The notes under the pieces are model-generated. The model made no database searches, was not told the origin of the DNA, and saw nothing but the letters and a program-made list of their open reading frames with translations. Positions 1 to 64,000 of a stretch of DNA of 64,000 nt are shown one piece after another. The position numbers and the translations under genes were made by a program. How positions within the stretch are numbered: the stretch's first letter is position 1; each line of letters begins with the position of its first letter. The DNA lies in contig PWFH01000031.1 in NCBI GenBank assembly GCA_003553795.1, positions 1-64,000 on the forward strand. The letters run 5' to 3'. This DNA is from Egibacter sp. GTDB lineage: Bacteria; Actinomycetota; Nitriliruptoria; Euzebyales; Egibacteraceae.

Positions 1-452
1 ATGGAGGACATCGCGAGGGTCATGATGAGCGGGTGGACGCGGAAGACGCCCACGCCGATGCCGTTGACCGCGCCGAGCGCCGCGCCGGTGAGCAGGCCGA
101 GCAGGAGCGCGACGCCGATGCCGGCATCCGCCTGGAAGCCGACGACGTAGGCGGCCGCGGTGGCGACCATCGCGACCGAGAGGTCGATGCCCCGGGTGAG
201 CATGAGCACCGTCTGGCCCGCGGCCATGATCCCCATGGGCGCAGCGAGCAGGAGGGTGTTGCGCAGCCCGCTCAGACTCAGGTACCGGGGCTCGATGACC
301 CCTGTCAGGGCGACGAGCAGGCCGAGCACGACGAGGAGGACGATCACGGGGCGCTCGGCGATGAGCAGGCGCAGCCGTCCGCCGAGGCCGAGCACGTCCT
401 CCTGCGCCACGGTGTCCTGCCGCGCTGGGGCCTGGTCGCTGTCCACGCTCAT
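1..452 (-). CDS. Sugar ABC transporter permease (RbsC family), partial
   Basis: The gene runs off the left edge of the window. The visible 150 residues begin with a roughly 35-residue cytoplasmic leader, then hydrophobic helices and the motif GQTVLMLTRGIDLSVAM, typical of the BPD_transp_2 (RbsC/XylH) inner-membrane permeases that move monosaccharides. The ATG at 452 overlaps the stop of the upstream permease by 4 bp (ATGA), so it is translationally coupled. With the next permease, ATPase and binding protein it forms a four-gene sugar importer with two different permeases. The substrate cannot be read from the sequence. Confidence 0.88.
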   Translation of the reverse strand, partial: MSVDSDQAPARQDTVAQEDVLGLGGRLRLLIAERPVIVLLVVLGLLVALTGVIEPRYLSLSGLRNTLLLAAPMGIMAAGQTVLMLTRGIDLSVAMVATAAAYVVGFQADAGIGVALLLGLLTGAALGAVNGIGVGVFRVHPLIMTLAMSS

Positions 453-1474
453 TCCGCCCTCCGTCTGCGCCACTCGAGGAGCCCGGCGACCATCATCACG
501 AGGACGATGAGCACGCCGCGGACGACCTGGGTGGTGTTGGGGTCGATGCCCATCGCGGTGAGGATGGGGTTCAGGGTGAAGAGGATGATGCCGGCGGCCA
601 CCGCCCCGACGACCGAGCCGACGCCGCCGCCGAGGACGATCCCGCCGAGCACGACCGCCGCGAGGCTCGCGAGCAGGGCGTTGAGGGCGTTGATGAAGCG
701 CGGGTCACCGGAGTTGGCGAGGGTCGTGAGCGCGATGCCCGCGAGGCCGGCGAAGCCACCCGCCACCGCGTAGGAGACGACCTTGGCCCGGCGGATGCTC
801 ACCCCTGAGAGGTAGGCCGCGCCGAGGTCGCTGCCGATGGCGTAGAGGGAGAGCCCTCGCCGGCTGCGGGTCATCCACCAGGCCAGCAGCGCCGTGGGCA
901 GCGCGAGCATGAGGATCGGCATCCAGTAGTTCGTGCCGACGCCGGTCTCGGAGCCGGTGAAGAGGAACCGCAGCCCCGGGCTCGTGCCGCCACCGGGTGA
1001 GGGCAGCACGAGCAGTGCGAGGCCCGAGTAGACGAAGAGCATACCGAGGGTCACGACGACGTCGGGGATCTCCGAGACCGCGATGAGCAGACCGACGAGG
1101 GCGTTGAGGAGCGCGGCGCCGAGGACGACACCGACGGCGATCGCGAGGGTCATCGCGAAGCCCTGGTCCTCCATGAGCCGCGCCGAGGCGGAGTTCGCGA
1201 GGACCATGAGCGCGCCGATGCCGAGGTCGATGCCCCCGGCGATGACGACGACGGACTGCGCGAGCGCGAGGTAGACCGTCGGCAGGCTGTTGCGCGCGAT
1301 CGAGGCGATCTGGAACTCCCCGAACGCGGGGATGAGCGTGGCGTACCAGAGGATGAAGGCGAGCAGCAGGAGCCAGACGCCGATCGTCCAGCCGTGACGG
1401 CGCAGCCAGCGCTGCAGTCGCACGCCGGGCGTCGTCGCCGAGGAGCCAGCGCGTTCGTCGGTCGCGGTCGTCAC
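449..1474 (-). CDS. Sugar ABC transporter permease (RbsC family)
   Basis: This 341-residue integral membrane protein has about nine to ten hydrophobic segments and the family motif SVVVIAGGIDLGIGALMVLA, placing it in the BPD_transp_2 permeases of monosaccharide importers. It likely pairs as a heterodimer with the permease encoded immediately downstream, with which it overlaps by 4 bp. The start is the GTG at 1474, which overlaps the stop of the ATPase gene (GTGA); upstream codons in this frame lie inside the ATPase gene and look like out-of-frame translation. The length is normal for the family. Confidence 0.9.
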   Translation of the reverse strand: MTTATDERAGSSATTPGVRLQRWLRRHGWTIGVWLLLLAFILWYATLIPAFGEFQIASIARNSLPTVYLALAQSVVVIAGGIDLGIGALMVLANSASARLMEDQGFAMTLAIAVGVVLGAALLNALVGLLIAVSEIPDVVVTLGMLFVYSGLALLVLPSPGGGTSPGLRFLFTGSETGVGTNYWMPILMLALPTALLAWWMTRSRRGLSLYAIGSDLGAAYLSGVSIRRAKVVSYAVAGGFAGLAGIALTTLANSGDPRFINALNALLASLAAVVLGGIVLGGGVGSVVGAVAAGIILFTLNPILTAMGIDPNTTQVVRGVLIVLVMMVAGLLEWRRRRAE

Positions 1475-2958
1475 GTGACGTTCTCCTCGAGCCCGTGGGC
1501 GGCGTTGAGCAGGGTCGCCTCGTCGGCCTCGGCGGGGTCGAGCTCGGTGACGACCGCGCCGTCGTAGACCACGATGATGCGGTCGCAGATCACCGGCGCC
1601 TCGGTGAACTCGCTCGCGTAGTAGAGGATCGCCGCGCCGTCGTCGGCGAGCTCGCGCAGCAGGCGGTAGATCTGCTCCTTCGTGCCGATGTCGATGCCGC
1701 GGGTGGGGTCGAAGCACAGCAGCGTGCGGAACCCCGCGGCCAGCCACCGCCCGACGGCCACCTTCTGCTGGTTGCCGCCGGAGAGGCGCCGCACCTGCCG
1801 CTGGGCGCGCGTGTCGATCTCGAGGCGCTCGATGGTGCCCTCGACGGCGGGGCGCTCACCGCGCACCGGGGTGAGCCAGCTGCCGACGGTGTTGTAGAGC
1901 GCCGAGGCGAGATTCTCCCGCAACGAGCGCTGCGGCAGCAGCGCGTGGAGCCGGTCGGCGGGCACGAGGACGACCCCGCGGCGGATCATGTCGTACGGCG
2001 AGCGCGGCTTGACGGGCCGGCCCTCGACGCGCAGCTCGCCGCCTTCGAAGGGCCGGTCGCCGGAGAGCACGTCGAAGAGCCGCTCCTGGCCCTGGCCCTC
2101 GAGTCCGACGACACCGAGGATCTCGCCGGCGCGCAGCTCGAGCGAGCAGCCCTTGAGCGCGGTGCGTGCGGTGAGTCCACGCGCCTCGAGGACGACCGGA
2201 CCCTCCGGCGCGCCGTCCCGCTCGCGGTGCCCCGCGGTGCGCGTGGGCGCGCCCTCGCCGAGCATCGCCTCGACGAGCGTGCGCTCGTCACCCTCCGAGG
2301 GGGTGACGGTGGCCACGTCGGCGCCGTCGCGCAGCACCGTCGCGCGGTCGCAGACCTCGAGGACCTCACCGAGCCGATGGGTGATGAACAGCACGGAGTG
2401 CCCTTGCGCCCGCCACTCCCGCATGACCCCGAAGACCGTGTCGACGTAGTCGCCCGGCAGCGCCGCGGTGATCTCGTCGAGCATGAGCAGCTCGGGCTCG
2501 TGGGCGAGGGCACGGGCGAGGTCGAGCAGCCGCAGGATCGGCAGCGGGATGCGCTTGACGAGGGTGTCGAGGTCGGGGACGTCGACCTCCATGTGCGCGA
2601 GCCAACCACGGACCCGCTCGGGCGACACGCCGGTGAGTCGCAGGTTCTGCTCGACGGTGAGGTCCGGCACGAGCGCGGGGTCCTGGAAGACCGTCCCGAG
2701 GCCGGCCTCGAGCGCATCGAGGGGGCGGCGCAGCTCGACGGGCGCACCGTGGACGTTGACCGTGCCGGCGTCGCCCCCGACGACGCCGGAGAGGATCTTC
2801 ACGAGGGTGGACTTGCCCGCCCCGTTGGCCCCGAGCAGGGCGTGGATCTCGCCGGGCGCGACCGCGAGGCTCGCGGAGCGCAGGGCGACGACGCTGCCGT
2901 AGCGCTTCGCCACCTCGTGGGTTCGCAGGAGATCAGCCTGCGGTGCCGCCTCCCTCAT
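1471..2958 (-). CDS. Sugar ABC transporter ATPase (RbsA-like, two nucleotide-binding domains)
   Basis: This 495-residue tandem ABC ATPase energises the sugar importer. Domain 1 has an intact Walker A (GANGAGKST), Q-loop (FQDP), Walker B with its glutamate (LLMLDE) and H-loop (FITHRL), but its signature is degenerate (IPLPILRLLDLARAL where LSxGQxQ is expected). Domain 2 is the reverse: Walker A is degenerate (GLEGQGQERL), the signature LSGGNQQK is perfect, and Walker B reads LLCFDPTRGID without the catalytic glutamate. Only one composite ATP site looks catalytic. The ATG at 2958 follows GGAGGCG; longer in-frame starts lack a ribosome site. It lies between the binding-protein gene and the permeases. 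Confidence 0.93.
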   Translation of the reverse strand: MREAAPQADLLRTHEVAKRYGSVVALRSASLAVAPGEIHALLGANGAGKSTLVKILSGVVGGDAGTVNVHGAPVELRRPLDALEAGLGTVFQDPALVPDLTVEQNLRLTGVSPERVRGWLAHMEVDVPDLDTLVKRIPLPILRLLDLARALAHEPELLMLDEITAALPGDYVDTVFGVMREWRAQGHSVLFITHRLGEVLEVCDRATVLRDGADVATVTPSEGDERTLVEAMLGEGAPTRTAGHRERDGAPEGPVVLEARGLTARTALKGCSLELRAGEILGVVGLEGQGQERLFDVLSGDRPFEGGELRVEGRPVKPRSPYDMIRRGVVLVPADRLHALLPQRSLRENLASALYNTVGSWLTPVRGERPAVEGTIERLEIDTRAQRQVRRLSGGNQQKVAVGRWLAAGFRTLLCFDPTRGIDIGTKEQIYRLLRELADDGAAILYYASEFTEAPVICDRIIVVYDGAVVTELDPAEADEATLLNAAHGLEENVT

Positions 2959-2977
2959 CACGCCTCCTGCCAGAGAC

Positions 2978-3011
2978 GGGGGTCCGGGCGAGTCACTCCG
3001 CCCGGACCCCC
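2978..3011 (-). terminator. Intra-operon hairpin after the binding-protein gene
   Basis: A perfect 13-bp inverted repeat (2978-2990 with 2999-3011, loop of 8 nt) sits in the 88-bp gap between the sugar-binding protein stop and the ATPase start. There is no U-tract. Such hairpins in importer operons commonly stabilise or partly terminate the message, so that binding protein is made in excess; that role is inferred here. Confidence 0.7.
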
Positions 3012-3046
3012 GGACCATCATCGTCCGTCATGCGTGCCGCAGGGCC

Positions 3047-4186
3047 TCAGGGGCCCTCGCACTCCAGCACCTGCTCCTGGGTGTAGGTCGTGTAGCCCTC
3101 GAACTCCATCGTCGCGACGAAGCCCTGCGGGAGGTCCGGCAGGTAGAGGTCCTCGAGCGCGGCCATGTCGTCGATGTTGTCGTAGACCTCCGGGGTCAGG
3201 ACGGTGTCCTGGGGGTGGTCCTCCCGGCCGGCCAGCAGGTCGATGGCGATCGCCGTGGCGACCCCGCCCACCGGCGGTGGGTTCGTGACGACGGCCCCGG
3301 TCAGGCCGTCATCGGCGAGTTCGATGAGCTGCTCGATGAACCCGTTGTTGTCAGCGCCGACGACGGGGACGAAGTCCTCGTCGGCCGCCTCGAACTGCTC
3401 GACGACCGGGTAGTCGATGCCGGAGGTCCAGATGCCGTCGACGTCCTCGGTGGTGATGATGTCAAGGGCCTGGGAGGCTCCCGTCGAGGGGTCCCACCCG
3501 GTGAAGACCTCGCTGACGATCTCGACGTCGGGGAACTCCTCGAGGGCGGCACGGAAGCCCTCGTCGCGGTCCTGGTCGGCGGGAGCGCCGTCACCGCCGC
3601 GCATGTAGGCGACGTTGCCCTCCCCGTCGATCTGCTCGAACAGCCAGCGGCCGCCGAGCTCGCCGTAGGCCACCTGGTCGTTCGTCACGTTGTAGGCCTG
3701 CTCGGCGGTGACCGCCTGGTCGACGCTGATGACGATGATCCCCTGCTCATCGGCAGCGGCGATGACGTCGTCGAGGGCGGTGCGGTCATGGGGGTTGACG
3801 ATGATCGCGTCGACCCCCTGGCCGATGAGCCCCTCGATGTCGGCGATCTGCCCGCTCGCGTCGGTGTCCCGGTTGGCGAGCACGACGTCGGAGACCATGC
3901 CGCTGGCCAGCGACTCGGCCTGGATCGAGCAGACCATCTGCTCACGCCACTGGTTGCCGACGAGGGTGTTGCTCACGCCGATGACGAAGTCGCCCTCGGC
4001 CTCCTCGGCGGCCTCCTCGTCGGGCTCCTCCTCGTCGGGATCGTCCTCATCGACGTCGTCGACGGGCTCGTCCTCGACCTCGTCGTCGACGGCGTCCTCC
4101 TCGTCCTCGGCGCAGGCCGCCACGACCATCGCGATCGCCGCGAGCATCGCGAGCAGCCACCACACGCTCGGCTTCTGTCTGGGCAT
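3047..4186 (-). CDS. Sugar ABC transporter substrate-binding lipoprotein
   Basis: This 379-residue periplasmic-binding-protein type 1 (RbsB-like) lipoprotein is the extracellular receptor of the importer. A signal peptide ends in the lipobox VAAC with Cys25, followed by an approximately 33-residue linker made almost only of Asp, Glu, Pro and Val. The binding fold follows: FVIGVSNTLVGNQWREQM, DAIIVNPHDRTALDD and a late AVVTNPPPVGG hinge segment. The ATG at 4186 has a GAGAGGAG ribosome site; the longer frame upstream crosses the operator region. It is the first gene of the minus-strand operon and is expected to be repressed through the operator at 4259-4272. The acidic linker suits a high-salt surface. 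Confidence 0.92.
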   Translation of the reverse strand: MPRQKPSVWWLLAMLAAIAMVVAACAEDEEDAVDDEVEDEPVDDVDEDDPDEEEPDEEAAEEAEGDFVIGVSNTLVGNQWREQMVCSIQAESLASGMVSDVVLANRDTDASGQIADIEGLIGQGVDAIIVNPHDRTALDDVIAAADEQGIIVISVDQAVTAEQAYNVTNDQVAYGELGGRWLFEQIDGEGNVAYMRGGDGAPADQDRDEGFRAALEEFPDVEIVSEVFTGWDPSTGASQALDIITTEDVDGIWTSGIDYPVVEQFEAADEDFVPVVGADNNGFIEQLIELADDGLTGAVVTNPPPVGGVATAIAIDLLAGREDHPQDTVLTPEVYDNIDDMAALEDLYLPDLPQGFVATMEFEGYTTYTQEQVLECEGP

Positions 4187-4258
4187 CGGCTCTCCTCTCG
4201 CCCTCCCCGGCGGCCCGGTTGACCCGACAGCCGCTCGATGCTGCATAGTGTCTATCCA

Positions 4259-4272
4259 TCTAGACATCTAGG
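4259..4272. promoter_or_regulatory. Operator copy 1 (TCTAGACATCTAGG)
   Basis: This inverted repeat (CTAGA-CA-TCTAG) covers about +1 to +14 of the importer promoter. A near-identical copy lies at 4419-4432 behind the opposite promoter. Additional TAGACA half-sites occur at 4248-4253 (reverse) and 4282-4287. The likely ligand is the GntR/UTRA regulator encoded at 9181-9921, whose relatives (DasR, NagR) bind TCTAGAC-like palindromes; that assignment is inferred. Confidence 0.72.
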
Positions 4273-4278
4273 AGCGCA

Positions 4279-4307
4279 ATGCTAGACACGGCCGACACGG
4301 CGGTCAA
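4279..4307 (-). promoter_or_regulatory. Promoter of the sugar importer operon
   Basis: Read on the minus strand, a -35 box TTGACC (4307-4302) and a -10 box TAGCAT (4284-4279) are separated by exactly 17 bp. Transcription would begin near 4272, at the edge of the TCTAGACATCTAG operator. The boxes match the housekeeping sigma factor consensus well. Confidence 0.72.
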
Positions 4308-4382
4308 GGGGACGACCGACCGTCGCCCCACGCCGGCGAGGCCGCGCCCGACACCGTGCTCCCGCCCGGCGGGCGAGGGCAC

Positions 4383-4411
4383 TTGGCACCCGGACCGACG
4401 CCCCGTAGACT
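4383..4411 (+). promoter_or_regulatory. Promoter of the catabolic operon
   Basis: A -35 box TTGGCA (4383-4388) and a -10 box TAGACT (4406-4411) are spaced by 17 bp. The predicted start is near 4418, exactly where the second operator begins, and about 60 bp ahead of the kinase start codon. Apart from the promoters and operators, nothing else was recognised in the 4187-4478 gap. Confidence 0.72.
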
Positions 4412-4418
4412 CAGCATA

Positions 4419-4432
4419 TCTAGACATCTAGA
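4419..4432. promoter_or_regulatory. Operator copy 2 (TCTAGACATCTAGA)
   Basis: This is a 14-bp palindrome (TCTAGA-CA-TCTAGA) at about +1 to +15 of the catabolic promoter. It matches 13 consecutive bases of copy 1, and the two sites are placed symmetrically relative to their promoters. A bound repressor would block both divergent operons in the same way. Confidence 0.75.
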
Positions 4433-4478
4433 GTTTCAGCGGACGGTGGGTCGGGACGGCGGGAGGAGGTGGACAGGC

Positions 4479-5414
4479 GTGGCGCGATCGCTCGGCATCG
4501 ACCTCGGTGGCACCGCGTTGAAGTGGGTCCTGCTCGCCGACGGCTCCCCCGCCGAGGAGGGCACGGTGCCGACGCCGCACGACGGCACCGCGGCGGTGCT
4601 CGCGGCGATGGTCGGCCTCGCCGAGGCCGTCGGCACCGTCGACGCCGTCGGCGTCGGCGTGCCCGGGCTCTACGAGCCCGACGGGACGACGACACTGCTG
4701 CCGAACGTCCCTGGCGCCTGGGAGGGCTTCCCGCTCGGTCCGCGGCTCGGCGAGTCCGTCGGCACCCCGGTCGCGCTCTGCAACGACGCGCGTGCCTTCA
4801 CCCTCGCCGAGCTGCGGCTCGGCGCCGGACGCGGCTGCCGCACCCTGCTCGCCCTCACGCTCGGCACCGGGGTCGGGGGCGGGGTGGCCTCGGCCGGCCG
4901 GCTGCACCTCGGCGCGCACGAGCGCGGCGGCGAGATCGGCCACCAGGTCGTCGACCCCGCAGGGGTCCGCTGCGGCTGCGGCGCACGCGGCTGCGCCGAG
5001 ACCGTCGCCTCGGCCCCGGCGATCGTCGCCGCAGCGGCGCGCGTCGTCTGGCAGGGCGTGGGGTCGAGCCTGGCCGAGGCCTGCGGCCACGACCCCGCGG
5101 CGCTGACCGTCGAGGTCGTCGCCGAGCAGGCACGCCGCGGCGACGGCCACGCCGCCGACATCATCGACCGTGCCGGCTGGGCCCTCGGCGCGGCCCTCGC
5201 CAACGCCACGACGATCCTCGCCCCCGAGCGCGTCGTCATCGGCGGCGGGGTGAGCTCCGCGCTCGACGTCCTGCGCCCCACCCTCGAGCGCACCCTCCGC
5301 GAGCGGGCGCGCCTGCCCGACCCGCCCCCGGTCGTCGCCGCCGAGCTGGGGCCCCGTGCCGGAGCCATCGGCGCGGCGCTCTGGGGGCTCGAGCCCGAGG
5401 AGCACCCCGCATGA
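4479..5414 (+). CDS. ROK-family sugar kinase
   Basis: This 311-residue cytoplasmic kinase probably phosphorylates the imported sugar or a derivative. It opens with the phosphate-binding loop LGIDLGGTALKW, has the catalytic-Asp segment CNDARAF, a second phosphate motif (LTLGTGVGGG), and the ROK zinc signature with GGEIGHQV and CGCGARGCAE. The GTG at 4479 is preceded by GGGAGGAGG about 10 bp upstream; an earlier in-frame ATG overlaps the promoter and is unlikely. It is first in a five-gene operon with 4-bp overlaps. ROK proteins can also be repressors, but no N-terminal helix-turn-helix is present, so kinase is preferred. Confidence 0.9.
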   Translation: MARSLGIDLGGTALKWVLLADGSPAEEGTVPTPHDGTAAVLAAMVGLAEAVGTVDAVGVGVPGLYEPDGTTTLLPNVPGAWEGFPLGPRLGESVGTPVALCNDARAFTLAELRLGAGRGCRTLLALTLGTGVGGGVASAGRLHLGAHERGGEIGHQVVDPAGVRCGCGARGCAETVASAPAIVAAAARVVWQGVGSSLAEACGHDPAALTVEVVAEQARRGDGHAADIIDRAGWALGAALANATTILAPERVVIGGGVSSALDVLRPTLERTLRERARLPDPPPVVAAELGPRAGAIGAALWGLEPEEHPA

Positions 5415-6175
5415 GCCAACCCTCATGGATCGACCACGCGCGCGACCTCCTCGCCGCCGTCGAGGCCCAGACCGAGGCGCTCGAGGAGGCCAGCGCGATC
5501 TGCGCGCGCAGCATCGCCGCCGACGGCCTCGTCCACGTCTTCGGCACCGGTCACTCCCGCATCCCCGTCGAGGAGCTCTTCCCCCGCTACGGCTCCTACC
5601 CCGGCTTCCATCCGCTCGTCGAGCTGTCGATGACCTTCCACACCCAGGTCGTCGGCGCCAACGGCCAGCGCCAGGCGATGTTCATCGAGCGCATGGAGGG
5701 CCTCGCCGCGGAGATCCTCCGCAACTTCCTCCTGCGCGAGACCGACGCGCTCATCGTCTTCAGCCACTCCGGGGTCAACGCCGTGCCCGTCGAGATGGCG
5801 ATGCTCGGCCGTGAGGCCGGCCTCGCGGTCATCGCGGTGACCTCGCTGGCCCACAACGCGGCCACCGCCACGACCCACCCCTCGGGCACGCGGCTCGTCG
5901 ACCACGCCGACGTCGTCCTCGACCTCGGCACCCCCGCCGGCGACGCCCTCGTCGAGGTCGACGGGTTCCCCGCGCCGGTCGGACCAGGCTCGTCGCTGAG
6001 CGCGGTGGCGATCGCGAACACCCTCAAGGTCCGCACCGCCGAGCGGCTCGCGGAGAAGGGCGTGAGCCTGCCGGTCATCTCGCGCAGCGACGGCCTGGCC
6101 GCAACGGGTCGGGACCTCTTCGAGGAGGCCTACGCCGAGCACGCCCGCCGGCTCGCGGCGGTGCTGCGGCGATGA
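5411..6175 (+). CDS. SIS-domain phosphosugar-binding protein (UPF0309/COG4821 type)
   Basis: This 254-residue protein has a sugar-isomerase (SIS) fold with the phosphosugar-loop motifs VFGTGHSRI and IVFSHSGVNAVPVEMA, and resembles the UPF0309 group rather than AgaS or MurQ. Such proteins bind or isomerise phosphorylated keto- or aminosugars; the exact reaction here is unknown. The ATG at 5411 overlaps the kinase stop by 4 bp, which suggests that kinase product and SIS substrate are linked. The glutamate-rich segment VEELFPRYGSYPGFHP between the phosphosugar loops is typical of the group. Confidence 0.85.
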   Translation: MSQPSWIDHARDLLAAVEAQTEALEEASAICARSIAADGLVHVFGTGHSRIPVEELFPRYGSYPGFHPLVELSMTFHTQVVGANGQRQAMFIERMEGLAAEILRNFLLRETDALIVFSHSGVNAVPVEMAMLGREAGLAVIAVTSLAHNAATATTHPSGTRLVDHADVVLDLGTPAGDALVEVDGFPAPVGPGSSLSAVAIANTLKVRTAERLAEKGVSLPVISRSDGLAATGRDLFEEAYAEHARRLAAVLRR

Positions 6176-6879
6176 GCGGCGACGGCCCGCGGGTCCTCGT
6201 CGCGGGGGCCCACGGCGGCATCGGCGGCGCGTGCGTCGAGCGGCTGCGGGCGTCGGGGCACGCCGTGCTCGCCGTCGACCGCGACGACGGCCACGACATC
6301 GCCGTGGCGGGCGGCGCCGAGGCGGCCGTCGAGGCCGCCGAGTCCGACCTCGGTGGCCTCGACGGCATCGTCCACGCGGTGGGCATGTCCGGGCGGCGCC
6401 TCGGTGACGGGCCCGTGAGCGCCTGCACCGACGCGGCGTGGTCGGAGGTCCTGCGCGTCAACCTCACCTCGGCGCTCTGGCTGCTGCGCGCCGGCATGCC
6501 GGCGCTGCGCCGCGCCGGCGGCGGCGCGATCGCCCTCGTCGGGTCGGTCCTCGCCGAGGCGACCGACGAGGACTTCCTCACCGCCGCCTACGCGGCGAGC
6601 AAGGCAGGGCTCGTCGCCCTCGGCCGCGCCGCGGCCCGTGAGGGCGCTGCCGACGGCATCCGCGTCAACGTCGTCGCCGCGGGCCTCGTGGCCACGCCGA
6701 TGGCCGGACGCGCGGCGAGGGACCCCCACATCCAGGCGCGGCTCGCCGACCTCCAGCCACTTGGCGCCTCGATGCTCGACCCCGACGACGTCGCCGCCGC
6801 CGTGGCGTGGCTGCTGTCCCCCGACGCCGCGCGCGTGACGGGGACGACGCTGCCCGTCGACGCGGGCTGGCTCCTGTGA
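6172..6879 (+). CDS. Short-chain dehydrogenase/reductase
   Basis: This 235-residue NAD(P)-dependent oxidoreductase has a Rossmann fold. The nucleotide-binding glycine motif is GAHGGIGG near the N-terminus, the catalytic serine lies in LVGSVLAE and the catalytic pair in YAASK. The C-terminus (TGTTLPVDAGW) is classical for the SDR family. A basic/acidic pair after beta-2 (DRDD) suggests NAD rather than NADP preference. It overlaps the SIS gene by 4 bp and presumably oxidises a sugar alcohol or sugar in the same pathway. The substrate is unknown. Confidence 0.9.
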   Translation: MSGDGPRVLVAGAHGGIGGACVERLRASGHAVLAVDRDDGHDIAVAGGAEAAVEAAESDLGGLDGIVHAVGMSGRRLGDGPVSACTDAAWSEVLRVNLTSALWLLRAGMPALRRAGGGAIALVGSVLAEATDEDFLTAAYAASKAGLVALGRAAAREGAADGIRVNVVAAGLVATPMAGRAARDPHIQARLADLQPLGASMLDPDDVAAAVAWLLSPDAARVTGTTLPVDAGWLL

Positions 6880-6907
6880 GCCGCCGACGACCCCGAAGGA
6901 GGCGGTG

Positions 6908-8230
6908 ATGCCCCCAGCGGTGCGCTACCAGCCCGGGGAACTCGACGAGGTGCCCGAGCTCTGGCGCGGCGACGTCCTCGTCGTCGGCGGCGGCTCGGCG
7001 GGCAGCGCCGCGGCCGTCGCCGCGGCCCGGTCGGGCGCGTCGACGCTGCTCGTCGAGTCAGGCGGCTTCCTCGGCGGCACCGGCGCGCGCGTGCTCGACA
7101 CCTTCTACGGCTTCTACGCCCCCGGCGGCGCCGAGCGCGTCGTCGGCGGGATCGGCTGGGAGGTCTGCGAGCGGCTCTTCGCCCTCGGCGAGGCCTTCGA
7201 GCGCCCGAACACCTACGGGGCCGGGACCGGGGTGACCTACGAGCCCGAGGCGCTCAAGGTCGTCTGGGAGGGGCTCGTCGGCGCCGCGGATGCCCGGCTC
7301 CTGCTCCATGGCCTGCTCTCGGCGGTCGTCCAGGACGGGGATCGGGTCCTCGGCGCGGTCGTCGAGACGAGGGCGGGACCGCGGGTGGCGTGGGCGCACA
7401 CCGTCGTCGACGCCTCCGGCGACGCCGAGGTCGCCTGGCGCGCCGGCGCGGCGCTCGACCGCTCGCTCGACGCCCGGCGCCGCCAGCCCTGCACGGCGAC
7501 CTTCCGCCTCGGAGGCGTCGACCTCACCGCGGCGGCGAGCACCGCCGAGCTCCACGAGGCGATGGCCGCCGCCGCCGAGCAGGGCTACGACCTCCCCCGC
7601 CGTGAGGGCTCGGCGCACCGCACGTGCCTGCCGGGCGTGGTCCACACGAACATGACCCGCGTGGCGGGCTACGACGTCACCGACCCCTGGGAGCTCACCG
7701 CGGCGGAGGTCGAGGGCCGGCGACAGGTCGGCGAGTACCGGCGCTTCCTCACCGACCGGGTGCCCGGCTACGGCGACGCCCATCTGCTCACCACCTCCAC
7801 GCGCCTGGGGGTGCGCGAGTCCCGGCGGCTCGCCGGGCGCTACGTCCTCACCCGTGACGACGTGCTCGCCGCCCGCGACTTCCCCGACACCATCGCCCGC
7901 TGCGGGGCGCCGGTCGAGGACCACGCCGCGGGGGCGAGCACGCACTGGGCCTACGTTGGCAGCGGCACGACCGAGCCGACGGGGCGCACCTACGGGATCC
8001 CCCTCGCGAGCCTGCTGCCGCGCGAGGTCGAGGGCCTCGTCGTCGCGGGACGCTGCCTGTCGGCGACCCACGACGCCCATGCCTCGGTCCGCTCGATGGG
8101 CCAGTGCATGGCGATGGGCCAGGCCGCCGGCACCGCCGCGGCCCTGGCCGCCGACACCGGCGCCGCCGTCGGCGACGTCGACGTCGCCACCGTCCGCGCC
8201 CGCCTGCGCGAGGGAGGGACCCTGCTGTGA
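6908..8230 (+). CDS. FAD-dependent oxidoreductase (FAD_oxidored, PF12831-like)
   Basis: This 440-residue flavoprotein has the N-terminal dinucleotide motif VLVVGGGSAGSAAAVAAARSG, followed by GGFLGGTG and a C-terminal FAD segment GLVVAGRCLSATHDAHASVR and GQAAGTAAA, as in PF12831 proteins often found in carbohydrate catabolic loci. The ATG at 6908 lies 5 bp after AAGGAGG; the GTG three bases earlier is too close to the ribosome site. It is fourth in the operon and probably oxidises a pathway intermediate, perhaps giving the lactone used by the next gene. That step is inference. Confidence 0.86.
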   Translation: MPPAVRYQPGELDEVPELWRGDVLVVGGGSAGSAAAVAAARSGASTLLVESGGFLGGTGARVLDTFYGFYAPGGAERVVGGIGWEVCERLFALGEAFERPNTYGAGTGVTYEPEALKVVWEGLVGAADARLLLHGLLSAVVQDGDRVLGAVVETRAGPRVAWAHTVVDASGDAEVAWRAGAALDRSLDARRRQPCTATFRLGGVDLTAAASTAELHEAMAAAAEQGYDLPRREGSAHRTCLPGVVHTNMTRVAGYDVTDPWELTAAEVEGRRQVGEYRRFLTDRVPGYGDAHLLTTSTRLGVRESRRLAGRYVLTRDDVLAARDFPDTIARCGAPVEDHAAGASTHWAYVGSGTTEPTGRTYGIPLASLLPREVEGLVVAGRCLSATHDAHASVRSMGQCMAMGQAAGTAAALAADTGAAVGDVDVATVRARLREGGTLL

Positions 8231-9174
8231 TCCGCACCGTGACCGGCGACCGCGACCCGTCCGACCTCGGGGTGACGATGGCCCACGAGCACCTGCTCAT
8301 GACCGGTGGCTGGCCGGTGCGCCACGAGCCCGACTTCCGGCTCGACTCCGTCGACGCCGCCGTCGCCGAGGTCGGCCGCTTCGCCGGCGCCGGCGGCGCC
8401 GCCCTCGTGGAGATGACCCCGCTGGGCTTCGGCCGCGACCCCGACGGCCTCGCGGAGGTCTCCCGGCGCACGGGCGTGGCCGTCGTCGCCGCGACGGGCT
8501 TCCACAAGCTCGGCTACTACGCCGACACCCACTGGCTGCACCACTACACCGAGGAGCAGATCGCCGACCTGCTCGTCGCCGAGCTCGTCGAGGGCCTCGA
8601 CCGTGGTGGCTACGAGGGGCCGCTCGTCGACCGCTCCCCCGCCCGCGCCGGCGTGGTGAAGCTCGCGACGGAGTACCACCGTGCCGGCCCGGCCGTCGAG
8701 CGACTCGCTGCGGCGATCGGCCTCGCGCACACCCGTACCGGCGCACCGGTCTCGACCCACACCGAGAAGGGCACGATGGCCCACGCGCAGCTCGACCTGC
8801 TCGAGGCCGCGGGCGTCGCCCCCGACGCGGTGATCCTCGGCCACGTCGACCACAACCCCGACCCCGGCCTGCTCGGCGAGCTCGCCTCGCGCGGTGCCTA
8901 CCTCTGCTGCGACATGCCCGGACGCGTGAAGTACGGGCCCGACAGCCAGACCCTCGACCTGCTCGCGGCCCTCGACGCCGCCGGTCACCGCGACCGGATC
9001 CTGCTCGCCGGCGACCTCGCGCGTCGCAGCTACTGGCCCGCCTACGGTGGCGGGCCCGGGCTCGACTACGTGCTCACGACGTTCGTGCCGCGCCTGCACG
9101 CGATGGGCCTCGACCGCCTCGCCGAGCAGGCCCTCGTCGTCAACCCCGCGAGGGCCCTGCGCCTGCGCGCCTGA
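8227..9174 (+). CDS. Phosphotriesterase-family metal-dependent hydrolase (probable sugar lactonase)
   Basis: This 315-residue amidohydrolase-superfamily protein keeps the binuclear-metal ligands of the phosphotriesterase family: HEHL near residue 20, the carboxylated lysine in VVKLATEY, histidines in STHTEKGT and GHVDHNPD, and the final aspartate in LLAGDLARRSYW. Family members in sugar loci hydrolyse sugar-lactone phosphates, which fits the upstream dehydrogenases. The GTG at 8227 overlaps the previous stop (GTGA). It ends the operon and is followed 6 bp later by the convergent regulator gene. True phosphotriesterase activity is less likely in this context. Confidence 0.88.
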   Translation: MIRTVTGDRDPSDLGVTMAHEHLLMTGGWPVRHEPDFRLDSVDAAVAEVGRFAGAGGAALVEMTPLGFGRDPDGLAEVSRRTGVAVVAATGFHKLGYYADTHWLHHYTEEQIADLLVAELVEGLDRGGYEGPLVDRSPARAGVVKLATEYHRAGPAVERLAAAIGLAHTRTGAPVSTHTEKGTMAHAQLDLLEAAGVAPDAVILGHVDHNPDPGLLGELASRGAYLCCDMPGRVKYGPDSQTLDLLAALDAAGHRDRILLAGDLARRSYWPAYGGGPGLDYVLTTFVPRLHAMGLDRLAEQALVVNPARALRLRA

Positions 9175-9180
9175 GGGGCG

Positions 9181-9921
9181 CTAGGCGGTCTCCCCGGTGA
9201 GGGCGCGGCTCTGCTCGACGAGCAGCTCGATGTCGAAGACGTAGCGCTCGCCGGCGTAGGCCGACTCGGTGAGCTCGATCGGGGCGCCGTCCTGGTCGGT
9301 GATGAGCCGACGCTCGACGAGCAGGGGCGCGGGACGACCCACCTCGAGGAGCCGCGCCTCGTCGGTCGTGGCGAGCCGGCAGCTGAAGGTGCCGCGGGCG
9401 ACCGTCGGCACCCGCCCGAGCGTGCGCAGCGCCTCGTGCAGCGAGCCCGTCGCGAGCTCGGCCTCGAGGACGCCGACGAGATCCGCGTGCAGCGCGGCGC
9501 GCTCGATCGACATCGGCGTGCCGTTGGCCAGGCGCACCCGCCGCACGACGACGACGTTGTGGCGCGCCGACAGCCCGAGCTCGGCGATCTCGACCTCCGA
9601 GGGCTCCTCGAGGCCCCGCGAGAGCACGCGCGAGGAGGGCTCGAAGCCGCGCCGGCGCATCTCCTCGGTGAACGACAGGAGGCTGTTCATCTTGCGCCGC
9701 ACGGGGTCGTGGGCGACGAAGGTGCCCCGCCCCGGCATGCGGGTGACGAGGCCGCTGTGGACGAGTGACTGCACCGCCTGACGCGCGGTCATCCGGCTGA
9801 CGTCGAACTCCTCGCAGAGCTCGGCGTCGGAGGGCAGCTTGTCCCCCGGTCGCATCGTGGCGATGCGCTCCCGCAGCGAGCGCTCGATCGTGACGTAGCG
9901 GGGCTCATGGGCCCGTGGCAT
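9181..9921 (-). CDS. GntR-family (HutC/DasR subfamily) transcriptional regulator
   Basis: This 246-residue regulator has an N-terminal winged helix (LRERIATMRPGDKLPSDAEL, then SRMTARQAVQSLVHSGLV and GRGTFVA) and a C-terminal UTRA sugar-effector domain from about residue 95 (FTEEMRRRGFEPSSRVLS to the end). UTRA regulators sense phosphosugars and related metabolites. The ATG at 9921 has a GAGGAGG site. It is convergent with the catabolic operon, so it sits within the regulon, and it is the best candidate to bind the paired TCTAGACATCTAG operators. No copy of that operator was found upstream of its own gene. Confidence 0.92.
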   Translation of the reverse strand: MPRAHEPRYVTIERSLRERIATMRPGDKLPSDAELCEEFDVSRMTARQAVQSLVHSGLVTRMPGRGTFVAHDPVRRKMNSLLSFTEEMRRRGFEPSSRVLSRGLEEPSEVEIAELGLSARHNVVVVRRVRLANGTPMSIERAALHADLVGVLEAELATGSLHEALRTLGRVPTVARGTFSCRLATTDEARLLEVGRPAPLLVERRLITDQDGAPIELTESAYAGERYVFDIELLVEQSRALTGETA

Positions 9922-10054
9922 CGCGCCTCCTCCTCAGGCCTGCAGCGTACCCGCACCCAGCCGGCGGCGATCTGCCCGTCGTGACGCCTCGCGGTCGGGC
10001 CGGCCTCCTCCCGCGGGAGGGACCCGCCGGCTCGCCCTCAACGCTCGCCCAGGG

Positions 10055-11293
10055 TCAGGGCAGGTAGCCGCGGGGGTTCTGCGCCGAGCCGTTGACGCGC
10101 ACCTCGAAGTGCAGGTGCGTGCCGGTGCAGCTGCCGGTGCAGCCCATCCCGCCGAGGCGCTGGCCCTGGCCCACCGACTGCCCGGGGCTCACGTCGATCG
10201 AGGACAGGTGGGCGTAGAGCGTCACGATGCCGCCGCCGTGGCTCACCATGACGGCGTTGCCGTAGCCGCCCTGCCAGCCGGCGCTCGAGACCGTCCCCGC
10301 ACGGGCGGCGGTGATCGGCGTGCCGGTGCCCGCGGCGATGTCGATGCCGGCGTGCAGGCGGCCCCAGCGCGGCCCGTACTCGCTCGTGACCGTGCCGGCC
10401 GCCGGCCAGGCCCAACCGCCGCTCGAGGCCGGCGGCGGGTCATCCCCGCCGTCCGACGCCGAGCCACCGCTGTCGCCTCCGCCGCCGCTGTCCTCGCTCG
10501 AGGAGCGGTCGGGGCGCTCGGCGACGCGGCGGCTCTCGGCCTGCTCCTCCTGCTCGGCCTGCTCGGCCTCCTCGGCGGCCCGTCGGGCGGCCTGCGCGAT
10601 CTCCCGCTCCTCGCTGGCGAGGTAGGCCTCGTGCTCGTGGAGCTCGTCGACCTCGGCCTCGGCCTCGGCGGCGGCGAACGCCTGGTCGTCGCGCAGCTCC
10701 TCGACCTCGGCGAGCAGCTGGCGCTGCTCGTCCTTCACGCGCTCGAGCGCGGCCCGCTCCTCCTGGAGGTGCTCTGCCTGGGCGCTGATCGCCACGGCGC
10801 TCGCGCCGAGCGCCTCGAAGGTCTCGCGGTCGCCGCGCGCGAGGACGTCGAGGATCGTGCTGCGGCCGATGACCTCGTTGATCGACTCCCCCGTCAGCAG
10901 CGCCTGCAGGGAGTCGTCGCCGCTCTGCATGTAGATGCCCCGCACGCGCTCCGCGCTGGCCTCGCGCTGACCTTGGGCCTCCTCGATGAGCGCGCGGAGC
11001 TCGTCCTCGGCGTCGGCGACGGCCATCTCCTGGCGCTCGACGGCGAGCTCGGCCTCGTTGACCGCGCGCAGCACGGTCTCGACCTCGTCCTCGAGGTCGG
11101 CGAGCTCCTCGGTCTCGGTGTCGCGGCGCTCCTCGGCCTCGTCGAGCTTGTCGCGCACCTCGGAGAGCTCCGCACGGGTGTCCTGGAGGCGGGCCTCCTC
11201 GGGGCTCGCGAGCGCGGTCGAGGCGAGCAGGAGCACGACGAGGGCCACCGGCAAAACGGTGAGCGCGCGGCGCAGCCGCGTAGGAAGGCGCAT
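10055..11293 (-). CDS. M23-family peptidoglycan endopeptidase with coiled coil
   Basis: This 412-residue exported protein has a signal peptide (LTVLPVALVVLLLASTALA), a long Glu/Arg/Leu-rich coiled coil over about residues 30-260 and a Ser/Gly/Asp linker. A C-terminal LytM/M23 domain carries the zinc ligands in HAGIDIAA and HLHFEVR. The layout matches EnvC/NlpD-type factors that cut peptidoglycan crosslinks or activate amidases during cell separation. The ATG at 11293 has GGAG 11 bp upstream; GTG 11305 is an alternative. It is divergent from the VanW gene, so both may serve wall remodelling. The coding frame ends at 10055 with NPRGYLP. Confidence 0.9.
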   Translation of the reverse strand: MRLPTRLRRALTVLPVALVVLLLASTALASPEEARLQDTRAELSEVRDKLDEAEERRDTETEELADLEDEVETVLRAVNEAELAVERQEMAVADAEDELRALIEEAQGQREASAERVRGIYMQSGDDSLQALLTGESINEVIGRSTILDVLARGDRETFEALGASAVAISAQAEHLQEERAALERVKDEQRQLLAEVEELRDDQAFAAAEAEAEVDELHEHEAYLASEEREIAQAARRAAEEAEQAEQEEQAESRRVAERPDRSSSEDSGGGGDSGGSASDGGDDPPPASSGGWAWPAAGTVTSEYGPRWGRLHAGIDIAAGTGTPITAARAGTVSSAGWQGGYGNAVMVSHGGGIVTLYAHLSSIDVSPGQSVGQGQRLGGMGCTGSCTGTHLHFEVRVNGSAQNPRGYLP

Positions 11294-11485
11294 CCTGCTG
11301 TTCACTCCAGTGTCGTCTGCGGGCCCGCTCCGCGGGACGTCTGGGGAAGTCCGCTGACGCCGGACCCTAGCGCGCCAACGCGCGCAGGGCGAACAGGCGG
11401 GTTGTCCGATGGGGATGGTCCCCTCGCGCGTGGTCGCGAGGCGCGGGGGGAGACCGGCGGGCGGTCCGCTAGGATGGCGGCGCTC

Positions 11486-13381
11486 ATGCGTCGCCTCCGC
11501 TTGTTGCTTGGCCGTGGCGCCGAGGGGGAAGCCGCCGCGCCCGACTGGCAGCGCTACGCCCTCATCGGCGCGGCGATCATCGTCGCCCTCGCCCTCCTCG
11601 TCGTGGGCTTCCGCCTGGCGCGCCCAGGTGTGCTGCCGGGCACCACGCTCGACGGCTACGCCGTCGGCGGGCTCGACGAGGCGCGGCTGGGCGAGGTCGT
11701 CGACGCCCTCGCCGAGGAGCAGGCCGAGGAGGGCGTCGAGATCACCGCGGTCGGCGACGACGGCGCGACGGCGGTCCTGCGGGCCTCCCGCGGCGAGGTG
11801 GGCGAGGCCATCGACGTCGAGCGCACGGTCACGCGGGTCTGGCGTCGGGGGCGCCAGCTCAACCCCCTCTCCGCCCTCGCCGACCATCTGCGGGCCTTCG
11901 GTGGCGGCGTCACGGCGCGCTCGGTCCGCGAGCTCGACGAGGACGCCTTCGAGGCGTGGAGCGCCGGGGCCCACGACGAGCTCGAGCAGGAGCCGACGAA
12001 GGGCGACCTCGCGATCACCGGCACGACGGTGAGCGTCACCCCGCCCGAACCGGGCCTGTCGATCGAGCGCGAGGAGCTCGAGGAGCGCACCCTCGACGCG
12101 CTCGACGAGGTCGGCGCCGCGCAGGTCGAGGTGCCCGCCGCCGAGGAGCCACCCGACGGCGACCCCGCCGCGCTCCGGGCGCTGGCCGACGAGGCCGAGC
12201 GCGCGGTGTCGGGACCGGTCAGGCTCACGCGCGAGGAGGCCGCGCTCGAGCTCAGTGCCGAGGAGGTCGGCGCGCTGCTCGAGGTCGACTGGGATGGCGA
12301 GGACGCCGCCCTCGCCGCCGACGCCGGGGCCCTCGACGACGCGGTCGACGACGACCTGCGCGAGGCGCTCGAGACCGACCCCGTCGACGCGGAGATCCGC
12401 CTCTCCGCCGGTGAGGTCGTCATCGAGGAGTCCGTCGAGGGCTTCGACTTCGACCCGGAGGTGGCGGCCGGGCAGCTCGTCGACGTCGCCACCGCCGAGG
12501 CCAGCGACGGTGAGACCCCCCGCGAGGCCGAGCTCGACGGCGAGGTCACCGAGCCCGACCGCACGACCGCCGACGCCGAGGAGCTCGGCATCACCGAGCA
12601 GGTGGCGTCGTTCACGACGAACCACCCCGCGGGGCAGTCGCGCGTGCAGAACATCCAGCGCATGGCCGACCTCGTCGACGGTGTCGTCCTCGAGCCCGGC
12701 GAGGAGCTCTCCCTCAACGAGCACGTCGGCCCGCGCACGCGCGAGGGCGGCTTCACCGACGGCGGGGTCATCGTCGGCGGGGAGTTCCAGACCGCCGTCG
12801 GCGGCGGCGTGAGCCAGTTCGCGACGACGTTCTTCAACGCCGCGTTCTTCGGCGGCTACGAGATCCTCGACCACCAGCCGCACAGCTACTACATCAGCCG
12901 CTACCCCGAGGGGCGCGAGGCCACGCTGAACTACCCCAACATCGACGTCGCGATCCGCAACGACAGCCCCTACGGCCTGCTCATCGCCACGGGCTACAGC
13001 GCGACGTCGATCACCGTGTCGATGTGGGGCACCGACTGGGTCGACGTCGAGGCCCGCACCTCCGGGCGGCGCGACGTCCGCGAGCCCCCGGTCGAGCACC
13101 GTGACAACGAGGGCCTCGCCCCCGGCACCGAGCGTGTCGTGCAGTCGGGCCGGCAGGGCTTCACCATCTCCTACACCCGCGTGCTCCACTACCACGACGG
13201 CGGCCGCGACGAGCAGACGTGGACGCACACCTACCGTCCCGAGCCGCGCATCATCGAGCGCAACACCAGCGACCCCGAGCCCGACGAGCCGGACCCCGAG
13301 CCCGACGAGCCGGAGGCCGACGACGACGCGGGGGCCGACGACGACGGGCCCGAGCCCGACGAGGACGGCGACGGGGCGTGA
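11486..13381 (+). CDS. VanW-family protein with peptidoglycan-binding-like domain
   Basis: This 631-residue membrane-anchored protein has one N-terminal helix (YALIGAAIIVALALLVVGF) and an extracellular region rich in Glu and Asp resembling the PG_binding_4 domains. Near residues 370-520 lies a VanW domain, recognisable by NHPAGQSRVQNIQRMADLVDG, PGEELSLNEHVGPRT and GGGVSQFATTFFNAAFFGG. The C-terminus is a Pro/Glu/Asp repeat tail. VanW proteins are linked to cell-wall functions but their chemistry is unclear. ATG 11474 is an alternative start. A TAGGAT -10-like box at 11470-11475 would start transcription just before ATG 11486, so a nearly leaderless message is possible. Confidence 0.87.
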   Translation: MRRLRLLLGRGAEGEAAAPDWQRYALIGAAIIVALALLVVGFRLARPGVLPGTTLDGYAVGGLDEARLGEVVDALAEEQAEEGVEITAVGDDGATAVLRASRGEVGEAIDVERTVTRVWRRGRQLNPLSALADHLRAFGGGVTARSVRELDEDAFEAWSAGAHDELEQEPTKGDLAITGTTVSVTPPEPGLSIEREELEERTLDALDEVGAAQVEVPAAEEPPDGDPAALRALADEAERAVSGPVRLTREEAALELSAEEVGALLEVDWDGEDAALAADAGALDDAVDDDLREALETDPVDAEIRLSAGEVVIEESVEGFDFDPEVAAGQLVDVATAEASDGETPREAELDGEVTEPDRTTADAEELGITEQVASFTTNHPAGQSRVQNIQRMADLVDGVVLEPGEELSLNEHVGPRTREGGFTDGGVIVGGEFQTAVGGGVSQFATTFFNAAFFGGYEILDHQPHSYYISRYPEGREATLNYPNIDVAIRNDSPYGLLIATGYSATSITVSMWGTDWVDVEARTSGRRDVREPPVEHRDNEGLAPGTERVVQSGRQGFTISYTRVLHYHDGGRDEQTWTHTYRPEPRIIERNTSDPEPDEPDPEPDEPEADDDAGADDDGPEPDEDGDGA

Positions 13382-13442
13382 ACGAGCCCCCTCAACGCGG
13401 CGGCACGACGCCTGAGCGCGGTGCCGCGGAGGCCAGGCAGCG

Positions 13443-14759
13443 GTGAGCACCGCCGCGGGCCTCGGCCTCGTCCTCCTGCTCATCGGCCTCAACGGCTACT
13501 TCGTCGCCGCGGAGTTCGCCTTCGTCGCCGCGCGTCGCACCCACCTCGCCGACGCCGCCTCGCGGGGCGATCGCCGGGCCGGACGCGCCCTCGCGGTCCT
13601 GCGTCGGCTCTCGTTCATGCTGTCGGGCGCCCAGCTCGGCATCACCGCGACGTCACTGCTCGTCGGCTTCGTCGCCGAGCCGACGCTCGGGCGCGCGCTG
13701 CGGCCCGCGCTCGCGCTCGTCGGGGTGCCCGAGGCGGCGTCGGTCGGCGTGTCGCTGACCCTCGCGCTCATCCTCGCCACCGGCGTGCAGATGGTCTTCG
13801 GCGAGCTCGCGCCGAAGAACCTCGCGATCGCCAAGCCCGAGCCGTTCGCCCGCGCGCTCGCGCCGAGCACGCTGTGGTACCTGCGCCTGGCCGGACCCGT
13901 CATCCACTTCTTCGACGGGGCGTCGAACGGGCTGCTGCGACTCCTGCGGATCGACCCCGTCGAGGAGCTCGAGAGCGGCGTCGACCACGACGAGCTCGAG
14001 CACATCGTCGAGGCGTCGGGGCAGCAGGGCAGCCTCTCGCCGGACCAGACCGCGCTGCTGGCTCGCGCCATCGACTTCCGGGACCTGCGGGCCGCCGACG
14101 CGATGGTCCCCCGCACCGCCATCGTGACCCTCGACGTCGGGTCGAGCTGCGAGGAGCTCCGCGCGCTCGCGCACGTCTCCGGGCACAGCCGCTTCCCGGT
14201 CGTCGGCGACGGGCTCGACGACGTGCGCGGCGTCGTGCACGCCAAGGACGTGCTCGGCGTCGCCCACGCCGACCGGCGGTCGACCCCGGTGGCCGCGCTC
14301 ATGGGCGAGCCGCTCGCGGTGCCCGAGTCCGCGCCGCTGCGCGCGCTGCTGTCCGACCTGCGCGACGCCGGCACCGCCCTCGCGCTCGTCGTCGACGAGC
14401 ACGGCGGCACCGCGGGCATCGTCACCCTCGAGGACGTCGTCGAGGAGCTCGTCGGCGAGATCCGCGACGAGCACGACCACGTCGAGCCCGAGGTCGTCGC
14501 CCTGGCCGGGGGGCGCTTCCTCGTCCCCGGCTCCTGGCGTCTCGACGAGACCGTCCGCGACACCGGCGTCCACCTCCCGGAGGGCGACTACGAGACCCTG
14601 AGCGGGCTCGTGATGGCCGAGCTCGAGCGACTGCCCCGGGTCGGCGACGAGGTCGCCCTGCCCACCGCACGGCTGCGGGTGCTCGCCCTCGACGGCCATG
14701 CCGTCGGCCGTCTCGTGCTCGCGCCCCGCCCGGGCGATCCGCGGGAGGAGGCACGGTGA
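13443..14759 (+). CDS. CNNM/CBS-domain transporter (HlyC/CorC family), first copy
   Basis: This 438-residue membrane protein has a CNNM (DUF21) domain of about 180 residues (GLNGYFVAAEFAFVAARR, SGAQLGITATSLLVGF, VFGELAPKNLAIA). A CBS pair follows (MVPRTAIVTLD, SRFPVVGD and DEHGGTAGIVTLEDVVEELVGEI), then a C-terminal CorC_HlyC domain. The family is associated with magnesium or cobalt efflux. The GTG at 13443 follows a 61-bp gap after the VanW gene and may be cotranscribed with it. A paralogue follows with a 4-bp overlap, suggesting the two form a heterodimer. Confidence 0.92.
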   Translation: MSTAAGLGLVLLLIGLNGYFVAAEFAFVAARRTHLADAASRGDRRAGRALAVLRRLSFMLSGAQLGITATSLLVGFVAEPTLGRALRPALALVGVPEAASVGVSLTLALILATGVQMVFGELAPKNLAIAKPEPFARALAPSTLWYLRLAGPVIHFFDGASNGLLRLLRIDPVEELESGVDHDELEHIVEASGQQGSLSPDQTALLARAIDFRDLRAADAMVPRTAIVTLDVGSSCEELRALAHVSGHSRFPVVGDGLDDVRGVVHAKDVLGVAHADRRSTPVAALMGEPLAVPESAPLRALLSDLRDAGTALALVVDEHGGTAGIVTLEDVVEELVGEIRDEHDHVEPEVVALAGGRFLVPGSWRLDETVRDTGVHLPEGDYETLSGLVMAELERLPRVGDEVALPTARLRVLALDGHAVGRLVLAPRPGDPREEAR

Positions 14760-16042
14760 GCACCTCGACGGCACTGCTCGTCGGCCTCGCGCTCCTGCTC
14801 GCCAACGGCTTCTTCGTCGCCGCGGAGTTCGCGCTGCTGGCCGCGCGCCGCTCGAAGATCGAGCAGCTCGCCGAGGCGGGCTCGGGCAGCGCCGGGCAGG
14901 CCCTCGCGGGGCTGCGCGAGCTCTCGCTCATGCTCGCCGGCGCCCAGCTCGGCATCACCATGGCCTCCCTCGGGCTCGGCGCGACCGCCGAGCCGGCGCT
15001 GCACCACACGCTCGACGCCATCCTCGCCGACACCGCGGTGCCGCGACCGGTCTCGGCGACGCTCTCGCTCGTGCTCGCGCTCGGCGTGACGGTCTTCCTG
15101 CACATGGTCGTCGGGGAGATGGCGCCGAAGTCCTGGGCGATCGGCAGCCCCGAGCGCGCGGTGACCCTGCTCGCGCGGCCCTTCCGCCTCTTCGTCACCG
15201 TCCTGCGGCCCTTCATCCGCCTGCTCAACGGCGCGTCGAACCTCGTCGTGCGCGGCCTCGGCGTCGAGCCGCAGGACGAGCTCGCGCAGGTGCGCGCGCC
15301 CGCCGACCTCGCCCTGCTGCTCGAGGAGTCCGCCCGCCGCGGGCAGATCGACACCGACGAGCAGACGCTGCTGACCCGGGCGCTCGAGCTGTCCGGGCTC
15401 GACGCCGAGGCGGCGATGGTGCCGCGCCGGGAGGTCGTCGCCGTGCCCGCCGACGCCGACATCGACACCCTCGAGCGGGTCGCGAGCGAGAGTGGGCGCT
15501 CGCGCCTGCCGGTCTACGAGGGCGAGCTCGACGTCGTCATCGGCGTCCTCCACGTCAAGGACCTCCTCGGCGTGGCCGACGAGTCCCGCGCGACCCTGCG
15601 GGCCGCGAGCCTCGCCTCCCCCGCGATGCTCGTCCCGGAGAGCCGGCCCGTCGAGGCGCTCATGCGCGACATGCGCGACGCCCGCCAGCACCTCGCCGTC
15701 GTCGTCGACGAGTTCGGCGGCTTCAGCGGCCTCGTCGCCCTCGAGGACCTCCTCGAGGAGCTCATCGGCGACTTCGAGGACGAGACCGACCGTCGCGCGG
15801 AGGTCGGCCAGCGCGGCGACGGCGCGGTCCTCGTGCCCGGCTCGCTGCGGCCCGACGAGCTCACCGCCCACCTCGGCGTCGCCCTGCCTGACGGGCCGTG
15901 GGAGACCCTCGCGGGCTACCTCACCGCGACGCTCGAGCGGCTGCCGGTGGTCGGCGACGCCGTCGACGCCGAGGGCTTCACCGTCGAGGTCACCCAGATG
16001 GACGGCCACCGCGTCACCGAGCTCGCCGTGCGGCTGCGCTGA
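14756..16042 (+). CDS. CNNM/CBS-domain transporter (HlyC/CorC family), second copy
   Basis: This 428-residue paralogue of the preceding gene has the same order: CNNM transmembrane domain (ANGFFVAAEFALLAARRS, AGAQLGITMASLGLG, VVGEMAPKSWAI), CBS pair (MVPRREVVAVP, SRLPVYEG, DEFGGFSGLVALEDLLEELIGDF) and CorC_HlyC domain. The GTG at 14756 overlaps the upstream stop and is preceded by GGGAGGAGG. The back-to-back paralogue arrangement is common in Actinobacteria. Ion specificity cannot be deduced. The frame ends with MDGHRVTELAVRLR. Confidence 0.92.
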   Translation: MSTSTALLVGLALLLANGFFVAAEFALLAARRSKIEQLAEAGSGSAGQALAGLRELSLMLAGAQLGITMASLGLGATAEPALHHTLDAILADTAVPRPVSATLSLVLALGVTVFLHMVVGEMAPKSWAIGSPERAVTLLARPFRLFVTVLRPFIRLLNGASNLVVRGLGVEPQDELAQVRAPADLALLLEESARRGQIDTDEQTLLTRALELSGLDAEAAMVPRREVVAVPADADIDTLERVASESGRSRLPVYEGELDVVIGVLHVKDLLGVADESRATLRAASLASPAMLVPESRPVEALMRDMRDARQHLAVVVDEFGGFSGLVALEDLLEELIGDFEDETDRRAEVGQRGDGAVLVPGSLRPDELTAHLGVALPDGPWETLAGYLTATLERLPVVGDAVDAEGFTVEVTQMDGHRVTELAVRLR

Positions 16043-16111
16043 GCGCGCGCCCGCGTCGTATGGAGCCGCCGCGGGCGGAGCGGACCGGGTGTCCGCGCGA
16101 GGGGGTCTGAC

Positions 16112-17416
16112 TCAGCCGGTCGGGCGCACCGCGCCGGAGTAGCCGCTGCGGCTGATCGACGTCGTGCGGACGTTGAGCCCGGTGCGCGGCGCCTCGACCA
16201 TCGACCCGCCGCCGACGTACATGCCGACGTGGTGGACGGGGCTGCCGAAGCAGACGATGTCGCCCGGGCGGAGCTGGTCGCGGCTGACCCGGGGCAGCCC
16301 CGAGCACTGCGCGCCGGAGGTGCGCGGGATCGACACGCCGGCCTGACGGTACGACCACGAGGTCAGCCCCGAGCAGTCGAACCCACCCGGGCTCGACCCT
16401 CCCCACACGTAGGGGGTGCCGATCTGGCCCATCGCGGCGTTGACCGCGGCGCCCGCCGCGCCCGATGGGGAGCTGGCCTGGCTGCCGCCGTCGTCCCCGG
16501 AGCGGGAGGTCCCGCCGGAGTCGGTCCGCGAGCCCGAGCCACCGCTGTCCGAGCCACCGCCGCCCGACGAGCCACCGCCGCCCGAGGCATCGCTGTCCGA
16601 CGAGCCGCTCTCGGAGGAGGCCGCCTCCTCCGCCTCCTCGGCCTGGGCGAGCCGCTCGGCCTCCGCGGCCTCCTCGGCCGCGGCCTCGGCGGCGATCTCC
16701 TCCTCCCGGCTGTCGACCGCGGCGTCGGCGGCGGCGACGTCGGAGCGCGCGTCGGCGAGCTGGGCCTCGAGGGCGTCCATCTCGTCCTGGTGCTCGGCGA
16801 CGTGCGCCTCGATCGCCTCGCGCTGGGCGTCGAGCTCGGCGGTGAGCTCCTCCTGGCGCTGCCGCGCTGCGGCGAGCTCCTGCTGCTCACGGTCGAGGAT
16901 CGTCACGTCGGCGACGTAGCCCTCGATGAGCCCGCGCTGGCTGCGCTGGGTGCTGTCGAGGTAGCCGAGGCGCAGGACGGTCTCCTGGATGCCCTCGGTG
17001 CCGAGGACGGCGTCGAAGGTGCTGACGTCGCCGCCGCTGACGTACATCGCCCGGACGAGGTCGGTGACCTGCTCCTCGCGCTCGCCCAGGCCATCGGTGA
17101 TCTCGCCGATCTCGCCCTCGAGGCGGTCGATGTCGGCGCTGGTCTCCTCGAGCTCGGCGTCGGCCTGGTTGTACTCCTCCACGGCGGTGGAGAACTCCGC
17201 CTGGAGCTCGTCGAGACGGGCCTGGGCGTCGGCGTGCTCCGAGGAGAGCGCGTCACGCTGCTCGCGGGCCTCGTCGGCCTCGCGCTCGAGGCCGTCGAGT
17301 GAGGGGTCGGCGGCCGCGGGTGGCAGGAGGGCGACGACGAGGAGGGCGACGAGGGCGGCGACGAGGGCCGCGGTCACGGGGCGAGGGGCAACTCGGTCGT
17401 GCTGCGGTCGCGTCAC
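16112..17416 (-). CDS. NlpC/P60 peptidoglycan hydrolase with coiled coil (RipA-like)
   Basis: This 434-residue secreted hydrolase cleaves peptide stems of peptidoglycan. A signal peptide (TAALVAALVALLVVALLPPAAA) is followed by a coiled coil to about residue 240, a low-complexity Ser/Gly/Asp linker and the C-terminal NlpC/P60 domain. The catalytic Cys is in FDCSGLTSW, the His in HHVGMYVG, and the third polar residue lies near SMVEAP. I chose GTG 17416 because it has CGGAG 8 bp upstream; ATG 17434 six codons earlier lacks one. It resembles actinobacterial RipA-type daughter-cell separation enzymes and shares its architecture with the M23 protein nearby. Confidence 0.9.
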   Translation of the reverse strand: MTRPQHDRVAPRPVTAALVAALVALLVVALLPPAAADPSLDGLEREADEAREQRDALSSEHADAQARLDELQAEFSTAVEEYNQADAELEETSADIDRLEGEIGEITDGLGEREEQVTDLVRAMYVSGGDVSTFDAVLGTEGIQETVLRLGYLDSTQRSQRGLIEGYVADVTILDREQQELAAARQRQEELTAELDAQREAIEAHVAEHQDEMDALEAQLADARSDVAAADAAVDSREEEIAAEAAAEEAAEAERLAQAEEAEEAASSESGSSDSDASGGGGSSGGGGSDSGGSGSRTDSGGTSRSGDDGGSQASSPSGAAGAAVNAAMGQIGTPYVWGGSSPGGFDCSGLTSWSYRQAGVSIPRTSGAQCSGLPRVSRDQLRPGDIVCFGSPVHHVGMYVGGGSMVEAPRTGLNVRTTSISRSGYSGAVRPTG

Positions 17417-17631
17417 GGTGGGGCTCCGTCGCATCGGGGTCCGCGCGCGGGTCCAGGACAGTGCCGTGTGCCCGCACGCGCGCCAACGACGAGAAGGCTC
17501 GGCATTGGCTCCACGGGACTCTAGTGCCTCGCCGCCCATGCCTCCACGAGCGGGGCCGTCCATGTGGACACGTTCACGAGCGCAGGTCGGCGGACGTCCG
17601 TGGGCATCCGTCGCCAGGCGGCCTCAACGTG

Positions 17632-18798
17632 TCAGTACACCGGGATCGCGTCGTCGACCTGCTTGGCGTAGGCGTTGATGCCGCCCTGGAGGTTCTTGAG
17701 CCTCGAGAACCCGGCGCCGCGCAGGAGCTGGAGCGCCTCCATCGAGCGCACCCCCGACTTGCAGTGCAGGACGATGTCCTCGGCGCTGTCGAGCTCGTGC
17801 ATGCGGTTGGGCAGATCGCCGAGCGGGATGAGCTCGGCACCGTCGATGCGGCTGATCTCGTACTCGTGGGGCTCGCGCACGTCGATGACGCGGACCTCGC
17901 CCCGCACGTCCTCGAACTCCCGCGGGGTGATGCTCCAGGCGAGGTCCTCCTGGCCCTCGGACTCGTGATCGTGGGAGGGCACCCCGCAGAACGCCTCGTA
18001 GTCGATGAGCTCGGTCACCGTCGGGTGCTCGCCACAGACGGGGCACTCGGGGTCCTTGTTGACCTTGATCGTCTGCCAGCGCGACTCGAGGGCGTCGTAG
18101 ATCTGCATGCGCCCGATGAGCGGGTCGCCGACGCCGATGAGGAGCTTGATCGCCTCGGTGGCCTGTCCCGCCCCGATCGTCGCGGGGATCACGCCGAAGA
18201 CCCCGCCCTCGGCGCAGGAGGGCACCATGCCCGGCGGCGGCGGCTCGGGGAACATGCAGCGGTAGCAGGGCCCCTCCTTGGCGTAGAACACGCTGAGCTG
18301 GCCGTCGAAGCGGAAGATCGACCCGTAGACGTTGGGCTTGCCGAGCAGGACGCAGGCGTCGTTGGTGAGGTAGCGCGTCGGGAAGTTGTCGGTGCCGTCG
18401 ATGACGATGTCGTAGGGCTCGATGATCTCGAGGGCGTTGTCGCTGCGGATGAGCGTCTCGTGGACGACGACCTCGACGTGGGGGTTGAGGTCGAGGATGC
18501 GCTCGCGCGCCGACTCGGTCTTGAGGCGCCCGATGTCGGAGGTGCCGTGGATGACCTGCCGCTGGAGGTTCGTCTCGTCGACGACGTCGTAGTCGACGAG
18601 GCCGATCGTGCCGACGCCGGCGGCGGCGAGGTACATCGCGAGCGGGCTGCCGAGGCCCCCCGTGCCGATGAGCAGGACCTTCGAGGCCTTGAGGCGACCC
18701 TGCCCCTCCATGCCGACGTTCGGCATGATGAGGTGACGGGAGTAGCGGGCGATCTCCTCATTCGTCAGGGGCGCGGGCTCGGCGATGAGCGGTTCCAT
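17632..18798 (-). CDS. moeZ: MoeZ-type adenylyltransferase/sulfurtransferase
   Basis: This 388-residue two-domain protein activates C-termini of sulfur-carrier proteins (for molybdopterin, thiamine or cysteine pathways) and transfers sulfur. The N-terminal ThiF/MoeB fold has GTGGLGSP, the Arg-containing NLQRQVIHG segment, NDACVLLGKPNVYG and zinc ligands CYRC and CPVC. The C-terminal rhodanese domain has the active Cys in HCKSGVRS. The start ATG 18798 has GAGGAG upstream. The 215-bp gap downstream of the stop (17417-17631), towards the NlpC/P60 gene, holds nothing I could recognise. Confidence 0.93.
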   Translation of the reverse strand: MEPLIAEPAPLTNEEIARYSRHLIMPNVGMEGQGRLKASKVLLIGTGGLGSPLAMYLAAAGVGTIGLVDYDVVDETNLQRQVIHGTSDIGRLKTESARERILDLNPHVEVVVHETLIRSDNALEIIEPYDIVIDGTDNFPTRYLTNDACVLLGKPNVYGSIFRFDGQLSVFYAKEGPCYRCMFPEPPPPGMVPSCAEGGVFGVIPATIGAGQATEAIKLLIGVGDPLIGRMQIYDALESRWQTIKVNKDPECPVCGEHPTVTELIDYEAFCGVPSHDHESEGQEDLAWSITPREFEDVRGEVRVIDVREPHEYEISRIDGAELIPLGDLPNRMHELDSAEDIVLHCKSGVRSMEALQLLRGAGFSRLKNLQGGINAYAKQVDDAIPVY

Positions 18799-18907
18799 GC
18801 TCTCCTCGACCTGTCGTCGGTGGGGCGGGGCGGGGTCTCGAGGGCGCAGCGTAGCGAGGGTGGCCCCGCCGGCAGCGCCACTGGGGGGGAAACCGTGGCA
18901 ACCCGCC

Positions 18908-21325
18908 TCAAGCGCGGTCGAGCGCCTCTCCGACCCGCGTGCGGAGCTCGTCGACGCCGAAGGGCTTGGCGAGCACGCGCACCTGTGCCCGCGCCTCGAC
19001 GGGCAGGTCGGCCTCGTTGCCGGTCATGAGCACGACCGCGAGGCCGGGCAGGCATCGACGGGCGCGCGCGACGAGCTCGGGTCCGGGCAGCCCCGGCAGG
19101 CTCACGTCGGTGAGCAGGAGGTCGGGGCGGGTGGCCTCGAGGCGGCCCAGCGCCTCCTCGGCGTTCGCGAGGACCTCGACGTCGTGGCCGGCGCCGCGCA
19201 GGGCCCGGCCCACGAAGGTCCCGATCGCCTCGTCGTCCTCGACGACGAGCACCCGGGCCGCCGGGGTCGGCGCGCCGGTGCCCCCGGCGTCGTCGAGGTC
19301 GCCTGCGTTCTCCTGGGGCGGGGCGCTCGCCGAGCGCGGCAGGCGCAGGCGCACCGTGGTGCCGGCCCCGGGGGCGCTGTCGATCTCGACCCTGCCGCCC
19401 GCGGCGGCGACGACGTCGTCGACGATGCTCAGGCCCAGACCGGTGCCGGTCCCGTGGGACTTCGTCGTGAAGAACGGCTCGCGCACCCGGGAGCGCACGG
19501 CCTCGGCGATGCCGACGCCGTCGTCGGCGACGGTGAGGACGACCTCGCCGCCATCGACGCTCGCGGCGATGCGGACGGTGCCGCCGCCGGGCATCGCGTC
19601 GCGGGCGTTGACGGTGAGGTTGAGCAGCACCTGGCCCAGGGCGTTGCGCTCGACGGGCACGACGAGGGAGGCGTCGACCCCGGCACGGTCGAGCGTGACC
19701 GCGGGGGCGAGCACCGACTCGAGCAGCGGGGCGAACTCGTCGAGCAGGTCGCCGAGCGCGACACGCTGCCCGGCCGCGGCTCCCCCGCGGGCGAAGGACA
19801 GCGCCTTGCGGCTCAGCGCGACCCCGCGCTGCCCCGCGTCGCGGATGCGCGCGAGCCCCGTCCGCAGGTCGTCGTCGAGGTCGTCGCGGCGCTCGAGGAG
19901 CTCGGTGTGGCCGAGCATGACGGTGAGGACGTTGTTGACGTCGTGGGCCACGCCCCCGGCGAGGCGGCCCACGGCCTCGAGCTTCTGCGCCTCGCGCAGC
20001 TGCGCCTCCGCGTGCTCCCGGGCGAGGGCGCCGGCGAGCACGCTGCCGACGGCCTCGCAGAAGGCGACCTCCTCGGCGGTGAACACGCGGGGCTCGGCGG
20101 CGTGGACCTCGAGCAGCCCGAAGCGCTCCTCGCGGGCGACGAGGCCGACCGAGACCAGCGAGCGCACCCCGGCGTCGACGAGGGCGGTGCCGCGGTGACG
20201 GCAGCCCGGGCAGTCGGTGGCGACGAGGTCGTCGAGGACGACCGCCTCGCCGTCGACGAGGGCGCGGTTGGTGAGGCACGCGGCGTCGACGACGCGACCG
20301 AGGCGGGCCGCGTCCCCGGCGTGCCAGCCGCGGCTGGCGAGCACGGTGAGGGGGGCGTCGGGCGCCTCGAGGCGCAGCACCGCGGCGCGCTCGACGCCGA
20401 GCAGGGCACCGAGCATCGCGAGGGCCTCGCCGGCGACGACCCCGGTGTCGGCCTCGAGCACCGCGCGCTTGCTGAGCTCGGACAGCGCCTCCTGCCGGGC
20501 GGTGCGGGCCTCGACATCGCGCTCGGCCCGCACGCGATCGGTGACGTCGTTGATGATGCCGAGCTGGTAGGGGGCGCGGCTGCCGACCACATGCAGCAGG
20601 CTCGAGGCGACCTCGACGTGCGCGACCGAGCCGTCGGCCCTCACGTAGCGCTTGCGCATGCCGTAGACGCCGATCTCGCCGGTGACGAGCGCGCGGCGCT
20701 GCTCGCGGGTGTCCGGCCGGTCGTCGGGATGGCTGAGCGTGACGTAGTCGCGCCCGAGTAGCTCCTCCCGTCGGTAGCCCGTGATCTTCGCGAGGGCGTC
20801 GTTGGCGTCGACCATGCGGCCGTCGGCGTCGGCGATGGCGATGCCGACCGGGGCGTGGTCGATGATGCTGCGGGAGAGCTCCTCGCTCTCCCGCAGCTGC
20901 TGGAGCTCGCGCGAGCGCTCGGTGACGTCGGCGACGATGGAGTAGAGCAGCGTCCGGCCACCGAGCGAGAACGGCCCGGAGGTGACCTCGACGTCGCGGA
21001 CCTCCCCCGAGGCGCGACGGTGGCGGAAGTGGAAGTGGCCACGCTGCTCGCGACGGGCCCGGTCGACCTCGGCGTGGATCTGCTCGGGGCTCAGCGTGTT
21101 GATGTCACTGAGGCCCCGGCCCCGCAGCTCCTCGGCCGGCCAGCCGTAGAAGTCGATCGCCGCGGCGTTGGCCTCGACGACGCGCTCGGTCTCGGGGTCG
21201 ATGAGCAGCACGATGCTCGGGTGGCGCGCGAGCAGGGTCCCGACGAGCTCCCGCGCGACGACCTCCCACTCCACGGTCGATCCCTCCGCCGCCTCGCGGG
21301 CGGCTCGCCGATCATCGAACCTCAT
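18908..21325 (-). CDS. Hybrid sensor histidine kinase (PAS-PAS-GAF-HisKA-HATPase-REC)
   Basis: This 805-residue cytoplasmic kinase has no clear membrane segment. It has two PAS domains (about 25-140 and 143-262, with PNDALAKI-like turns), a GAF domain (about 275-440) and a phosphoacceptor H-box with His461 in GGVAHDVNN. The ATPase boxes are N (NLTVNARDAMPGGG), G1 (VADDGVGI), F (PFFTTK) and G2 (GTGLGLSIV). A C-terminal receiver has Asp740 in LLTDVSLPG and Lys in LAKPFG. The GAF carries CPGC, possibly redox or metal sensitive. ATG 21325 follows CTGGAG. A partner output regulator is not adjacent. Confidence 0.92.
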   Translation of the reverse strand: MRFDDRRAAREAAEGSTVEWEVVARELVGTLLARHPSIVLLIDPETERVVEANAAAIDFYGWPAEELRGRGLSDINTLSPEQIHAEVDRARREQRGHFHFRHRRASGEVRDVEVTSGPFSLGGRTLLYSIVADVTERSRELQQLRESEELSRSIIDHAPVGIAIADADGRMVDANDALAKITGYRREELLGRDYVTLSHPDDRPDTREQRRALVTGEIGVYGMRKRYVRADGSVAHVEVASSLLHVVGSRAPYQLGIINDVTDRVRAERDVEARTARQEALSELSKRAVLEADTGVVAGEALAMLGALLGVERAAVLRLEAPDAPLTVLASRGWHAGDAARLGRVVDAACLTNRALVDGEAVVLDDLVATDCPGCRHRGTALVDAGVRSLVSVGLVAREERFGLLEVHAAEPRVFTAEEVAFCEAVGSVLAGALAREHAEAQLREAQKLEAVGRLAGGVAHDVNNVLTVMLGHTELLERRDDLDDDLRTGLARIRDAGQRGVALSRKALSFARGGAAAGQRVALGDLLDEFAPLLESVLAPAVTLDRAGVDASLVVPVERNALGQVLLNLTVNARDAMPGGGTVRIAASVDGGEVVLTVADDGVGIAEAVRSRVREPFFTTKSHGTGTGLGLSIVDDVVAAAGGRVEIDSAPGAGTTVRLRLPRSASAPPQENAGDLDDAGGTGAPTPAARVLVVEDDEAIGTFVGRALRGAGHDVEVLANAEEALGRLEATRPDLLLTDVSLPGLPGPELVARARRCLPGLAVVLMTGNEADLPVEARAQVRVLAKPFGVDELRTRVGEALDRA

Positions 21326-21436
21326 CGTGCTCCAGCAGGACACTCGGCGCGCGAGGCTCGCGGGTCAAGACCCTCGACGACCAACAGCCTAGAGACCTTC
21401 GGCCTCGTGGTCCCCGATGCGGGGTTCGGCGACGGC

Positions 21437-21850
21437 TCAGACGTTGAAGCCCATCGCGCGCAGCTCCTCCTTGGCCTCCTCGGAGATCATCTCGGTCGAC
21501 CACGGCGGGCTGAAGACGAACTCGACATCGGCCTCCTCGATGCCGGGCAGCCGGGTGAGCACGAGGGTCACCTGCTGGTGGATGAGCTCGGTGAGCGGGC
21601 AGCCCATCGTCGTGAGGGTCATGCGCACGAAGGCCTTGCCGTCCTCGGCGGTGACCTCGTAGACGAGCCCGAGGTTGACGATGTCGATGCCGATCTCGGG
21701 GTCCATGACGGCCTTGAGGGCCTCGCGCATGGCCTCCTCGGTGGGATAGCCGCGCTCGTCGGTCTCGATGTCGGCGAAGGCCTGCGCGGTGCCACCGCCG
21801 CCGCGCGGGGCCTCGTCCTCCTCGATCGGCCAGCCCTGCATGTCGGTCAT
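21437..21850 (-). CDS. sufT: SufT-like MIP18/DUF59 iron-sulfur assembly protein
   Basis: This 137-residue protein has the MIP18 (DUF59) domain: DPEIGIDIVNLGLVYEV, MTLTTMGCPLTELI with the family's single conserved cysteine, and a C-terminal VFSPPWSTEMISEEAKEEL typical of PaaD/SufT proteins. SufT helps deliver or mature Fe-S clusters under demand. It is the last gene of the eight-gene SUF operon, 15 bp after sufU. The N-terminal 30 residues are a variable acidic extension. Confidence 0.92.
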   Translation of the reverse strand: MTDMQGWPIEEDEAPRGGGGTAQAFADIETDERGYPTEEAMREALKAVMDPEIGIDIVNLGLVYEVTAEDGKAFVRMTLTTMGCPLTELIHQQVTLVLTRLPGIEEADVEFVFSPPWSTEMISEEAKEELRAMGFNV

Positions 21851-21865
21851 CGCTGCCTCACGTCC

Positions 21866-22324
21866 TCAGTCGTCGCGGGAGCCGCGGCCATCGCCGCCGC
21901 GGTAGGACTCGATGGCGTCGAGCAGCGCCATCCACCCGAGCAGCGCGCACTTCACGCGCACGGGGAACTTCGCCACGCCCTCGAAGGCGATGCCGTCGGC
22001 GAGGTCGTCCTCGCGCTTGTGACCCTCGCCATGCATCATGAGGCGGAACGCCTCGGCGAGGTCCTCGGCGTCGCCGAGCTCGCGGCCGACGACGGCCTGG
22101 CCCATCGCCGAGGCCGACGCCATCGAGATCGAGCAGCCGTCGCCGTCGAAGGCGAGGTCCTCGATCGCCCCGTCGGCCACGCGCAGGCGGAGGTCCAGCT
22201 CGTCACCGCAGAGCGGGTTGGAGTGGTGGACGCTGACCTGTGCACCCTCGAGCTCGCTCGCGCGGTGCCGCGGGCTCTTGTAGTGGTCGAGGATGATCTC
22301 GTGGTAGAGGTCGTCCATGCTCAT
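21866..22324 (-). CDS. sufU: SufU zinc-dependent sulfurtransferase
   Basis: This 152-residue IscU-like protein accepts persulfide from SufS and passes it to SufBCD. The zinc ligands are visible: Cys39 and Asp41 in NPLCGDELD, Cys64 in GDGCSISMAS, and a late Cys in VKCALLGW. The insertion between the second and last cysteines is typical of SufU rather than IscU. ATG 22324 precedes a second ATG two codons later (22318); either could be used. It begins 7 bp after the sufS stop. Confidence 0.93.
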   Translation of the reverse strand: MSMDDLYHEIILDHYKSPRHRASELEGAQVSVHHSNPLCGDELDLRLRVADGAIEDLAFDGDGCSISMASASAMGQAVVGRELGDAEDLAEAFRLMMHGEGHKREDDLADGIAFEGVAKFPVRVKCALLGWMALLDAIESYRGGDGRGSRDD

Positions 22325-22331
22325 CGTCGGC

Positions 22332-23561
22332 CTAACGGTCGAAGAAGCGCTTCGTCGTCTCGACGGCGTCGACGAGCGCGGGGATCTCCTCGAGGGTGTT
22401 GTAGAGGTAGAACGAGGCCCTCGTCGTCGCCACCGAGCCGAGCTTGCGCACGAGCGGCTTGGCGCAGTGGTGCCCGGCGCGCACCGCGACGCCCTCACGG
22501 TCCATGATCGTGCCGATGTCGTGGGGATGCAGCCCCTCGATCGCGAAGCTCACCGCGGCACCACGTCGCGCGGGGTCGGTGGGCCCGTGGACCGAGACGC
22601 CGTCGATCCCCTCGAGGGCGGGCAGGACGGCCTCGAGCAGGGCGACCTCGTGGGCGCGGACCTCGGCCATGCCGAGGCGCTCGAGGTAGTCGACGGCGGC
22701 GCCGAGGCCGACGACCTCGGCCACCGGCGGCGTGCCCGCCTCGAACTTGTAGGGCACCTCGTTGAACGTCGCCCCTTCGAGGGTGACGTTGGCGATCATC
22801 TCGCCGCCGCCGAGGAACGGGGGCATGGCCTCGAGGATCTCGGGGTCACCGGCGAGCACGCCGACGCCGGTGGGCCCGAGCATCTTGTGGCCGCTGAAGC
22901 AGAGCATGTCCGCGCCAAGGGCGACGAGGTCGGTCGGCAGGTGGGGCACCGACTGGGCGCCGTCGACGACGACGAGCGCGTCGCGGTTGGCCGCCTTGAC
23001 CGCCGCGGCGAGGTCGGCGACGGGGTTGATCGTGCCGACGACGTTCGACATCGCGGTGACCGCGAACAGCGCGACACGGCCCGTGGCGACCTCGGCCTCG
23101 AAGGCCTCGAGGTCGAGCTCCCCACCGGGGGTGACTGGGACGTAGCGCAGGTCGAACCCCGCCTCGGCCTGGGCGAGCTGCCACGGCACGAGGTTGGCGT
23201 GGTGCTCCATCTCGGTGGCCAGCAGCACGTCGCCGGGGCCGAGGCGGTGACGGGCGTAGCTGTAGGCGAGGATGTTGAACGCCTCGGTGGCGTTCTTCGT
23301 GAAGACGATCCCCCGAGGGTCCGCGCCGACGAAGCGGGCGATCCGCGCCCGGGCGCCCTCGTAGAGCTCGGTGGCCTCCTCGGCCAGCGCGTGGACGCCG
23401 CGGTGGACGTTGGCGTTGGCGTCCTCGTAGTAGCGCTGCATCGCCTCGAGGACCGCCCGCGGCTTCTGCGAGGTCGCCGCGGAGTCGAGGTAGACGAGCG
23501 GTCGGCCGTGGACGTGACGCTCGAGCGTGGGGAAGTCCTTGCGGATCATCGTCGCGTCCAT
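22332..23561 (-). CDS. sufS: SufS cysteine desulfurase
   Basis: This 409-residue PLP enzyme takes sulfur from cysteine to form a persulfide for Fe-S assembly. Lys226 in CFSGHKMLGPTG holds PLP and Cys366 in RAGHHCAKP carries the persulfide, positions close to those of E. coli SufS. NVHRGVH and EMEHHANLVPW are typical group II desulfurase motifs. ATG 23561 follows CGAGG; GTG 23567 is possible. It sits between sufC and sufU in the operon. Confidence 0.95.
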   Translation of the reverse strand: MDATMIRKDFPTLERHVHGRPLVYLDSAATSQKPRAVLEAMQRYYEDANANVHRGVHALAEEATELYEGARARIARFVGADPRGIVFTKNATEAFNILAYSYARHRLGPGDVLLATEMEHHANLVPWQLAQAEAGFDLRYVPVTPGGELDLEAFEAEVATGRVALFAVTAMSNVVGTINPVADLAAAVKAANRDALVVVDGAQSVPHLPTDLVALGADMLCFSGHKMLGPTGVGVLAGDPEILEAMPPFLGGGEMIANVTLEGATFNEVPYKFEAGTPPVAEVVGLGAAVDYLERLGMAEVRAHEVALLEAVLPALEGIDGVSVHGPTDPARRGAAVSFAIEGLHPHDIGTIMDREGVAVRAGHHCAKPLVRKLGSVATTRASFYLYNTLEEIPALVDAVETTKRFFDR

Positions 23562-23611
23562 GGCCACCTCGCTGTGCGTCGCCCCCTCCGGGCTCGCGCC
23601 CGACTCCCAGG

Positions 23612-24355
23612 CTACGCGCTCACCTTGAAGTGCTCGTAGCCGCTCTTCTCGAGCTCGTCGGCGAGCTCGCGGCCGCCCGACTGCACGATCTTGCCGGCCG
23701 ACATCACGTGGACCTTGTCGGGGGTGATGTAGTTGAGGATGCGCGTGTAGTGGGTGATGATGAGGCTGCCGAGGTCGGGGCCCGAGAGCCGGTTGACGCC
23801 CTCGGCGACGATGCGCACCGCGTCGATGTCGAGACCGGAGTCGGTCTCGTCGAGCACGGCGATGCGCGGGCGCAGCAGCGCCATCTGCAGGATCTCGAAG
23901 CGCTTCTTCTCCCCGCCGCTGAAGCCCTCGTTGACGTTGCGGGAGAGGAACTTCTCGTCCATGCCGAGGGCGGCGAACTGCTCGCGCAGCTCGGTCATGA
24001 ACTGCCGCACGGGGATGTCCTCGCCGCGCACCGCGCCGATGGAGGTGCGCAGGAAGTTCGTGAGGCTCACGCCCGGGACCTCGGTGGGGTACTGCATCGC
24101 GAGGAAGAGCCCGAGCGCGGCGCGCTCGTCGGGGGTCATCCCGGTGACGTCCTCGCCGCCGAGGAGGATCTGCCCGCCGGTGATGTCGTAGGCGGGGTGG
24201 CCCATGATCGAGTACGCGAGGGTGGACTTGCCCGAGCCGTTGGGGCCCATGAGGGCGTGGGTCTCGCCCCGAGAGACCTCGAGGTCGACGCCGTGGAGGA
24301 TCTCGGTGCCCTCGACCTCGACGGTCAGGCCCTGGATCTGGAGGTCAGCTGCCAT
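23612..24355 (-). CDS. sufC: SufC Fe-S assembly ATPase
   Basis: This 247-residue ABC-type ATPase partners with SufB and SufD in the cluster scaffold. It has Walker A (GPNGSGKST), Q-loop near MQYPTEVPG, the signature FSGGEKKRFEILQM, and Walker B with LDETDSGLDID, where the ETDSGLD form is diagnostic of SufC. The H-motif is IITHYTRIL. It does not act in transport. The gene lies between the Rieske ferredoxin and sufS. Confidence 0.96.
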   Translation of the reverse strand: MAADLQIQGLTVEVEGTEILHGVDLEVSRGETHALMGPNGSGKSTLAYSIMGHPAYDITGGQILLGGEDVTGMTPDERAALGLFLAMQYPTEVPGVSLTNFLRTSIGAVRGEDIPVRQFMTELREQFAALGMDEKFLSRNVNEGFSGGEKKRFEILQMALLRPRIAVLDETDSGLDIDAVRIVAEGVNRLSGPDLGSLIITHYTRILNYITPDKVHVMSAGKIVQSGGRELADELEKSGYEHFKVSA

Positions 24356-24399
24356 GGTTGCGACGTCCCTTCGTTGCGTTCGGCGCGCGTCGGCCGTCG

Positions 24400-24741
24400 C
24401 TAGTGGCGCGGCTCGGACGCGTCGTTGAGCTTGGTGTCGAGGTCGACGTAGACGATGCCGTCCTCGACCTTGCAGGCGTAGACGGGGATGGGGCGGACCG
24501 CCGGCAGGCCCTGGGGCTTGCCGTCGTCGAGGTCGAAGGTCGAGCCGTGCAGCCCGCACTCGATCTCGTTGTCGTCGATCCAGCCCTCGTGGAGGGGGTA
24601 GCGCTGGTGGCTACAGGTGTTGTGCACCGCCTTGACGGTGCCGTCGTCGAGCTTGACGACGCAGACGGGCTCGGTGAGCTCGACGAGCCGGGCCTCGCCC
24701 GGGGCGAGCTCGTCGTAGGCGGCGACGCGCTGGTAGGCCAT
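24400..24741 (-). CDS. Rieske 2Fe-2S ferredoxin of the SUF operon
   Basis: This 113-residue soluble protein binds a Rieske cluster through CSHQ and CGLHG, the two-Cys, two-His pattern, separated by about 17 residues. It resembles NirD/BphF-type small Rieske ferredoxins and contains FDLDDGKP after the second ligand pair. Such a gene is a usual part of actinobacterial SUF operons, but its precise role (electron supply or cluster sink) is unsettled. It starts 4 bp after the sufD stop. Confidence 0.92.
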   Translation of the reverse strand: MAYQRVAAYDELAPGEARLVELTEPVCVVKLDDGTVKAVHNTCSHQRYPLHEGWIDDNEIECGLHGSTFDLDDGKPQGLPAVRPIPVYACKVEDGIVYVDLDTKLNDASEPRH

Positions 24742-24745
24742 GGCG

Positions 24746-26080
24746 CTAGCTCGTCACGCGACGGTGGTCACGGCGCTGGTCCATGAGCGCGGTCGGCGCA
24801 CCCTTGAGCTCGGCCTCGATCTCCTCGAGCAGGGTGTCGGTGACCCCCTCGAGGTCGATGCGGTCGAGCACCTCCTTGAAGAAGCCGAAGACGAGCAGGC
24901 GCGCCGCCTCGGGCCGCGGGATGCCGCGGGACTCGAGGTAGAAGAGCTGGAGCTCGTCGATCTGGCCCACCGAGGAGTGGTGGCCGCAGGCGATGACGTC
25001 GGAGGTGAGGATCTCGAGGAACGGGATCGAGTCGGCCTTGGCCCCCTCGGTGAGGATGAGGTTGCGGTTGGTCTCATCCGAGGTCGTGGCCTTCGCGTCG
25101 GCCTCGATGCGGATGTTGCCGTACCACACCGCGCGGGACTCGCCCTGCAGCGCGCCCTTGAAGACCTGGTCGCTCGAGGTGTGGCTCGCCTGGTGATGGC
25201 TCGTCGCACGGTGCTCGAAGCGCTGCTCCTCGGAGCTGTAGTACACGCCGTAGAGTTCGCCGTTGGCGCCCTCGCCGGCGAGCGCGACGTCGGGGCGGAC
25301 GTAGACGGTGTCGCCGCCGAACGTCGCCTCGAGCGAGCGGACGTCGGCGTTGCGGCCGACCTGGGCGCGGTGCCAGCCGACGTGGGCGACCCCGTCGCCC
25401 CAGTCCTGGGTCGAGGCGACGCGGGCGGCGGCGCCATCCTCGGCGACGAGCTCGACGACCTCGACGACGGTGGCCTCGGCCGAGCCGGAGCGGTCGACGT
25501 AGAGGTCGGCGCGGGCGTTGGCCCCGAGGTGAACGAGCAGCCGCGGCAGGTGCGCGCCGGGCGCGCTGACCTGGATCGTCACCGTCACCGGTGCGGCGAG
25601 CTCGACGCCCGCGGGCACGTGGACGAATCCGCCGGCGGTGAAGGCCGCGAGGCTCGCCGCGGTGAAGGCGTCCTCGGCGCCGACCACCTCGCCGAGCGCG
25701 CTCTCGACGAGCTCGGCGTGGGTGGCCGCGGCGGTCGCGAGGTCGCTGACGACGACGCCCTTCGCGGCGGCCTCCTCGGTCACGCTCGCCTCGACGACCG
25801 CACCGTCGACGATGCGCAGCGACGCCGCGGGCGCCTCGAGGGCGTCGACGATGCCGCCGGGCCGCGCCGCGAGGTCGCCGCCGCGGGTGACGAGCTCGCG
25901 GTCGAGGGCGATGCGCCGCGGGTCGGTGTGGCGCCACTCCTCGACCTTCGGCGTGGGCCAGGGCAGGCCGTCGAGCGCCTCGAGCGCGGACTGCCGCCGG
26001 TCGCGGAGCCAGTCGGGCTCGCCGGCCGCCTCGCTGAGCGAGGCGACGGCGGCGGCGGTGAGAGCAGACAGGGTGGCCAC
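24746..26080 (-). CDS. sufD: SufD scaffold protein
   Basis: This 444-residue beta-helix protein is the SufD partner of SufB. The C-terminal half contains TSSDQVFKGALQGESRAVWYG and GHHSSVGQIDELQLFYLESRGIP, both diagnostic of the SufB/SufD family; the His in CGHHSSVG corresponds to the conserved SufD histidine near the nascent cluster. The N-terminal half is poorly conserved, as is usual. The GTG at 26080 has AAGGAG upstream. It is separated from sufB by a 98-bp gap holding a strong hairpin. Confidence 0.94.
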   Translation of the reverse strand: MATLSALTAAAVASLSEAAGEPDWLRDRRQSALEALDGLPWPTPKVEEWRHTDPRRIALDRELVTRGGDLAARPGGIVDALEAPAASLRIVDGAVVEASVTEEAAAKGVVVSDLATAAATHAELVESALGEVVGAEDAFTAASLAAFTAGGFVHVPAGVELAAPVTVTIQVSAPGAHLPRLLVHLGANARADLYVDRSGSAEATVVEVVELVAEDGAAARVASTQDWGDGVAHVGWHRAQVGRNADVRSLEATFGGDTVYVRPDVALAGEGANGELYGVYYSSEEQRFEHRATSHHQASHTSSDQVFKGALQGESRAVWYGNIRIEADAKATTSDETNRNLILTEGAKADSIPFLEILTSDVIACGHHSSVGQIDELQLFYLESRGIPRPEAARLLVFGFFKEVLDRIDLEGVTDTLLEEIEAELKGAPTALMDQRRDHRRVTS

Positions 26081-26123
26081 GGTGGTGCGCTCCTTGCAGG
26101 GTCGGTCGTGCCGAGGGGACGTA

Positions 26124-26167
26124 CGAGAGGGTCCGTCCCCCGCGCGGGCGGGTGACGGACCCTCTCG
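26124..26167 (-). terminator. Intra-operon hairpin between sufB and sufD
   Basis: A perfect 14-bp inverted repeat (26124-26137 with 26154-26167, loop of 16 nt) lies in the gap between sufB and sufD. No U-run follows. It may attenuate transcription or protect the sufRB message, giving SufB and SufR a different level from the downstream genes. Confidence 0.7.
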
Positions 26168-26178
26168 GCGCGGGAGGT

Positions 26179-27585
26179 CTAGCCCACCGCCCCTTCCATC
26201 GAGAGGCTGATGAGGCGGTTCATCTCCACCGAGTACTCCATGGGCAGCTCCTTGGAGATCGGCTCGACGAAGCCGCGCACGATCATCGCCAGGGCCTCGG
26301 CCTCGTCGATGCCGCGGCTCTGGAGGTAGAAGAGCTGCTCCTCGCCGACCTTCGAGACGCTCGCCTCATGGCCGATCTGGGCGTCCTCCTCGGAGATGTT
26401 CATGTAGGGGTAGGTGTCGCTGCGCGCCTTCTCGTCGAGGAGGAGCGCGTCGCAGACCACGCTCGACTTCACGCGGTTCGCGCCGTCGGCGATCTCGACC
26501 TGGCCGCGGTAGCTCGTGCGGCCGGTGCCCTGGGCGACGGACTTCGCGACGATGTTCGAGCTCGTGTCGGGCGCGTGGTGGTGCATCTTCGCGCCGGCGT
26601 CCTGGTGCTGGCCGTCCCCGGCGAAGGCCACCGAGAGGACCTCGCCGCGGGCGCCGCGGCCCATGAGGTAGACGCTCGGGTACTTCATCGTCACCTTCGA
26701 GCCGATGTTCGCGTCGATCCACTCGACCGTGGCGTCCTCGTAGGCCGCCGCGCGCTTGGTGACGAGGTTGTAGACGTTGTTCGACCAGTTCTGGATCGTC
26801 GTGTAGCGCAGCCGCGCGCCGGGCTTGGCGATGAGCTCGACCACCGCGGAGTGCAGCGAGTCGCTCGAGTAGATCGGCGCGGTGCAGCCCTCGACGTAGT
26901 GCACGTAGCTGCCAGGCTCGGCGATGATGAGGGTGCGCTCGAACTGGCCCATGTTCTGCTGGTTGATGCGGAAGTAGGCCTGCAGCGGGATGTCGACCTT
27001 CACGCCCTCGGGCACGATGATGAACGAGCCGCCCGACCACACCGCGGTGTTGAGCGCCGCGAGCTTGTTGTCGTTGGCCGGGATCACCGAGCCGAAGTGC
27101 TCGCGGAAGACGTCCTCGTGCTCCCTGAGGGCGGTGTCGGTGTCGAGGAAGATCACGCCCTGGGCCTCGAGGTCCTCGCGCACCTTGTGGTAGACGACCT
27201 CGGACTCGTACTGCGCGGCGACGCCGGCGATGAGGCGCTGCTTCTCCGCCTCGGGGATGCCGAGCCGGTCGTAGGTCTCCTTGATCTCCGCGGGCAGCTC
27301 GTCCCAGGTGTTGGCCTGCTCCTCGGTGGAGCGGATGAAGTAGTAGATGTCGTCGAAGTCGATGCCGGAGAGGTCCGAGCCCCAGTCGGGCATCGGGCGG
27401 CGCAGGAAGTGCTTGTAGGCCTTGAGGCGCAGGTCGAGCATCCACTGCGGCTCGTCCTTCAGCGCCGAGATCTCGCGGATGACCTCCTCGGAGAGCCCCT
27501 TCTTGGGCTCGAAGACCGGCTTGACGTCGTCATGCCAGCCGTACTTGTACGTCCCGAGGTTGAGGTCCTCAGCCTGCGTCGCCAT
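26179..27585 (-). CDS. sufB: SufB Fe-S scaffold protein
   Basis: This 468-residue core scaffold is where 4Fe-4S clusters are assembled. It has the family blocks [32 protein letters not shown] (with the conserved Cys), [19 protein letters not shown] and a C-terminal [17 protein letters not shown]. The start ATG 27585 lies 9 bp after the regulator stop, and its ribosome site (GTAGGAGAG) overlaps that stop, indicating translational coupling. Confidence 0.96.
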
Positions 27586-27594
27586 AGCTCTCTC

Positions 27595-28308
27595 CTACTC
27601 GTCGCGGTCGCTGCGCGGGCGGGCGTCGACGGGATGTCGCGCGGGTTGGTCGGTTGGGATCTCGCACACGCAGTGCGAGGCCCCACGTGCGAGGGTGCGC
27701 TCGCGTGAGACTCCCACGCCGAGCAGATCCTCGAACATCTGGGCTTCGGTCCGGCACACCTCGGGATGCGCTTCGGCGACCTCGCGGATCGCGCAGTGCC
27801 CCTGGGTCAGGGTCAGCGTCGACCCGCCGTCGTCCTGCGACGACGCGACGTGCGAGGTGAAGCCGTCCTCGGTGAGCAGCTCGGCGAGACGCTCCACGCG
27901 CGCCGCCCGATCCTCGCCCGCTTCGGCGAGGACCGCAGCGTAGCGCGCGCGCACCCTCTCCTGCCGCCAACGGAGGAACTGCTCCACCGCGTCGGCGCCA
28001 TCGCGCTCACGCAGGAAGGTCAGGAGCTCGTTGGCGAACTCTCCGGTGCGGTCGGGGAACAGGCGCCGCGCCCGTTCGGTGAGCCGGTAGTGGGTCGCGG
28101 GGCGGCCGGGGCCGTCACGGCGCGCGGTCTGCCCTGCCACGAGGTCGTCCTCGGCGAGGACGCCGAGGTGGCGTCGAACGGCCACCTCGGAGAGGCCGAG
28201 GGCCTCGGCGAGCGCCGCGACGCCGCATGGGGCATCGCGGAGCCGCTCGACGATCGCGGCGCGCGTGGCGCCGAGAAGGTCGACGAGGGAGTCCGTGCTC
28301 GCGTTCAC
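27595..28308 (-). CDS. sufR: SufR-like iron-sulfur-sensing transcriptional repressor
   Basis: This 237-residue ArsR/DeoR-type winged-helix regulator (LRDAPCGVAALAEALGLSE, then VAVRRHLGVL) has a C-terminal cysteine set typical of SufR: GHCAIREVAEAHPEVC and later SHCVCEIP. These can hold an Fe-S cluster that signals sufficiency, so apo-protein would derepress the operon. I chose GTG 28308 because the extended -10 element TGCTATGAA ends 7 bp before it, fitting a leaderless transcript; ATG 28320 lies inside that element. It heads the SUF operon and probably autoregulates it. Confidence 0.9.
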   Translation of the reverse strand: MNASTDSLVDLLGATRAAIVERLRDAPCGVAALAEALGLSEVAVRRHLGVLAEDDLVAGQTARRDGPGRPATHYRLTERARRLFPDRTGEFANELLTFLRERDGADAVEQFLRWRQERVRARYAAVLAEAGEDRAARVERLAELLTEDGFTSHVASSQDDGGSTLTLTQGHCAIREVAEAHPEVCRTEAQMFEDLLGVGVSRERTLARGASHCVCEIPTDQPARHPVDARPRSDRDE

Positions 28309-28315
28309 GCAAATA

Positions 28316-28324
28316 TTCATAGCA
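28316..28324 (-). promoter_or_regulatory. Extended -10 promoter of the SUF operon
   Basis: On the minus strand TGC directly precedes TATGAA (28321-28316), an extended -10 element in a locally AT-rich patch. The predicted transcription start coincides with GTG 28308. No good -35 box was seen, which is acceptable for extended -10 promoters. A SufR operator is expected here but I could not define it. Confidence 0.5.
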
Positions 28325-28394
28325 CATGTTGAGAAACACTGCAGCACGCGGTCACCCGACGTGGCTGGATCCCCTTCGCCACGCCCCGGTGGCG

Positions 28395-28841
28395 TCAGTC
28401 GGCCGGGAAGGCGAGCCCGTCCTCGAGCCGGGCGAGGAACTCCGCCCTCGCGAGCTCGTCGCGGCGCAGGCGGCGGCGCGTCGCGAGGTCCCGCGCGGCG
28501 GACGCCTCAACCTGCTCGCAGATGGCGTCGACGTCGAAGGGCTTCGTGAGGTAGCCGTCGGCGCCGAGCCGGAAGGCGGCGACGTGGTCGTGCTCGGCGG
28601 CGCGGCCGGTGAGCACGAGGACCGCGACCGAGTCGCCGTGACGCTCGCGGATCGCGCCGAGCACGTCGTAGCCGTCGAGGTGCGGCATCATGAGGTCGAG
28701 CAGGACGACGTCGAAGGCGTCCACCTCGAGCGCGGCGAGCGCCTCGAGGCCGTCGGCGGCCTCGACGACGTCGTGGCCGAGCAGTCCGAGGCGCAGGACG
28801 CCCCGGACCGACGGATCGTCATCGACGAGGAGAACGCGCAC
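28395..28841 (-). CDS. Single-domain response regulator
   Basis: This 148-residue receiver domain has the acidic pocket VDDDP (residues 7-9), phosphoacceptor Asp49 in LLDLMMPHLDG, Thr in VLVLTGR and Lys in YLTKPF. After the receiver (about residue 118) there are only about 30 charged residues and no DNA-binding domain, so output must be by protein contact. It could serve the hybrid kinase at 18908-21325 or another orphan kinase. The GTG at 28841 is 64 bp from the divergent methyltransferase start. Confidence 0.9.
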   Translation of the reverse strand: MRVLLVDDDPSVRGVLRLGLLGHDVVEAADGLEALAALEVDAFDVVLLDLMMPHLDGYDVLGAIRERHGDSVAVLVLTGRAAEHDHVAAFRLGADGYLTKPFDVDAICEQVEASAARDLATRRRLRRDELARAEFLARLEDGLAFPAD

Positions 28842-28905
28842 GGCCTCGGCTCCGGTGGACGACAGCAGGGTCTCTCTGGAGCCATCGACGCGAACGGATG
28901 CGACC

Positions 28906-29535
28906 TTGAGCCACGAACGACCGCTCTTCGCCTGGTGCTACCGCCAGCTCGCCGACCACCTCGACACGCGCGCCACCGGCACCCACCGTGACGCCCTCGT
29001 CGCCGGGCTGTCGGGCCGGGTCGTCGAGATCGGCGCGGGCACGGGGCTGACGTTCCGGCGCTACGCGCCGCCGGTGCGCCACGTCGACGCCGTCGAGCCC
29101 GAGCCCACCCTGCGCGAGGCCGCGCTCAGCGCCGCGCGCCGGGCCAGCGTCCCCGTCGCCGTGACCGACGGCGTCGCCGAGGACCTGCCCTACCCCGAGG
29201 CGAGCGCGGACGCGGCGGTCACCTCGCTCGTGCTCTGCAGCGTCGCCGATGCCGCCCGCGCGGTGGCCGAGCTCGCCCGCGTCGTGCGCCCCGGCGGCGA
29301 GCTGCGCCTCTACGAGCACGTCCGCGCGCCGACGCCGCTGCTCGCCCGGACCCAGCGCATGCTCGACCCCTGCTGGTCGCGGCTGGCCGGCGGCTGTCAC
29401 ATGGGCCGCGACCCCGTCGCGCTGCTCGCACCGGCGGGCTTCCGCCTCACGTCGCTCGAGCGCTTCCGGGTGCCCGAGGAGGGACCGACGCTGCCGCCCT
29501 CCCCGCACATCCTCGCGCGCGCCGTGCGCGATTGA
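28906..29535 (+). CDS. Class I SAM-dependent methyltransferase
   Basis: This 209-residue Methyltransf_11-type enzyme has motif I VVEIGAGTGLTFRRY, motif II around VDAVEPEP, and the downstream ARVVRPGGELRLYEHV block. The likely substrate class is a small molecule or lipid; nothing in the sequence fixes it. No ATG is available ahead of the conserved region; TTG 28906 is the best start, with only a weak GGA ribosome site. GTG 28855 would add 17 residues of unlikely composition. Confidence 0.83.
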   Translation: MSHERPLFAWCYRQLADHLDTRATGTHRDALVAGLSGRVVEIGAGTGLTFRRYAPPVRHVDAVEPEPTLREAALSAARRASVPVAVTDGVAEDLPYPEASADAAVTSLVLCSVADAARAVAELARVVRPGGELRLYEHVRAPTPLLARTQRMLDPCWSRLAGGCHMGRDPVALLAPAGFRLTSLERFRVPEEGPTLPPSPHILARAVRD

Positions 29536-29554
29536 GCGGCCGCGGCGCGCCGCG

Positions 29555-30697
29555 CTAGGCCCGCGGCGCCTCGTCGACGACGAGCACGCCGCTGCCGAGC
29601 TCGACGTCGTTCCACAGCCGGGTGCCCCGCAGCTCGTTGCCGGCGCCCACGCTCGTGCGCGCCCCGACGATCGAGCGGTCGAGGGTGCAGGCGTCGCCGA
29701 CGCGCCCGTCGGCGCAGACCACCGAACCGTAGACGTCGGCGTCGTGGCCGATCTCGACGCCGTCGAAGAGCACGCAGTTCTCGAGTCGTGCCCCGCTGCG
29801 CACCCGCACGCCGTCACCGAGGACGGTGCGCCCGAAGAGCTGCGCGCCCTCCTCCACGACGCTGCCAGCGCCGATCGCCGCAGGCTTGATGATGCCGCGC
29901 TCACGGGCCTCGGCCCCGCCCCCCATCCACAGGCCGGGACTGCTGGCCTGCCCGGCCGGCTCCCAGTCCACGCGCCCCTCGAGGACGTGGCGGTTGGCCG
30001 CGAGGTAGGCGCGGGGGTTGCCGGTGTCGAGCCAGTACCCGCCGTCGAAGCGGCCGTAGATCGGCTCGCGCTCACGCACCATGAGCGGCAGCAGCTGCTG
30101 CTCGAAGGAGAAGAACGCGTCGGGTGGGATCCGCCGCAGCACCCGCGGGGCGAGCATGAGCACGCCGGCGTTGACGAGGTGCGAGGTCGTCTCCTCCGGG
30201 CCGGGCTTCTCGACGAAGCGCTCGACGAAGCCCTCCCCGTCGAGCTCGAGGACCCCGAACTGCGTGACGTCGCGCTGGGAGGTGAGCCAGAACGTCACGA
30301 GCGACCCGCGGGAGAGGTGGAAGCGCTCGAGCGCGGCGATGTCGGGGCTGGCGACGACGTCGCCGTTCATCCACAGCAGCGGCCGGTCGGGCTCGAAGGC
30401 CCCGGCGTCGGCGCACCAGCGCAGCGCCCCGCCGGTGCCCAGGGGCGCCGGCTCGGTGATGACCCGGACGTTGAGCCCGAGCTCGGCGCCCTGGTCGGCG
30501 ATGTCGGCGAAGCGGTCGGCGGCGTAGCCCAGGGCGAGCGCGACGTCGCGCACCCCGTGGGCCGCGAGATGGCGCAGCTGGTGGAGGATGAGCGGACGGT
30601 TGGCGACCGGCACGAGCGGCTTGGGGAGCCCGGCGGTCACCGGCCGCAGCCTCGTGCCCTTGCCGCCGGCGAGGATGACCGCTTGCACGTCGGACAC
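29555..30697 (-). CDS. Sugar-phosphate nucleotidylyltransferase with left-handed beta-helix domain
   Basis: This 380-residue NDP-sugar pyrophosphorylase has the signature ILAGGKGTRLRPVT followed by PKPLVPVANRPL, the metal-site segment LWMNGDVV, and GGYWLDTGNP late in the catalytic domain (about 1-240). Hexapeptide repeats follow (ENCVLFDGVEIG, CTLDRSIVGARTSVG). It makes a nucleotide-activated hexose, most like mannose-1-phosphate guanylyltransferases or glucose-1-phosphate thymidylyl/uridylyltransferases. The GTG at 30697 follows GGGGGAG. The sugar and nucleotide cannot be fixed from sequence. Confidence 0.88.
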   Translation of the reverse strand: MSDVQAVILAGGKGTRLRPVTAGLPKPLVPVANRPLILHQLRHLAAHGVRDVALALGYAADRFADIADQGAELGLNVRVITEPAPLGTGGALRWCADAGAFEPDRPLLWMNGDVVASPDIAALERFHLSRGSLVTFWLTSQRDVTQFGVLELDGEGFVERFVEKPGPEETTSHLVNAGVLMLAPRVLRRIPPDAFFSFEQQLLPLMVREREPIYGRFDGGYWLDTGNPRAYLAANRHVLEGRVDWEPAGQASSPGLWMGGGAEARERGIIKPAAIGAGSVVEEGAQLFGRTVLGDGVRVRSGARLENCVLFDGVEIGHDADVYGSVVCADGRVGDACTLDRSIVGARTSVGAGNELRGTRLWNDVELGSGVLVVDEAPRA

Positions 30698-30783
30698 GTG
30701 ACTCCCCCTCCACGTCGGGCCGCGCCGGCCGGGGGCGCCGGCGGGCTCACCCCGCGCCGGCGCGCGAACCGCCCCTCAGAGCC

Positions 30784-31155
30784 CTACTGTCGCGCCCGCC
30801 GCCGCCGACGCACCTCGCCCTGGATCATGTCGGACTGGTGCATGAACTTGCGCAGCCGCTGGTTGAAGTCCTTGTCGACCTTCGAGGAGGCCCGTCGCGG
30901 CGCGCTCTCCTCCTCCCAGTCAGGCTCGGCGCGCTTGATCGAAAGGTCGATGCGGCCGTCGTCCTTGATCTGCAGGACCTTGACCTCCACGTCCTGGCCC
31001 TCGGTGAGGTAGGCGTGGATGTTCTCGACGAAGTCGCGATGGACCTCGGAGATGTGGACGAGGCCGGTGACGTCAGGCGCGATCTCGACGAACGCGCCGA
31101 AGTCATGCAGACGGACAACCTTGCCGGGGACGATCGATCCTGGCTCGACAGACAC
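30784..31155 (-). CDS. S1 RNA-binding domain protein
   Basis: This 123-residue protein is mainly one S1 fold: PGSIVPGKVVRLHDFGAFVEI, then GLVHISEVHRDFVENI and DVEVKVLQIKDDGRIDLSIKRAEP. A basic tail (KDFNQRLRKFMHQS, ending in RRRRRARQ) would bind RNA. It resembles general stress protein 13/YabR-like S1 proteins that associate with ribosomes. The GTG at 31155 is supported by GGGAG. It is monocistronic, upstream of the divergent oxidoreductase. Confidence 0.88.
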   Translation of the reverse strand: MSVEPGSIVPGKVVRLHDFGAFVEIAPDVTGLVHISEVHRDFVENIHAYLTEGQDVEVKVLQIKDDGRIDLSIKRAEPDWEEESAPRRASSKVDKDFNQRLRKFMHQSDMIQGEVRRRRRARQ

Positions 31156-31325
31156 CTTGCTCCCTTCGCGGTCGGCGTGCGCGCGCACCCGGCCGCCGGT
31201 CGTGGGCAGTGAACGGTCCCAAGGCTACCAGCGGCCGCCGCCGTGGCGCCGCGCCTGTCCCGATTGTCGGGTGGGCCTGCCAGCCGTCGGGCATGCTGGA
31301 GGGCCCGACCCCTGCGGAGGTGCCC

Positions 31326-32306
31326 ATGCGCGCGGTGATCGCCACGGAGCCGGGAGGACCTGACGTCCTCGCCGTCGTCGAGCGGCCCGATCCCGAGCCC
31401 GGTCCGGGCGAGGTCCTCGTCGCCGTCGACGCCGCGGGGGTCAACCGCGCCGACCTCCTCCAGCGCGAGGGTCGCTACCCGCCGCCTCCGGGGGCCAGCG
31501 ACGTGCTCGGTCTCGAGGTCGCCGGCCGCGTCGTCGGCCTCGGTGCCGGTGTCGAGCGCTGGGCGGTCGGCGACGCGGTCTGCGCCGTCGTGCCCGGGGG
31601 CGGCTACGCCGAGCTCGCCGTCGTCGCCGAGGCCACGGCGATGCCCCTGCCGCCCGGCCTCGACCCCGTCGCCGCCGCCGCGGTGCCCGAGACCTTCTCC
31701 ACCGCCTGGGACAACGTCGTGCGCCGCGGCGGGCTCGGTCGGGGCGAGACCCTGCTCGTCCACGGCGGCGCGAGCGGGGTCGGCACGGCGGCGCTGCAGC
31801 TCGGCGTCCGCGCGGGCGCGCAGGTCCTCGCCACGGCCTCCACGGCGGCCAAGCGCCGCACCTGCGAGGAGCTCGGCGCAGCCCGGACGATCGACTACAC
31901 GAGCGAGGACTTCGTCGCCGTCGTCGACGAGGTCACCGACGGGCGCGGCGTCGACGTCGTCCTCGACCTCGTCGGGGGCGCCTACCTCGACCGCAACCTC
32001 CGGTCGCTCGCCCTCGAGGGCCGCCTCGTCGTCATCGCCCTGCAGGGTGGCGCGCGCGCCGAGCTCGACCTCGCCCGGCTGCTCACCCGCCGGCTCGCGG
32101 TCATGGGCTCGACGCTGCGCGCCCGTGGGCTCGCCGAGCGCTCCGAGCTCGCCCGCGACCTCGTGAGCCGCGTCTGGCCGGGCTTCGCCGACGGCGCCCT
32201 GCGCCCGGTCGTCGACCGCGTGCGCCCGCTCGAGGAGGTCGCCGAGGCCCACGCGCGCATGGCCGCCGGCGAGCACATCGGCAAGCTCGTGCTCGCGGTC
32301 CGCTGA
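31326..32306 (+). CDS. NAD(P)H:quinone oxidoreductase, zinc-free MDR family (PIG3-like)
   Basis: This 326-residue medium-chain dehydrogenase/reductase lacks zinc ligands and has VDAAGVNRADLLQREGRYPPPPG, typical of TP53I3/PIG3-like quinone reductases, and the nucleotide motif VHGGASGVGTAALQLG. The substrate is probably a quinone or enone, with NADPH as donor. The ATG at 31326 follows CGGAGG; upstream codons in frame are low-complexity and unlikely. The C-terminal HARMAAGEHIGKLVL is also typical of the group. Confidence 0.9.
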   Translation: MRAVIATEPGGPDVLAVVERPDPEPGPGEVLVAVDAAGVNRADLLQREGRYPPPPGASDVLGLEVAGRVVGLGAGVERWAVGDAVCAVVPGGGYAELAVVAEATAMPLPPGLDPVAAAAVPETFSTAWDNVVRRGGLGRGETLLVHGGASGVGTAALQLGVRAGAQVLATASTAAKRRTCEELGAARTIDYTSEDFVAVVDEVTDGRGVDVVLDLVGGAYLDRNLRSLALEGRLVVIALQGGARAELDLARLLTRRLAVMGSTLRARGLAERSELARDLVSRVWPGFADGALRPVVDRVRPLEEVAEAHARMAAGEHIGKLVLAVR

Positions 32307-32372
32307 GCCGCACGCCACCGAGGTCGCGCGCCGGGTCAGGCGCCTCGCGGCCCGACGGTGACCCGCGTGGCC

Positions 32373-33230
32373 TCAGCGCCGCGCGAGGAACGCACGGATC
32401 GCTGCGTCGTAGCGCGGCTTGGCCTGCTCGGCGACGGCGTGGCCCGTGCGTGGCAGCAGGGTGAGCTCGGCGTCGGGCAGGCCACGCGCGAGCTCGGTCA
32501 TGCGTCGGGGGGTGGTGAGGACGTCCTCCTCCCCGCCGATGACGAGCGCCCGCTGGGTGATCTCGGCGAGGCGGTCGCGCACGTCGAAGCGCAGGATCGC
32601 CGCGGTGTGGGCGCGGTAGCGCTCGACGTCGGTCGCGCGGGCGCTGAGGCCGAGCAGCGGTGACAGCAGGCGGTAGCGCCGCGGGAGCTCGGGCGTGTGG
32701 CTCATCTCGACGGTGTCGCGCACGAAGCCGCGCAGGTCCCCCGAGACCAGCGCGGCCTCCCAGCGCTCGAGGACCGCACGCAGCTCGTCGTCGACGTAGG
32801 CCACCGTCGAGGCGAGCACGAGGCGGCGCACCGTGCCGGGGTGGCGCAGGGCGAGCACCTGGGCGAGCATCCCGCCGTAGGAGGTGCCGAGCACGTCGAC
32901 GGGCCGGTGGGTCACCGCACCGGAGAGCAGCGTGACGAGGTCGTCGGCCATGCGCTCGAGCGAGGCGCCCGCCCGCAGCGGATCGCGCCGTGAGGCGACG
33001 ATCACCCGACGGTCGTCGAAGTCCCGGAACCAGGCGCGCAGCGCCCGCACCGCCACACGACCACGCGGCGCCCCGAGCCCGTCGGTCAGCCCGGGGACGA
33101 CGAGGAGCGGCGTCCCCGAGGGATCGCCCGCCTCGACGTAGGGCACGACCGCCCCGTCCCCGGCCGGCCAGCGTCCCACGCCGTCCTTCGAGGCTGCCGC
33201 CGTGGCTGCCGCCGCTGCCCGCTCGCCCAT
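32373..33230 (-). CDS. Alpha/beta hydrolase
   Basis: This 285-residue hydrolase has the oxyanion segment LLVVPGLTDGLG, the nucleophile elbow LGTSYGGMLAQVLA with Ser, and the catalytic His in LPRTGHAVAEQAK, with an Asp/Glu in GGEEDVLTTP. It has no signal peptide, and its substrate (ester, lactone or epoxide) is unknown. The ATG at 33230 has a GAGGGG site. The frame open upstream of it is an overlap on the permease region and not part of the gene. Confidence 0.85.
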   Translation of the reverse strand: MGERAAAAATAAASKDGVGRWPAGDGAVVPYVEAGDPSGTPLLVVPGLTDGLGAPRGRVAVRALRAWFRDFDDRRVIVASRRDPLRAGASLERMADDLVTLLSGAVTHRPVDVLGTSYGGMLAQVLALRHPGTVRRLVLASTVAYVDDELRAVLERWEAALVSGDLRGFVRDTVEMSHTPELPRRYRLLSPLLGLSARATDVERYRAHTAAILRFDVRDRLAEITQRALVIGGEEDVLTTPRRMTELARGLPDAELTLLPRTGHAVAEQAKPRYDAAIRAFLARR

Positions 33231-33374
33231 GCCCTGGCCCCTCCTCGCCACCGCGGGGGTCGCCCGCGCCCGTACCGCGGTCGACCCGCCGGGCTCGCCG
33301 CGTCCGCGTCGTGCCGACGTCCCCCGAGCCTCGCGTGGCGCGCGCCGTTCCTCCCACCCCAAAGGTCCCGGCGT

Positions 33375-33408
33375 CCTCCCGTCGGGTGGCGCTTGCGGCG
33401 ACGGGAGG
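33375..33408 (-). terminator. Hairpin downstream of the ABC permease gene
   Basis: Ten-base arms CCTCCCGTCG (33375-33384) and CGACGGGAGG (33399-33408), with a 14-nt loop, lie just after the permease stop (33419) on the minus strand. It probably ends the TetR-ABC transcript; there is no U-tract, as is common in high-GC genomes. Confidence 0.55.
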
Positions 33409-33418
33409 GCGGGCCGCG

Positions 33419-34219
33419 CTAGACCATGAGGTCGCGGCGCCCGATGGCGACGAGGCCGATCCCGGCCGCGATGAGGGTCAGCGCGGCCAGCGAGCCGAGC
33501 CCGGCGAGGTCGACGCCCGTGGCCAGAGGCTCCTCGGCGAGGTACCACGACCACGGCGAGATCGTCCGCAGCCAGGGCAGGTCGGCGAGGGGGCCGAGGG
33601 CATCGGCGACGAAGGCGAGGACCGCGACGCCCGCGGCGAGGCCGAGCGCGACCGCGCGGCGACCGGTGACCGCACCAGTGGCGAGGGCGATCGTGCCGAT
33701 CGCGAGCACGAGCAGGAGCAGCCCGCTGCTCGCGGCGAGCACGTTGCCTGAGGCGAGGTCGAGGTCGAGCACGACGACGAGCAGGAGGGTCGTGGCCGTC
33801 ACCGCGGCGACGAGGGCCAGCGAGGACAGCCACAGCGCCGCGGTGCGCTCGGCGAGGAGGCGACGACGCCCGATCGGGGCGCTGACCTCGAGCTCGAGGG
33901 TGCCGTCCTCCTCCTGCCCGGCGAGCAGGCGCGCGCCGAGGGCGACGGCGTGGACGAGCAGGAGCGCCGGCGCGATGAGCCCGTAGACCGTCGAGCTGAG
34001 GTAGCCCGCCGGCGAGGTGATGTCCTCCCAGCCGAAGGCGGTGATCATCCCCTCGGGCAGGCTGTCGACGAGCCCCTGCATCTCCGCGGTCGTGCCCATC
34101 GTCGGGTAGAAGCTCGCGTAGAGGGCCGTCACCGCAGCCAGGGCGACCGCCCACAGCACCAGCGCCCTGCGGTGCAGCCGCAGGGCCCCGGTGAGCACGG
34201 CGAGGGGCTCAGCGGTCAT
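33419..34219 (-). CDS. ABC-2 type exporter permease
   Basis: This 266-residue membrane protein has about six helices (VLWAVALAAVTALYASFY, APALLLVHAVALGARLL, LALVAAVTATTLLLVVVL, LLLLVLAIGTIALATGAV and two C-terminal ones). The cytoplasmic EDGTLELEVSAPIGRRRLLAER is typical of ABC-2 exporters that change allegiance with an ABC ATPase. Its ATG at 34219 overlaps the ATPase stop by 11 bp. The pair is likely an antibiotic or lipid exporter; the substrate is unknown. Confidence 0.85.
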   Translation of the reverse strand: MTAEPLAVLTGALRLHRRALVLWAVALAAVTALYASFYPTMGTTAEMQGLVDSLPEGMITAFGWEDITSPAGYLSSTVYGLIAPALLLVHAVALGARLLAGQEEDGTLELEVSAPIGRRRLLAERTAALWLSSLALVAAVTATTLLLVVVLDLDLASGNVLAASSGLLLLVLAIGTIALATGAVTGRRAVALGLAAGVAVLAFVADALGPLADLPWLRTISPWSWYLAEEPLATGVDLAGLGSLAALTLIAAGIGLVAIGRRDLMV

Positions 34220-35132
34220 CGTCGCCGTCCTGCGGACCGGTCGGTGGGAGACGGTAGTGGTCGAGGAAGAGGTCCTCGAGCTCGCGGTCCTCGACGACGA
34301 GGCGGCTCACCGGCTGCGCCGCCAGCGCCGCGAGCAGCGGACCCGGATCGCCATGGAGCCGGCACGACAGCTCGGCACCATCGACGACGAGCTCGGCGAG
34401 ACCCGTCACGCCGGCGAAGGCCTCCGGGGCGACCGCCTCGGCGAAGCGCACCTGGACCCGCTGCCCGGCGCGGCGGCGCAGCGCCACGATGTCGTCGACG
34501 TCGACGAGCTCGCCGGCGCGGATGATCGCCACGCGGTCGGCGGCGTCCTCGACCTCGCTGAGGACGTGGGAGGACATGAACACCGTCGCGCCGGCCTGCC
34601 GGGTCTCGGCGACGAGGTCGAGGAGCTCGCGCTGCAGCAGCGGGTCGAGACCGCTGCTCGGCTCGTCGAGGACGAGGAGCTCGGGTTCGTGCATGAAGGC
34701 CTGCACGACGCCGACCTTCTGCTTGTTGCCCTTCGAGAGCGCACCGATGGGTCGCTCGAGGTCGAGGCCGAAGCGCGCGGCGAGCGGGGCGATCCGCTCG
34801 CGACCCGCCCCGCCGCGCAGGCGTGCGAGGTGGGCGAGGAGGTCCCCGGCCCGCTGACGCCCGGCCATCGCGAGCTCGCCGGGCAGGTAGCCGAGCCGCG
34901 CCCGCAGCGCCGCCCCGCCCGCGCGCGGCGCGACGCCGAGCACCTCGACGCGACCGGCGGTGGGCCGCAGGAGGTCGAGGAGCAGGCGGATCGTCGTGGA
35001 CTTGCCGGCGCCGTTGGGTCCGAGGAAGCCGAAGACCTCGCCACGCTCGACGACGAGGTCGATGCCAGCGAGGGCGCGCACCGCGCCGTAGTCCTTGACG
35101 AGGCCCTCGGTGCGCACGACGACGTCGCTCAT
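34209..35132 (-). CDS. ABC exporter ATPase (CcmA/DrrA-like)
   Basis: This 307-residue ATPase has Walker A GPNGAGKST, a signature in the form LSKGNKQKVGVVQAF, Walker B LLVLDEPSSGLDP and the H-loop SSHVLSE. A roughly 90-residue C-terminal regulatory region with several short hydrophobic strands follows, common in DrrA-like ATPases. The ATG at 35132 begins 1 bp after the TetR stop. It energises the permease encoded by the overlapping downstream gene. Confidence 0.92.
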   Translation of the reverse strand: MSDVVVRTEGLVKDYGAVRALAGIDLVVERGEVFGFLGPNGAGKSTTIRLLLDLLRPTAGRVEVLGVAPRAGGAALRARLGYLPGELAMAGRQRAGDLLAHLARLRGGAGRERIAPLAARFGLDLERPIGALSKGNKQKVGVVQAFMHEPELLVLDEPSSGLDPLLQRELLDLVAETRQAGATVFMSSHVLSEVEDAADRVAIIRAGELVDVDDIVALRRRAGQRVQVRFAEAVAPEAFAGVTGLAELVVDGAELSCRLHGDPGPLLAALAAQPVSRLVVEDRELEDLFLDHYRLPPTGPQDGDDDR

Positions 35133-35133
35133 C

Positions 35134-35817
35134 TCACCGCCGCCCTGGCCCGGCCGCAGAGTCGGGATCGAGCCCCTCGCGCAGCCGCTCGGCGTAGCCC
35201 TCGTCCATGAGGCCCTGTCCGAAGAGCTCGAGGACCGGCCCGAAGTAGGCGCCGGCGGCGGCGAGGGCCTCGGGGGCGGAGAGGTCGGCGGTGAGGTCGG
35301 CGCCGAGCAGGCGCCCGACGTGCTCGTTGAGGACGAGCGCGCCGAGGCTCCACAGCAGGAGCACCGCGGCCCGCTGTCGCGGGTAGGCGCTCGGCTTGAG
35401 CACGCCCGCCTCGACGCCCTCGGCGAGGTAGCCCTCGGCGTCGGCGACGAGGTCGTCGAGCAGCGCGGCGACCTCCTCGGTGCCGTCGGCGAGCGTGCGG
35501 GCGAGGTAGCGCAGCAGCGGCAGCCCACCGGCGACGCCACGCAGCGCCGCAAGCGGGTCGAGGCCCGCGCCCGCGGCGATCACCGCGCGCTTCTGCTCGC
35601 GGATGACCGCGGCGACGTGGACGTCGCAGGCCCGCCGCAGCGCCTCCTTCGAGCCGAAGTGGTGGATGACGAGCGGCGGGGAGACGCCGGCCCCCTCGGC
35701 GATGAGCCGCACGCTCGCGCCGTCGACGCCGTGGGTGGCGAACGTCGTGATCGCGCTGTCGCGGATGCGCGCCTTCGCGGTGCGGTCGTCCTGACCGCCC
35801 GCGACCGCCTCTGCCAT
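35134..35817 (-). CDS. TetR-family transcriptional regulator
   Basis: This 227-residue regulator has an N-terminal helix-turn-helix (RIRDSAITTFATHGVDGAS, SVRLIAEGAGVSPPLVIHHFGSKEAL). The C-terminal ligand domain is helical and variable, with LLRYLARTLADGTEEVAALLDDL. It is first in a three-gene operon with the exporter, so it most likely senses a compound that the pump removes. Two palindromes at its promoter (35876-35909) are probable operators, giving autorepression. The ATG at 35817 has GAGG upstream. Confidence 0.92.
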   Translation of the reverse strand: MAEAVAGGQDDRTAKARIRDSAITTFATHGVDGASVRLIAEGAGVSPPLVIHHFGSKEALRRACDVHVAAVIREQKRAVIAAGAGLDPLAALRGVAGGLPLLRYLARTLADGTEEVAALLDDLVADAEGYLAEGVEAGVLKPSAYPRQRAAVLLLWSLGALVLNEHVGRLLGADLTADLSAPEALAAAGAYFGPVLELFGQGLMDEGYAERLREGLDPDSAAGPGRR

Positions 35818-35875
35818 GGCCTCGCCCCTCGCGATCCCGCGCCGGCCGGCGTCGCGGCGACCCCGCGCGCCGACA

Positions 35876-35920
35876 TGAACGCACGTTCACCAGGATAAAC
35901 GGCCGTTCAGGACCTGGCAA
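35876..35920 (-). promoter_or_regulatory. TetR-exporter promoter with two operator palindromes
   Basis: On the minus strand a -35 box TTGCCA (35920-35915) and a -10 box TATCCT (35897-35892) are 17 bp apart. Palindrome AACGGCCGTT (35899-35908) lies in the spacer, and TGAACG-CA-CGTTCA (35876-35889) covers the transcription start region. Their centres are exactly 20 bp apart, about two helical turns. This is a classical autorepressor layout. Confidence 0.75.
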
Positions 35921-36005
35921 GGCTCGAGGCGGAGGCAAGGCTCGAGGCGGAGGCAAGGCCCGAGGCGGAGGCAAGGCCCGAGGCGGAGGCAAGGCCCGAG
36001 GCCCG
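35916..36005. repeat. Five tandem copies of an 18-bp repeat
   Basis: The unit GGCAAGGCYCGAGGCGGA is repeated five times head to tail without spacers. The first two copies have T at the variable site, the others C, and the last copy diverges in its final three bases. The array lies between the stress-like gene and the TetR promoter, and its first bases overlap the -35 box. The unit length suits polymerase slippage; it is not CRISPR-like. Confidence 0.9.
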
Positions 36006-36019
36006 AGCGGGGGCGGGCC

Positions 36020-36526
36020 TCAGCCCTCCTCGACGGAGCCCTCGTCGCCGGCGGCCTCCTCGGCGGCGGGAACGTGGACGACGGGGACGTCGAAGCGCCG
36101 CTGTGCACGGGTGACGAGGTCCATCCGCAGCCAGCGGCTCAGCCCCGGCGGCAGCGTCGAGAGGATGACCTCGTCGTAGTCGCCCAGGTCGAGGGCGTCG
36201 GCGATCGCGGTGAGGGGGTCGGGATCGGCGACCTCCCCGGTCGCGTCGATGCCGCAGTCGGCGAGCAGCTGGAGGGCCTCGGTGAGCCGTGCCTCGGCGC
36301 GCTGCTGGCTGGTCCGCTCGTCCCCGCCGTCGAGGGGCAGCGCGAGGCCCTCGGCACCCAGGACCCCGCCATAGAGCGCGCCGGCGCCGAGGACGTCGTC
36401 GACGGTGGGCGTGGCCGGGACGAGGACGTGGAACGTCGCCGGCCCCGCGCGGTGACGGGCGAGCACGAGCTCACGCAGCCGTGCTCCCCCGAGCGTCTGG
36501 TTCGCCACGATGAGGTGCCGCGTCAT
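36020..36526 (-). CDS. Universal-stress-like hypothetical protein
   Basis: This 168-residue protein begins MTRHLIVANQTLGG with a Rossmann-like first strand, and ends with DYDEVILSTLPPGLSRWLRMD and VPVVHVPA, as in UspA-like proteins of Actinobacteria. A Cys (DCGIDATGEV) lies before the last strand. The nucleotide-binding G-2x-G-9x-G(S/T) motif of ATP-binding UspA proteins is absent, so it may not bind ATP. The start ATG 36526 has GAGGAGG. The function is unknown; the best guess is a stress or envelope accessory protein. Confidence 0.7.
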   Translation of the reverse strand: MTRHLIVANQTLGGARLRELVLARHRAGPATFHVLVPATPTVDDVLGAGALYGGVLGAEGLALPLDGGDERTSQQRAEARLTEALQLLADCGIDATGEVADPDPLTAIADALDLGDYDEVILSTLPPGLSRWLRMDLVTRAQRRFDVPVVHVPAAEEAAGDEGSVEEG

Positions 36527-36617
36527 CGCCGGCCCTCCTCCCCCGGTCTCCCTGCCCGCCGGACCGCGTGGGCGGCAGCCGGCGGGTTCCGCCGCGGGGG
36601 CCTACCGCGGCGGTCGC

Positions 36618-36920
36618 CTACTTGTAGCGGTAGGTGATGCGACCCCGCGTGAGGTCGTAGGGCGAGAGCTCGACGGTGACCCGGTCACCGGGCAGGATCC
36701 GGATGTAGTGCTTGCGCATCTTGCCGGAGATGTGCCCGAGCACGGTGTGGCCGTTGTCGAGGGTCACCCGGAACATCGTGTTCGGCAACGCCTCCTCGAC
36801 CACCCCTTCGAGCTCGAGGGCGGCCTCCTTCGTCGAGCCGACCCGCGCCTCGCGCTTCGCGCGGGTCTCGGGGTCGGCGGAGCGACGGGAGGGCGCTCGG
36901 CCGCTGCGGCGCTTTGCCAT
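36618..36920 (-). CDS. infA: Translation initiation factor IF-1 with N-terminal extension
   Basis: This 100-residue protein ends in an intact IF-1 OB fold ([64 protein letters not shown]). IF-1 is usually about 72 residues; here about 28 basic residues ([20 protein letters not shown]) precede the fold. No ATG, GTG or TTG with a ribosome site lies at the usual start, so the extension appears genuine. The gene is not next to ribosomal protein genes. The extension might contact rRNA, but that is inferred. Confidence 0.92.
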
Positions 36921-37024
36921 GTCGGGTGCATCCCTTCAGAGCTCTCGGTGACGTCGATGTCGCGGTCCCGGCTCCCAACGTCCAGGCGGCGCCAAGGGGG
37001 CGCGCAGGCCGCGCGACACCGGAC

Positions 37025-38107
37025 TCATGATAGCGGCCATCCCGCGCTGGCGAGGTCCTCGAGGGTGCGGACCTCGGTGAGCACCCCCGCGGCCGCGGCG
37101 ACGAGCGGCACGGCGAGCAGCGCGCCGGTGCCCTCCCCCAGGGCCATCGCGAGGTCGAGCAGCGGGTCGAGCCCGAGCGCGGCGAGACCGACGGAGGCCC
37201 CGGGCTCGGGTGAGCGGTGCCCGGCCACGAGGTGGTCGACGGTCGCGGGGGCGAGCCGCACGGCGACGAGCGCGGCGGCGACGGCGCTCACGCCGTCGAG
37301 CAGCACCGGCACACGGGCGCGCGCCCCGGCGAGGCAGACCCCCGCGAGCGCGGCGTGCTCGAGCCCGCCGAACGCCGTGAGCGCGCCGAGGCCGTCGTCG
37401 CCGTCGAGGTCGGCCCTGGCCACCGCCGCGTCCACGAGCGCGCGCTTGGCGGGCAGGTCGGCGGCGGGCCCGGCCGCCCCCGGGCCGACGACGTCGTGGG
37501 CGCGACGCCCGGTGAGGGCGGCGACGAGGCAGGCCGCCGAGGTGGTGTTCGCGATCCCCATGTCCCCGGTGACGAGGAGGTCGGCGCCCTCGGCGAGGGC
37601 CTCCTCGGCGGTGGCGATGCCCGCGCGCACCGCGGCATCGGCCTCCTCGGGGGCGAGCGCGGGGCCCGCGGCGAGGTCGCCGGCGCCCGCGCGCACGCCG
37701 GCACGGCGCAGCCCCGCAGCGCGGATGGGCGGCTCGGCGATGCCGGCGTCGAGGACGCGCACCCGCGCGCCGACGGCCCGGGCGAGGGCGTTGCCGGCGG
37801 CGGCGCCCTCGGCGAGCGTCGCGGCCATCGCCGCGGTGAGCCCCTGCGGCCATGGGCTCACACCGTGGACGTGCACGCCATGGTCGGCGGCGGCCACGAC
37901 GAGCACCGGACAGGTCGGCCGCGGCGGTGGGCAGCGCCCCGCCGACCCGGCGAGGCGCACCGCGAGCGCGCCGAGGCGCCCGAGGCCGCCGGGCGGGATC
38001 GCGAGGTTCGCGAGCCGACGCTCGGCGGCCCGCGCGCTCTCGGCGTCGGCAGGCGCGATGGCCGCGAGGGCTGCGCTGAGGGCGGCGCTGGGCCGCGGGC
38101 GGCTCAC
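37025..38107 (-). CDS. cobT: CobT nicotinate-nucleotide:dimethylbenzimidazole phosphoribosyltransferase
   Basis: This 360-residue enzyme makes alpha-ribazole phosphate for the lower ligand of cobalamin. Family blocks include GGLGRLGALAVRLAG, VVVAAADHGVHVHGVS-type LVVAAADHGV, VTGDMGIANTTSAA and the C-terminal MALGEGTGALLAVPL carrying the catalytic glutamate. The GTG at 38107 overlaps the upstream stop (GTGA). It is the last of a four-gene cobalamin-assembly cluster, opposite the B12 riboswitch-controlled importer. Confidence 0.93.
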   Translation of the reverse strand: MSRPRPSAALSAALAAIAPADAESARAAERRLANLAIPPGGLGRLGALAVRLAGSAGRCPPPRPTCPVLVVAAADHGVHVHGVSPWPQGLTAAMAATLAEGAAAGNALARAVGARVRVLDAGIAEPPIRAAGLRRAGVRAGAGDLAAGPALAPEEADAAVRAGIATAEEALAEGADLLVTGDMGIANTTSAACLVAALTGRRAHDVVGPGAAGPAADLPAKRALVDAAVARADLDGDDGLGALTAFGGLEHAALAGVCLAGARARVPVLLDGVSAVAAALVAVRLAPATVDHLVAGHRSPEPGASVGLAALGLDPLLDLAMALGEGTGALLAVPLVAAAAGVLTEVRTLEDLASAGWPLS

Positions 38108-38415
38108 GCAGCGTCGCCGAGCACGACGACGCGGCCGGCTGGCAGGGCGTCGGCGAGGGCGGTGACGACCGCGCGCACGTGGCGCGCGTCGGCGAGGACG
38201 GCGACGGCGCCCGAGCAGGCCGCGGCGACGTCGGCGAGCGCGTCGGGGTCGGCCGGCGCCTCCCGCAGGCTCACCCGGGGCGTGGCGAGGTGGCGTGCCG
38301 AGCCGAGCTGGGAGCGCGGCGCGAGCACGACGTCGGCCCCGGCGATCGCGCGTAGCGCCTCGCTCGGCAGGTCCTGGCCGTCGAGGGCGATGACGGTGAG
38401 GCGGTCGGGCGGCAC
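38104..38415 (-). CDS. CbiE-like tetrapyrrole methylase fragment
   Basis: This 103-residue product looks like the start of a precorrin methyltransferase (CbiE/CobL type): LTVIALDGQDLPSEALRAIAGADVVLAPRSQL resembles the usual beginning of such enzymes. It ends by about residue 100, while intact CbiE is about 200 residues. The SAM-binding GDP motif and second half are missing. GTG 38415 has GGGAG 7 bp upstream and the stop overlaps cobT, so it seems to be translated. It may be a decayed remnant or a small accessory domain; I cannot decide. Confidence 0.6.
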   Translation of the reverse strand: MPPDRLTVIALDGQDLPSEALRAIAGADVVLAPRSQLGSARHLATPRVSLREAPADPDALADVAAACSGAVAVLADARHVRAVVTALADALPAGRVVVLGDAA

Positions 38416-38467
38416 GGGCGGGCTCCCATCGGGGCGTCGTCGACGACGATAGCCCGCGGCGCCGGTC

Positions 38468-39046
38468 TCACGCACCGAGGGCCTCGAGCGTCCACGCGTC
38501 ACCGTGGCGCCGCAGCACCGCGGCCCGGCCGTGGCCCGCGGCGAGGGCGAAGCCCTGCGGCGGCGACAGGCCGATGGCCCTGGCGAGCACGAGGCGCAGC
38601 GGCCCCGCGTGGGTGACGGCGAGCACCCGCCGACCGGCGACGGCGAGCCGCTCGGCCGCCGCCCAGGCGCGCGCCTCGACCACAGCGAGGGGCTCGCCAC
38701 CGGGAGGGGTGAACGCCGCGTAGGCGGCGGGGTCGGCGAGGACCTCGGGGGCCACGCCCGCCCAGAGCTCCTCCCAGCGCCGGCCCTCCCAGGCGCCGAA
38801 GTCGCGCTCGGCGAGGCCGGCCTCGACCGACGGCTGCGCGGTCCAGGCCTGGGCGGTCTCGCGCGCCCTCGCCGCCGGCGAGCTCACGACCACGTCGAAG
38901 GCCAGGGCGAGCCGGCGCCGGGCGCTCACGGCCTGGCTCCGCCCCTGGCGGCTGAGCGGCGGGTCGACGCGCTGGCCCGCGCAGCGGCCCCCGGTGTCGG
39001 CCTCGCCGTGGCGCAGCAGGACGAGGGTCGCCGGCTCGGCGCTCAC
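38468..39046 (-). CDS. Histidine phosphatase, candidate alpha-ribazole phosphatase (CobC-like)
   Basis: This 192-residue phosphoglycerate-mutase-fold enzyme has the catalytic RHG in LVLLRHGEAD, LSRQGRSQA, the second-Arg segment SSPAARARETAQAW, the acidic ERDFGAWEG and the second histidine in VTHAGPLRLVLA. CobC-type enzymes dephosphorylate alpha-ribazole phosphate made by CobT. The gene lies between cobS and the CbiE-like fragment, overlaps cobS by 4 bp and so most likely plays that role. The superfamily is broad, so the assignment rests on context. Confidence 0.85.
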   Translation of the reverse strand: MSAEPATLVLLRHGEADTGGRCAGQRVDPPLSRQGRSQAVSARRRLALAFDVVVSSPAARARETAQAWTAQPSVEAGLAERDFGAWEGRRWEELWAGVAPEVLADPAAYAAFTPPGGEPLAVVEARAWAAAERLAVAGRRVLAVTHAGPLRLVLARAIGLSPPQGFALAAGHGRAAVLRRHGDAWTLEALGA

Positions 39047-39810
39047 GTCAGCCCCGGCCACCCGCGCGCGGCGAGCGCGGCGACGACGGCGATCGTGGCG
39101 AGCTCGACGAGCTGGTTCGTCGCCCCAAGGGCGTCGCCGGTGAGCCCACCGAGCTTGCGGCGCAGCAGCGCCGCGCACGCCAGCGAGACGAGCACGCCGA
39201 CGGCGAGCAGCAGCGGTGCCCATGCGGCGCTCGCGACGAGCGCGGCGAGGGCGACCGTCACGAGGGCGACCGCGCTGCCACCGGCACGCAGCGGCCCGGT
39301 CACCGCCGCGCCGGTGCCGTCGGGCGCCGCGGGTGGCAGCAGCCGCACCATGAGCAGGATCGAGCCGCGGCCGAGGACGGCGCCGGCGAGGACCGCCCGG
39401 GCGAAGTCGAGCAGGGACAGCGGGACGAGCAGGGCGACGCGCAGGGAGAGCACGATGAGCAGCGCGACCGTGCCGTAGGTCCCGAGCCGGCTGTCGCGCA
39501 TGATCGCGATGCGCTGCTCGCGGTCCCACCCGCCCCAGATCCCGTCGGCGCTGTCGGCGAGGCCGTCCTCGTGGAACGCGCCGGTGGCCGCGACCATCGC
39601 CGCCACGGCCGCGAGCGTCGCGACGGCCTCGCCCCACAACGGCTCCATGGCCGCGCGGACCGCGACGGCGATCGCGGCGACGGCGAGGCCGACGAGGGGG
39701 AAGGCCGCCGAGGCGCGCCGCAGGTCGCCCTCGTCGACGCGGATCGCCGGCGTCGGGATGCGGGTGAGGAACTGGAAGGCGATGGCGGTGAGCCGCGCGG
39801 TCTCGCGCAT
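39043..39810 (-). CDS. cobS: CobS adenosylcobinamide-GDP ribazoletransferase
   Basis: This 255-residue integral membrane enzyme joins adenosylcobinamide-GDP to alpha-ribazole (phosphate). It starts with LTAIAFQFLTRIPTP, then has the metal-binding motif HEDGLADSADGIWGG and a GRGSILLM segment, with about six helices. It is the first gene of the cobalamin cluster, starting at ATG 39810. Its promoter must lie between here and the divergent riboswitch (39811-39961), but I could not define it. Confidence 0.94.
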   Translation of the reverse strand: MRETARLTAIAFQFLTRIPTPAIRVDEGDLRRASAAFPLVGLAVAAIAVAVRAAMEPLWGEAVATLAAVAAMVAATGAFHEDGLADSADGIWGGWDREQRIAIMRDSRLGTYGTVALLIVLSLRVALLVPLSLLDFARAVLAGAVLGRGSILLMVRLLPPAAPDGTGAAVTGPLRAGGSAVALVTVALAALVASAAWAPLLLAVGVLVSLACAALLRRKLGGLTGDALGATNQLVELATIAVVAALAARGWPGLT

Positions 39811-39961
39811 CGTCGCTGCCGCTCCCCTCCCGCCGTCGCGGGTGCCGTGGCGTCGTGCCGGGAGGCTAGCCCCGAGCCGGACCACGGGCCCAACGGCCCT
39901 GCGTGGCCGGCCCTGCGTCCCGGCGCGGGCGGGCCGGCGCTGTACGCAACGCGCTCGAGCC

Positions 39962-40130
39962 TGTACGTTGCCCTCGCCGTAGTGGACGGGAAGCCGGTGG
40001 GAATCCGGCGCGGTCCTCGCCACTGTGAGCGGGTAGCGCGACGCCAGCGCGCCACTGGGTGACCAGCCCGGGAAGGCGGCGTCCGTAGCGATGATCCGCG
40101 AGCCAGGAGACCGGCTACGGCCCCAGCCAC
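39962..40130 (+). ncRNA. Cobalamin (AdoCbl) riboswitch
   Basis: The leader contains the diagnostic core: GGGAAGCCGGTGGGAATCCGG followed by CGCGGTCCTCGCCACTGTGA, and further downstream the B12-box region AGCCAGGAGACCGGC (40101-40115). The order and spacing match actinobacterial cobalamin riboswitches. It lies directly upstream of the substrate-binding protein of a corrinoid importer, so it should lower importer expression when cobalamin is plentiful. I could not fix the transcription start; TGTACGTT near 39962-39969 may be a -10 element. The exact boundaries are approximate. Confidence 0.92.
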
Positions 40131-40131
40131 A

Positions 40132-40150
40132 TTCCTCGAGGTAAGGAAGG
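40132..40150 (+). promoter_or_regulatory. Candidate ribosome-site hairpin after the B12 riboswitch
   Basis: TTCCT (40132-40136) can pair with AGGAA (40144-40148), which forms part of the ribosome site AAGGAAGG for GTG 40156. It sits just after the B12-box, so ligand binding could control translation by freeing or hiding the site. A rho-independent terminator is not evident here. Confidence 0.5.
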
Positions 40151-40155
40151 TCACC

Positions 40156-41472
40156 GTGACCCTCGCTTCGCGCACCCGCGCATTCCTCCTGCTCCTCGTC
40201 GCCGCGCTCGCGCTCGCCGCGTGCGCCGACGACGTCGAGGAGGCCGCCGACGAGCCCGACGACACGACCGAGGACGCCGAGGACGACGAGCCCGACGACG
40301 AGCCCGCCGACGAGCCCGACGGCGACGCCGATGGCGAGCCCGCCGCGCTCGAGGCCAACCTCACCGACCGCTGCGCCGAGGAGGACGAGGCCGACCTCGA
40401 TCTCTTCCCCGAGCAGGCGAGCTTCGAGCACGCCGAGCGCGTCGACGTGCGCTACCACGACCACTACAAGGTCGTCGAGGTCACGACGACCTTCACCGAC
40501 GAGCCCGTGACCTTCGTGCTCCTGCAGTGCGGCGCCGAGCCGCCCGAGCTCGACGGCGACCTCGCCGAGGCCCCGGTCATCGAGGTCCCCGTCGAGGAGG
40601 CCGTGACGCTCACGACCGTCAACGTCGCGCACTTCGACGCCCTCGACGCCGTCGACCGCCTCGTCGGCGTCGGCACGACGGACTTCGTCACCACCGCGTC
40701 GGTGCGCGAGCGCATCGACGCCGGGGAGGTCGAGGGCTACGGCACGCCCGAGGGCCCGCCCGACGCCGAGCGGCTCATCGCCGCCAGCCCCGACGTCGCC
40801 GTCCTCGACGCCTTCGGCGACAGCGTGCTCGACGACGTCGCCCTGCTCGGCGACGCCGAGGTCGACGTCCTGCTCAACGCCGACTTCGACGAGCCCGCTC
40901 CCCTCGGGCGCGCCGAGTGGCTGAAGGTCACCGCCCTGCTGCTCAACCGCGAGGCGGACGCCGAGGCGCTGTTCGACGAGATCGCCGCGGAGTACGACGC
41001 CGTGGTCGCGGCCGTGGCCGACGTCGAGGACCGCCCGCGGGGGCTCCTCGACGAGCCGTTCGAGGGCACGTGGTTCGCCCCTGGCGGAGAGAGCCTCACC
41101 GCGACGCTCATCGACGACGCCGGCGGCGACTACGTCTTCGCCGACGACGACGCGACGGGCTCGCTGGCCTTCGACATCGAGACCGTGCTCGACGAGGGCG
41201 CCGACGCCGACGTCTGGCTGCTGGGCTCGGTCATGGCCTCCTTCGAGGAGCTCCTCGCGCAGGACGAGCGCCTCACGGAGATCGCCGCGGTCGGCGACGA
41301 CGCGGTGTGGGCCGGGGACGCGGGGACCTCACCGGAGGGCGGCAACCCCCGCTTCGAGCGCGCGCCGCTGCGCGCCGACGAGCTGCTCGCCGACGTCGCG
41401 ACGATCCTCCACCCCGACCTCGTCGAGCACGAGCTCAGGTACTACCGCCCGGTGGGTGAGGGCGCGCAATGA
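40156..41472 (+). CDS. Corrinoid ABC transporter substrate-binding lipoprotein (BtuF-like)
   Basis: This 438-residue lipoprotein has a lipobox LAAC with Cys23, an Asp/Glu/Pro linker to about residue 70 and a class III PBP fold. Signature blocks are TTVNVAHFDALDAVDRLVGVG, SPDVAVLDAFGDS and AEWLKVTALLLNREADAE. Proteins of this fold bind B12 or iron chelates; the riboswitch and the adjacent permease point to corrinoids. The GTG at 40156 follows AAGGAAGG. It is longer than E. coli BtuF (about 270 residues), partly because of the linker and an extended C-terminus. Confidence 0.88.
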   Translation: MTLASRTRAFLLLLVAALALAACADDVEEAADEPDDTTEDAEDDEPDDEPADEPDGDADGEPAALEANLTDRCAEEDEADLDLFPEQASFEHAERVDVRYHDHYKVVEVTTTFTDEPVTFVLLQCGAEPPELDGDLAEAPVIEVPVEEAVTLTTVNVAHFDALDAVDRLVGVGTTDFVTTASVRERIDAGEVEGYGTPEGPPDAERLIAASPDVAVLDAFGDSVLDDVALLGDAEVDVLLNADFDEPAPLGRAEWLKVTALLLNREADAEALFDEIAAEYDAVVAAVADVEDRPRGLLDEPFEGTWFAPGGESLTATLIDDAGGDYVFADDDATGSLAFDIETVLDEGADADVWLLGSVMASFEELLAQDERLTEIAAVGDDAVWAGDAGTSPEGGNPRFERAPLRADELLADVATILHPDLVEHELRYYRPVGEGAQ

Positions 41473-42602
41473 CCGCCGACGCTCCCGCTCGCCCGCGGCG
41501 GGAGCGCGTCGGAACGCCGGCCCTCGAGCCTGACGCCCCAGCGCCTCCCACCGACCGTCCCGGACGGACGACCGCCGGGATGGTCGCCCTCGCCCTGGTC
41601 TGCGCCGCGCTCTTCCTCGCCACCCTCGCCCTGGGGTCGGTGCGGCTGCCGCTGGGTGAGGTGCTCGCGGTGCTCACCGGCAGCGGGGCCGGCGACAGCA
41701 CCCAGCTCATCGTCGAGCAGGTCCGCCTACCCCGGGCGGTGACCGCGCTCATCGCCGGCGCCGCGCTCGGCCTCGGCGGGCTGCAGATGCAGACGCTCTT
41801 CCGCAACCCCCTCGCCGACCCGTTCATCCTCGGCATCAGCGCCGGTGCGAGCCTCGGGGTGGCCCTCGTCGTGCTCGCCGGCGGCTCGGGCGGGGCGATG
41901 CTCGCGCTGGGGCTCGGCCTGGCCGGCGGCGCGGCGATCACCGCGGCGGCGGCCACCGGCGCGCTCGCGGTCACCCTGCTCGTCCTCGCCGCCTCACGCC
42001 GCGTCGAGAGCCCCGCCACGGTGCTCATCATCGGGCTCATGGTCGGCTACGCGGTCACCGCGGTGGTCAGCGTCCTCGTCCAGGGGGGCTTCGGGGAGCT
42101 CGAGCGGGTCCGCGCCTTCGTCGCCTGGGGCTTCGGCAGCTTCGCGGGAACCTCGTGGAGCGACCTCGTCGTGCTCTCGGCCACCGTCGCCGTCGGCCTC
42201 GCGATCGGCGTCGCGACGATGAAGGCGCTCAACGCCCTGCTGCTCGGTGACGCCTACGCCGCGTCGATGGGCGTGCGGGTGCGGGGCGTGCGCGTCCTCG
42301 TCGTCGTCAGCGCCTCACTGCTCGCCGGCGCGGTCACGGCCTTCTGCGGACCGATCGCCTTCATCGGCGTGGCCTCCCCGCACCTCGCGCGCGGTCTGCT
42401 GCGCAGCTCCGACCACCGGGTCCTGCTGCCGGCGACGCTGCTCGTCGGCGCCGCGGTCGCCCTCGCCGCCGGGCTCGTCGCCCAATTGCCGGGGCAGGAC
42501 GCGACCCTGCCGCTGAACTCCGTGACCGCGCTCGTGGGCGCGCCGGTCGTCGTCGCCGTGCTCCTGCGGCTGCGACGCTCGAGCCGGGCGGTGGTCACAT
42601 GA
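41469..42602 (+). CDS. Corrinoid ABC transporter permease (BtuC/FecCD family)
   Basis: This 377-residue permease has about ten helices and the FecCD motifs LPRAVTALIAGAALGLGG, MQTLFRNPLADPFILGISAGAS and, before the last helices, CGPIAFIGVASPHLARGL. Its N-terminal 35 residues are a Pro/Arg-rich cytoplasmic leader. The ATG at 41469 overlaps the binding-protein stop by 4 bp. It probably works as a homodimer with the ATPase from the next gene. Confidence 0.92.
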   Translation: MTADAPARPRRERVGTPALEPDAPAPPTDRPGRTTAGMVALALVCAALFLATLALGSVRLPLGEVLAVLTGSGAGDSTQLIVEQVRLPRAVTALIAGAALGLGGLQMQTLFRNPLADPFILGISAGASLGVALVVLAGGSGGAMLALGLGLAGGAAITAAAATGALAVTLLVLAASRRVESPATVLIIGLMVGYAVTAVVSVLVQGGFGELERVRAFVAWGFGSFAGTSWSDLVVLSATVAVGLAIGVATMKALNALLLGDAYAASMGVRVRGVRVLVVVSASLLAGAVTAFCGPIAFIGVASPHLARGLLRSSDHRVLLPATLLVGAAVALAAGLVAQLPGQDATLPLNSVTALVGAPVVVAVLLRLRRSSRAVVT

Positions 42603-43720
42603 GCGTGACCGAGGCCCGCCCGGGTCCCGGCGGCCCGGCTCCCCGACCCTGCGGCAACGGCGTCCACCCCGACGCCCCGCCCGAGCGGGTGCTGTCGGCG
42701 CGGGGGCTCGCCGTCGGCTACCGCCAGCGCCGCCGGATCGCGCCGGTGCTCTCGGGGCTCGACCTCGACCTGCGCATCGGCCAGCTCACCTGTCTGCTCG
42801 GCGCCAACGGCACCGGCAAGACGACGCTGCTGCGCACCCTGTCGGGCTCGCTGCCCCCGCTGGGCGGCACGGTCTGCCTCGGCGAGGCCGACCTCACCGC
42901 GCTGTCCCCCGCCGACCGTGCACAACGGCTCGCGGTCGTGCTCACGAGCCGCGTCGACCCCGGCCTCCTGCGCGTCGGGGACCTCGTCGCCCTCGGCCGC
43001 CATCCCTACACCGGCTGGAACGGTCGGCTGCGCGCGGCCGACCACGAGGCGATCGACTGGGCGCTCGAGGCCAGCGGTGCCGCAGCCTTGCGGGCGCGCC
43101 CGGTCCTCGAGCTCTCCGACGGCGAGCGCCAACGGGTGATGATCGCCCGCGCGCTCGCGCAGGAGCCCGAGATCCTCATGCTCGACGAGCCGACGGCCTT
43201 CGTCGACCTGCCCCGACGCCTCGAGCTCGCCGGCCTGCTGACCCGCCTCGCCAGGGAGTGCGGCCTCGCGGTGCTGCTCACGAGCCACGACCTCGACCTC
43301 GCGCTGCGCAGCGCCGACGAGGTGTGGCTGCTCGGCCGCGGTGACCGAGACGCCGACCGACGCGTGGCCAGCGGCGCCCCCGAGGACCTCGCGCTCTCCG
43401 GCGCGCTCGCGGAGGCCTTCGACACCGACACCGTGCGCTACGACCTCGCCCGCGGGCGCTTCGAGGCCGACGGGGCCCCCGCCCCGCGCGTCCACGTCGA
43501 CGGCGAGGGCCCCGAGGCGCGGTGGACCACCCACGCCATCGAGCGGGCCGGCTTCGCGCCAGCCTCCGGCGCGCCAGCACGCCTGCGCGTGGCCGTCGAG
43601 CCCGGGCCGACCTGGCGGCTCGACGACGGCCAGGCCTCACGACACCACCGCACCCTCGCCGACCTCGTCACCGACCTCCGCTCACGGGAGGGGCAGCGCA
43701 CCGCCCATCAACCGAACTGA
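42599..43720 (+). CDS. Corrinoid ABC transporter ATPase (BtuD-like) with C-terminal extension
   Basis: This 373-residue ATPase has Walker A GANGTGKTT, a signature LSDGERQRVMIARAL, Walker B ILMLDEPTAFVD and the H-loop LLTSHDLD. Beyond the normal 260-residue domain it carries an extra roughly 110 residues (AEAFDTDTVRYDLARGRFEAD and onward) that resemble extensions of some FecE-type ATPases. The ATG overlaps the permease stop by 4 bp. A 225-bp gap (43721-43945) then separates it from the dehalogenase genes; it holds a weak 6-bp hairpin (CGGGGG 43823-43828 with CCCCCG 43834-43839). Confidence 0.9.
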   Translation: MSVTEARPGPGGPAPRPCGNGVHPDAPPERVLSARGLAVGYRQRRRIAPVLSGLDLDLRIGQLTCLLGANGTGKTTLLRTLSGSLPPLGGTVCLGEADLTALSPADRAQRLAVVLTSRVDPGLLRVGDLVALGRHPYTGWNGRLRAADHEAIDWALEASGAAALRARPVLELSDGERQRVMIARALAQEPEILMLDEPTAFVDLPRRLELAGLLTRLARECGLAVLLTSHDLDLALRSADEVWLLGRGDRDADRRVASGAPEDLALSGALAEAFDTDTVRYDLARGRFEADGAPAPRVHVDGEGPEARWTTHAIERAGFAPASGAPARLRVAVEPGPTWRLDDGQASRHHRTLADLVTDLRSREGQRTAHQPN

Positions 43721-43945
43721 AGCCGCAGGACCGTACAACCTGGGCTACCCCCACCCCCGGCGGTAGACCCCGAAGGCCCGTTGCCATTCGGGCCGTCCGG
43801 CCCTGCGACCGTGCCCATTCACCGGGGGTGGCGCCCCCGCGGAGCCCTTACGGTGCCGCCAGCCAGCTGAAAGACGGGTGCCAGGAGCGAGGGCACTCGA
43901 CGAGGGCAGCTGGGCACGGTCGGGTCGCATCGCCGCGACGCAGGG

Positions 43946-45094
43946 ATGGCCAGCGGCATGAGCACGAACCCCCACACCAGCGATTGGCTCGCGCGCCTCG
44001 AGCGCACCGGGGTCGACACCGAGGCGCTCGGCGGCACCGAGGAGGCCCGGCAGGCCCTCGCGGCGGCGCTGGCCGACCACGACGTCCTCGAGCCGGCGCC
44101 CGGCGGCCGAGCGCGCCTCGCCCCAGGCCTCGCCGAGGTCCTCGAGCGCGGCATCGCCGAGGCCGCGACCCACGATGCCGGCGCCCTGGCCGAGGCTCTC
44201 CGCGCGGGGCTCGACTGCCCGGAGGAGGAGGCCGAGCACCTCCTGCTGCACTGGGCGAGCCCGGTCCGCGTCGCCGCGGCGACGGTGACCGGCTCGCGCC
44301 TGTCCGCGCCGAGCGCGGTCGTCCTGCCCGCCGCCGAGCTCGTCGCGCGCCTGTGGCTGCTGCCCTGGCTCGATGCCGTCGTCGAGCCCGGTGAGGGTCC
44401 TGGGGAGGCCGCGGTCGACCCGGAGCGCCTCCTCGAGCTCATGCTCGCCAGCGGCACGCTGCGTGAGCAGGCCGTCGAGGACGAGACCGTCCTCGACCTC
44501 ACCCCGGCGTTCCTCGCCGCGCGGGCGCTGCGGCAGCAGCAGGCGCGCGGGTGGCGGGCCGCCGAGCGCCGCGCCCGGCTCGGCGAGCTGCTCAACCTCG
44601 ACGGCGAGGCCCTGTCGGAGGGCTACCGCCTCGCCGGCTCCGGCCGCACCCTCGGGGAGCTGCTCGCGCTGCACCAGCTCACCGCCCTCAGCGACCTCGG
44701 CCTGTGGACCGGCTGGCAGACCCTGGCCTCCTTCGCCCGACCCTTCCAGCCCGTGGGCGAGGCCGACCTCGAGGCGTGGAGCCACGGCGAGGTCCTGCTG
44801 CTCGTGAGCTCGCCCTCCTCACGGCCCGCCCAGGCGATGGAGGAGCTGCTCACCGAGGCGCTGCGCAGCGTCGACGTGCCCGTGGGGGTCATCAACGCCG
44901 ACGACGAGCGCGCCCTGTGCGAGCGACTCGACGTCGACCGGCCACCGATGGTGCTCCTGCGGCGCGCCGGACGGACCGTCGACCGCATCCGCTGGGCCCA
45001 CACCCCCGTCGAGCTGCGCGACCGCATCGAGCGGTTCCTCGACGACCCTCCCGAGGACACGACGGCGGAGGAGCCGAGCCGCCATGCGATCTGA
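43946..45094 (+). CDS. Unknown protein with thioredoxin-fold C-terminus, dehalogenase locus
   Basis: I do not recognise this 382-residue cytoplasmic protein as a named family. Its N-terminal three-quarters are helical and acidic. The last about 100 residues read like a thioredoxin fold: a strand (VLLLVSSPSSRPAQAM) where the redox CxxC would lie, VGVINADDERALCERLDV, a cis-Pro-like RPPMVLLRRAG and a last helix. The CxxC is replaced by SPSSR, so it is not a redox enzyme of the usual kind. It lies 56 bp upstream of the dehalogenase, so it may be a folding, cofactor-insertion or Tat-proofreading chaperone. ATG 43958 is an alternative start. Confidence 0.7.
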   Translation: MASGMSTNPHTSDWLARLERTGVDTEALGGTEEARQALAAALADHDVLEPAPGGRARLAPGLAEVLERGIAEAATHDAGALAEALRAGLDCPEEEAEHLLLHWASPVRVAAATVTGSRLSAPSAVVLPAAELVARLWLLPWLDAVVEPGEGPGEAAVDPERLLELMLASGTLREQAVEDETVLDLTPAFLAARALRQQQARGWRAAERRARLGELLNLDGEALSEGYRLAGSGRTLGELLALHQLTALSDLGLWTGWQTLASFARPFQPVGEADLEAWSHGEVLLLVSSPSSRPAQAMEELLTEALRSVDVPVGVINADDERALCERLDVDRPPMVLLRRAGRTVDRIRWAHTPVELRDRIERFLDDPPEDTTAEEPSRHAI

Positions 45095-45150
45095 CCCCCG
45101 ACGCCAGCCCACGTGCCCACGACCCGACCGCGCCGACCCAGGAGCCTGTG

Positions 45151-46608
45151 ATGAGTGACCGCACGACCGACCGCAAGGGCGAGGCCCCCGCCGAGGCGCG
45201 GGGCGTCTCGCGCCGGGACTTCTTCAAGCTCACGGGGGCGACCGCCGGCGCGGCGGTGGCCACCGGCGCGGCCGCGAAGGGCGGCCGCAGCCAGGCCTTC
45301 GCCCAGGCCGCGAACGACGCCGCCGACCCCAGCCCCGACGCGCCGATCCACAAGCGTCCCTGGTGGGTCCGGGAGGTCGACGAGCCGACGACCGAGATCG
45401 ACTGGGGTGAGAAGGTCCGGATCAGCGAACGCGACCAGACCGTCCGCGGCCCCGGACTCGCCGGCTACGTCGGCGAAGCGCGTGTCGAGCACATTGGCGA
45501 GATCTCCGCGGAGAACAAGATCGAGCGCATCCGCGCCGACGAGCCCGGCTACCGCCTGCGCGACTGGGCGCTCAACGCCGCCAACGGCCAGGGCTCGCGC
45601 GTGCCGATGAGCTTCATCGGACCGCAGACGGTCGACTCACCCGACGACCTCGGGGTGCCCCGCTGGGAGGGCACGCCGTCGGAGAACGCGAACATGGTGC
45701 GCGCGGCGCTACGGCACATGGGCGCGGCGACCGTCGGCTTCGTCGAGCTCGACGAGGACACCACCGAGAAGCTCCTCTACTCCCAGGACCCCGACGGCAA
45801 GATGGTCGAGATCGAGGATGTCGAGGAGGCCTACGAGGACGACGACAAGCGCGTCATCCCGAGCACGGCCCGTTGGGTCATCGTCTACACCGTGCAGATG
45901 TCCGAGGAGACGATGCGGCTGTCCCCGGCGCCCATCGGCGGCCAGACGACCGGCATCGCCTACGCGAGGTTCACCCAGATCCAGGCCATGATGCAGGAGT
46001 TCATGCATGGCATCGGCTGGCAGTGCCTCGGGGAGTCGACGATCAACGCCCTCGGGATCTCCCCCGCCTTCGGGGTCATGGCCGGCCTCGGGGAGATGGG
46101 GCGGTTCAACCGCATGATCACCCCGGAGTTCGGGCCGATGGTCAGGGTCTTCAAGCTCGTCACCGATCTCCCCCTCGAGCCGACGAAGCCCATCGACGCC
46201 GGCATCCAGGAGTTCTGCAAGAGCTGCGCGCTGTGCGCCGAGGCCTGCCCGTCGGACTCGCTGAGCTACGAGCCCGAGCCGTTCTGGGAGCCGGTGGGCG
46301 AGTGGAACAACTTCGGCCACAAGGCCTGGTTCGAGAACGCCGTGACCTGCATGGAGTACTGGCGCACCGGCCCCGGCACGAACTGCGGGATCTGCTTCTC
46401 CGTCTGCCCCTACGCCAAGAAGGACGAGACGTTCATGCACACCCTCGTCAAGGGTGTCTCGGCGAGGACCGGGCTGTTCAACGGCATGTTCACCGCGATG
46501 GACCAGGCCTTCGGCTACGGCGAGGGTCGCGATCCCGACGAGTGGTGGAACCTCGACCTGCCCGAGTACGGCATCGACACCCAGCGCACCGCGACGGTGC
46601 AGGCCTAG
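45151..46608 (+). CDS. rdhA: Reductive dehalogenase catalytic subunit (RdhA), Tat-exported
   Basis: This 485-residue enzyme has a Tat signal (SRRDFFKLTGATAGAA, Arg21-Arg22) and two ferredoxin-type cluster motifs: Cys356-x2-Cys359-x2-Cys362-x3-Cys366-Pro and Cys400-x11-Cys412-x2-Cys415-x3-Cys419-Pro, the pattern for two 4Fe-4S clusters. The corrinoid domain keeps GLGEMGRFNRMITPEFGPMVRVFKLVTDLPL-type sequence (MAGLGEMGRFNRM, TPEFGPMVRVF) and Tyr271 in GIAYARFT, a candidate proton donor. It should cleave carbon-halogen bonds using B12. QueG was rejected because QueG is cytoplasmic and lacks a Tat signal. The nearby riboswitch-controlled B12 importer fits a corrinoid enzyme. Confidence 0.92.
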   Translation: MSDRTTDRKGEAPAEARGVSRRDFFKLTGATAGAAVATGAAAKGGRSQAFAQAANDAADPSPDAPIHKRPWWVREVDEPTTEIDWGEKVRISERDQTVRGPGLAGYVGEARVEHIGEISAENKIERIRADEPGYRLRDWALNAANGQGSRVPMSFIGPQTVDSPDDLGVPRWEGTPSENANMVRAALRHMGAATVGFVELDEDTTEKLLYSQDPDGKMVEIEDVEEAYEDDDKRVIPSTARWVIVYTVQMSEETMRLSPAPIGGQTTGIAYARFTQIQAMMQEFMHGIGWQCLGESTINALGISPAFGVMAGLGEMGRFNRMITPEFGPMVRVFKLVTDLPLEPTKPIDAGIQEFCKSCALCAEACPSDSLSYEPEPFWEPVGEWNNFGHKAWFENAVTCMEYWRTGPGTNCGICFSVCPYAKKDETFMHTLVKGVSARTGLFNGMFTAMDQAFGYGEGRDPDEWWNLDLPEYGIDTQRTATVQA

Positions 46609-46641
46609 CGCCGCCCCCACGACCCGAGGAGGTCGAAGCAC

Positions 46642-46971
46642 ATGCTGTGGTTCATCATCGGCATCATCGTCGGGGCCGGCGGGCTCTGGCTCGTCCAGCG
46701 CACGCGTGACCCCGAGGTCACCACGACCTGGTACGGCTGGGTGGTGGGCGTCCTCGGCGCGCTGCTCATCCTGCTCTCCATCGAGGCCTTCACCGGCTCG
46801 CTCGCCGAGTCCGAGCCGCAGGCGGCGTGGATGAGCCTGCTCACGCTCGGGCTGCCAGGGCTCATCCTCGCCCTCCTGGCGTGGTGGCTGCCCGGCCGCA
46901 GCGGCAAGGACGAAGCGGAGTCCTCGCCCGAGACCGACGACGCCCCCGACGCCGAGCACGCGGCGCTCTAG
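46642..46971 (+). CDS. RdhB-like membrane anchor
   Basis: This 109-residue protein has three hydrophobic helices (about residues 2-18, 31-50 and 68-87) with short loops and a charged C-terminal tail. That size and topology match RdhB anchors that hold the exported dehalogenase at the membrane; WYGWVVGVLGALLILLSIE is its middle helix. It starts 33 bp after rdhA with GAGGAGG. RdhB proteins are poorly conserved, so assignment relies on position and topology. Confidence 0.75.
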   Translation: MLWFIIGIIVGAGGLWLVQRTRDPEVTTTWYGWVVGVLGALLILLSIEAFTGSLAESEPQAAWMSLLTLGLPGLILALLAWWLPGRSGKDEAESSPETDDAPDAEHAAL

Positions 46972-46990
46972 CGGCACCGCCGCGGGCCAC

Positions 46991-47024
46991 GCGCCGGCCG
47001 TGCCCCACGAGGCGCGGCCGGCGC
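46991..47024 (+). terminator. Hairpin between rdhB-like and reductase genes
   Basis: Nine-base arms GCGCCGGCC (46991-46999) and GGCCGGCGC (47016-47024) flank a 16-nt loop. There is no U-tract. It could partly terminate or protect the message and set the rdhAB-to-reductase ratio. Confidence 0.5.
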
Positions 47025-47081
47025 TCCATGTCACCGGCTGAGCGTCGGGGCCCGCGGGAGCCCGGACCGAAGGACGAACGG

Positions 47082-48395
47082 ATGACCCTTGCCCTGCGAG
47101 GCGTGATGTGGGCGGGCGTCTACGTCGCCGCGATCGCCGCGCCCCTGTTCTTCGTGCTCATCGGCGCGCCCGAGGGCCGGGGCTGGTGGGCGGACCTGTC
47201 GATGGCCCTCGGCTTCATCGCCATGGCGATGCTCGGCCTCCAGCTCGTCGTCACCGCCCGGCTGCCACAGGTGGAGGCGCCGTTCGGCCTCGACGTCGTC
47301 CTGCAGTACCACCGCCAGATCTCCTACGTCATCCTCGCCTTCGTCCTCCTGCATCCGGCGATGCTCATGGTGCAGGACCCCTCGCTGCTGCGGCTGCTCA
47401 ACCCCGCGACCGCGACGACCGCGGCGCTGTGGGGACTGGCCTCGGTCGCGCTGCTGCTCGTCCTGCTGGCCCTGTCGATCTGGCGCACTCGCCTCGGCCT
47501 GTCCTACGAGGTCTGGCGGGTCAGCCACGGGCTGCTCGCGATCGGCGTCGTGGCCACCGCCTTCGTCCACATCGAGCGGGTCGGCTACTACGTCTCCGGG
47601 CCGCTGGCCCGCGCGGTGTGGTTCGCGGTGGCCGCCGGGCTCATCGGCGCGCTGGCCTACGTCCGGCTCGTCAAGCCGCTCAGGCGCCGCAAGCGGCCCT
47701 ACCGCGTCACCGCGGTCACCGCGCAGCCGTGCGAGGCCTGGAGCCTCGGCGTCGAGCCCGACGGTCACCGCGGCCTGCGCTTCCTGCCCGGGCAGTTCGC
47801 CTGGCTGACGATCGGCCGCAGCCCCTTCTCGGTCAAGGAGCACCCGTTCTCGTTCTCCTCGGCGGCCACCGACCCCTCGCGGCTCGAGTTCACGATCAAG
47901 GCCCTCGGCGACGACACCGCGCGGATCGGCGAGGTCGAGCCCGGCACGCGGGTCTACCTCGACGGGCCCTACGGGGCGTTCAGCTACACCCGCAGCGAGG
48001 CCGCGGGCTTCGTCTTCCTCGCCGGCGGGGTCGGCGTCACCCCGATCATGAGCATGCTCCGCACCCTCGCCGACCTCGAGGACCAACGGCCCATGCACCT
48101 GCTCTACGCCTGCCGCAGCGAGGCCGACCTCCTCTTCGGTGACGATCTCGACGGCCTCGCCGAGCGGCTCGACCTGTCGATCACCATCGTGCTCGAGCAC
48201 CCCAGCGACGAGTGGAGGGGTCCACGCGGGGTCATCACCCCCGAGCTCCTCGACGAGCGGCTGCCCGCACGCCCGCGCCGCTACGCCTACTTCCTCTGCG
48301 GCCCCCCGGCGATGATGGACGCCCTCGAGGCCGACCTCGCCGCCCGCAAGATCCCCCCCGAGCGGATCAACCTCGAGCGCTTCGACCTCATCTAG
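47082..48395 (+). CDS. Membrane NAD(P)H flavocytochrome b reductase (ferric-reductase/FRE family)
   Basis: This 437-residue protein has six helices with two pairs of heme-ligand histidines spaced identically, His77-x13-His91 (YHRQISYVILAFVLLHP) and His149-x13-His163 (SHGLLAIGVVATAFVH). These place two b hemes across the membrane, as in Nox/ferric reductases. The cytoplasmic half has the FAD motif HPFSFSS, the nicotinamide motif AGGVGVTPIMSML and LCGPPAMMDALEADL. Electrons would flow from NAD(P)H through FAD and two hemes to the outer face. ATG 47082 follows AGGAC; ATG 47028 is an alternative start. It is the likely donor for the dehalogenase. Confidence 0.9.
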   Translation: MTLALRGVMWAGVYVAAIAAPLFFVLIGAPEGRGWWADLSMALGFIAMAMLGLQLVVTARLPQVEAPFGLDVVLQYHRQISYVILAFVLLHPAMLMVQDPSLLRLLNPATATTAALWGLASVALLLVLLALSIWRTRLGLSYEVWRVSHGLLAIGVVATAFVHIERVGYYVSGPLARAVWFAVAAGLIGALAYVRLVKPLRRRKRPYRVTAVTAQPCEAWSLGVEPDGHRGLRFLPGQFAWLTIGRSPFSVKEHPFSFSSAATDPSRLEFTIKALGDDTARIGEVEPGTRVYLDGPYGAFSYTRSEAAGFVFLAGGVGVTPIMSMLRTLADLEDQRPMHLLYACRSEADLLFGDDLDGLAERLDLSITIVLEHPSDEWRGPRGVITPELLDERLPARPRRYAYFLCGPPAMMDALEADLAARKIPPERINLERFDLI

Positions 48396-48410
48396 CCCCC
48401 AGGAGAGCCC

Positions 48411-48800
48411 GTGCGCCAGGCCTTCGCCACCCGCCTCGTCCGCAGCGTGACCGTCGCGCTGCTCGCCCTCGCGGGCCTCTTCGCCCTGCTCGCCAACGCC
48501 ACCGGCGCGGGCCGGGTCGACGAGGTGCTCGGCCTCGACGCCGACCACGAGCGCGGCGAGGCGCTCTACATGGAGGTCACCAACCCGACGTGCGCCTCGT
48601 GCCACTCGCTGTCCCACGCCGGCGCGGAGTCGATCATCGCCTCAGACCTCGACGAGACCCAGCCCAGCGCCCGGGTGACCGTGCAGTCGCTCATCGGCGG
48701 CACGACGCCGGAGCACGACCGCGAGGGCTACCGCCACGACCTCTCGAACCAGGACCTCGCCGACCTCGCCCGCTACATCGAGGCCGTCGCCGGCGAGTGA
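48411..48800 (+). CDS. Small monoheme cytochrome c, membrane-tethered or secreted
   Basis: This 129-residue protein has a signal or anchor helix (TVALLALAGLFALLANA) and one heme-attachment motif, Cys61-Ala-Ser-Cys-His65. No methionine follows the heme motif, so the usual class I sixth ligand is missing; His residues in SLSHAGAE and TPEHDREGYRHDLS are possible replacements. The C-terminal LADLARYIEAVAGE is a class I-like last helix. The GTG at 48411 follows AGGAG, 15 bp after the reductase stop. It may carry electrons from the reductase to RdhA. Confidence 0.88.
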   Translation: MRQAFATRLVRSVTVALLALAGLFALLANATGAGRVDEVLGLDADHERGEALYMEVTNPTCASCHSLSHAGAESIIASDLDETQPSARVTVQSLIGGTTPEHDREGYRHDLSNQDLADLARYIEAVAGE

Positions 48801-48905
48801 GGCCCCGGGCCGACGCCGGCCAGCGAGCCCCCGGGCCGACGCCTCGGCCGCCGCGGGTCTCCGAGCCCACGCTCCACGCGGGCCCCTGCCGGGCATGGAC
48901 GCGCG

Positions 48906-48939
48906 AGTTACCCGCCGGTAACCTTACCGGCGGGTAACT
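48906..48939. promoter_or_regulatory. 34-bp palindromic operator upstream of acyl-CoA dehydrogenase
   Basis: Sixteen-base arms AGTTACCCGCCGGTAA (48906-48921) and TTACCGGCGGGTAACT (48924-48939) are perfectly inverted around CC. Each arm is itself a near-palindrome TTACC-N4-GGTAA. The site lies about 70 bp ahead of the ATG at 49009. TetR-type lipid regulators in Actinobacteria use TTAC/GTAA-containing palindromes, so a repressor of fatty-acid genes is plausible. The rest of the 48801-49008 gap shows nothing clear. Confidence 0.8.
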
Positions 48940-49008
48940 TCACGGAGCACCGGCGCGAGGGACGGCAGTGCCCTGCCGACGCTCCCCGGCGCGGCACAGG
49001 AGCAGGCG

Positions 49009-50829
49009 ATGACCCACTACCGGAGCAACCTCCGCGACATCCAGTTCAACCTCTTCGAGGTCCTCGGCACCCACGAGCGCTTCGGCAGCGGGCCCTACCG
49101 GCAGATGGACCGCGACAGCGCCGAGGCCGTGCTCGAGGAGATCGAGCGCCTGGCCCGCGAGGACTTCGCCGCGAGCTTCGTCGAGGGCGACCGCGTCCCC
49201 CTCGAGCTCGCCGACGGCGACGTCGCGATCCCCGAGGGGACCAAGCGCAGCCTCGACGCCTACTTCGGCGGCGGCTGGGAGGGCCTGACCCTGCCGGAGT
49301 CCCTCGGCGGCCTCGGCGCGCCGAAGAGCCTGTCGTGGGCGGCGCAGTCGATGCTGCTCGGCGCGAACCCCGCAGCGTTCATGTACGCCGCCGGGCCGTT
49401 CTTCGCGGCGATCACCGAGGAGCTCGCCACCGACGAGCAGCGCGAGCGCTGGGTGCGCCCGTGGGTCGAGCGGCGCTGGGGCGGGACGATGGTGCTCACC
49501 GAGCCCGACGCCGGCTCCGACGTCGGCGCCGGGCGCACGAAGGCCGTCGACAACGGCGACGGCACCTGGTCGATCACCGGGGTGAAGCGCTTCATCACCA
49601 ACGGCGACTTCGACTGGCCGGAGAACATCCTCCACCTCGTCCTCGCCCGCCCCGAGGGCCACGGCCCGGGCACGAAGGGCCTGTCGCTCTTCCTCGTGCC
49701 GAAGCACTGGGTCGAGCCCGACGGCTCCCTCGGCGAGCGCAACCCCGTCAGCGCCACCGCCGTCGAGGACAAGATGGGGCTCAAGGCCTCCTCGACCTGC
49801 GAGATGACCTTCGAGGACGCCCGCGGGGTGCTCGTCGGCGAGGTCCACGACGGCATCCGCCAGATGTTCAAGGTCATCGAGTACGCGCGGATGATGGTCG
49901 GCACGAAGGCCATCGAGACACTGTCGACGGGCTACCTCAACGCCCTCGACTACGCCAAGGAGCGGGTCCAGGGGGCCGACCTCACCCAGGCGGCGGACAA
50001 GACCGCCCCGCGGGTCGAGATCATCCGCCACCCCGACGTCCGCCGGATGCTCATGGCCCAGAAGGCCCACGTCGAGGGCATGCGCGCGCTCGTGCTCTAC
50101 ACCGCCTCGATCCAGGACGAGATCGAGATCCTCGAGGAGGCGGGGCAGTCCGGCGGCGAGGCGCACACCGCCGCGGTCAAGCGCAACGACCTCCTCCTGC
50201 CGCTCGTGAAGGGCTACGGCTCGGAGAAGAGCTACGAGCTGCTGTCGCTGTCGCTGCAGGTCCTCGGCGGCTCGGGCTACATCCGCGACTACCCCATCGA
50301 GCAGTACATCCGCGACGCGAAGATCGACACCCTCTACGAGGGCACGACCGGCATCCAGGGTCAGGACCTCTTCTTCCGCAAGATCGGCAAGGACCAGGGC
50401 GCGACGCTGACCGCCCTGCTCACCGAGGTCGCCGAGTTCGCCAAGGGCGACGGCGGAGGGGGCGCGCTCGCCGCCGAGCGGGCCCGCCTGGCCGCCGCCC
50501 TCGAGGACGTCCAGGGCATGCTCGGCTCGATGGTCGGCTTCTTCGGCCACGAGTCCGGCAAGGGCATCTACCTCGTCGGGCTCAACACCACCGAGTTCCT
50601 CTCGTCGCTCTCAGAGCTCGTCATCGGCTGGCTGCTCCTGCGCCACGCCGAGGTCGCGCTCGCCGCCCTCGGGCAGGATCCCAGCGAGCGCGACCGCGCG
50701 TTCTACGAGGGCAAGGTCGCCGCGGCCCGCTGGTTCGCCGGGCGGGTCCTGCCGCAGCTGTCGACGCGCCGGGAGATCCTCGCGAGCACCGACATGGAGC
50801 TCATGGACCTCGACGACCGGGCCCTCTGA
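49009..50829 (+). CDS. Acyl-CoA dehydrogenase (long, C-terminally extended)
   Basis: This 606-residue flavoenzyme catalyses the first step of beta-oxidation. FAD and substrate blocks are MVLTEPDAGSDVGAG, WSITGVKRFITNGD and KMGLKASSTCEMTFED. The catalytic glutamate is in IDTLYEGTTGIQGQD, as in medium- and very-long-chain enzymes of the AcdH C-terminal-domain group. The last about 130 residues form the extra helical domain of the 600-residue family. It is preceded by the 34-bp palindrome and seems to be transcribed alone. Chain-length specificity is unknown. Confidence 0.93.
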   Translation: MTHYRSNLRDIQFNLFEVLGTHERFGSGPYRQMDRDSAEAVLEEIERLAREDFAASFVEGDRVPLELADGDVAIPEGTKRSLDAYFGGGWEGLTLPESLGGLGAPKSLSWAAQSMLLGANPAAFMYAAGPFFAAITEELATDEQRERWVRPWVERRWGGTMVLTEPDAGSDVGAGRTKAVDNGDGTWSITGVKRFITNGDFDWPENILHLVLARPEGHGPGTKGLSLFLVPKHWVEPDGSLGERNPVSATAVEDKMGLKASSTCEMTFEDARGVLVGEVHDGIRQMFKVIEYARMMVGTKAIETLSTGYLNALDYAKERVQGADLTQAADKTAPRVEIIRHPDVRRMLMAQKAHVEGMRALVLYTASIQDEIEILEEAGQSGGEAHTAAVKRNDLLLPLVKGYGSEKSYELLSLSLQVLGGSGYIRDYPIEQYIRDAKIDTLYEGTTGIQGQDLFFRKIGKDQGATLTALLTEVAEFAKGDGGGGALAAERARLAAALEDVQGMLGSMVGFFGHESGKGIYLVGLNTTEFLSSLSELVIGWLLLRHAEVALAALGQDPSERDRAFYEGKVAAARWFAGRVLPQLSTRREILASTDMELMDLDDRAL

Positions 50830-50842
50830 GCCTGCGCGGTCA

Positions 50843-50864
50843 GGTGCCGGCGGGGGCCGGCACC
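50843..50864 (+). terminator. Hairpin after acyl-CoA dehydrogenase gene
   Basis: Perfect 9-bp arms GGTGCCGGC (50843-50851) and GCCGGCACC (50856-50864) enclose a GGGG loop 13 bp after the stop. No U-run follows. It probably ends the acyl-CoA dehydrogenase message before the Sua5 gene. Confidence 0.6.
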
Positions 50865-50950
50865 GCCGCCGCCGGCGCCCGCCGGCGCCCGCCGTCCCGC
50901 CGGACTCCAGGCGGGCGGTCGCGCGCGGCGACGCGCCGTAGACTGCCCGG

Positions 50951-51919
50951 ATGCCCACCGATGCGCCGAGCCGCGGTCGCCTGCGGGCGGCCAGCCCCGA
51001 GGCGATCGCCGAGGGCGCCGCGCTGCTGCGCGCGGGCGCGCTCGTCGGCGTGCCCACCGAGACGGTCTACGGCCTCGGCGCCGACGCCACGAGCGCCGAG
51101 GCGGTCCACGGGATCTTCGTCGCGAAGGGCCGTCCCGCCGACAACCCGCTCATCGTCCACCTCGCCGACCCCGCCGACCTCGCGCGCGTCGTCGCCCGCG
51201 TGAGCCCGCTCGCCGCCGAGCTCGCCGCCCGCCACTGGCCGGGACCGCTCACCCTCGTGCTCGACGCCGCCGAGGACCTGCCGTCGGTGACCACCGGGGG
51301 CCACCCCACCGTCGGCGTGCGCGTCCCCGACCATCCCGTCGCCCGCGCGCTGCTCGCCACGGCCGACACGCCGATGGCCGCGCCGAGCGCGAACCGCTCG
51401 GGACGGCCCTCGCCGACGCGTGCGGAGCACGTGCTCGCCGATCTCGGCGAGCACGTCGCGCTCGTCCTCGACGGCGGCCCGAGCGCGGTCGGCGTCGAGT
51501 CGACCGTCGTCGACGCGCGCGGGACGCGGCCGGTCGTGCTGCGCGAGGGCGCGGTCAGCCGCGAGGCCCTCGACGCCGCGGACGCCGAGCCCCATGCCGC
51601 CGCGCCTGGCTCGCGCTACCGCCACTACGCGCCGGGCTGCGAGGTGCGCCTCGTCGCCCCCGACGACCTGCCCGCGACCGTTGCCCGCCTCGCGGCCACC
51701 GGACGCCGCGTCGGGGCGATCGCCCCGTCGGCGCTGCTGCCGGCCGGGCTCGCGGCGGCCACCGCGGCCGAGGACCCCGTCGCGCTCGCGCACCTGCTCT
51801 ACGACGCGCTCCGTACCGCCGAGACGCGCGGCGTCGACGTCGTCGTCGTCGCCACCGTCGCCGAGGAGGGCATCGGACGGGCGGTCATGGACCGGCTGCG
51901 GCGGGCCGCCGCCGGCTGA
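50951..51919 (+). CDS. Threonylcarbamoyl-AMP synthase (Sua5)
   Basis: This 322-residue enzyme makes threonylcarbamoyl-AMP for the t6A37 modification of ANN-decoding tRNAs. The YrdC domain (first 200 residues) has LVGVPTETVYGLGADA, KGRPADNPLIVH, PGPLTLVL and SANRSGRPSPT. The C-terminal Sua5 domain follows, with GSRYRHYAPGCEV, the linker that caps the active site. The presence of this domain favours Sua5 over the short TsaC form. It lies 121 bp after the dehydrogenase stop and 12 bp before the next gene. Confidence 0.93.
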   Translation: MPTDAPSRGRLRAASPEAIAEGAALLRAGALVGVPTETVYGLGADATSAEAVHGIFVAKGRPADNPLIVHLADPADLARVVARVSPLAAELAARHWPGPLTLVLDAAEDLPSVTTGGHPTVGVRVPDHPVARALLATADTPMAAPSANRSGRPSPTRAEHVLADLGEHVALVLDGGPSAVGVESTVVDARGTRPVVLREGAVSREALDAADAEPHAAAPGSRYRHYAPGCEVRLVAPDDLPATVARLAATGRRVGAIAPSALLPAGLAAATAAEDPVALAHLLYDALRTAETRGVDVVVVATVAEEGIGRAVMDRLRRAAAG

Positions 51920-51931
51920 GACGAGGTCGCC

Positions 51932-53128
51932 ATGGGCGCGCAGGACTGGGAGGCCGCGACGCGGAGGCCCCGGCGCGTCACCTCGGCGCTCGCCGCCGCC
52001 GCGCTGCTCGCCCTGCTCGGCGCCCTCGCCCTCGTCGGGCTCGCCGACGGCACCGGCGCACCGGAGCCCTCCGGGCAGGACGGGCCGTCCGGCATCGTCG
52101 TCGAGGCCGACCCCGGGGCCGAGGCCGACCCCGAGCCCGCGCCGCCGCTCGTCACCGCCGAGGGTGCGCGACGGTGGGAGCCCGACGCCGGCGAGCCCGC
52201 GCTCGACCGCGCCGGGACCCGCTCGCTCTTCGCCCTCGACGACGCGGGCGTCCTCCACGCCCTGCGGCTCGGCTCGGGGCAGCGCTTCTCCAGCGAGGTC
52301 GGCGAGCCGTGGAGCGAGCTCACCCCCCAGGGCAGCGGCATCGTGCTGTGGCAGCCCGACGGCCCCGCGCGACGGCTGCCGAGCACCCTCGTCGAGCCGG
52401 GCACCGACCTCGGCGAGGTCGCCCGCGTCCTGCCGGCGGCCCGCCAGGACAGCGTCGTGCTGCTCAGCGTGGCCCGCGACCGCGTCGTCGAGGTCGCCCC
52501 CGGCGGCACGCAGCGCGCCGCCCACGACCTCGACGAGCCCGCGCTCGTCCTCGACCTCGCACGCGACGGGCGGGCGATGGCCGCGCTCGGCGAGGAGCTC
52601 GCGACACTCGCCCCCGAGGGGGCCGGCCCCGACGCCCCGCTCGCCGTCGAGACGCCGCTGGGACAGGGCGAGCCGCTCGACGCCCGCGGCGGGCGCGCGC
52701 TGTGGGCCAACTGCGAGCGGGCGGCCTGCAGCGTGGACTCGGCGCGGCCCTGGGCCTCCGCCGACCGCGTCGCCCTGGCCGAGGACGGCCTCGCCGTCGA
52801 GGCGATCGCCGGGACGGTGAGCCCCTCGGGCGCGCAGGTCGCGGTGAGCGCGGCCGGCCGCCGCGACGGCGAGCGCGTCGGCACCGCGCTGCTGCACGAC
52901 GCCGACGGCGACCGGCTCCTGCGGCTCGAGGACCTCGTCGACCCGGCCCCGCGGGCGGTCGCGCCGGCCTGGTCGGCCGACGGCAGGCTCGTCGCCTTCG
53001 CCACCGCCGAGGGGCTCGTGCTCGTCGACCTCGCCGAGCGCGAGGCCATCGAGGTGGGCTTCCCCGACGCCGCCGAGCTGCGCGCGCTCGCGCTCTCGAC
53101 GACGATGCGCTGGGGGCAGGGCTCCTAG
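51932..53128 (+). CDS. Hypothetical membrane-anchored beta-propeller-like protein
   Basis: This 398-residue protein has a short cytoplasmic start, one helix (TSALAAAALLALLGALALVGL) and a linker rich in Glu, Asp and Pro. The extracellular rest contains repeated short beta-strand patterns (for example VLHALRLGSGQRFS, GTALLHDADGDRLLRLEDLV and APAWSADGRLVAFATAEG), the last like a WD40/TolB-type blade. I do not recognise a named family, and no catalytic residues are evident. It begins 12 bp after Sua5 and overlaps the mscL stop in a shared CTAG. It is presumably a cell-surface scaffold. Confidence 0.72.
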   Translation: MGAQDWEAATRRPRRVTSALAAAALLALLGALALVGLADGTGAPEPSGQDGPSGIVVEADPGAEADPEPAPPLVTAEGARRWEPDAGEPALDRAGTRSLFALDDAGVLHALRLGSGQRFSSEVGEPWSELTPQGSGIVLWQPDGPARRLPSTLVEPGTDLGEVARVLPAARQDSVVLLSVARDRVVEVAPGGTQRAAHDLDEPALVLDLARDGRAMAALGEELATLAPEGAGPDAPLAVETPLGQGEPLDARGGRALWANCERAACSVDSARPWASADRVALAEDGLAVEAIAGTVSPSGAQVAVSAAGRRDGERVGTALLHDADGDRLLRLEDLVDPAPRAVAPAWSADGRLVAFATAEGLVLVDLAEREAIEVGFPDAAELRALALSTTMRWGQGS

Positions 53129-53499
53129 CCGCGCTCGACGAGGAGGTCGCGGATCTCCCGCAGGAGCACGACGTCCTCGGTGTCAGGCTCCGGCTCGACG
53201 GCCTCCTCAGCATCCCCTGCAGTACGTCGACGCAGCCGCGCGGCGCCGCGCAGGACGAAGAAGAGCACCGTCGCCACGATGATGAAGGAGAGCAGGGCAC
53301 CGAGGAGGGTGCCGACGAGCACCGGGCCGATCGTCATCTCCATGATCGAGTCGAGACCGACGAGCATGGCGATCGTGCCGAGCACGACGTCGTTGGCGAG
53401 CGCCTGGACGATGGCGTTGAAGGCGAGCCCCAGCACGAACGCGGTCGCGAGCTCGACGAGGTTGCCCCGGACGAGGAACGCCTTGTACTCCTGCCACAC
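53125..53499 (-). CDS. mscL: Large-conductance mechanosensitive channel (MscL)
   Basis: This 124-residue channel releases osmotic pressure. The N-terminal EYKAFLVRGNLVELATAFVLGLAFNAIVQAL matches the first helix region (here split as EYKAFLVRGNLVELATAF and VLGLAFNAIVQAL), and SFIIVATVLFFVLRGAAR the second helix. A short acidic cytoplasmic end closes with LREIRDLL. The start GTG 53499 has AGGAG 8 bp upstream; upstream frame residues overlap other genes. The length is slightly below typical MscL (about 135). The stop overlaps the convergent propeller gene. Confidence 0.9.
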   Translation of the reverse strand: MWQEYKAFLVRGNLVELATAFVLGLAFNAIVQALANDVVLGTIAMLVGLDSIMEMTIGPVLVGTLLGALLSFIIVATVLFFVLRGAARLRRRTAGDAEEAVEPEPDTEDVVLLREIRDLLVERG

Positions 53500-53680
53500 G
53501 AGAGGAACTCCTGATGGTCGCGGACGGTCACAAAGGCCTCCACCGTGCCAGACCGTCAGCCACCACGCCGCGCGTCGGGCCAACCGGCCACCTCGGGGTG
53601 CCGCCCTTCCCTGCTTCGGGCGGTTATCGTTGCCGCAGAGCGCGACTGGCGCGCGCGGCGCTGCGACCCGAGGTGTGGCG

Positions 53681-54145
53681 ATGGGCTCAGCGGAGTCCCG
53701 GAACGACTGGTTGCACCACTGGACGGCCCTGACCGCCGCCCGTGACGGCGAGGACCCCGCCGACCCGATCGCCCACAGCGCGCGGCTCGCCACCTGCCTC
53801 ACCGCGGCGGCCGTCGTCCTCACCGATGCCGGCGTCGGCGAGGCCGCCGAGCAGCCCCAGAGCGCGGCGGCGCTGCGCCTGGCCCGGGCGCTGGCCGCGG
53901 AGGCTCCGGTGCCCACGGGCGAGACGGCGGAGGGACCCTGCGGCGCCCCGCCCTCGGGAGGCGACCTCGCGCGCTTCCTCACCGCGCTCGAGGACGCCGC
54001 CCACGCGGTGTACCACTGCCGGCGCGTCCTGCACCCGCGGGGGCGCTGCTGGTTCTCCGCCTCCGGGCCCGACTCGGGGCTCTGCGGCGAGGTGCTCAGC
54101 GCCGCGCACACGATGCGGGCGCCGCGCGCGTCGCTGCCGGGCTGA
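53681..54145 (+). CDS. Hypothetical protein, cysteine-containing
   Basis: I do not recognise this 154-residue protein. It is cytoplasmic, alanine-rich and has several cysteines (ATCLTAAA, EGPCGAPP, YHCRRVLH, GRCWFS, GLCGEV), none in a familiar metal motif. The first 90 residues are predicted mostly helical. The ATG at 53681 follows GAGG; longer reading frames upstream overlap the mscL gene and are unlikely. The opposite strand is also open here, but its composition is Arg/Gly-rich and unnatural. Confidence 0.55.
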   Translation: MGSAESRNDWLHHWTALTAARDGEDPADPIAHSARLATCLTAAAVVLTDAGVGEAAEQPQSAAALRLARALAAEAPVPTGETAEGPCGAPPSGGDLARFLTALEDAAHAVYHCRRVLHPRGRCWFSASGPDSGLCGEVLSAAHTMRAPRASLPG

Positions 54146-54205
54146 GCCCACCACGCCGGAGCGCCGCCGGCCCGTCGGCGCCCACCGCCGCCGGCAGCCC
54201 CCGGC

Positions 54206-56404
54206 TCAGGCCGTCGCGGCGACGAGCCGCTCGGCGAGCCGCGTCGCGCGCTCGCGCGCGCCCGAGCCGGTGCGCGCCGCCGCCGAGGGCAGCAGCGCGG
54301 GGTCGCCGACGAGCAGGAGGCCGTCGCGCGCGCGGGTGATCGCGGTGTAGACGAGCTCACGGGTGAGCATCGCGCGGTGCCCGCGGTCGAGCACGAGCAC
54401 GACGACCGGCCACTCCCCGCCCTGGGACTTGTGCACGGTGAGGCACCACGCGGCACGCAGGTCGCCGGCCTGCGCGGCCTCGTAGGGCACGACGCCCTGG
54501 GGGAAGGCGACCTCGAGGGTGCCCTCGGCCGGATCCGCGGCGATGACCTCGCCGACGTCGCCGTTGGCCACCCCGAGCTCGGCGTCGTTGCGCGTCTGCA
54601 CGACGCGGTCGCCCTCGTGCAGCCCCGCGGTGGCCGGGCGTCCCCGTGCGGGGTTGAGGGCGTCCTTGAGCGCGGCGTTGAGCGCGTCGACCCCGGCCGG
54701 CCCGCGGTACATCGGGCTGAGCACCTGGACGTCGCGGGGCGCGCAGCCGAAGTACGTCGGCGCACGCTCGGCGACGATCGCCGCGACCCGCTCGGGCACC
54801 GCGCGCGAGCGCTCGGGCACGGCGAAGACGTCGCGGTCGCGGCCGCGGGGGGTGGCGACCTCACCGGCGTTGACGGCGTGGGCAAGGGTGACGATGCGGC
54901 TCTCGGCGGCCTGGCGGTGGATCGTCGACAGCCTCGTCGCGCCGAGGCCCGCCCCCTGCGCGGAGGCGGCGAGGAGGTCGCGCAGCACCGCGCCGGGGCC
55001 CACCGACGGCAGCTGGTCGGCGTCGCCGACGAGCAGGAGGTGCGCGCCGTCGTCGACCGCGGCGAGCAGCGCGGCAGCGAGGTGGAGGTCGGCCATCGAC
55101 CACTCGTCGACGACGAGGAGGTCGTGGGGCAGCCGGCGCTGCCGGCCGTAGGTGAAGGCGAAGCCCCCGTCGCCCCGCGGCTGCGCGTCGAGGAGGCGGT
55201 GCACCGTCGAGGCGGGCCGGGCGGTGAGCTCCTCGACGCGCTTGGCCGCGCGGCCGGTGGGCGCCGCGCAGGCCACCCGCAGGTCGGCCTCCTCGCAGGC
55301 GCGCACGACCTCGAGGATCGCCCGGGTCTTGCCGGTGCCCGGGCCGCCCGTGAGCACGCTCACCGGCTCGGCGAGCGCGGTGCGCACCGCCGCGGCCTGC
55401 TCCTCGACGAGGTCGGCGTCGAGGTCGGGCTCCGCGCCGACCGCGGCGGCCACCCGCGAGCGCGCGCCGGCGAGCCGGGCGACGTCGGCGGCGAGCCCGC
55501 GCTCGGCGGCGAGGTCCGCCGGGGTGTACCAGGCCCGGGCTCCGGTGCCGTCGGCGGGGAGGGTCTCCTCGAGCCCGGGCTCGCAGGCCAGCCGCCCGCG
55601 GGCCACGGCGAGGTCGAGGCCCCGGCGGGCGTCGATCGCGTCGACGCCGAGCAGCGCCGCGCTGTCACCGGTGAGGGCCTCGGTGGCCACGGCGACGTGC
55701 CCACCGCGGGCGCGCAGGGCCCGGTGGGCGGCGCTCGCGCCGGCGGCCAGGCGCCGGTCGTCGTAGGCGTCGAGGCCCGCGGCCCGTGCGAGGCTCTCGG
55801 CGTGGGCCCAGCGCGCCGCCGGCACCTCGAGGAGCCGGTAGGGGTCCTCCTCGAGGACCGTCTCGGCCCGGTCGCCGAAGACCCGGTGCGCGCCCTGGGC
55901 GATGCTCGCCGGCACCCCGGCGACGCTGAGGCGCTCGACGAGGGCGGCGAGCGCGCCGGCGTCACGCCACGCCGCGGCGATGCGCTGCGCGAGCGCCGGC
56001 GAGACGCCGCGCACCTTCGCGAGCGACTCGGGCTCGCGCTCGATGACCTCGGGAAGCTCGAGGCCGAAGGCCTTGACGAGCCGTTCGGCGATGCGGTCGC
56101 CGACGCCGGTGAAGCGTGGTGAGGCGAGGAAGGCCTCGAGTGCCTCGGCACGCTCGGGCGGCGCGAGCTCGTAGTAGAGCGCCTCGAAGGTCGTGCCGTG
56201 GCGTGGGTGGTCCACCCAACGCCCGACGAGGCGCAGGGGCTGGCCCGCGCTGACCCCCGCGAGCGGGCCTGCGGCCCGCAGCTCGCCGTCGGCGCCGAGG
56301 AGCTCGACGACGCCGAACCCCGAGCTGGGGTTGGCGAAGACGACGAAGCTCACCTCGCCGACGACGACCTCGTCGGCGACGCCGGACAGGGTGGGCTCGC
56401 GCAC
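54206..56404 (-). CDS. RecD2-like ATP-dependent DNA helicase
   Basis: This 732-residue superfamily 1B helicase opens with a RecD2-type OB region (VVGEVSFVVFANPSSGFGV) and HhH segments. The helicase core has Walker A GGPGTGKTRA, Walker B with DEWSM, motif III GDADQLPSVGPG, and later motifs TVHKSQGGEWP and YTAITRARDGLLLVGD. RecD2 acts in DNA repair and replication-conflict resolution without RecBC. The GTG at 56404 has no strong ribosome site, so a downstream start is possible. The C-terminal 15 residues are Arg/Ala-rich. Confidence 0.9.
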   Translation of the reverse strand: MREPTLSGVADEVVVGEVSFVVFANPSSGFGVVELLGADGELRAAGPLAGVSAGQPLRLVGRWVDHPRHGTTFEALYYELAPPERAEALEAFLASPRFTGVGDRIAERLVKAFGLELPEVIEREPESLAKVRGVSPALAQRIAAAWRDAGALAALVERLSVAGVPASIAQGAHRVFGDRAETVLEEDPYRLLEVPAARWAHAESLARAAGLDAYDDRRLAAGASAAHRALRARGGHVAVATEALTGDSAALLGVDAIDARRGLDLAVARGRLACEPGLEETLPADGTGARAWYTPADLAAERGLAADVARLAGARSRVAAAVGAEPDLDADLVEEQAAAVRTALAEPVSVLTGGPGTGKTRAILEVVRACEEADLRVACAAPTGRAAKRVEELTARPASTVHRLLDAQPRGDGGFAFTYGRQRRLPHDLLVVDEWSMADLHLAAALLAAVDDGAHLLLVGDADQLPSVGPGAVLRDLLAASAQGAGLGATRLSTIHRQAAESRIVTLAHAVNAGEVATPRGRDRDVFAVPERSRAVPERVAAIVAERAPTYFGCAPRDVQVLSPMYRGPAGVDALNAALKDALNPARGRPATAGLHEGDRVVQTRNDAELGVANGDVGEVIAADPAEGTLEVAFPQGVVPYEAAQAGDLRAAWCLTVHKSQGGEWPVVVLVLDRGHRAMLTRELVYTAITRARDGLLLVGDPALLPSAAARTGSGARERATRLAERLVAATA

Positions 56405-56474
56405 GGCCGCAGTGTGCCACCGCGCACGGGCAGGACCCGCGCCGGGCGGGTCCGGCCTGGGGACCGCCGGTCGG

Positions 56475-57290
56475 TCAGGCCTCGCTGTCGCGCTCGACGA
56501 CGTTGAGGCGCAGGTCGATGTCCTCGACACCGGGGACGGTGGCGATGACGGCCCTGATGGCCTCCTCGTCGGTGCCCTCGGGCACTGCGCCACGGACGAA
56601 GACGGTGTTCTCCGCGACGTTGATGTTGAGCTTGGGCAGCCCGCTCGTGCGGGGGTCCTGCCCGAGGCGGGTGCGGACCTCGTCGGCGACGGGCTTCTGG
56701 TCGGCCGGCGTCGCGAGGTCGGGGGTGTCCTGCCCGACCCGGCTCGCGATGCGCTCGAGCTCCTCGACGGTCTCGTGCTTGCGCGATCCGGCGACGACCC
56801 CGGCGGCGAAGCCGGCGACGACGCCCGCGCCGGCGAGCAGCCACTTGCCCGCGCTGCGCTTCTTGTCCACCGGTCGCACCCCGAGCTTCTCGCCGGCGGG
56901 GCTGTGGGTCAGCCAGTCACCGACCGAGGCGAGGGTCTTGTCGGTGGCCTCGGTCGCGCTCGCCTTGGCCTGGCGGTACTGGTCGGACTCGCGGACCTTG
57001 CCGGCGAGCTCGGAGGCCTTGTCGTCGATCCCGCGCTCGTGGATCTGCTCGCGCGCCTTCACGAGGAGGTCCTCACCGGTGGCCTGCGCCTTGGCGAGCG
57101 CCTCGGACTCGCGTACCCGCTCGGCGAGCTCGCCCGCCTGCTCGGCGAGCTCGGCGGCACGCTCCTCGAGCTTGGCGTCCTTGGCGATGGCCTTGGCCTG
57201 GCCCTTGAGCTCCTTGGCCTGCTTGCGCAGCTCCTCGGCCTGCTTCTCCGCGCCCTTGCGCATCTTCTTCGCCTTCCGGGTGCTCGACAT
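56475..57290 (-). CDS. BON-domain protein with coiled-coil N-terminus
   Basis: This 271-residue protein starts with a Lys/Glu/Ala coiled coil (KKMRKGAEKQAEELRKQAK), has a short hydrophobic stretch (LLAGAGVVAGFAAGVVAG, about residues 150-170) and ends with a BON domain (VADEVRTRLGQDP and VFVRGAVPEGTDEEAIRAV). BON domains bind phospholipids or periplasmic interfaces. The middle resembles YtxH/general stress proteins, so a stress role is possible. The ATG at 57290 has GGGGAG upstream. Confidence 0.8.
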   Translation of the reverse strand: MSSTRKAKKMRKGAEKQAEELRKQAKELKGQAKAIAKDAKLEERAAELAEQAGELAERVRESEALAKAQATGEDLLVKAREQIHERGIDDKASELAGKVRESDQYRQAKASATEATDKTLASVGDWLTHSPAGEKLGVRPVDKKRSAGKWLLAGAGVVAGFAAGVVAGSRKHETVEELERIASRVGQDTPDLATPADQKPVADEVRTRLGQDPRTSGLPKLNINVAENTVFVRGAVPEGTDEEAIRAVIATVPGVEDIDLRLNVVERDSEA

Positions 57291-57498
57291 CGCGGTGCTC
57301 CCCTCCATGGTCGTGCGACTCGATGGCCGCCCCGGTGGTCCTTCCCGGGCGGGCCTCGGCAGAAACCGTGCGCCGGCGCCCGGTCACGGCCGCGGCACCG
57401 GTCGCACCGTACCGCCGCGGGGCCGGTTCCGTGACTCCGCCACGCCCGCGGCGCACAATGCGTCGCCGTTGACCCGACGTCCCAGGAGCCCACGCCGC

Positions 57499-57894
57499 AT
57501 GAGCCCCGCAGGCCTCGCCGCCGAGCAAGGCGTTGAGCGCCTGCTCGTGCGGCTGCCGTGGGCGGGAGCCGGCATCGAGGACCTGCCTGCCGTCGACCCC
57601 GCCGACGCGGTGAGCGTCTCGCTCACCGACGCCACCGGAGCGCTCGGCGCCGCGGGCGCCCTCGCCGACCGCGGCTACCTCGTCGTCGGCGCCGTGGCCG
57701 GTCGCGAGGCCGGCTCGTGGATCGACGTGCTCATCCCCCGGGACGTCCTCGCCGGCCACGAGGGCTGGCGCGCGGTCCTCGCCGCGGGGGGCGCGCGGGT
57801 GCTCCACCCATCGTTCGGTCCCGTCGCCGCGGTGTTCGGGCCGGTGCTCGCCGCGCACGCGGCGGTGCGCGAGGCGCCGCCGGGCGGCCGCTGA
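57499..57894 (+). CDS. Hypothetical protein
   Basis: I do not recognise this 131-residue protein. It contains alternating strands and helices (VERLLVRLPWAGAGIEDL, VDPADAVSVSLTDATGALG, SWIDVLIPRDVLAGHEG) and no signal peptide, membrane helix or metal motif. The start ATG 57499 is preceded by AGGAG, 11 bp away. The gene is flanked by a BON gene and an RsbW-like gene on the other strand, which gives no clue to its role. Confidence 0.5.
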   Translation: MSPAGLAAEQGVERLLVRLPWAGAGIEDLPAVDPADAVSVSLTDATGALGAAGALADRGYLVVGAVAGREAGSWIDVLIPRDVLAGHEGWRAVLAAGGARVLHPSFGPVAAVFGPVLAAHAAVREAPPGGR

Positions 57895-57918
57895 GACCCG
57901 GCCGCTCACCTCGCCCGC

Positions 57919-58347
57919 TCAGCAGCGCCGGTCGAGCGCGGCCTCCCCGTCGAGGGCGAGCTCGCGCCAGCGCTTGACGAGACGCACCCGCATCGCCTCG
58001 TCCTCGCGGACGAACTCGAGGTCGTCGACGAGCGCGCCGATGAGCGACAGGCCGCGGCCGTCCTCCTCATCGTCGTTGACGGGGGTGCCCGCTCCGACGA
58101 ATCCCGGGCCGAGGTCGACGACCTCGACCTCGCAGCCGTGCGGGTCGACGGCGAGGTGGACCGAGTAGTCGTCGACGCCGCTGGCGTGGCGCACGACGTT
58201 GCCGCAGGCCTCGGTGATCGCGACCTCGAGGTCGTGCACGGCGTCGGCCGGCGCACCGACCTCGGCGAGGAGGCTGCCCGCGACCCGGCGCATCACGGCC
58301 ACGTAGCGTGCATCACGGGGCAGCCTGAGCTGCATGTGAAGCTGCAC
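57919..58347 (-). CDS. RsbW-like serine-protein kinase/anti-sigma factor
   Basis: This 142-residue HATPase_c_2 protein has the N-box EVAITEACGNVVRHA, G1-like VVDLGPGF and G2-like GRGLSLIGALVDD, so it resembles anti-sigma factors of the SpoIIAB/RsbW type. It probably phosphorylates an anti-sigma antagonist and holds an alternative sigma factor; neither partner is next to it. The GTG at 58347 has GGGGAC upstream. The last 20 residues are acidic with a final Cys. Confidence 0.88.
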   Translation of the reverse strand: MQLHMQLRLPRDARYVAVMRRVAGSLLAEVGAPADAVHDLEVAITEACGNVVRHASGVDDYSVHLAVDPHGCEVEVVDLGPGFVGAGTPVNDDEEDGRGLSLIGALVDDLEFVREDEAMRVRLVKRWRELALDGEAALDRRC

Positions 58348-58449
58348 CGCTGTCCCCTCCCACGTGGTCCGCCGTCGCGGGCCGTGGCCGTCGCTCGATG
58401 GCGAAGGCAGGCTTCCCCTCGTCGAGACGAGCTAACCGCAGGAGCGCCG

Positions 58450-59223
58450 ATGCTCACCGTGGCCACCTACAACCTCCTGCACGGCCTCCACCTCGCCGAG
58501 CGCGGACGCCTCGACCTCGCCGCGGCAGCAGAGGTCATCGGGGGTCTCGACGCCGACGTCGTGGCCGTGCAGGAGGTCGACCGCGGCCTCGCGCGCACCG
58601 ACGGCGTCGACCAGGTCGCGTGGATCGCCGAGCGCCTCGGCTGGCACGGGGTGTTCGCGCCCGCGCTGGCCGGGGACCCCGAGACCGCCTGGCGCGCGAT
58701 CGCCGGCACCGACCCCGGGGGCCCCGCCTACGGCGTCGGCCTGCTCTCCCCCCACCGCCTCGCCGACCCCATGCGCCTGCTGCTGCCCGGCGGTGGCGAC
58801 GGCGAGCGCAAGCGCCAGGCCTCACTGCGCAACGCCGGCTGGGACCGCGAGCCGCGGGTCGCCCTGCGCGCCCACGTCGCCCTGCCGACCGGCCCGGTCG
58901 CGGTGACGACGACGCATCTGTCCTACCTGCCGTGGCGCGGCATCAACCAGCTGCGACGGGCCGCGGCCTGGGCCACTGACCGCGACCGCCCGGCGGTGCT
59001 CGTCGGCGACCTCAACCTGCCCGCCCGGCCGGTCCGCGCGCTCGTGACCGGCTGGACCCACGCCGAGGGACCGCCGACCTACCCCTCGTGGAGCCCCCGC
59101 CTGCAGATCGACCAGTTGCTCCTGCGCGGGCTCGCGGTCGCGGGCATCCGCACCGGCGAGCGCGCGACGAGCGACCACCTGCCGCTCGTCGCCGACCTCG
59201 TCGCGGCCCCGCTGCCGCGCTAG
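58450..59223 (+). CDS. Endonuclease/exonuclease/phosphatase-family hydrolase
   Basis: This 257-residue EEP-fold metal-dependent hydrolase has the strand ATYNLLHG with metal-binding Asn, AVQEVDRGLART with catalytic Glu, the His-containing TTTHLSYLP, VLVGDLNLPARP and the final Asp-His of ATSDHLPLVADL. The substrate could be DNA, phospholipid or a sugar phosphate. There is no signal peptide. ATG 58450 follows AGGAG. Confidence 0.9.
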   Translation: MLTVATYNLLHGLHLAERGRLDLAAAAEVIGGLDADVVAVQEVDRGLARTDGVDQVAWIAERLGWHGVFAPALAGDPETAWRAIAGTDPGGPAYGVGLLSPHRLADPMRLLLPGGGDGERKRQASLRNAGWDREPRVALRAHVALPTGPVAVTTTHLSYLPWRGINQLRRAAAWATDRDRPAVLVGDLNLPARPVRALVTGWTHAEGPPTYPSWSPRLQIDQLLLRGLAVAGIRTGERATSDHLPLVADLVAAPLPR

Positions 59224-59279
59224 GCGCCAGGCACCTGCTGGTAGGCTGCCGCCCGCGCAGCGTCGAGCGAGGAGGAGTC

Positions 59280-60059
59280 GTGGCGCGGATCAGCCCTGGC
59301 GCCGAGGCCTGGTCGGCCGCGGGCGGCGAGGTCGGCGCCCTCGTGCTCCACGGCTTCACCGGCAACCCCGCGAGCGTGCGCCCGCTCGCCGCGACGCTGG
59401 CCGAGGCCGGCCTCGCCGTCGAGCTGCCGCGCCTGCCCGGCCACGGCACGACCTGGCAGGAGCTCGGCCGCACGACGTGGCACGACTGGTCGCGCGAGGC
59501 GCACGCCGCGCTCGAGATCCTCGCCGCGCGCACCCGTCGGCGCATCGTCGTCGGGCTCTCGATGGGCGGGCTGCTCGGTCTGCACCTCGCCGCCACACGC
59601 CCCGGACTCCTCGACGGAATCGTCGCGATCAACCCCGCGCTGCGCCTGCACCACCACCCCCTGCTGCGCTTCGTCGGCACGCTCAAGCACGTGCTGCGCA
59701 GCTATCCCGCGCCGATGACCGACGACATCGCCCTGCCCGGGGTCAGCGAGCACGCCTACGACCGCGTGCCGCTGGCCGCGCTCGACTCGCTGCTCGAGCT
59801 CCAGCGCACCGCCGCGCTCGAGGACGTCACCGCGCCGCTGCTCGTGATGACCTCCCGCACCGACCACGTCGTGCCGCCGGAGGCCAGTGGCGAGGTCCTC
59901 GCGCGGGTCGCCTCGGTCGACCGCGAGCAGGTCTGGCTCGAGCGCTCGCTGCACGTCGCGACCCTCGACGCCGACGCCGACATCGTCCGCGCGCGTACCC
60001 TCGCCTTCGCCGACCGCGTCGCCGCGCCCCGTCGCGAGACCGCCGCCCACGAGGCCTAG
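59280..60059 (+). CDS. Carboxylesterase/monoacylglycerol-lipase-like alpha/beta hydrolase
   Basis: This 259-residue serine hydrolase (Est30-like) has the oxyanion segment LVLHGFTGNPASVR, nucleophile Ser in VGLSMGGLLGLHLA, Asp in MTSRTDHVVPP and His in LERSLHVATLD. These four features together identify a Ser-Asp-His triad and a cap domain of the short-chain esterase type. The GTG at 59280 is preceded by GAGGAGGAG. It may be cotranscribed with the next two genes, which start within 25 bp and with an overlap. Confidence 0.9.
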   Translation: MARISPGAEAWSAAGGEVGALVLHGFTGNPASVRPLAATLAEAGLAVELPRLPGHGTTWQELGRTTWHDWSREAHAALEILAARTRRRIVVGLSMGGLLGLHLAATRPGLLDGIVAINPALRLHHHPLLRFVGTLKHVLRSYPAPMTDDIALPGVSEHAYDRVPLAALDSLLELQRTAALEDVTAPLLVMTSRTDHVVPPEASGEVLARVASVDREQVWLERSLHVATLDADADIVRARTLAFADRVAAPRRETAAHEA

Positions 60060-60081
60060 CGAGGCCGAGAGGAGCACGAGC

Positions 60082-60531
60082 ATGGCCACCGGGCCGACCT
60101 CGATGACCGCCTGCCAGCGCCAGACCTTCCTCGCCGCGAGCAGCGCGGTCATGCCGGTCTGGCTCGCGATGATCCTCGCGCCGCGGGCACGGCTGACCCG
60201 CTGGCTCGTCGACCGCACCGCGACGCCGCTGCTCACCGCGCTCGGCGGCACCTACGTCGTCCTGCTCGCCCGTGGCCTGGCCTCCGGCGACGGCGACCGC
60301 GCCGACCTCCGCGACCCCGAGCAGGTTCGCGCCCTTCTGCAGAGCCCCGAGGGCTTCCTCACCGGCTGGCTGCACTACCTCGCCCTCGACCTCGTCCTCG
60401 GCGTGTGGATCTGGCGCACCGCGCAGGCCGAGGGCCGCCGCTGCCGCCTCGCGCTCGTGCTCGCGCTCATGGCCGGGCCGGCCGGGCTCGTCGTCTTCTC
60501 GCTGCAGCGCCGGCTCGCCCCGATCGGGTGA
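60082..60531 (+). CDS. ABA4-like (DUF4281) membrane protein
   Basis: This 149-residue membrane protein has about four helices (FLAASSAVMPVWLAMILAP, LLTALGGTYVVLLARGLA, YLALDLVLGVWIWRTAQ, LALVLALMAGPAGLVVFSL) and FLTGWLHYLALDL, typical of the DUF4281 group named for plant ABA4. Its biochemical role in bacteria is unknown. The ATG at 60082 has GAGAGGAG upstream. The stop overlaps the diguanylate cyclase start by 4 bp. Confidence 0.8.
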   Translation: MATGPTSMTACQRQTFLAASSAVMPVWLAMILAPRARLTRWLVDRTATPLLTALGGTYVVLLARGLASGDGDRADLRDPEQVRALLQSPEGFLTGWLHYLALDLVLGVWIWRTAQAEGRRCRLALVLALMAGPAGLVVFSLQRRLAPIG

Positions 60532-61667
60532 GCGCCACCCGAGGCTCCGTCGCGGGCGTCGACGACGTCGAGCGCACGCTCGAGGCGCGCAAGCGCCGCC
60601 TCTACCGCCTCGGCATCATCCTCGCCGTCGTCGTCATCGCGGTGAGCTGGCTCGCCCGCGGGCCCGACGACCCCCTGCTCACCTACGGCTACCCGCTCGT
60701 GGGCGTCGCGCTCGCCGCGTTCCTGCCGCTGCTCTCGCGCGAGGACGTCCCGCTTGTCCGCGTCGAGATCGGGCTCTTCCTCGTCGCCGCGCTCCTCATC
60801 CTCGTGCGGCTGGCCTGGCACCTCTTCCTCGCCGAGAGCCTCGAGGCGCAGCTCCTCGTGCTCGCCGGCGGGCACTACTGGGCCTTCGCCCTGCTCATGA
60901 TCTTCGGCTTCCTGATGTTCGACCGCCGGCTCGGCCTGCGCATGGGCGTCGGGCTGCTCGCCACCTCGCTGCTTCTCGCCCTCGCCGCGGTCGCCGTCGA
61001 CGCGGCCGAGGGCACGCTCGCCGCGACGCCGGTGACCTACCTCGTGCGCGTCCACGGCTTCCTGGCGCTGCTGCTCGTCCTCGTCGCCGGGGTCTCGAGC
61101 CTGCGCGAGCAGCTGCACCGCGCCCTCGAGCGCTCGGAGGTCCTGAGCTCGCGGGCGATGACCGACCCGCTCACCGGCCTCGCCAACCGCTGGGCCGCCG
61201 AAGAGCGCCTCGAGGCCGAGATCGGCGACGCGGCCCGCCGCCGGCGCGGGGTGGGCATCGCGCTCGCCGACGTCGACGGGTTCAAGGCGATCAACGACAC
61301 CCACGGCCACGGCAGCGGCGACGAGGTCCTCGGTGCGATCGCCGAGACCCTCGACGCCGAGGTCAGGGCCCGCGACCTCGTCGCCCGGTGGGGCGGCGAG
61401 GAGTTCCTCCTCGTCATGCCGGAGACGACCCCCCAGGAGGCCGCGCAGATCGCCGAGCGCTGCCGCCGTGCGATCGCCGACGCCACGCCGGCGGGCGTGG
61501 TGGTGACCGCGACCTTCGGCGTCGCCGGGCACCGCGAGGGTGAGAGCGCGAGCGCGCTCGTGCGCCGGGCCGACGTCGCGCTCTACCGCGGCAAGCGCAC
61601 GGGGCGCGACCGTGTCGAGATCGCCGAGCCGGCGGTCGACGCCAAGGGCGCCGCGCCCGGTTCGTAG
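60528..61667 (+). CDS. Membrane diguanylate cyclase
   Basis: This 379-residue protein has about six N-terminal helices (residues 25-185) and a C-terminal GGDEF domain with the active GGEEF in VARWGGEEFLLV. The inhibitory RxxD motif (RARD) stands five residues before it, so feedback by c-di-GMP is expected. DVDGFKAINDTHGHGSGDEVL is the usual metal and substrate segment. It makes c-di-GMP in response to an unknown signal sensed by the membrane helices. The GTG at 60528 overlaps the previous stop. Confidence 0.93.
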   Translation: MSATRGSVAGVDDVERTLEARKRRLYRLGIILAVVVIAVSWLARGPDDPLLTYGYPLVGVALAAFLPLLSREDVPLVRVEIGLFLVAALLILVRLAWHLFLAESLEAQLLVLAGGHYWAFALLMIFGFLMFDRRLGLRMGVGLLATSLLLALAAVAVDAAEGTLAATPVTYLVRVHGFLALLLVLVAGVSSLREQLHRALERSEVLSSRAMTDPLTGLANRWAAEERLEAEIGDAARRRRGVGIALADVDGFKAINDTHGHGSGDEVLGAIAETLDAEVRARDLVARWGGEEFLLVMPETTPQEAAQIAERCRRAIADATPAGVVVTATFGVAGHREGESASALVRRADVALYRGKRTGRDRVEIAEPAVDAKGAAPGS

Positions 61668-61748
61668 GGTTTTGCGCATGCCTGCGAGGTGACGCTCAAC
61701 TCCCCGCCAGCACGGCCGACGAGCCGGGCGACGACAGCGAGGAGAGCG

Positions 61749-63830
61749 TTGGACGACAGCCTGAGCGACCACGGCGGGCGCACCGCGGGCGAGGCGGTGC
61801 CAACGCGGGGCGCCCTGGCCGCCGACGGCCTCAGCGTCCACCGCCTCCTGCTCCTCGCGCTCTCGCGCGTCCCCAACGCCGTGGCGATCAGCGGGGCCGA
61901 GGGGGAGATCGTCTGGGCCAACGCCGCCTGGTCGTCGCTGACCGGCCACGCGGCCGAGACCGCCTACGGACGGCCGCTCACCGACCTCGGCGACGGAGTG
62001 CAGGACCCCGACGCCGACGCCACATGGCGGACCGTGCTCGCCGGGCGACCGGTGCAGGGCGAGCGCCGCATCGGCGCGCGCGACGGCGAGGCGCGCACGC
62101 TCACGCAGTCCCTCGCGCCGATCCCTGATGCCACGGGCGCGGTGCGCTTCGTCGTGGCGATCTGGACCGACGTGAGCGAGCTCGAGCAGGCCCGCGGCGA
62201 GCTCGCGCGCCGGGCAGCGCAGCAGACGGCGATCGCCACGCTCAGCCAGCACGCCCTCGGGATCAGCGACGCCCGCGACATCCTCGCCGCCGCGGAGCGC
62301 ACCCTCGGTGCGCACCTCGACACCGTCCCGACGGCGGTGCAGTGGGTCCCCGAGGGCAGTACGCACGACTGCGCCTCCCCCGGCTGCAGCGGGGTCTGCG
62401 TGAGCGTCGCGGGGCGCTGCGTGCTCACGCTCGAGGCCGGCGAGGCCGACCTCAACACCGAGGACCTCGGTTTCCTCCGCGCGGTCGCCGGCGTCGTCGA
62501 CGCGACGGTCGAGCGCCTCGACACCCGTGCGGAGATCACCCACCTCGCAAGCCACGACGGGCTCACCGGCCTGCCCAACCGCCCGCTCTTCCTGGACCGT
62601 CTCAGCCAGGCCGCCGCGGCGAGCGCGCGCACCGGTGACGCCTTCGCGGTGCTCGTCGTCGACCTCGACGACTTCAAGCTCGTCAACGACGCGCTCGGCC
62701 ACGAAACCGGCGACGAGGTCCTGCGGCGGGCCGCCGCGCGGCTCGGCGAGCTCGTCCGACCCGACGACACCGTCGCGCGCTTCGGCGGCGACGAGTTCGC
62801 CGTGCTCTGCCGCGCGCTCGACAGCGCGGAGTCGGCCTGCGGGGTCGCCGCCCGCCTCCACACCGCGCTCGAGACGGGCTTCGACGTCGCCGGGTCGCAC
62901 CTTCCGGTCAGCGCGAGCGTCGGGGTGGCCGTCGGCGACGCCGCGACCGACCCCGCAACGCTCCTCGGCCAGGCCGACAGCGCCGCGAACTGGGCCAAGG
63001 AGCGCGGCCGCAACCGTACCGAGCTCTTCACCCCACAGCTCGAGGAGGCCGCCCGCGCGCGCTTCGACGTCACCGCGGCACTGCGCCACGCGCTCGAGCA
63101 CGGCGGGATCACCGTCGCCCACCAGCCGGTGCTCGAGCTCGCGACCGGCAGGATCGTCGGCATCGAGGCCCTCGCACGGCTCGTCTTGCCCAGCGGGGCC
63201 ACGGTCCCGCCCGACGCCTTCATCGGCGTCGCCGAGTCCAACGGGCTCATCGGCGCGCTCGGAGAGGAGGTGCTGCGGCAGGCCTGCGCCGACGCCGCCC
63301 CTTGGATCGCCACGCGCAAGGGCTTCACCGTCTCGGTCAACCTCTCCCCCCGCCAGCTCGGCGACGAGTCGATCGTCCACCTCGTCGAGCGCACGCTCGC
63401 CGACACGGGAGTGCCGGCGGCCGCGCTGTGCCTCGAGCTCACCGAGTCGGCGATGCTCTCGGGCATCGGCACGAGCGAGGCGATCCGCGGGCTGCGGGCA
63501 CTCGGCGTCGCCCTCGCCCTCGACGACTTCGGCACCGGCTACAGCTCGCTCGCGCACCTACGCCACATGCCGATCGACGGCTTGAAGATCGACCGCTCGT
63601 TCGTCGACGCGATGGACGCGAGCACGAAGGACCGCGCCCTCGTCACCGCGGCGATCGACCTCGCCGAGGCCTTCGGGCTGGCCACGACCGCCGAGGGGGT
63701 CGAGACGCCCGCGCAGCGCGACGCGCTCACCGAGCTCGGCTGTCACCTCGCCCAGGGTTACCTCTGGAGCCGCCCGGTCGACGCCCCCACGCTCGCGGCG
63801 CTGCTCGACGAGCAGGCCGCGCCGGCGTGA
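61749..63830 (+). CDS. PAS-GGDEF-EAL c-di-GMP turnover protein
   Basis: This 693-residue cytoplasmic protein has an N-terminal PAS domain (about 35-150), a GAF-like region with Cys-rich DCASPGCSGVCVS, a GGDEF domain with intact GGDEF in ARFGGDEFAVLC and a C-terminal EAL domain. The EAL site is competent: GIEALARLV, NLSPRQL, LELTESAML, DDFGTGYSSL and TAEGVET are present. It may both make and degrade c-di-GMP. I chose TTG 61749 because GAGGAG precedes it; GTG 61689 would add 20 residues. It is 81 bp downstream of the cyclase gene. Confidence 0.92.
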   Translation: MDDSLSDHGGRTAGEAVPTRGALAADGLSVHRLLLLALSRVPNAVAISGAEGEIVWANAAWSSLTGHAAETAYGRPLTDLGDGVQDPDADATWRTVLAGRPVQGERRIGARDGEARTLTQSLAPIPDATGAVRFVVAIWTDVSELEQARGELARRAAQQTAIATLSQHALGISDARDILAAAERTLGAHLDTVPTAVQWVPEGSTHDCASPGCSGVCVSVAGRCVLTLEAGEADLNTEDLGFLRAVAGVVDATVERLDTRAEITHLASHDGLTGLPNRPLFLDRLSQAAAASARTGDAFAVLVVDLDDFKLVNDALGHETGDEVLRRAAARLGELVRPDDTVARFGGDEFAVLCRALDSAESACGVAARLHTALETGFDVAGSHLPVSASVGVAVGDAATDPATLLGQADSAANWAKERGRNRTELFTPQLEEAARARFDVTAALRHALEHGGITVAHQPVLELATGRIVGIEALARLVLPSGATVPPDAFIGVAESNGLIGALGEEVLRQACADAAPWIATRKGFTVSVNLSPRQLGDESIVHLVERTLADTGVPAAALCLELTESAMLSGIGTSEAIRGLRALGVALALDDFGTGYSSLAHLRHMPIDGLKIDRSFVDAMDASTKDRALVTAAIDLAEAFGLATTAEGVETPAQRDALTELGCHLAQGYLWSRPVDAPTLAALLDEQAAPA

Positions 63831-63893
63831 GCGCCACGGCGGCCGCTGGCCTACGCTGCCGCCGACGCCCCACGAGCCCACAGGAGCCGCGGC

Positions 63894-64000
63894 ATGCCGA
63901 CCCGCTTCCACGCCGACACCGTCCTGCCCTGCGACCCCGCCTTCGCGGTGCACCGCCCCGGCGTCGTCGACGTCGACGACGACGGGCGGCTGGCCTGGGT
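63894..64000 (+). CDS. Amidohydrolase-family protein (partial, N-terminus only)
   Basis: The gene enters the window at its right edge. Only 35 residues are visible (from MPTRFHADTVLPCDPAF to DVDDDGRLAWV), which resemble the first beta-sandwich of TRZ/ATZ-type amidohydrolases (deaminases). The ATG at 63894 has CAGGAG about 8 bp upstream. The metal ligands lie beyond the window, so the family is only a moderate call. Confidence 0.5.
   Translation, partial: MPTRFHADTVLPCDPAFAVHRPGVVDVDDDGRLAW

Follow-up and report, generated by a model that had tools for sequence, protein, structure and literature searches.

Taken together, the sequence features described here establish an inserted cassette of five genes (43946-48800), conserved in two genera, which is best read as a variant of the known RdhAB kind with its own candidate NAD(P)H electron supply. 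The cassette was found within a 64,000 nt window (the whole stretch analysed, on the forward strand of contig PWFH01000031.1, Egibacter sp. assembly GCA_003553795.1), in which a cobalamin riboswitch, BtuFCD, a thioredoxin-like protein, RdhA, RdhB, a flavocytochrome b reductase and a monohaem cytochrome c follow one another on the + strand (Table 1). The identities of the genes and the motifs carried by their products are established at this level, as are the inserted position and the two-genus conservation. Functionally, the cassette would supply a respiratory-type RdhAB pair with its own chaperone and with NAD(P)H-derived electrons, passed across the membrane via the flavocytochrome and cytochrome c; to this proposal as a whole we give even chances.

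Table 1. Features of the locus and their coordinates in the window
Feature	Coordinates	Strand	Basis
CobT, CobC-like phosphatase and CobS (outside the cassette)	37025..39810	-	NCBIfam TIGR03160, 324.5 bits; TIGR03162, 105 bits; TIGR00317, 126 bits
Cobalamin riboswitch, upstream of btuF	39963..40133	+	RF00174, 103.5 bits (covariance model), exceeding the gathering score of 31.5 bits
BtuF-like corrinoid-binding lipoprotein	40156..41472	+	PF01497 (Peripla_BP_2), 72.5 bits
BtuC-like permease	41469..42602	+	PF01032 (FecCD), 230 bits; best NCBIfam match BtuC, under cut-off
BtuD-like ATPase	42599..43720	+	PF00005 (ABC_tran), 92.7 bits; best NCBIfam match corrinoid ABC ATPase, under cut-off
Cassette gene 1, helical N-terminal part and thioredoxin-like C-terminus	43946..45094 (start may be 43958)	+	
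Cassette gene 2, RdhA, Tat-exported corrinoid/2x[4Fe-4S] reductive dehalogenase, respiratory type	45151..46608	+	TIGR02486
Cassette gene 3, RdhB membrane anchor	46642..46971	+	Three predicted TM helices, EXE motif (GSLAESEP)
Cassette gene 4, flavocytochrome b NAD(P)H reductase, ferric-reductase/NOX-like	47082..48395	+	Ferric_reduct (PF01794), FAD_binding_8 (PF08022), NAD_binding_1 (PF00175)
Cassette gene 5, membrane-anchored monohaem cytochrome c	48411..48800	+	One CASCH, N-terminal TM helix
Tandem palindromic operators TTACCCGCCGGTAA and TTACCGGCGGGTAA, before the downstream acyl-CoA dehydrogenase gene	48907..48938	.	
Acyl-CoA dehydrogenase, ancestral BtuD neighbour (outside the cassette)	49009..50829	+	

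Judged by their motifs and scores, RdhA and RdhB are a genuine respiratory-type pair, with RdhA predicted to be extracytoplasmic. RdhA (485 aa, numbered from the ATG at 45151) scores 295.8 bits against TIGR02486, for which the curated cut-off is 160.35, and 170.9 and 120 bits against the structures of SmPceA (4uqu) and DhPceA (8q4h), respectively; it is 36% identical to the RdhA of D. mccartyi pDhc6. It carries the Tat motif SRRDFFK at residue 20 and both 4Fe-4S motifs (C356-x2-C-x2-C-x3-CP and C400...C412-x2-C-x3-CP), and its catalytic Tyr271 and Arg332 align with the PceA residues. The Tat-exported RdhA of the preliminary description is thereby confirmed, and the three-helix protein that it termed RdhB-like proves to be a true RdhB, 43% identical to its pDhc6 counterpart and bearing the EXE motif. 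A role for RdhB in providing b-haem ligands was considered and dropped, the protein having no conserved His; for PceB, no evidence of cofactors has been reported (PMC10624902). The Tat signal, an Arg at the active-site Lys position, the length of the protein and the separate membrane reductase set this RdhA apart from the catabolic type. It is very unlikely that the homologue performs no dehalogenation and instead reduces some other extracytoplasmic substrate through the proposed electron chain: the catalytic Tyr and Arg, the iron-sulphur motifs and the TIGR02486 score all match true reductive dehalogenases. Such a role would sit well with the finding that the scan of flanking genes recognised none for the degradation of halogenated compounds and, to our knowledge, most RdhA homologues are without a tested substrate.

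By gene order, the locus resolves into two units, riboswitch-BtuFCD and the rdh cassette, the latter sitting between btuFCD and the acyl-CoA dehydrogenase gene. Five related genomes lacking rdhA have the riboswitch upstream of BtuF, with the BtuF orthologues at the same site, and in them riboswitch-BtuFCD precedes the acyl-CoA dehydrogenase gene and a conserved double operator. Because this arrangement exists without rdhA, riboswitch-BtuFCD can be taken as ancestral in the lineage and B12 import as not dedicated to RdhA; the unit goes with the divergent cobTCS salvage genes, and the tandem operators mark, from the same comparison, the right-hand boundary of the inserted cassette. At the cassette ends, no direct or inverted repeats of at least 10 bases were detected. 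The CobT, CobC-like and CobS genes directly upstream of the riboswitch, which the first reading overlooked, represent corrinoid salvage and lower-ligand assembly. The acyl-CoA dehydrogenase gene downstream, also missed, is a separately regulated unit.

Hence the view first taken of the locus, namely that of a riboswitch-linked module with its own cofactor import, is not supported, and the empty sites illustrate how readily an ancestral B12 importer can pass for one component of a dehalogenase module. We regard as very unlikely a single regulated unit in which the riboswitch governs both importer and dehalogenase genes, even though RdhA requires corrinoid, no match over cut-off was obtained for CobJ/CbiH, importer and cassette share a strand, and neither a T-tailed intrinsic terminator nor a sigma-70 promoter match was found in the 226 bp separating the cassette from btuD. 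Folding in this interval was not significant (z -1.4). Besides the rdhA-less relatives, the second rdhA genome (L003) argues against this unit, since neither a riboswitch nor a remnant of one occurs in the 256 bp upstream of its cassette, and BtuC was not found in that genome, which is only 64% complete. Furthermore, a B12-repressed switch would cut RdhA when its cofactor is plentiful.

Within the class, RdhA and the thioredoxin-like protein occur in two of 66 genomes and the cytochrome in three. Searching genome contigs for RdhA yielded a single relative, L003, which belongs to a second genus, and the viral contigs searched yielded none; the cassette is thus known from two genomes only. In L003 all five genes are present in the same order, at the same site and with 60-75% identity to those of Egibacter. 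The changes fall mostly at third codon positions, which argues that the cassette is under purifying selection. As the reductase and cytochrome genes stay adjacent to rdhA in the second genus, their association with it is not a matter of chance. Descent of the neighbouring gene does not unite the two rdh-positive genomes in one clade, a grouping that was rejected (p-AU 9.5e-5); possible histories are one gain followed by two losses, or transfer. Egibacter is a soda-lake-type actinobacterium, and its class, Nitriliruptoria, abounds in the sediments of soda lakes (PMC6704655, PMC6146748). We found in the literature neither an RdhA with a ferric-reductase partner nor an RdhA in Nitriliruptor.

The thioredoxin-like protein is found in the class only together with RdhA. 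It has no significant Pfam or NCBIfam match; its C-terminal part can be aligned with thioredoxin-fold proteins of solved structure, in keeping with the fold first noticed between BtuD and RdhA. This C-terminus has SSPSSRP in place of CXXC and, on its sequence, is redox-dead. Foldseek returned generic thioredoxin folds only, and AlphaFold models of this protein and of the cytochrome c were too poor to use (pLDDT about 51). The best PDB match, albeit weak (E 4.5e-4), is HyaE (2es7), a hydrogenase Tat chaperone; a thioredoxin fold without CXXC and a position beside the gene for a Tat-exported redox enzyme would be common to both. In contrast to HyaE, the cassette protein has approximately 260 extra N-terminal residues, and its putative partner would be RdhA. 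It is a candidate RdhA/Tat maturation chaperone.

The reductase, whose start is probably the ATG at 47082, combines ferric-reductase, FAD- and NAD-binding domains with four haem-ligand His arranged as two H-x(13)-H pairs (H77/H91 and H149/H163) on two TM helices. These features place it in the NOX/ferric reductase superfamily, as the earlier assignment of a membrane flavocytochrome b reductase implied, and it aligns over nearly its full length with the bacterial NOX structures 8qt6/8qq7 (68.8 bits). About 14 genomes of the class that lack rdhA encode homologues with 42-55% identity, amid unrelated neighbours; the family is therefore not dedicated to dehalogenation. The small cytochrome c that follows, correctly recognised in the first reading, has a single CASCH and one TM helix and resembles SorU. 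In three homologues, H65 (of CASCH) and H102 are the only invariant His and no conserved Met follows CXXCH. H102 is likely the second axial ligand and, with two His as the sole conserved candidates and no Met, the pattern suggests a bis-His haem of low potential. The sole additional genome with the cytochrome (G327) lacks the cassette RdhA and holds the closest non-cassette homologue of the reductase (55%), which suggests that reductase and cytochrome c may work together even without RdhA; against this, the two are encoded on different contigs there.

The chaperone role, the electron route, the cytochrome potential, the activity and the substrate are inferred, and would fit together as follows. 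The HyaE-like protein would bind the RdhA precursor during insertion of the corrinoid and iron-sulphur clusters, whereupon folded RdhA would leave via Tat and dock on RdhB on the outside of the membrane. Electrons from cytoplasmic NAD(P)H would cross the membrane through the flavocytochrome, by way of its FAD and its two b haems, and reach the surface iron-sulphur cluster of RdhA through the anchored cytochrome c; the Co(I) corrinoid of RdhA would then remove halide. Electrons on this route would pass from the negative side to the positive one, so that the membrane potential would assist the low-potential reduction; such a chain would consume energy, not conserve it. That RdhA has exchanged a quinol or hydrogenase supply for a dedicated NOX-like reductase and bis-His cytochrome c, potential-assisted down to Co(I), is put forward tentatively, at somewhat less than an even chance.

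Some features of the pair point elsewhere. The menaquinol site of DhPceA involves K489, H495, R499, D515 and Y520 (PMC10624902). RdhA keeps K423/K424, H430, D451 and Y456 of this site and its proton path, with R replaced by K434; the RdhB EXE motif is also retained from the DhPceA2B2-type arrangement, and the genome encodes both MenA and a haem-copper oxidase. An ordinary menaquinol-fed RdhAB of the MOOR-type PceA2B2 kind, with a standard RdhB anchor and in a host also respiring oxygen, could account for this, the flavocytochrome and cytochrome then being accessory, for example by removing oxygen or by reactivating Co(II) RdhA through reduction. We consider it unlikely, yet deserving of weight. 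The most similar pair found, that of D. mccartyi, keeps the same residues, and this organism is described as without quinones and cytochromes (PMC10772276); their retention, therefore, does not diagnose quinol use. Moreover, a menaquinol feed gives no reason for the conservation of reductase and cytochrome. The earlier label 'NAD(P)H-driven' keeps the status of a candidate: the NOX-like reductase with its NAD domain supports it, and the menaquinol-site residues, MenA and the reductase homologues without rdhA weigh against it. A gap of 110 bp separates rdhB from the reductase gene; this, like the occurrence of the cassette in only two genomes, speaks against the proposal.

The low-potential electron supply of respiratory-type RdhAs is a long-argued question, and a cassette with its own candidate donor chain and chaperone makes it testable with five genes. 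The cassette would also extend membrane RdhAB systems to Nitriliruptoria. If the NAD(P)H-fed reading is true, reductive dehalogenases have a third design of electron supply, one that a host also able to respire oxygen could use. The probable transmembrane NAD(P)H feed is analogous to that of MsrQ/MsrP and of bacterial NOX (SpNOX-like) enzymes, in which a ferric-reductase-type b-haem membrane domain moves electrons outward from NAD(P)H. The acceptor here would be a corrinoid/iron-sulphur enzyme reached via cytochrome c, whereas SpNOX reduces oxygen and MsrP belongs to the molybdoenzymes. Catabolic RdhAs (BhbA, JtRdhA and NpRdhA) likewise would use NAD(P)H electrons in hosts that can respire oxygen, but are cytoplasmic, have a duplicated vestigial domain and mostly a fused reductase, carry Lys in place of the active-site Arg and share about 24-25% identity with the cassette RdhA. 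The earlier generalisation that aerobic RdhAs carry a fused reductase does not hold for all, as NpRdhA-type enzymes have a ferredoxin oxidoreductase and separate ferredoxins encoded next to them (PMC10463259). A PceA-like RdhA from an actinobacterium has been published already, namely T7RdhA/A6RdhA of Acidimicrobiaceae (PMC10008544). Respiratory RdhA/RdhB pairs such as D. hafniense PceA2B2 (menaquinol:organohalide oxidoreductase, 8q4h) and that of D. mccartyi pDhc6 have in common with the cassette pair a Tat signal, a corrinoid domain, two 4Fe-4S motifs, the catalytic Tyr and Arg and a separate three-helix RdhB with the EXE motif. The cassette differs from these in its host, an actinobacterium with a haem-copper oxidase, and from known respiratory loci in its neighbours: rdhC/rdhT, two-component regulators or hydrogenase parts give way to a HyaE-like protein, a NOX-like reductase and a cytochrome c.

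Comparison with relatives lacking rdhA separates what the preliminary description had joined. In four such genomes (G119, G195, G152 and G130) the gene order runs riboswitch, BtuF, BtuC, BtuD and then the acyl-CoA dehydrogenase (ACAD) gene, which starts ~100-200 bp 3' of BtuD; in G119, divergent CobS, CobC and CobT lie beyond BtuF in an arrangement identical to that of the window. A double TTACC-N4-GGTAA-like operator stands 5' of ACAD in the rdhA-less relatives compared and in both rdhA-bearing genomes; the window's tandem palindromes are probably a TetR-type operator. Since rdhA-less relatives run from BtuD through the operator to ACAD, the five-gene rdh cassette (43946-48800) sits between btuD and that operator at a site where these relatives lack it. 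The riboswitch and the importer are ancestral in this neighbourhood; importer and cassette are two units, not one. The proposed single B12-linked module of riboswitch, importer and dehalogenase is not supported, the riboswitch-BtuFCD-ACAD order being shared by rdhA-less relatives. The btuD-cassette interval yielded neither a T-tailed terminator nor a sigma-70 match, and the riboswitch transcript may extend into the cassette.

Positions of features in the window and their supporting matches
Feature	Position (strand)	Remark
Tetrapyrrole-methylase-like stretch	38104-38415 (-)	103 aa; inside cob cluster
Cobalamin riboswitch	39963-40133	RF00174
btuF, btuC, btuD	40156-43720	
Thioredoxin-like protein	43946-45094 (+)	
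RdhA	45151-46608 (+)	TIGR02486, 295.8 bits
RdhB	46642-46971 (+)	
Flavocytochrome b reductase	47082-48395 (+)	
Cytochrome c	48411-48800 (+)	
Tandem near-perfect palindromes	48907-48938	TTACCCGCCGGTAA / TTACCGGCGGGTAA; before ACAD; conserved across Nitriliruptorales
ACAD	49009-50829 (+)	

Because G141 holds a different gene between BtuD and ACAD, a P-loop ATPase-like stretch (L081, about 13340-14200), this intergenic stretch may be prone to insertions. The ATPase (GKGGVGKTT...) looks incomplete and differs from the cassette genes. In G401, ACAD directly adjoins CobS (L078, 3009-3153), without BtuFCD or rdh genes between; the entire CobS-ACAD interval is deleted relative to sister genomes.

The components of the upstream unit are themselves as first described: a cobalamin riboswitch (103.5 bits) followed 3' by BtuF, BtuC and BtuD with short overlaps between genes. 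Immediately 5', the minus strand encodes CobS, a CobC-like phosphatase and CobT. As no CobJ/CbiH above cut-off was found in the window's draft genome (3.13 Mb, 96.5% complete; contig C59), the genes for corrinoid import and for assembling the lower ligand appear to serve salvage in general. The stretch weakly similar to tetrapyrrole methylases (E 0.003) may be what is left of a gene for corrin-ring synthesis.

The preliminary description had called for a search for rdhA beside ferric-reductase-like genes in Actinobacteria. The five-gene order is repeated in L003 (contig C18 of G402, Nitriliruptorales bacterium CSSed162cmB_40R1), on the side of ACAD and with 60-75% identity. Third-position differences between the two loci are ~2-3 times second-position ones in all five cassette genes, and likewise in ACAD. 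The cassette-import linkage is seen in one genome only, because the L003 contig ends just 5' of the cassette and its genome (64% complete) gave no BtuC. Among the 66 class genomes, this RdhA and the thioredoxin-like protein each occur in two and the cytochrome in three; in the phylum sample (397 genomes), the RdhA cut-off was passed by the window's genome only. A third class genome, G421, has only a distant RdhA-like protein (L102, 722-1969; 416 aa, with no obvious Tat signal; its gene adjoins one for a short-chain dehydrogenase), which is of another, non-respiratory kind. In the ACAD tree, rdh-negative sisters separate the two rdh-positive genomes and a clade of both is rejected (p-AU 9.5e-5), so the cassette was either gained once and lost twice or passed on by transfer.

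The anatomy of the cassette, read from motifs and alignments, is firm. RdhA scores 170.9 bits against SmPceA and 120 bits against DhPceA, higher than against NpRdhA chains (about 81 bits), and carries SRRDFFK as its Tat motif, the two FeS motifs and the catalytic Tyr271 and Arg332; catabolic NpRdhA-type sequences align a Lys with this Arg. A PceA-like RdhA is already known from Actinobacteria, namely T7RdhA (PMC10008544). The supposed RdhB-like anchor is a genuine RdhB, with three TM helices and the invariant GS-x2-E-x-EP, and is 43% identical to RdhB of a Dehalococcoides mccartyi plasmid.

For the thioredoxin-like protein no Pfam or NCBIfam family was found, and its C-terminal part carries SSPSSRP at the position of the thioredoxin CXXC motif. 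Its best solved-structure match is weak (2es7, E 4.5e-4), a record named putative thiol-disulfide isomerase / putative chaperone, which we take to be Salmonella HyaE. HyaE is listed among redox-enzyme maturation proteins (PMC4464133). Because its gene lies directly 5' of that of Tat-exported RdhA and, among the 66 class genomes, occurs only together with RdhA, the protein would most simply be an RdhA maturation chaperone; the HyaE match being weak and the structure model poor, we infer this role.

The membrane flavocytochrome b was likewise recovered, with Ferric_reduct, FAD_binding_8 and NAD_binding_1 domains and four spaced His, and is similar to bacterial NOX structures over nearly full length. 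Homologues at 42-55% identity, and more distant ones, exist; the former occur in genomes without rdhA beside unrelated neighbours and show that the cassette reductase was recruited from a general family. In G409 and G410 (L069, L070), flavocytochrome homologues adjoin a gene NuoF-like by eye and lipoprotein-like genes, neighbourhoods reminiscent of extracytosolic electron-transfer clusters. The small cytochrome c carries a single CASCH and an N-terminal TM helix and is SorU-like. H65 and H102 are the sole His shared by all three homologues compared, no Met follows the haem site, and in the alignment with SorU H102 falls next to the region of the Met ligand. Bis-His haems of such cytochromes are of low potential, and a putative bis-His, low-potential haem is inferred here.

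Whether electrons reach RdhA from NAD(P)H, through reductase and cytochrome, or from menaquinol, through RdhAB, stands at about even odds. The NAD(P)H route is favoured by the NAD domain, by the cytochrome's His pattern and by the presence of both proteins beside rdhA in both rdhA genomes. Furthermore, G327, the sole other class genome with the cytochrome, also holds the closest non-cassette homologue of the reductase (55% identity), though on a different contig and without RdhA. For MsrQ-like proteins with C-terminal NAD domains, a likely role in carrying electrons from NAD(P)H across the membrane has been described (PMC8238504), a precedent that supports the direction of flow, not the identity of the acceptor. 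For menaquinol, the quinone has been placed between RdhB and RdhA near K489, H495, R499, D515 and Y520, with EXE in PceB (PMC10624902); the window offers K423/K424, H430, K434, D451 and Y456 in RdhA and E56/E58 in RdhB, and its genome encodes MenA. However, these residues fail to discriminate between the routes, because the aligned D. mccartyi sequence keeps them too, and Dehalococcoides is without quinones and cytochromes (PMC10772276).

Among known systems, the closest are respiratory RdhAB, catabolic RdhA with a reductase that is fused or separate and cytoplasmic (PMC10463259), and transmembrane reductases of the NOX/MsrQ type. The openly accessible literature yielded no account of a cassette in which RdhAB stands together with a NOX-like reductase and a cytochrome c; genome comparison covered Actinomycetota.

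Follow-up and report, generated by a model that had tools for sequence, protein, structure and literature searches.

A five-gene block that combines an exported reductive dehalogenase with a flavocytochrome of the NOX/FRE type was found in a member of the Nitriliruptoria (Egibacter sp., contig PWFH01000031.1, positions 1 to 64,000; this whole stretch of 64,000 nucleotides is hereafter called the window). The block, OrfU-rdhA-rdhB-reductase-cytochrome c, occupies 43946-48800, with all genes on the + strand, in a source genome of 3.13 Mb that is distributed over 231 contigs and is 96.5% complete. We tentatively propose, at close to an even chance, that the encoded proteins make up a chain running from NAD(P)H over FAD, two b hemes and cytochrome c to RdhAB, in which the reductase would help to feed RdhA. 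The block and its direct neighbours are the following:

40156..43720, + strand: btuF-btuC-btuD, corrinoid uptake; left neighbour, not part of the block; also resident in block-less relatives
43946..45094, + strand: OrfU, 382 aa; opens the block, without a match in Pfam or NCBIfam
45151..46608, + strand: RdhA, predicted exported reductive dehalogenase catalytic subunit (TIGR02486, PceA match, motifs)
46642..46971, + strand: RdhB-like membrane anchor, 109 aa, with ExE motif, adjoining rdhA
47082..48395, + strand: NOX/FRE-type flavocytochrome (Pfam, alignment, AlphaFold2, Foldseek)
48411..48800, + strand: CytC, monoheme cytochrome c; hydrophobic N-terminus, heme motif CASCH not followed by any Met, conserved His102
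49009..50829, + strand: acyl-CoA dehydrogenase; lies to the right of the block, also resident in relatives

The open frame of the reductase (437 aa) matches the Pfam families Ferric_reduct (PF01794, 8.2e-17), FAD_binding_8 (PF08022, 2.3e-5) and NAD_binding_1 (PF00175, 3e-20). It contains two His-x13-His pairs, H77/H91 and H149/H163. In an alignment of the window protein with 46 others (29-72% identical to it), H77, H149 and H163 never vary and H91 is at least 90% conserved, as are H254, P255 and S257 of the FAD motif and G316, G318, P321 and G407 of the nucleotide and CGP motifs. Such conservation over 47 sequences is more than chance would give. The AlphaFold2 model (pLDDT 89.8, pTM 0.86) has six membrane-length helices (3-27, 35-57, 70-98, 113-133, 142-167 and 174-203), of which the third and the fifth carry the His pairs, and an FNR-type domain follows the helices. 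The best Foldseek matches to the model are structures of SpNOX, the NADPH oxidase of Streptococcus pneumoniae (8qta, E 5.3e-22; 8qt6, E 1.7e-21, TM 0.84 by target), and the two proteins also match in sequence, over residues 44-420 (E 4.8e-18). With bis-His pairs spaced 12-14 apart in membrane helices, a six-helix fold and a fused FAD/NAD(P)H domain, the reductase is a member of the NOX/FRE superfamily, and its predicted function is the oxidation of NAD(P)H with an acceptor on the outside. SpNOX (8QT6/8QQ7) has the same six helices, two bis-His hemes and fused FAD/NAD(P)H domain, but the identity is 20% (Foldseek) and for SpNOX no exported partner enzyme is known, whereas the reductase adjoins a cytochrome c and rdhAB.

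The gene of that cytochrome c begins 15 bases 3' of the reductase stop. The Met distal ligand of class I Met/His cytochromes c (SorU type) was not found in CytC and its homologues: in all four sequences (window, L003, L026 and G326) no Met follows CxxCH, and a His is conserved at exactly +41 from the first Cys of this motif. The Met-Pro of SorU aligns to Glu101-His102 of the window protein. The ligand pattern suggests a His/His-ligated heme, which would have a low potential. Two genomes that lack RdhA share the pattern, which is thus no adaptation to RdhA.

RdhA itself reaches 295.8 bits against TIGR02486 and matches PceA (4uqu) with an E of 3.9e-49. It carries the Tat motif RRDFF and both 4Fe-4S motifs, and its Tyr271, Asn299 and Arg332 fall at active-site positions of PceA in the alignment. 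The RdhB-like protein aligns with the ORF 3' of rdhA on the Dehalococcoides plasmid pDhc6, and likewise on a Sulfurospirillum plasmid. Judged by its sequence features (Tat motif, two 4Fe-4S motifs, the Tyr and Arg of PceA and an ExE anchor beside rdhA), RdhAB is predicted to be of the exported respiratory type. An initial annotation, made from the DNA letters, had described two His-x13-His pairs, intact FAD and NAD(P)H motifs and a neighbouring exported RdhA, and each of these readings agrees with the domain matches, the alignments and the model. The first gene of the block, OrfU, occurs in 2 of the 66 genomes of the class, both of them bearing rdhA. Its C-terminus is thioredoxin-like in look but without CxxC, and the model is of low confidence (pLDDT 51.9), with a fold too poor for use; OrfU is perhaps a maturation helper of RdhA.

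The same gene order, OrfU-RdhA-RdhB-reductase-CytC, was found in a Nitriliruptorales MAG of another genus (SLAO01000071.1; the second carrier, G403), with identities to the window proteins of 60.5, 75.5, 60.9, 71.5 and 69.2%, respectively. Within the family (21 genomes) RdhA, OrfU, CytC and a full-length orthologue of the reductase are confined to these two genomes, and several further family genomes contain only weaker matches, at ~30% identity. The neighbouring acyl-CoA dehydrogenase gene is present in 13 of the 21 genomes, and in none of the 11 besides the two carriers is the block found in its surroundings. In four of them, G118, G194, G151 and G129, btuD and the acyl-CoA dehydrogenase gene are immediate neighbours; two small ORFs separate the two genes in G140, and other genes or no btu genes lie by the acyl-CoA dehydrogenase gene in G402, G226, G401, G258, G400 and G269. 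The direct junction in four relatives implies that the five genes form one unit, gained or lost as a whole, and the borders of the block are located at 43720-43946 and 48800-49009. Membership of btuFCD in the block was rejected, as btuFCD precedes the acyl-CoA dehydrogenase gene in five block-less relatives, directly in four of them.

In a tree of the acyl-CoA dehydrogenase the source genome pairs with the block-less G118 (98/98) and G403 with the block-less G402 (99/98); G118 is a single contig (95% complete), and G402 and G403 are 69% and 64% complete. Synonymous divergence between the carriers is 0.48-0.94 for the block genes, comparable to the flanking gene (0.49) or higher, and the dN/dS of all five block genes, 0.23-0.50 (NG86, rough at this GC), indicates purifying selection. 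Because block-less sisters occur in the tree and the synonymous divergence is similar to that of the flank or exceeds it, the data fit, given vertical descent, an ancestral presence of the block and its loss as a whole; transfer of the block between lineages is still a conceivable alternative. A recent foreign island was rejected on base composition: the GC content of the block (0.69-0.77) is near that of the flanks and the window mean (0.746). Shared ancestry explains part of the conserved order, since this order reaches the next resident genes. A gene-order baseline for the two carriers, of little power (61 stretches, ~600 kb of the 2.1 Mb of G403), gave matches to the suf cluster, a single regulator and the contig of the block, and to nothing else.

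Starting from the computed fold, ligands, block structure, all-or-none inheritance and CytC ligand pattern, we infer the direction of electron flow, the low potential of CytC, the transfer to RdhA and the energetics. The SpNOX-like reductase would take electrons from cytosolic NAD(P)H via FAD, and its two stacked b hemes would carry them to the outer side of the membrane, where the anchored CytC, probably His/His-ligated and of low potential, would accept them and pass them on to the RdhA that is exported via Tat and anchored by RdhB. The outward flow would spend energy, and RdhA would accordingly be an electron sink or a detoxifying enzyme rather than part of a proton-pumping respiration. Electrons that move outward follow the membrane potential, and NAD(P)H could in this way exceed its midpoint and reach centres that are too negative for menaquinol. 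It is possible, though we regard it as somewhat doubtful, that this is a Gram-positive dehalogenation system whose NOX-type flavocytochrome and His/His monoheme cytochrome c let the membrane potential push NAD(P)H electrons across the membrane, so that they reach an exported corrinoid dehalogenase without passing the quinone pool.

The separate steps of this chain have counterparts in known systems. MsrP, for example, is Tat-exported. This periplasmic protein is fed by MsrQ (PMC5676040, in the available part of the text), so that in MsrPQ, as in the proposed system, a heme-b membrane protein of the ferric reductase superfamily feeds an exported reductase. MsrQ, however, lacks a fused flavin domain and passes its electrons to a molybdoenzyme; in the window protein the flavin domain is fused, and the genes alongside encode a cytochrome c and a corrinoid enzyme. 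Direct reduction of cytochrome c under anaerobic conditions is described for SpNOX (PMC11564096, in part). NADPH is the electron donor, as in the proposed route, of the cytosolic, self-sufficient RdhA of the NpRdhA type (PMC10463259, PMC10624902), which differs in that its reductase is soluble and fused and in that it is not exported (4ras alignment and the available parts of the same two papers).

The all-or-none occurrence of the block with rdhAB in the family, together with the absence of an FMN_bind protein (RdhC/PceC type) from both carrier genomes in a search whose control was positive in 4 of 14, supports a local recruitment of the reductase as donor of RdhA, gene order being no proof of electron transfer. 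The missing FMN_bind protein weighs little, since many organohalide respirers lack pceC (PMC10624902, in excerpt). The donor role is also weakened by the occurrence of the block in two genomes only, one of them 64% complete, and by the reductase homologues, which usually stand alone and seldom share a genome with rdhA. Moreover, RdhA and RdhB keep some menaquinone-pocket residues of PceA2B2, so that an extra donor may be unneeded.

This last point leads to the main rival, which we consider unlikely but of some weight: RdhAB would work as a menaquinol:organohalide oxidoreductase, as PceA2B2 does in Desulfitobacterium, and the reductase and CytC would be auxiliary, re-activating oxidised corrinoid or clusters or serving the redox balance. 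Like PceA2B2 (8Q4H), the window proteins consist of an RdhA and an RdhB anchor and share its catalytic and cluster residues; the pocket residues K489, H495, D515 and Y520 of DhPceA (8q4h) correspond to K, H, D and Y in the window RdhA, R499 is replaced by K (alignment), and the ExE motif of RdhB is kept. The same K, H, D and Y are, however, present in the RdhA of the Dehalococcoides plasmid (alignment), and the available part of the paper that lists the pocket residues of PceA2B2 reports some of them as conserved in quinone-free organisms as well (PMC10624902). PceA2B2 differs in that its electrons enter from menaquinol and its complex contains neither an NAD(P)H flavocytochrome nor a cytochrome c, and a menaquinol-fed RdhAB leaves unexplained why a full chain from NAD(P)H to the outside is inherited together with rdhAB. 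The potentials are given as ~-75 mV for menaquinol and ~-350 to -360 mV for the cobalt of RdhA, a transfer that is described, in the available parts of both papers, as unfavourable or debated (PMC7031245, PMC10624902).

The wider distribution of the reductase bears on a second rival. Relatives were found at 29 loci in many phyla (scan of genome contigs), and rdhA (E up to 1e-10) is present in 2 of 28 genomes with a homologue (L003-L030, leaving out L031, a weak partial match), namely the Nitriliruptorales record named above and a Deferrisomatales genome, the latter with rdhA on contigs other than that of the reductase. A full-length relative (E < 1e-90) occurs in 16 of the 66 genomes of the class, and no relative of RdhA, RdhB, OrfU or CytC was found near the reductase in 15 same-class stretches (L092-L106, from 14 genomes and one fragment). 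Five reductase genes were found in 2 genomes of an Acidimicrobiia sample (247 genomes), one of them with CytC beside it and none with RdhA nearby, and the reductase lies near rdhA in 0 of 35 rdhA stretches of Desulfobacterota (3 to 18 kb, E 1e-4). In the reductase tree, the window protein and L003 are sisters (100/100) inside a seven-row clade of the class (99/93), with G326 next (93/67). The reductase is a general-use gene of the class, in a clade of mostly stand-alone genes, and a family dedicated to RdhA was rejected on the genome and Desulfobacterota counts. The reductase might then be a general exporter of electrons to iron chelates, oxygen or other periplasmic acceptors, with a position in the block that is historical. 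The stand-alone homologues in many phyla, the tree position and the several acceptors that SpNOX uses in vitro (PMC11564096, in part) speak for this reading, which is nonetheless improbable to us: genomes of the family have the full-length gene only where rdhA is present (2/21 genomes), and it is absent from the block-less complete G118.

The initial annotation had proposed the reductase as a donor to RdhA, and had named homologues lying mostly away from rdhA and cytochrome genes as an observation that would speak against this. For the family of reductases at large such is indeed the distribution, as the genome, Desulfobacterota and L092-L106 counts make clear. The donor proposal is partly supported: it retains the all-or-none block with rdhAB and the lack of FMN_bind in the carriers, and loses ground with the homologues found mostly elsewhere. 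The accompanying statement that such reductases feed iron or oxygen in other organisms was too narrow, as it omits MsrQ-MsrP and the reduction of cytochrome c by SpNOX (available parts of PMC5676040 and PMC11564096).

The reductase and CytC lie side by side without rdhA in L026 (Acidimicrobiales), and in G326 CytC is on a different contig from the reductase; neither protein thus depends on RdhA. They constitute an actinobacterial pair that is independent of RdhA elsewhere and has here been built into the five-gene dehalogenase block. That the pair serves another exported acceptor, encoded elsewhere in the genome, with RdhA as a passenger, is very improbable, for although the pair in L026 and the reductases with a Met-type cytochrome c in L011, L012, L014 and L028 would agree with it, the pair is within the family inherited together with rdhAB and OrfU or not at all, which speaks against it.

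A second type of pair, a reductase followed by a ~180-aa monoheme cytochrome c of the Met type, was observed in Desulfuromonadales, Sumerlaeia and a Comamonas-labelled genome. The cytochrome c genes directly after the reductase are:

L011:9310-9858: Met-type cytochrome c
L012:3806-4351: Met-type cytochrome c
L014:9328-9867: Met-type cytochrome c
L028:9248-9811: Met-type cytochrome c

Three paralogues of the reductase are present in G446 (Acidimicrobiales; L152, L153 and L154), where a cytochrome c gene lies beside one only and another paralogue directly follows a thioredoxin gene.

At E 0.001, a search of the phylum for RdhA gave matches in 78 of 396 genomes, and apart from that of the source genome none reaches 67 bits. 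These lower matches lie mostly over the 4Fe-4S part and in a few cases over an N-terminal stretch, and were treated as non-RdhA as a group, not one by one. No relative of RdhA was found in viral contigs.

In the open-licence literature no link was found described between a reductive dehalogenase and a flavocytochrome of the ferric reductase/NADPH oxidase type, and the Nitriliruptoria are not named among the matches listed there. The arrangement of reductase, CytC and RdhAB is apparently a new combination of component kinds that are already known. How low-potential electrons reach an exported RdhA is under open debate, and a quinone-independent route from NAD(P)H would, if true, add a third solution to those by menaquinol and by the hydrogenase supercomplex. 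The five block genes are movable and can be tested singly.

Finally, two regulatory elements were observed beside the block. A cobalamin riboswitch (RF00174, 103.5 bits) is located at 39963-40133 on the + strand, 5' of btuFCD, and the dehalogenase block, downstream on the same strand, might share the corrinoid control. At 48906-48939, in front of the acyl-CoA dehydrogenase gene, a perfect inverted repeat with 16-base arms was found. It is probably a repressor site of that gene, since similar TTAC...GTAA repeats precede the acyl-CoA dehydrogenase gene in relatives both with and without the block.
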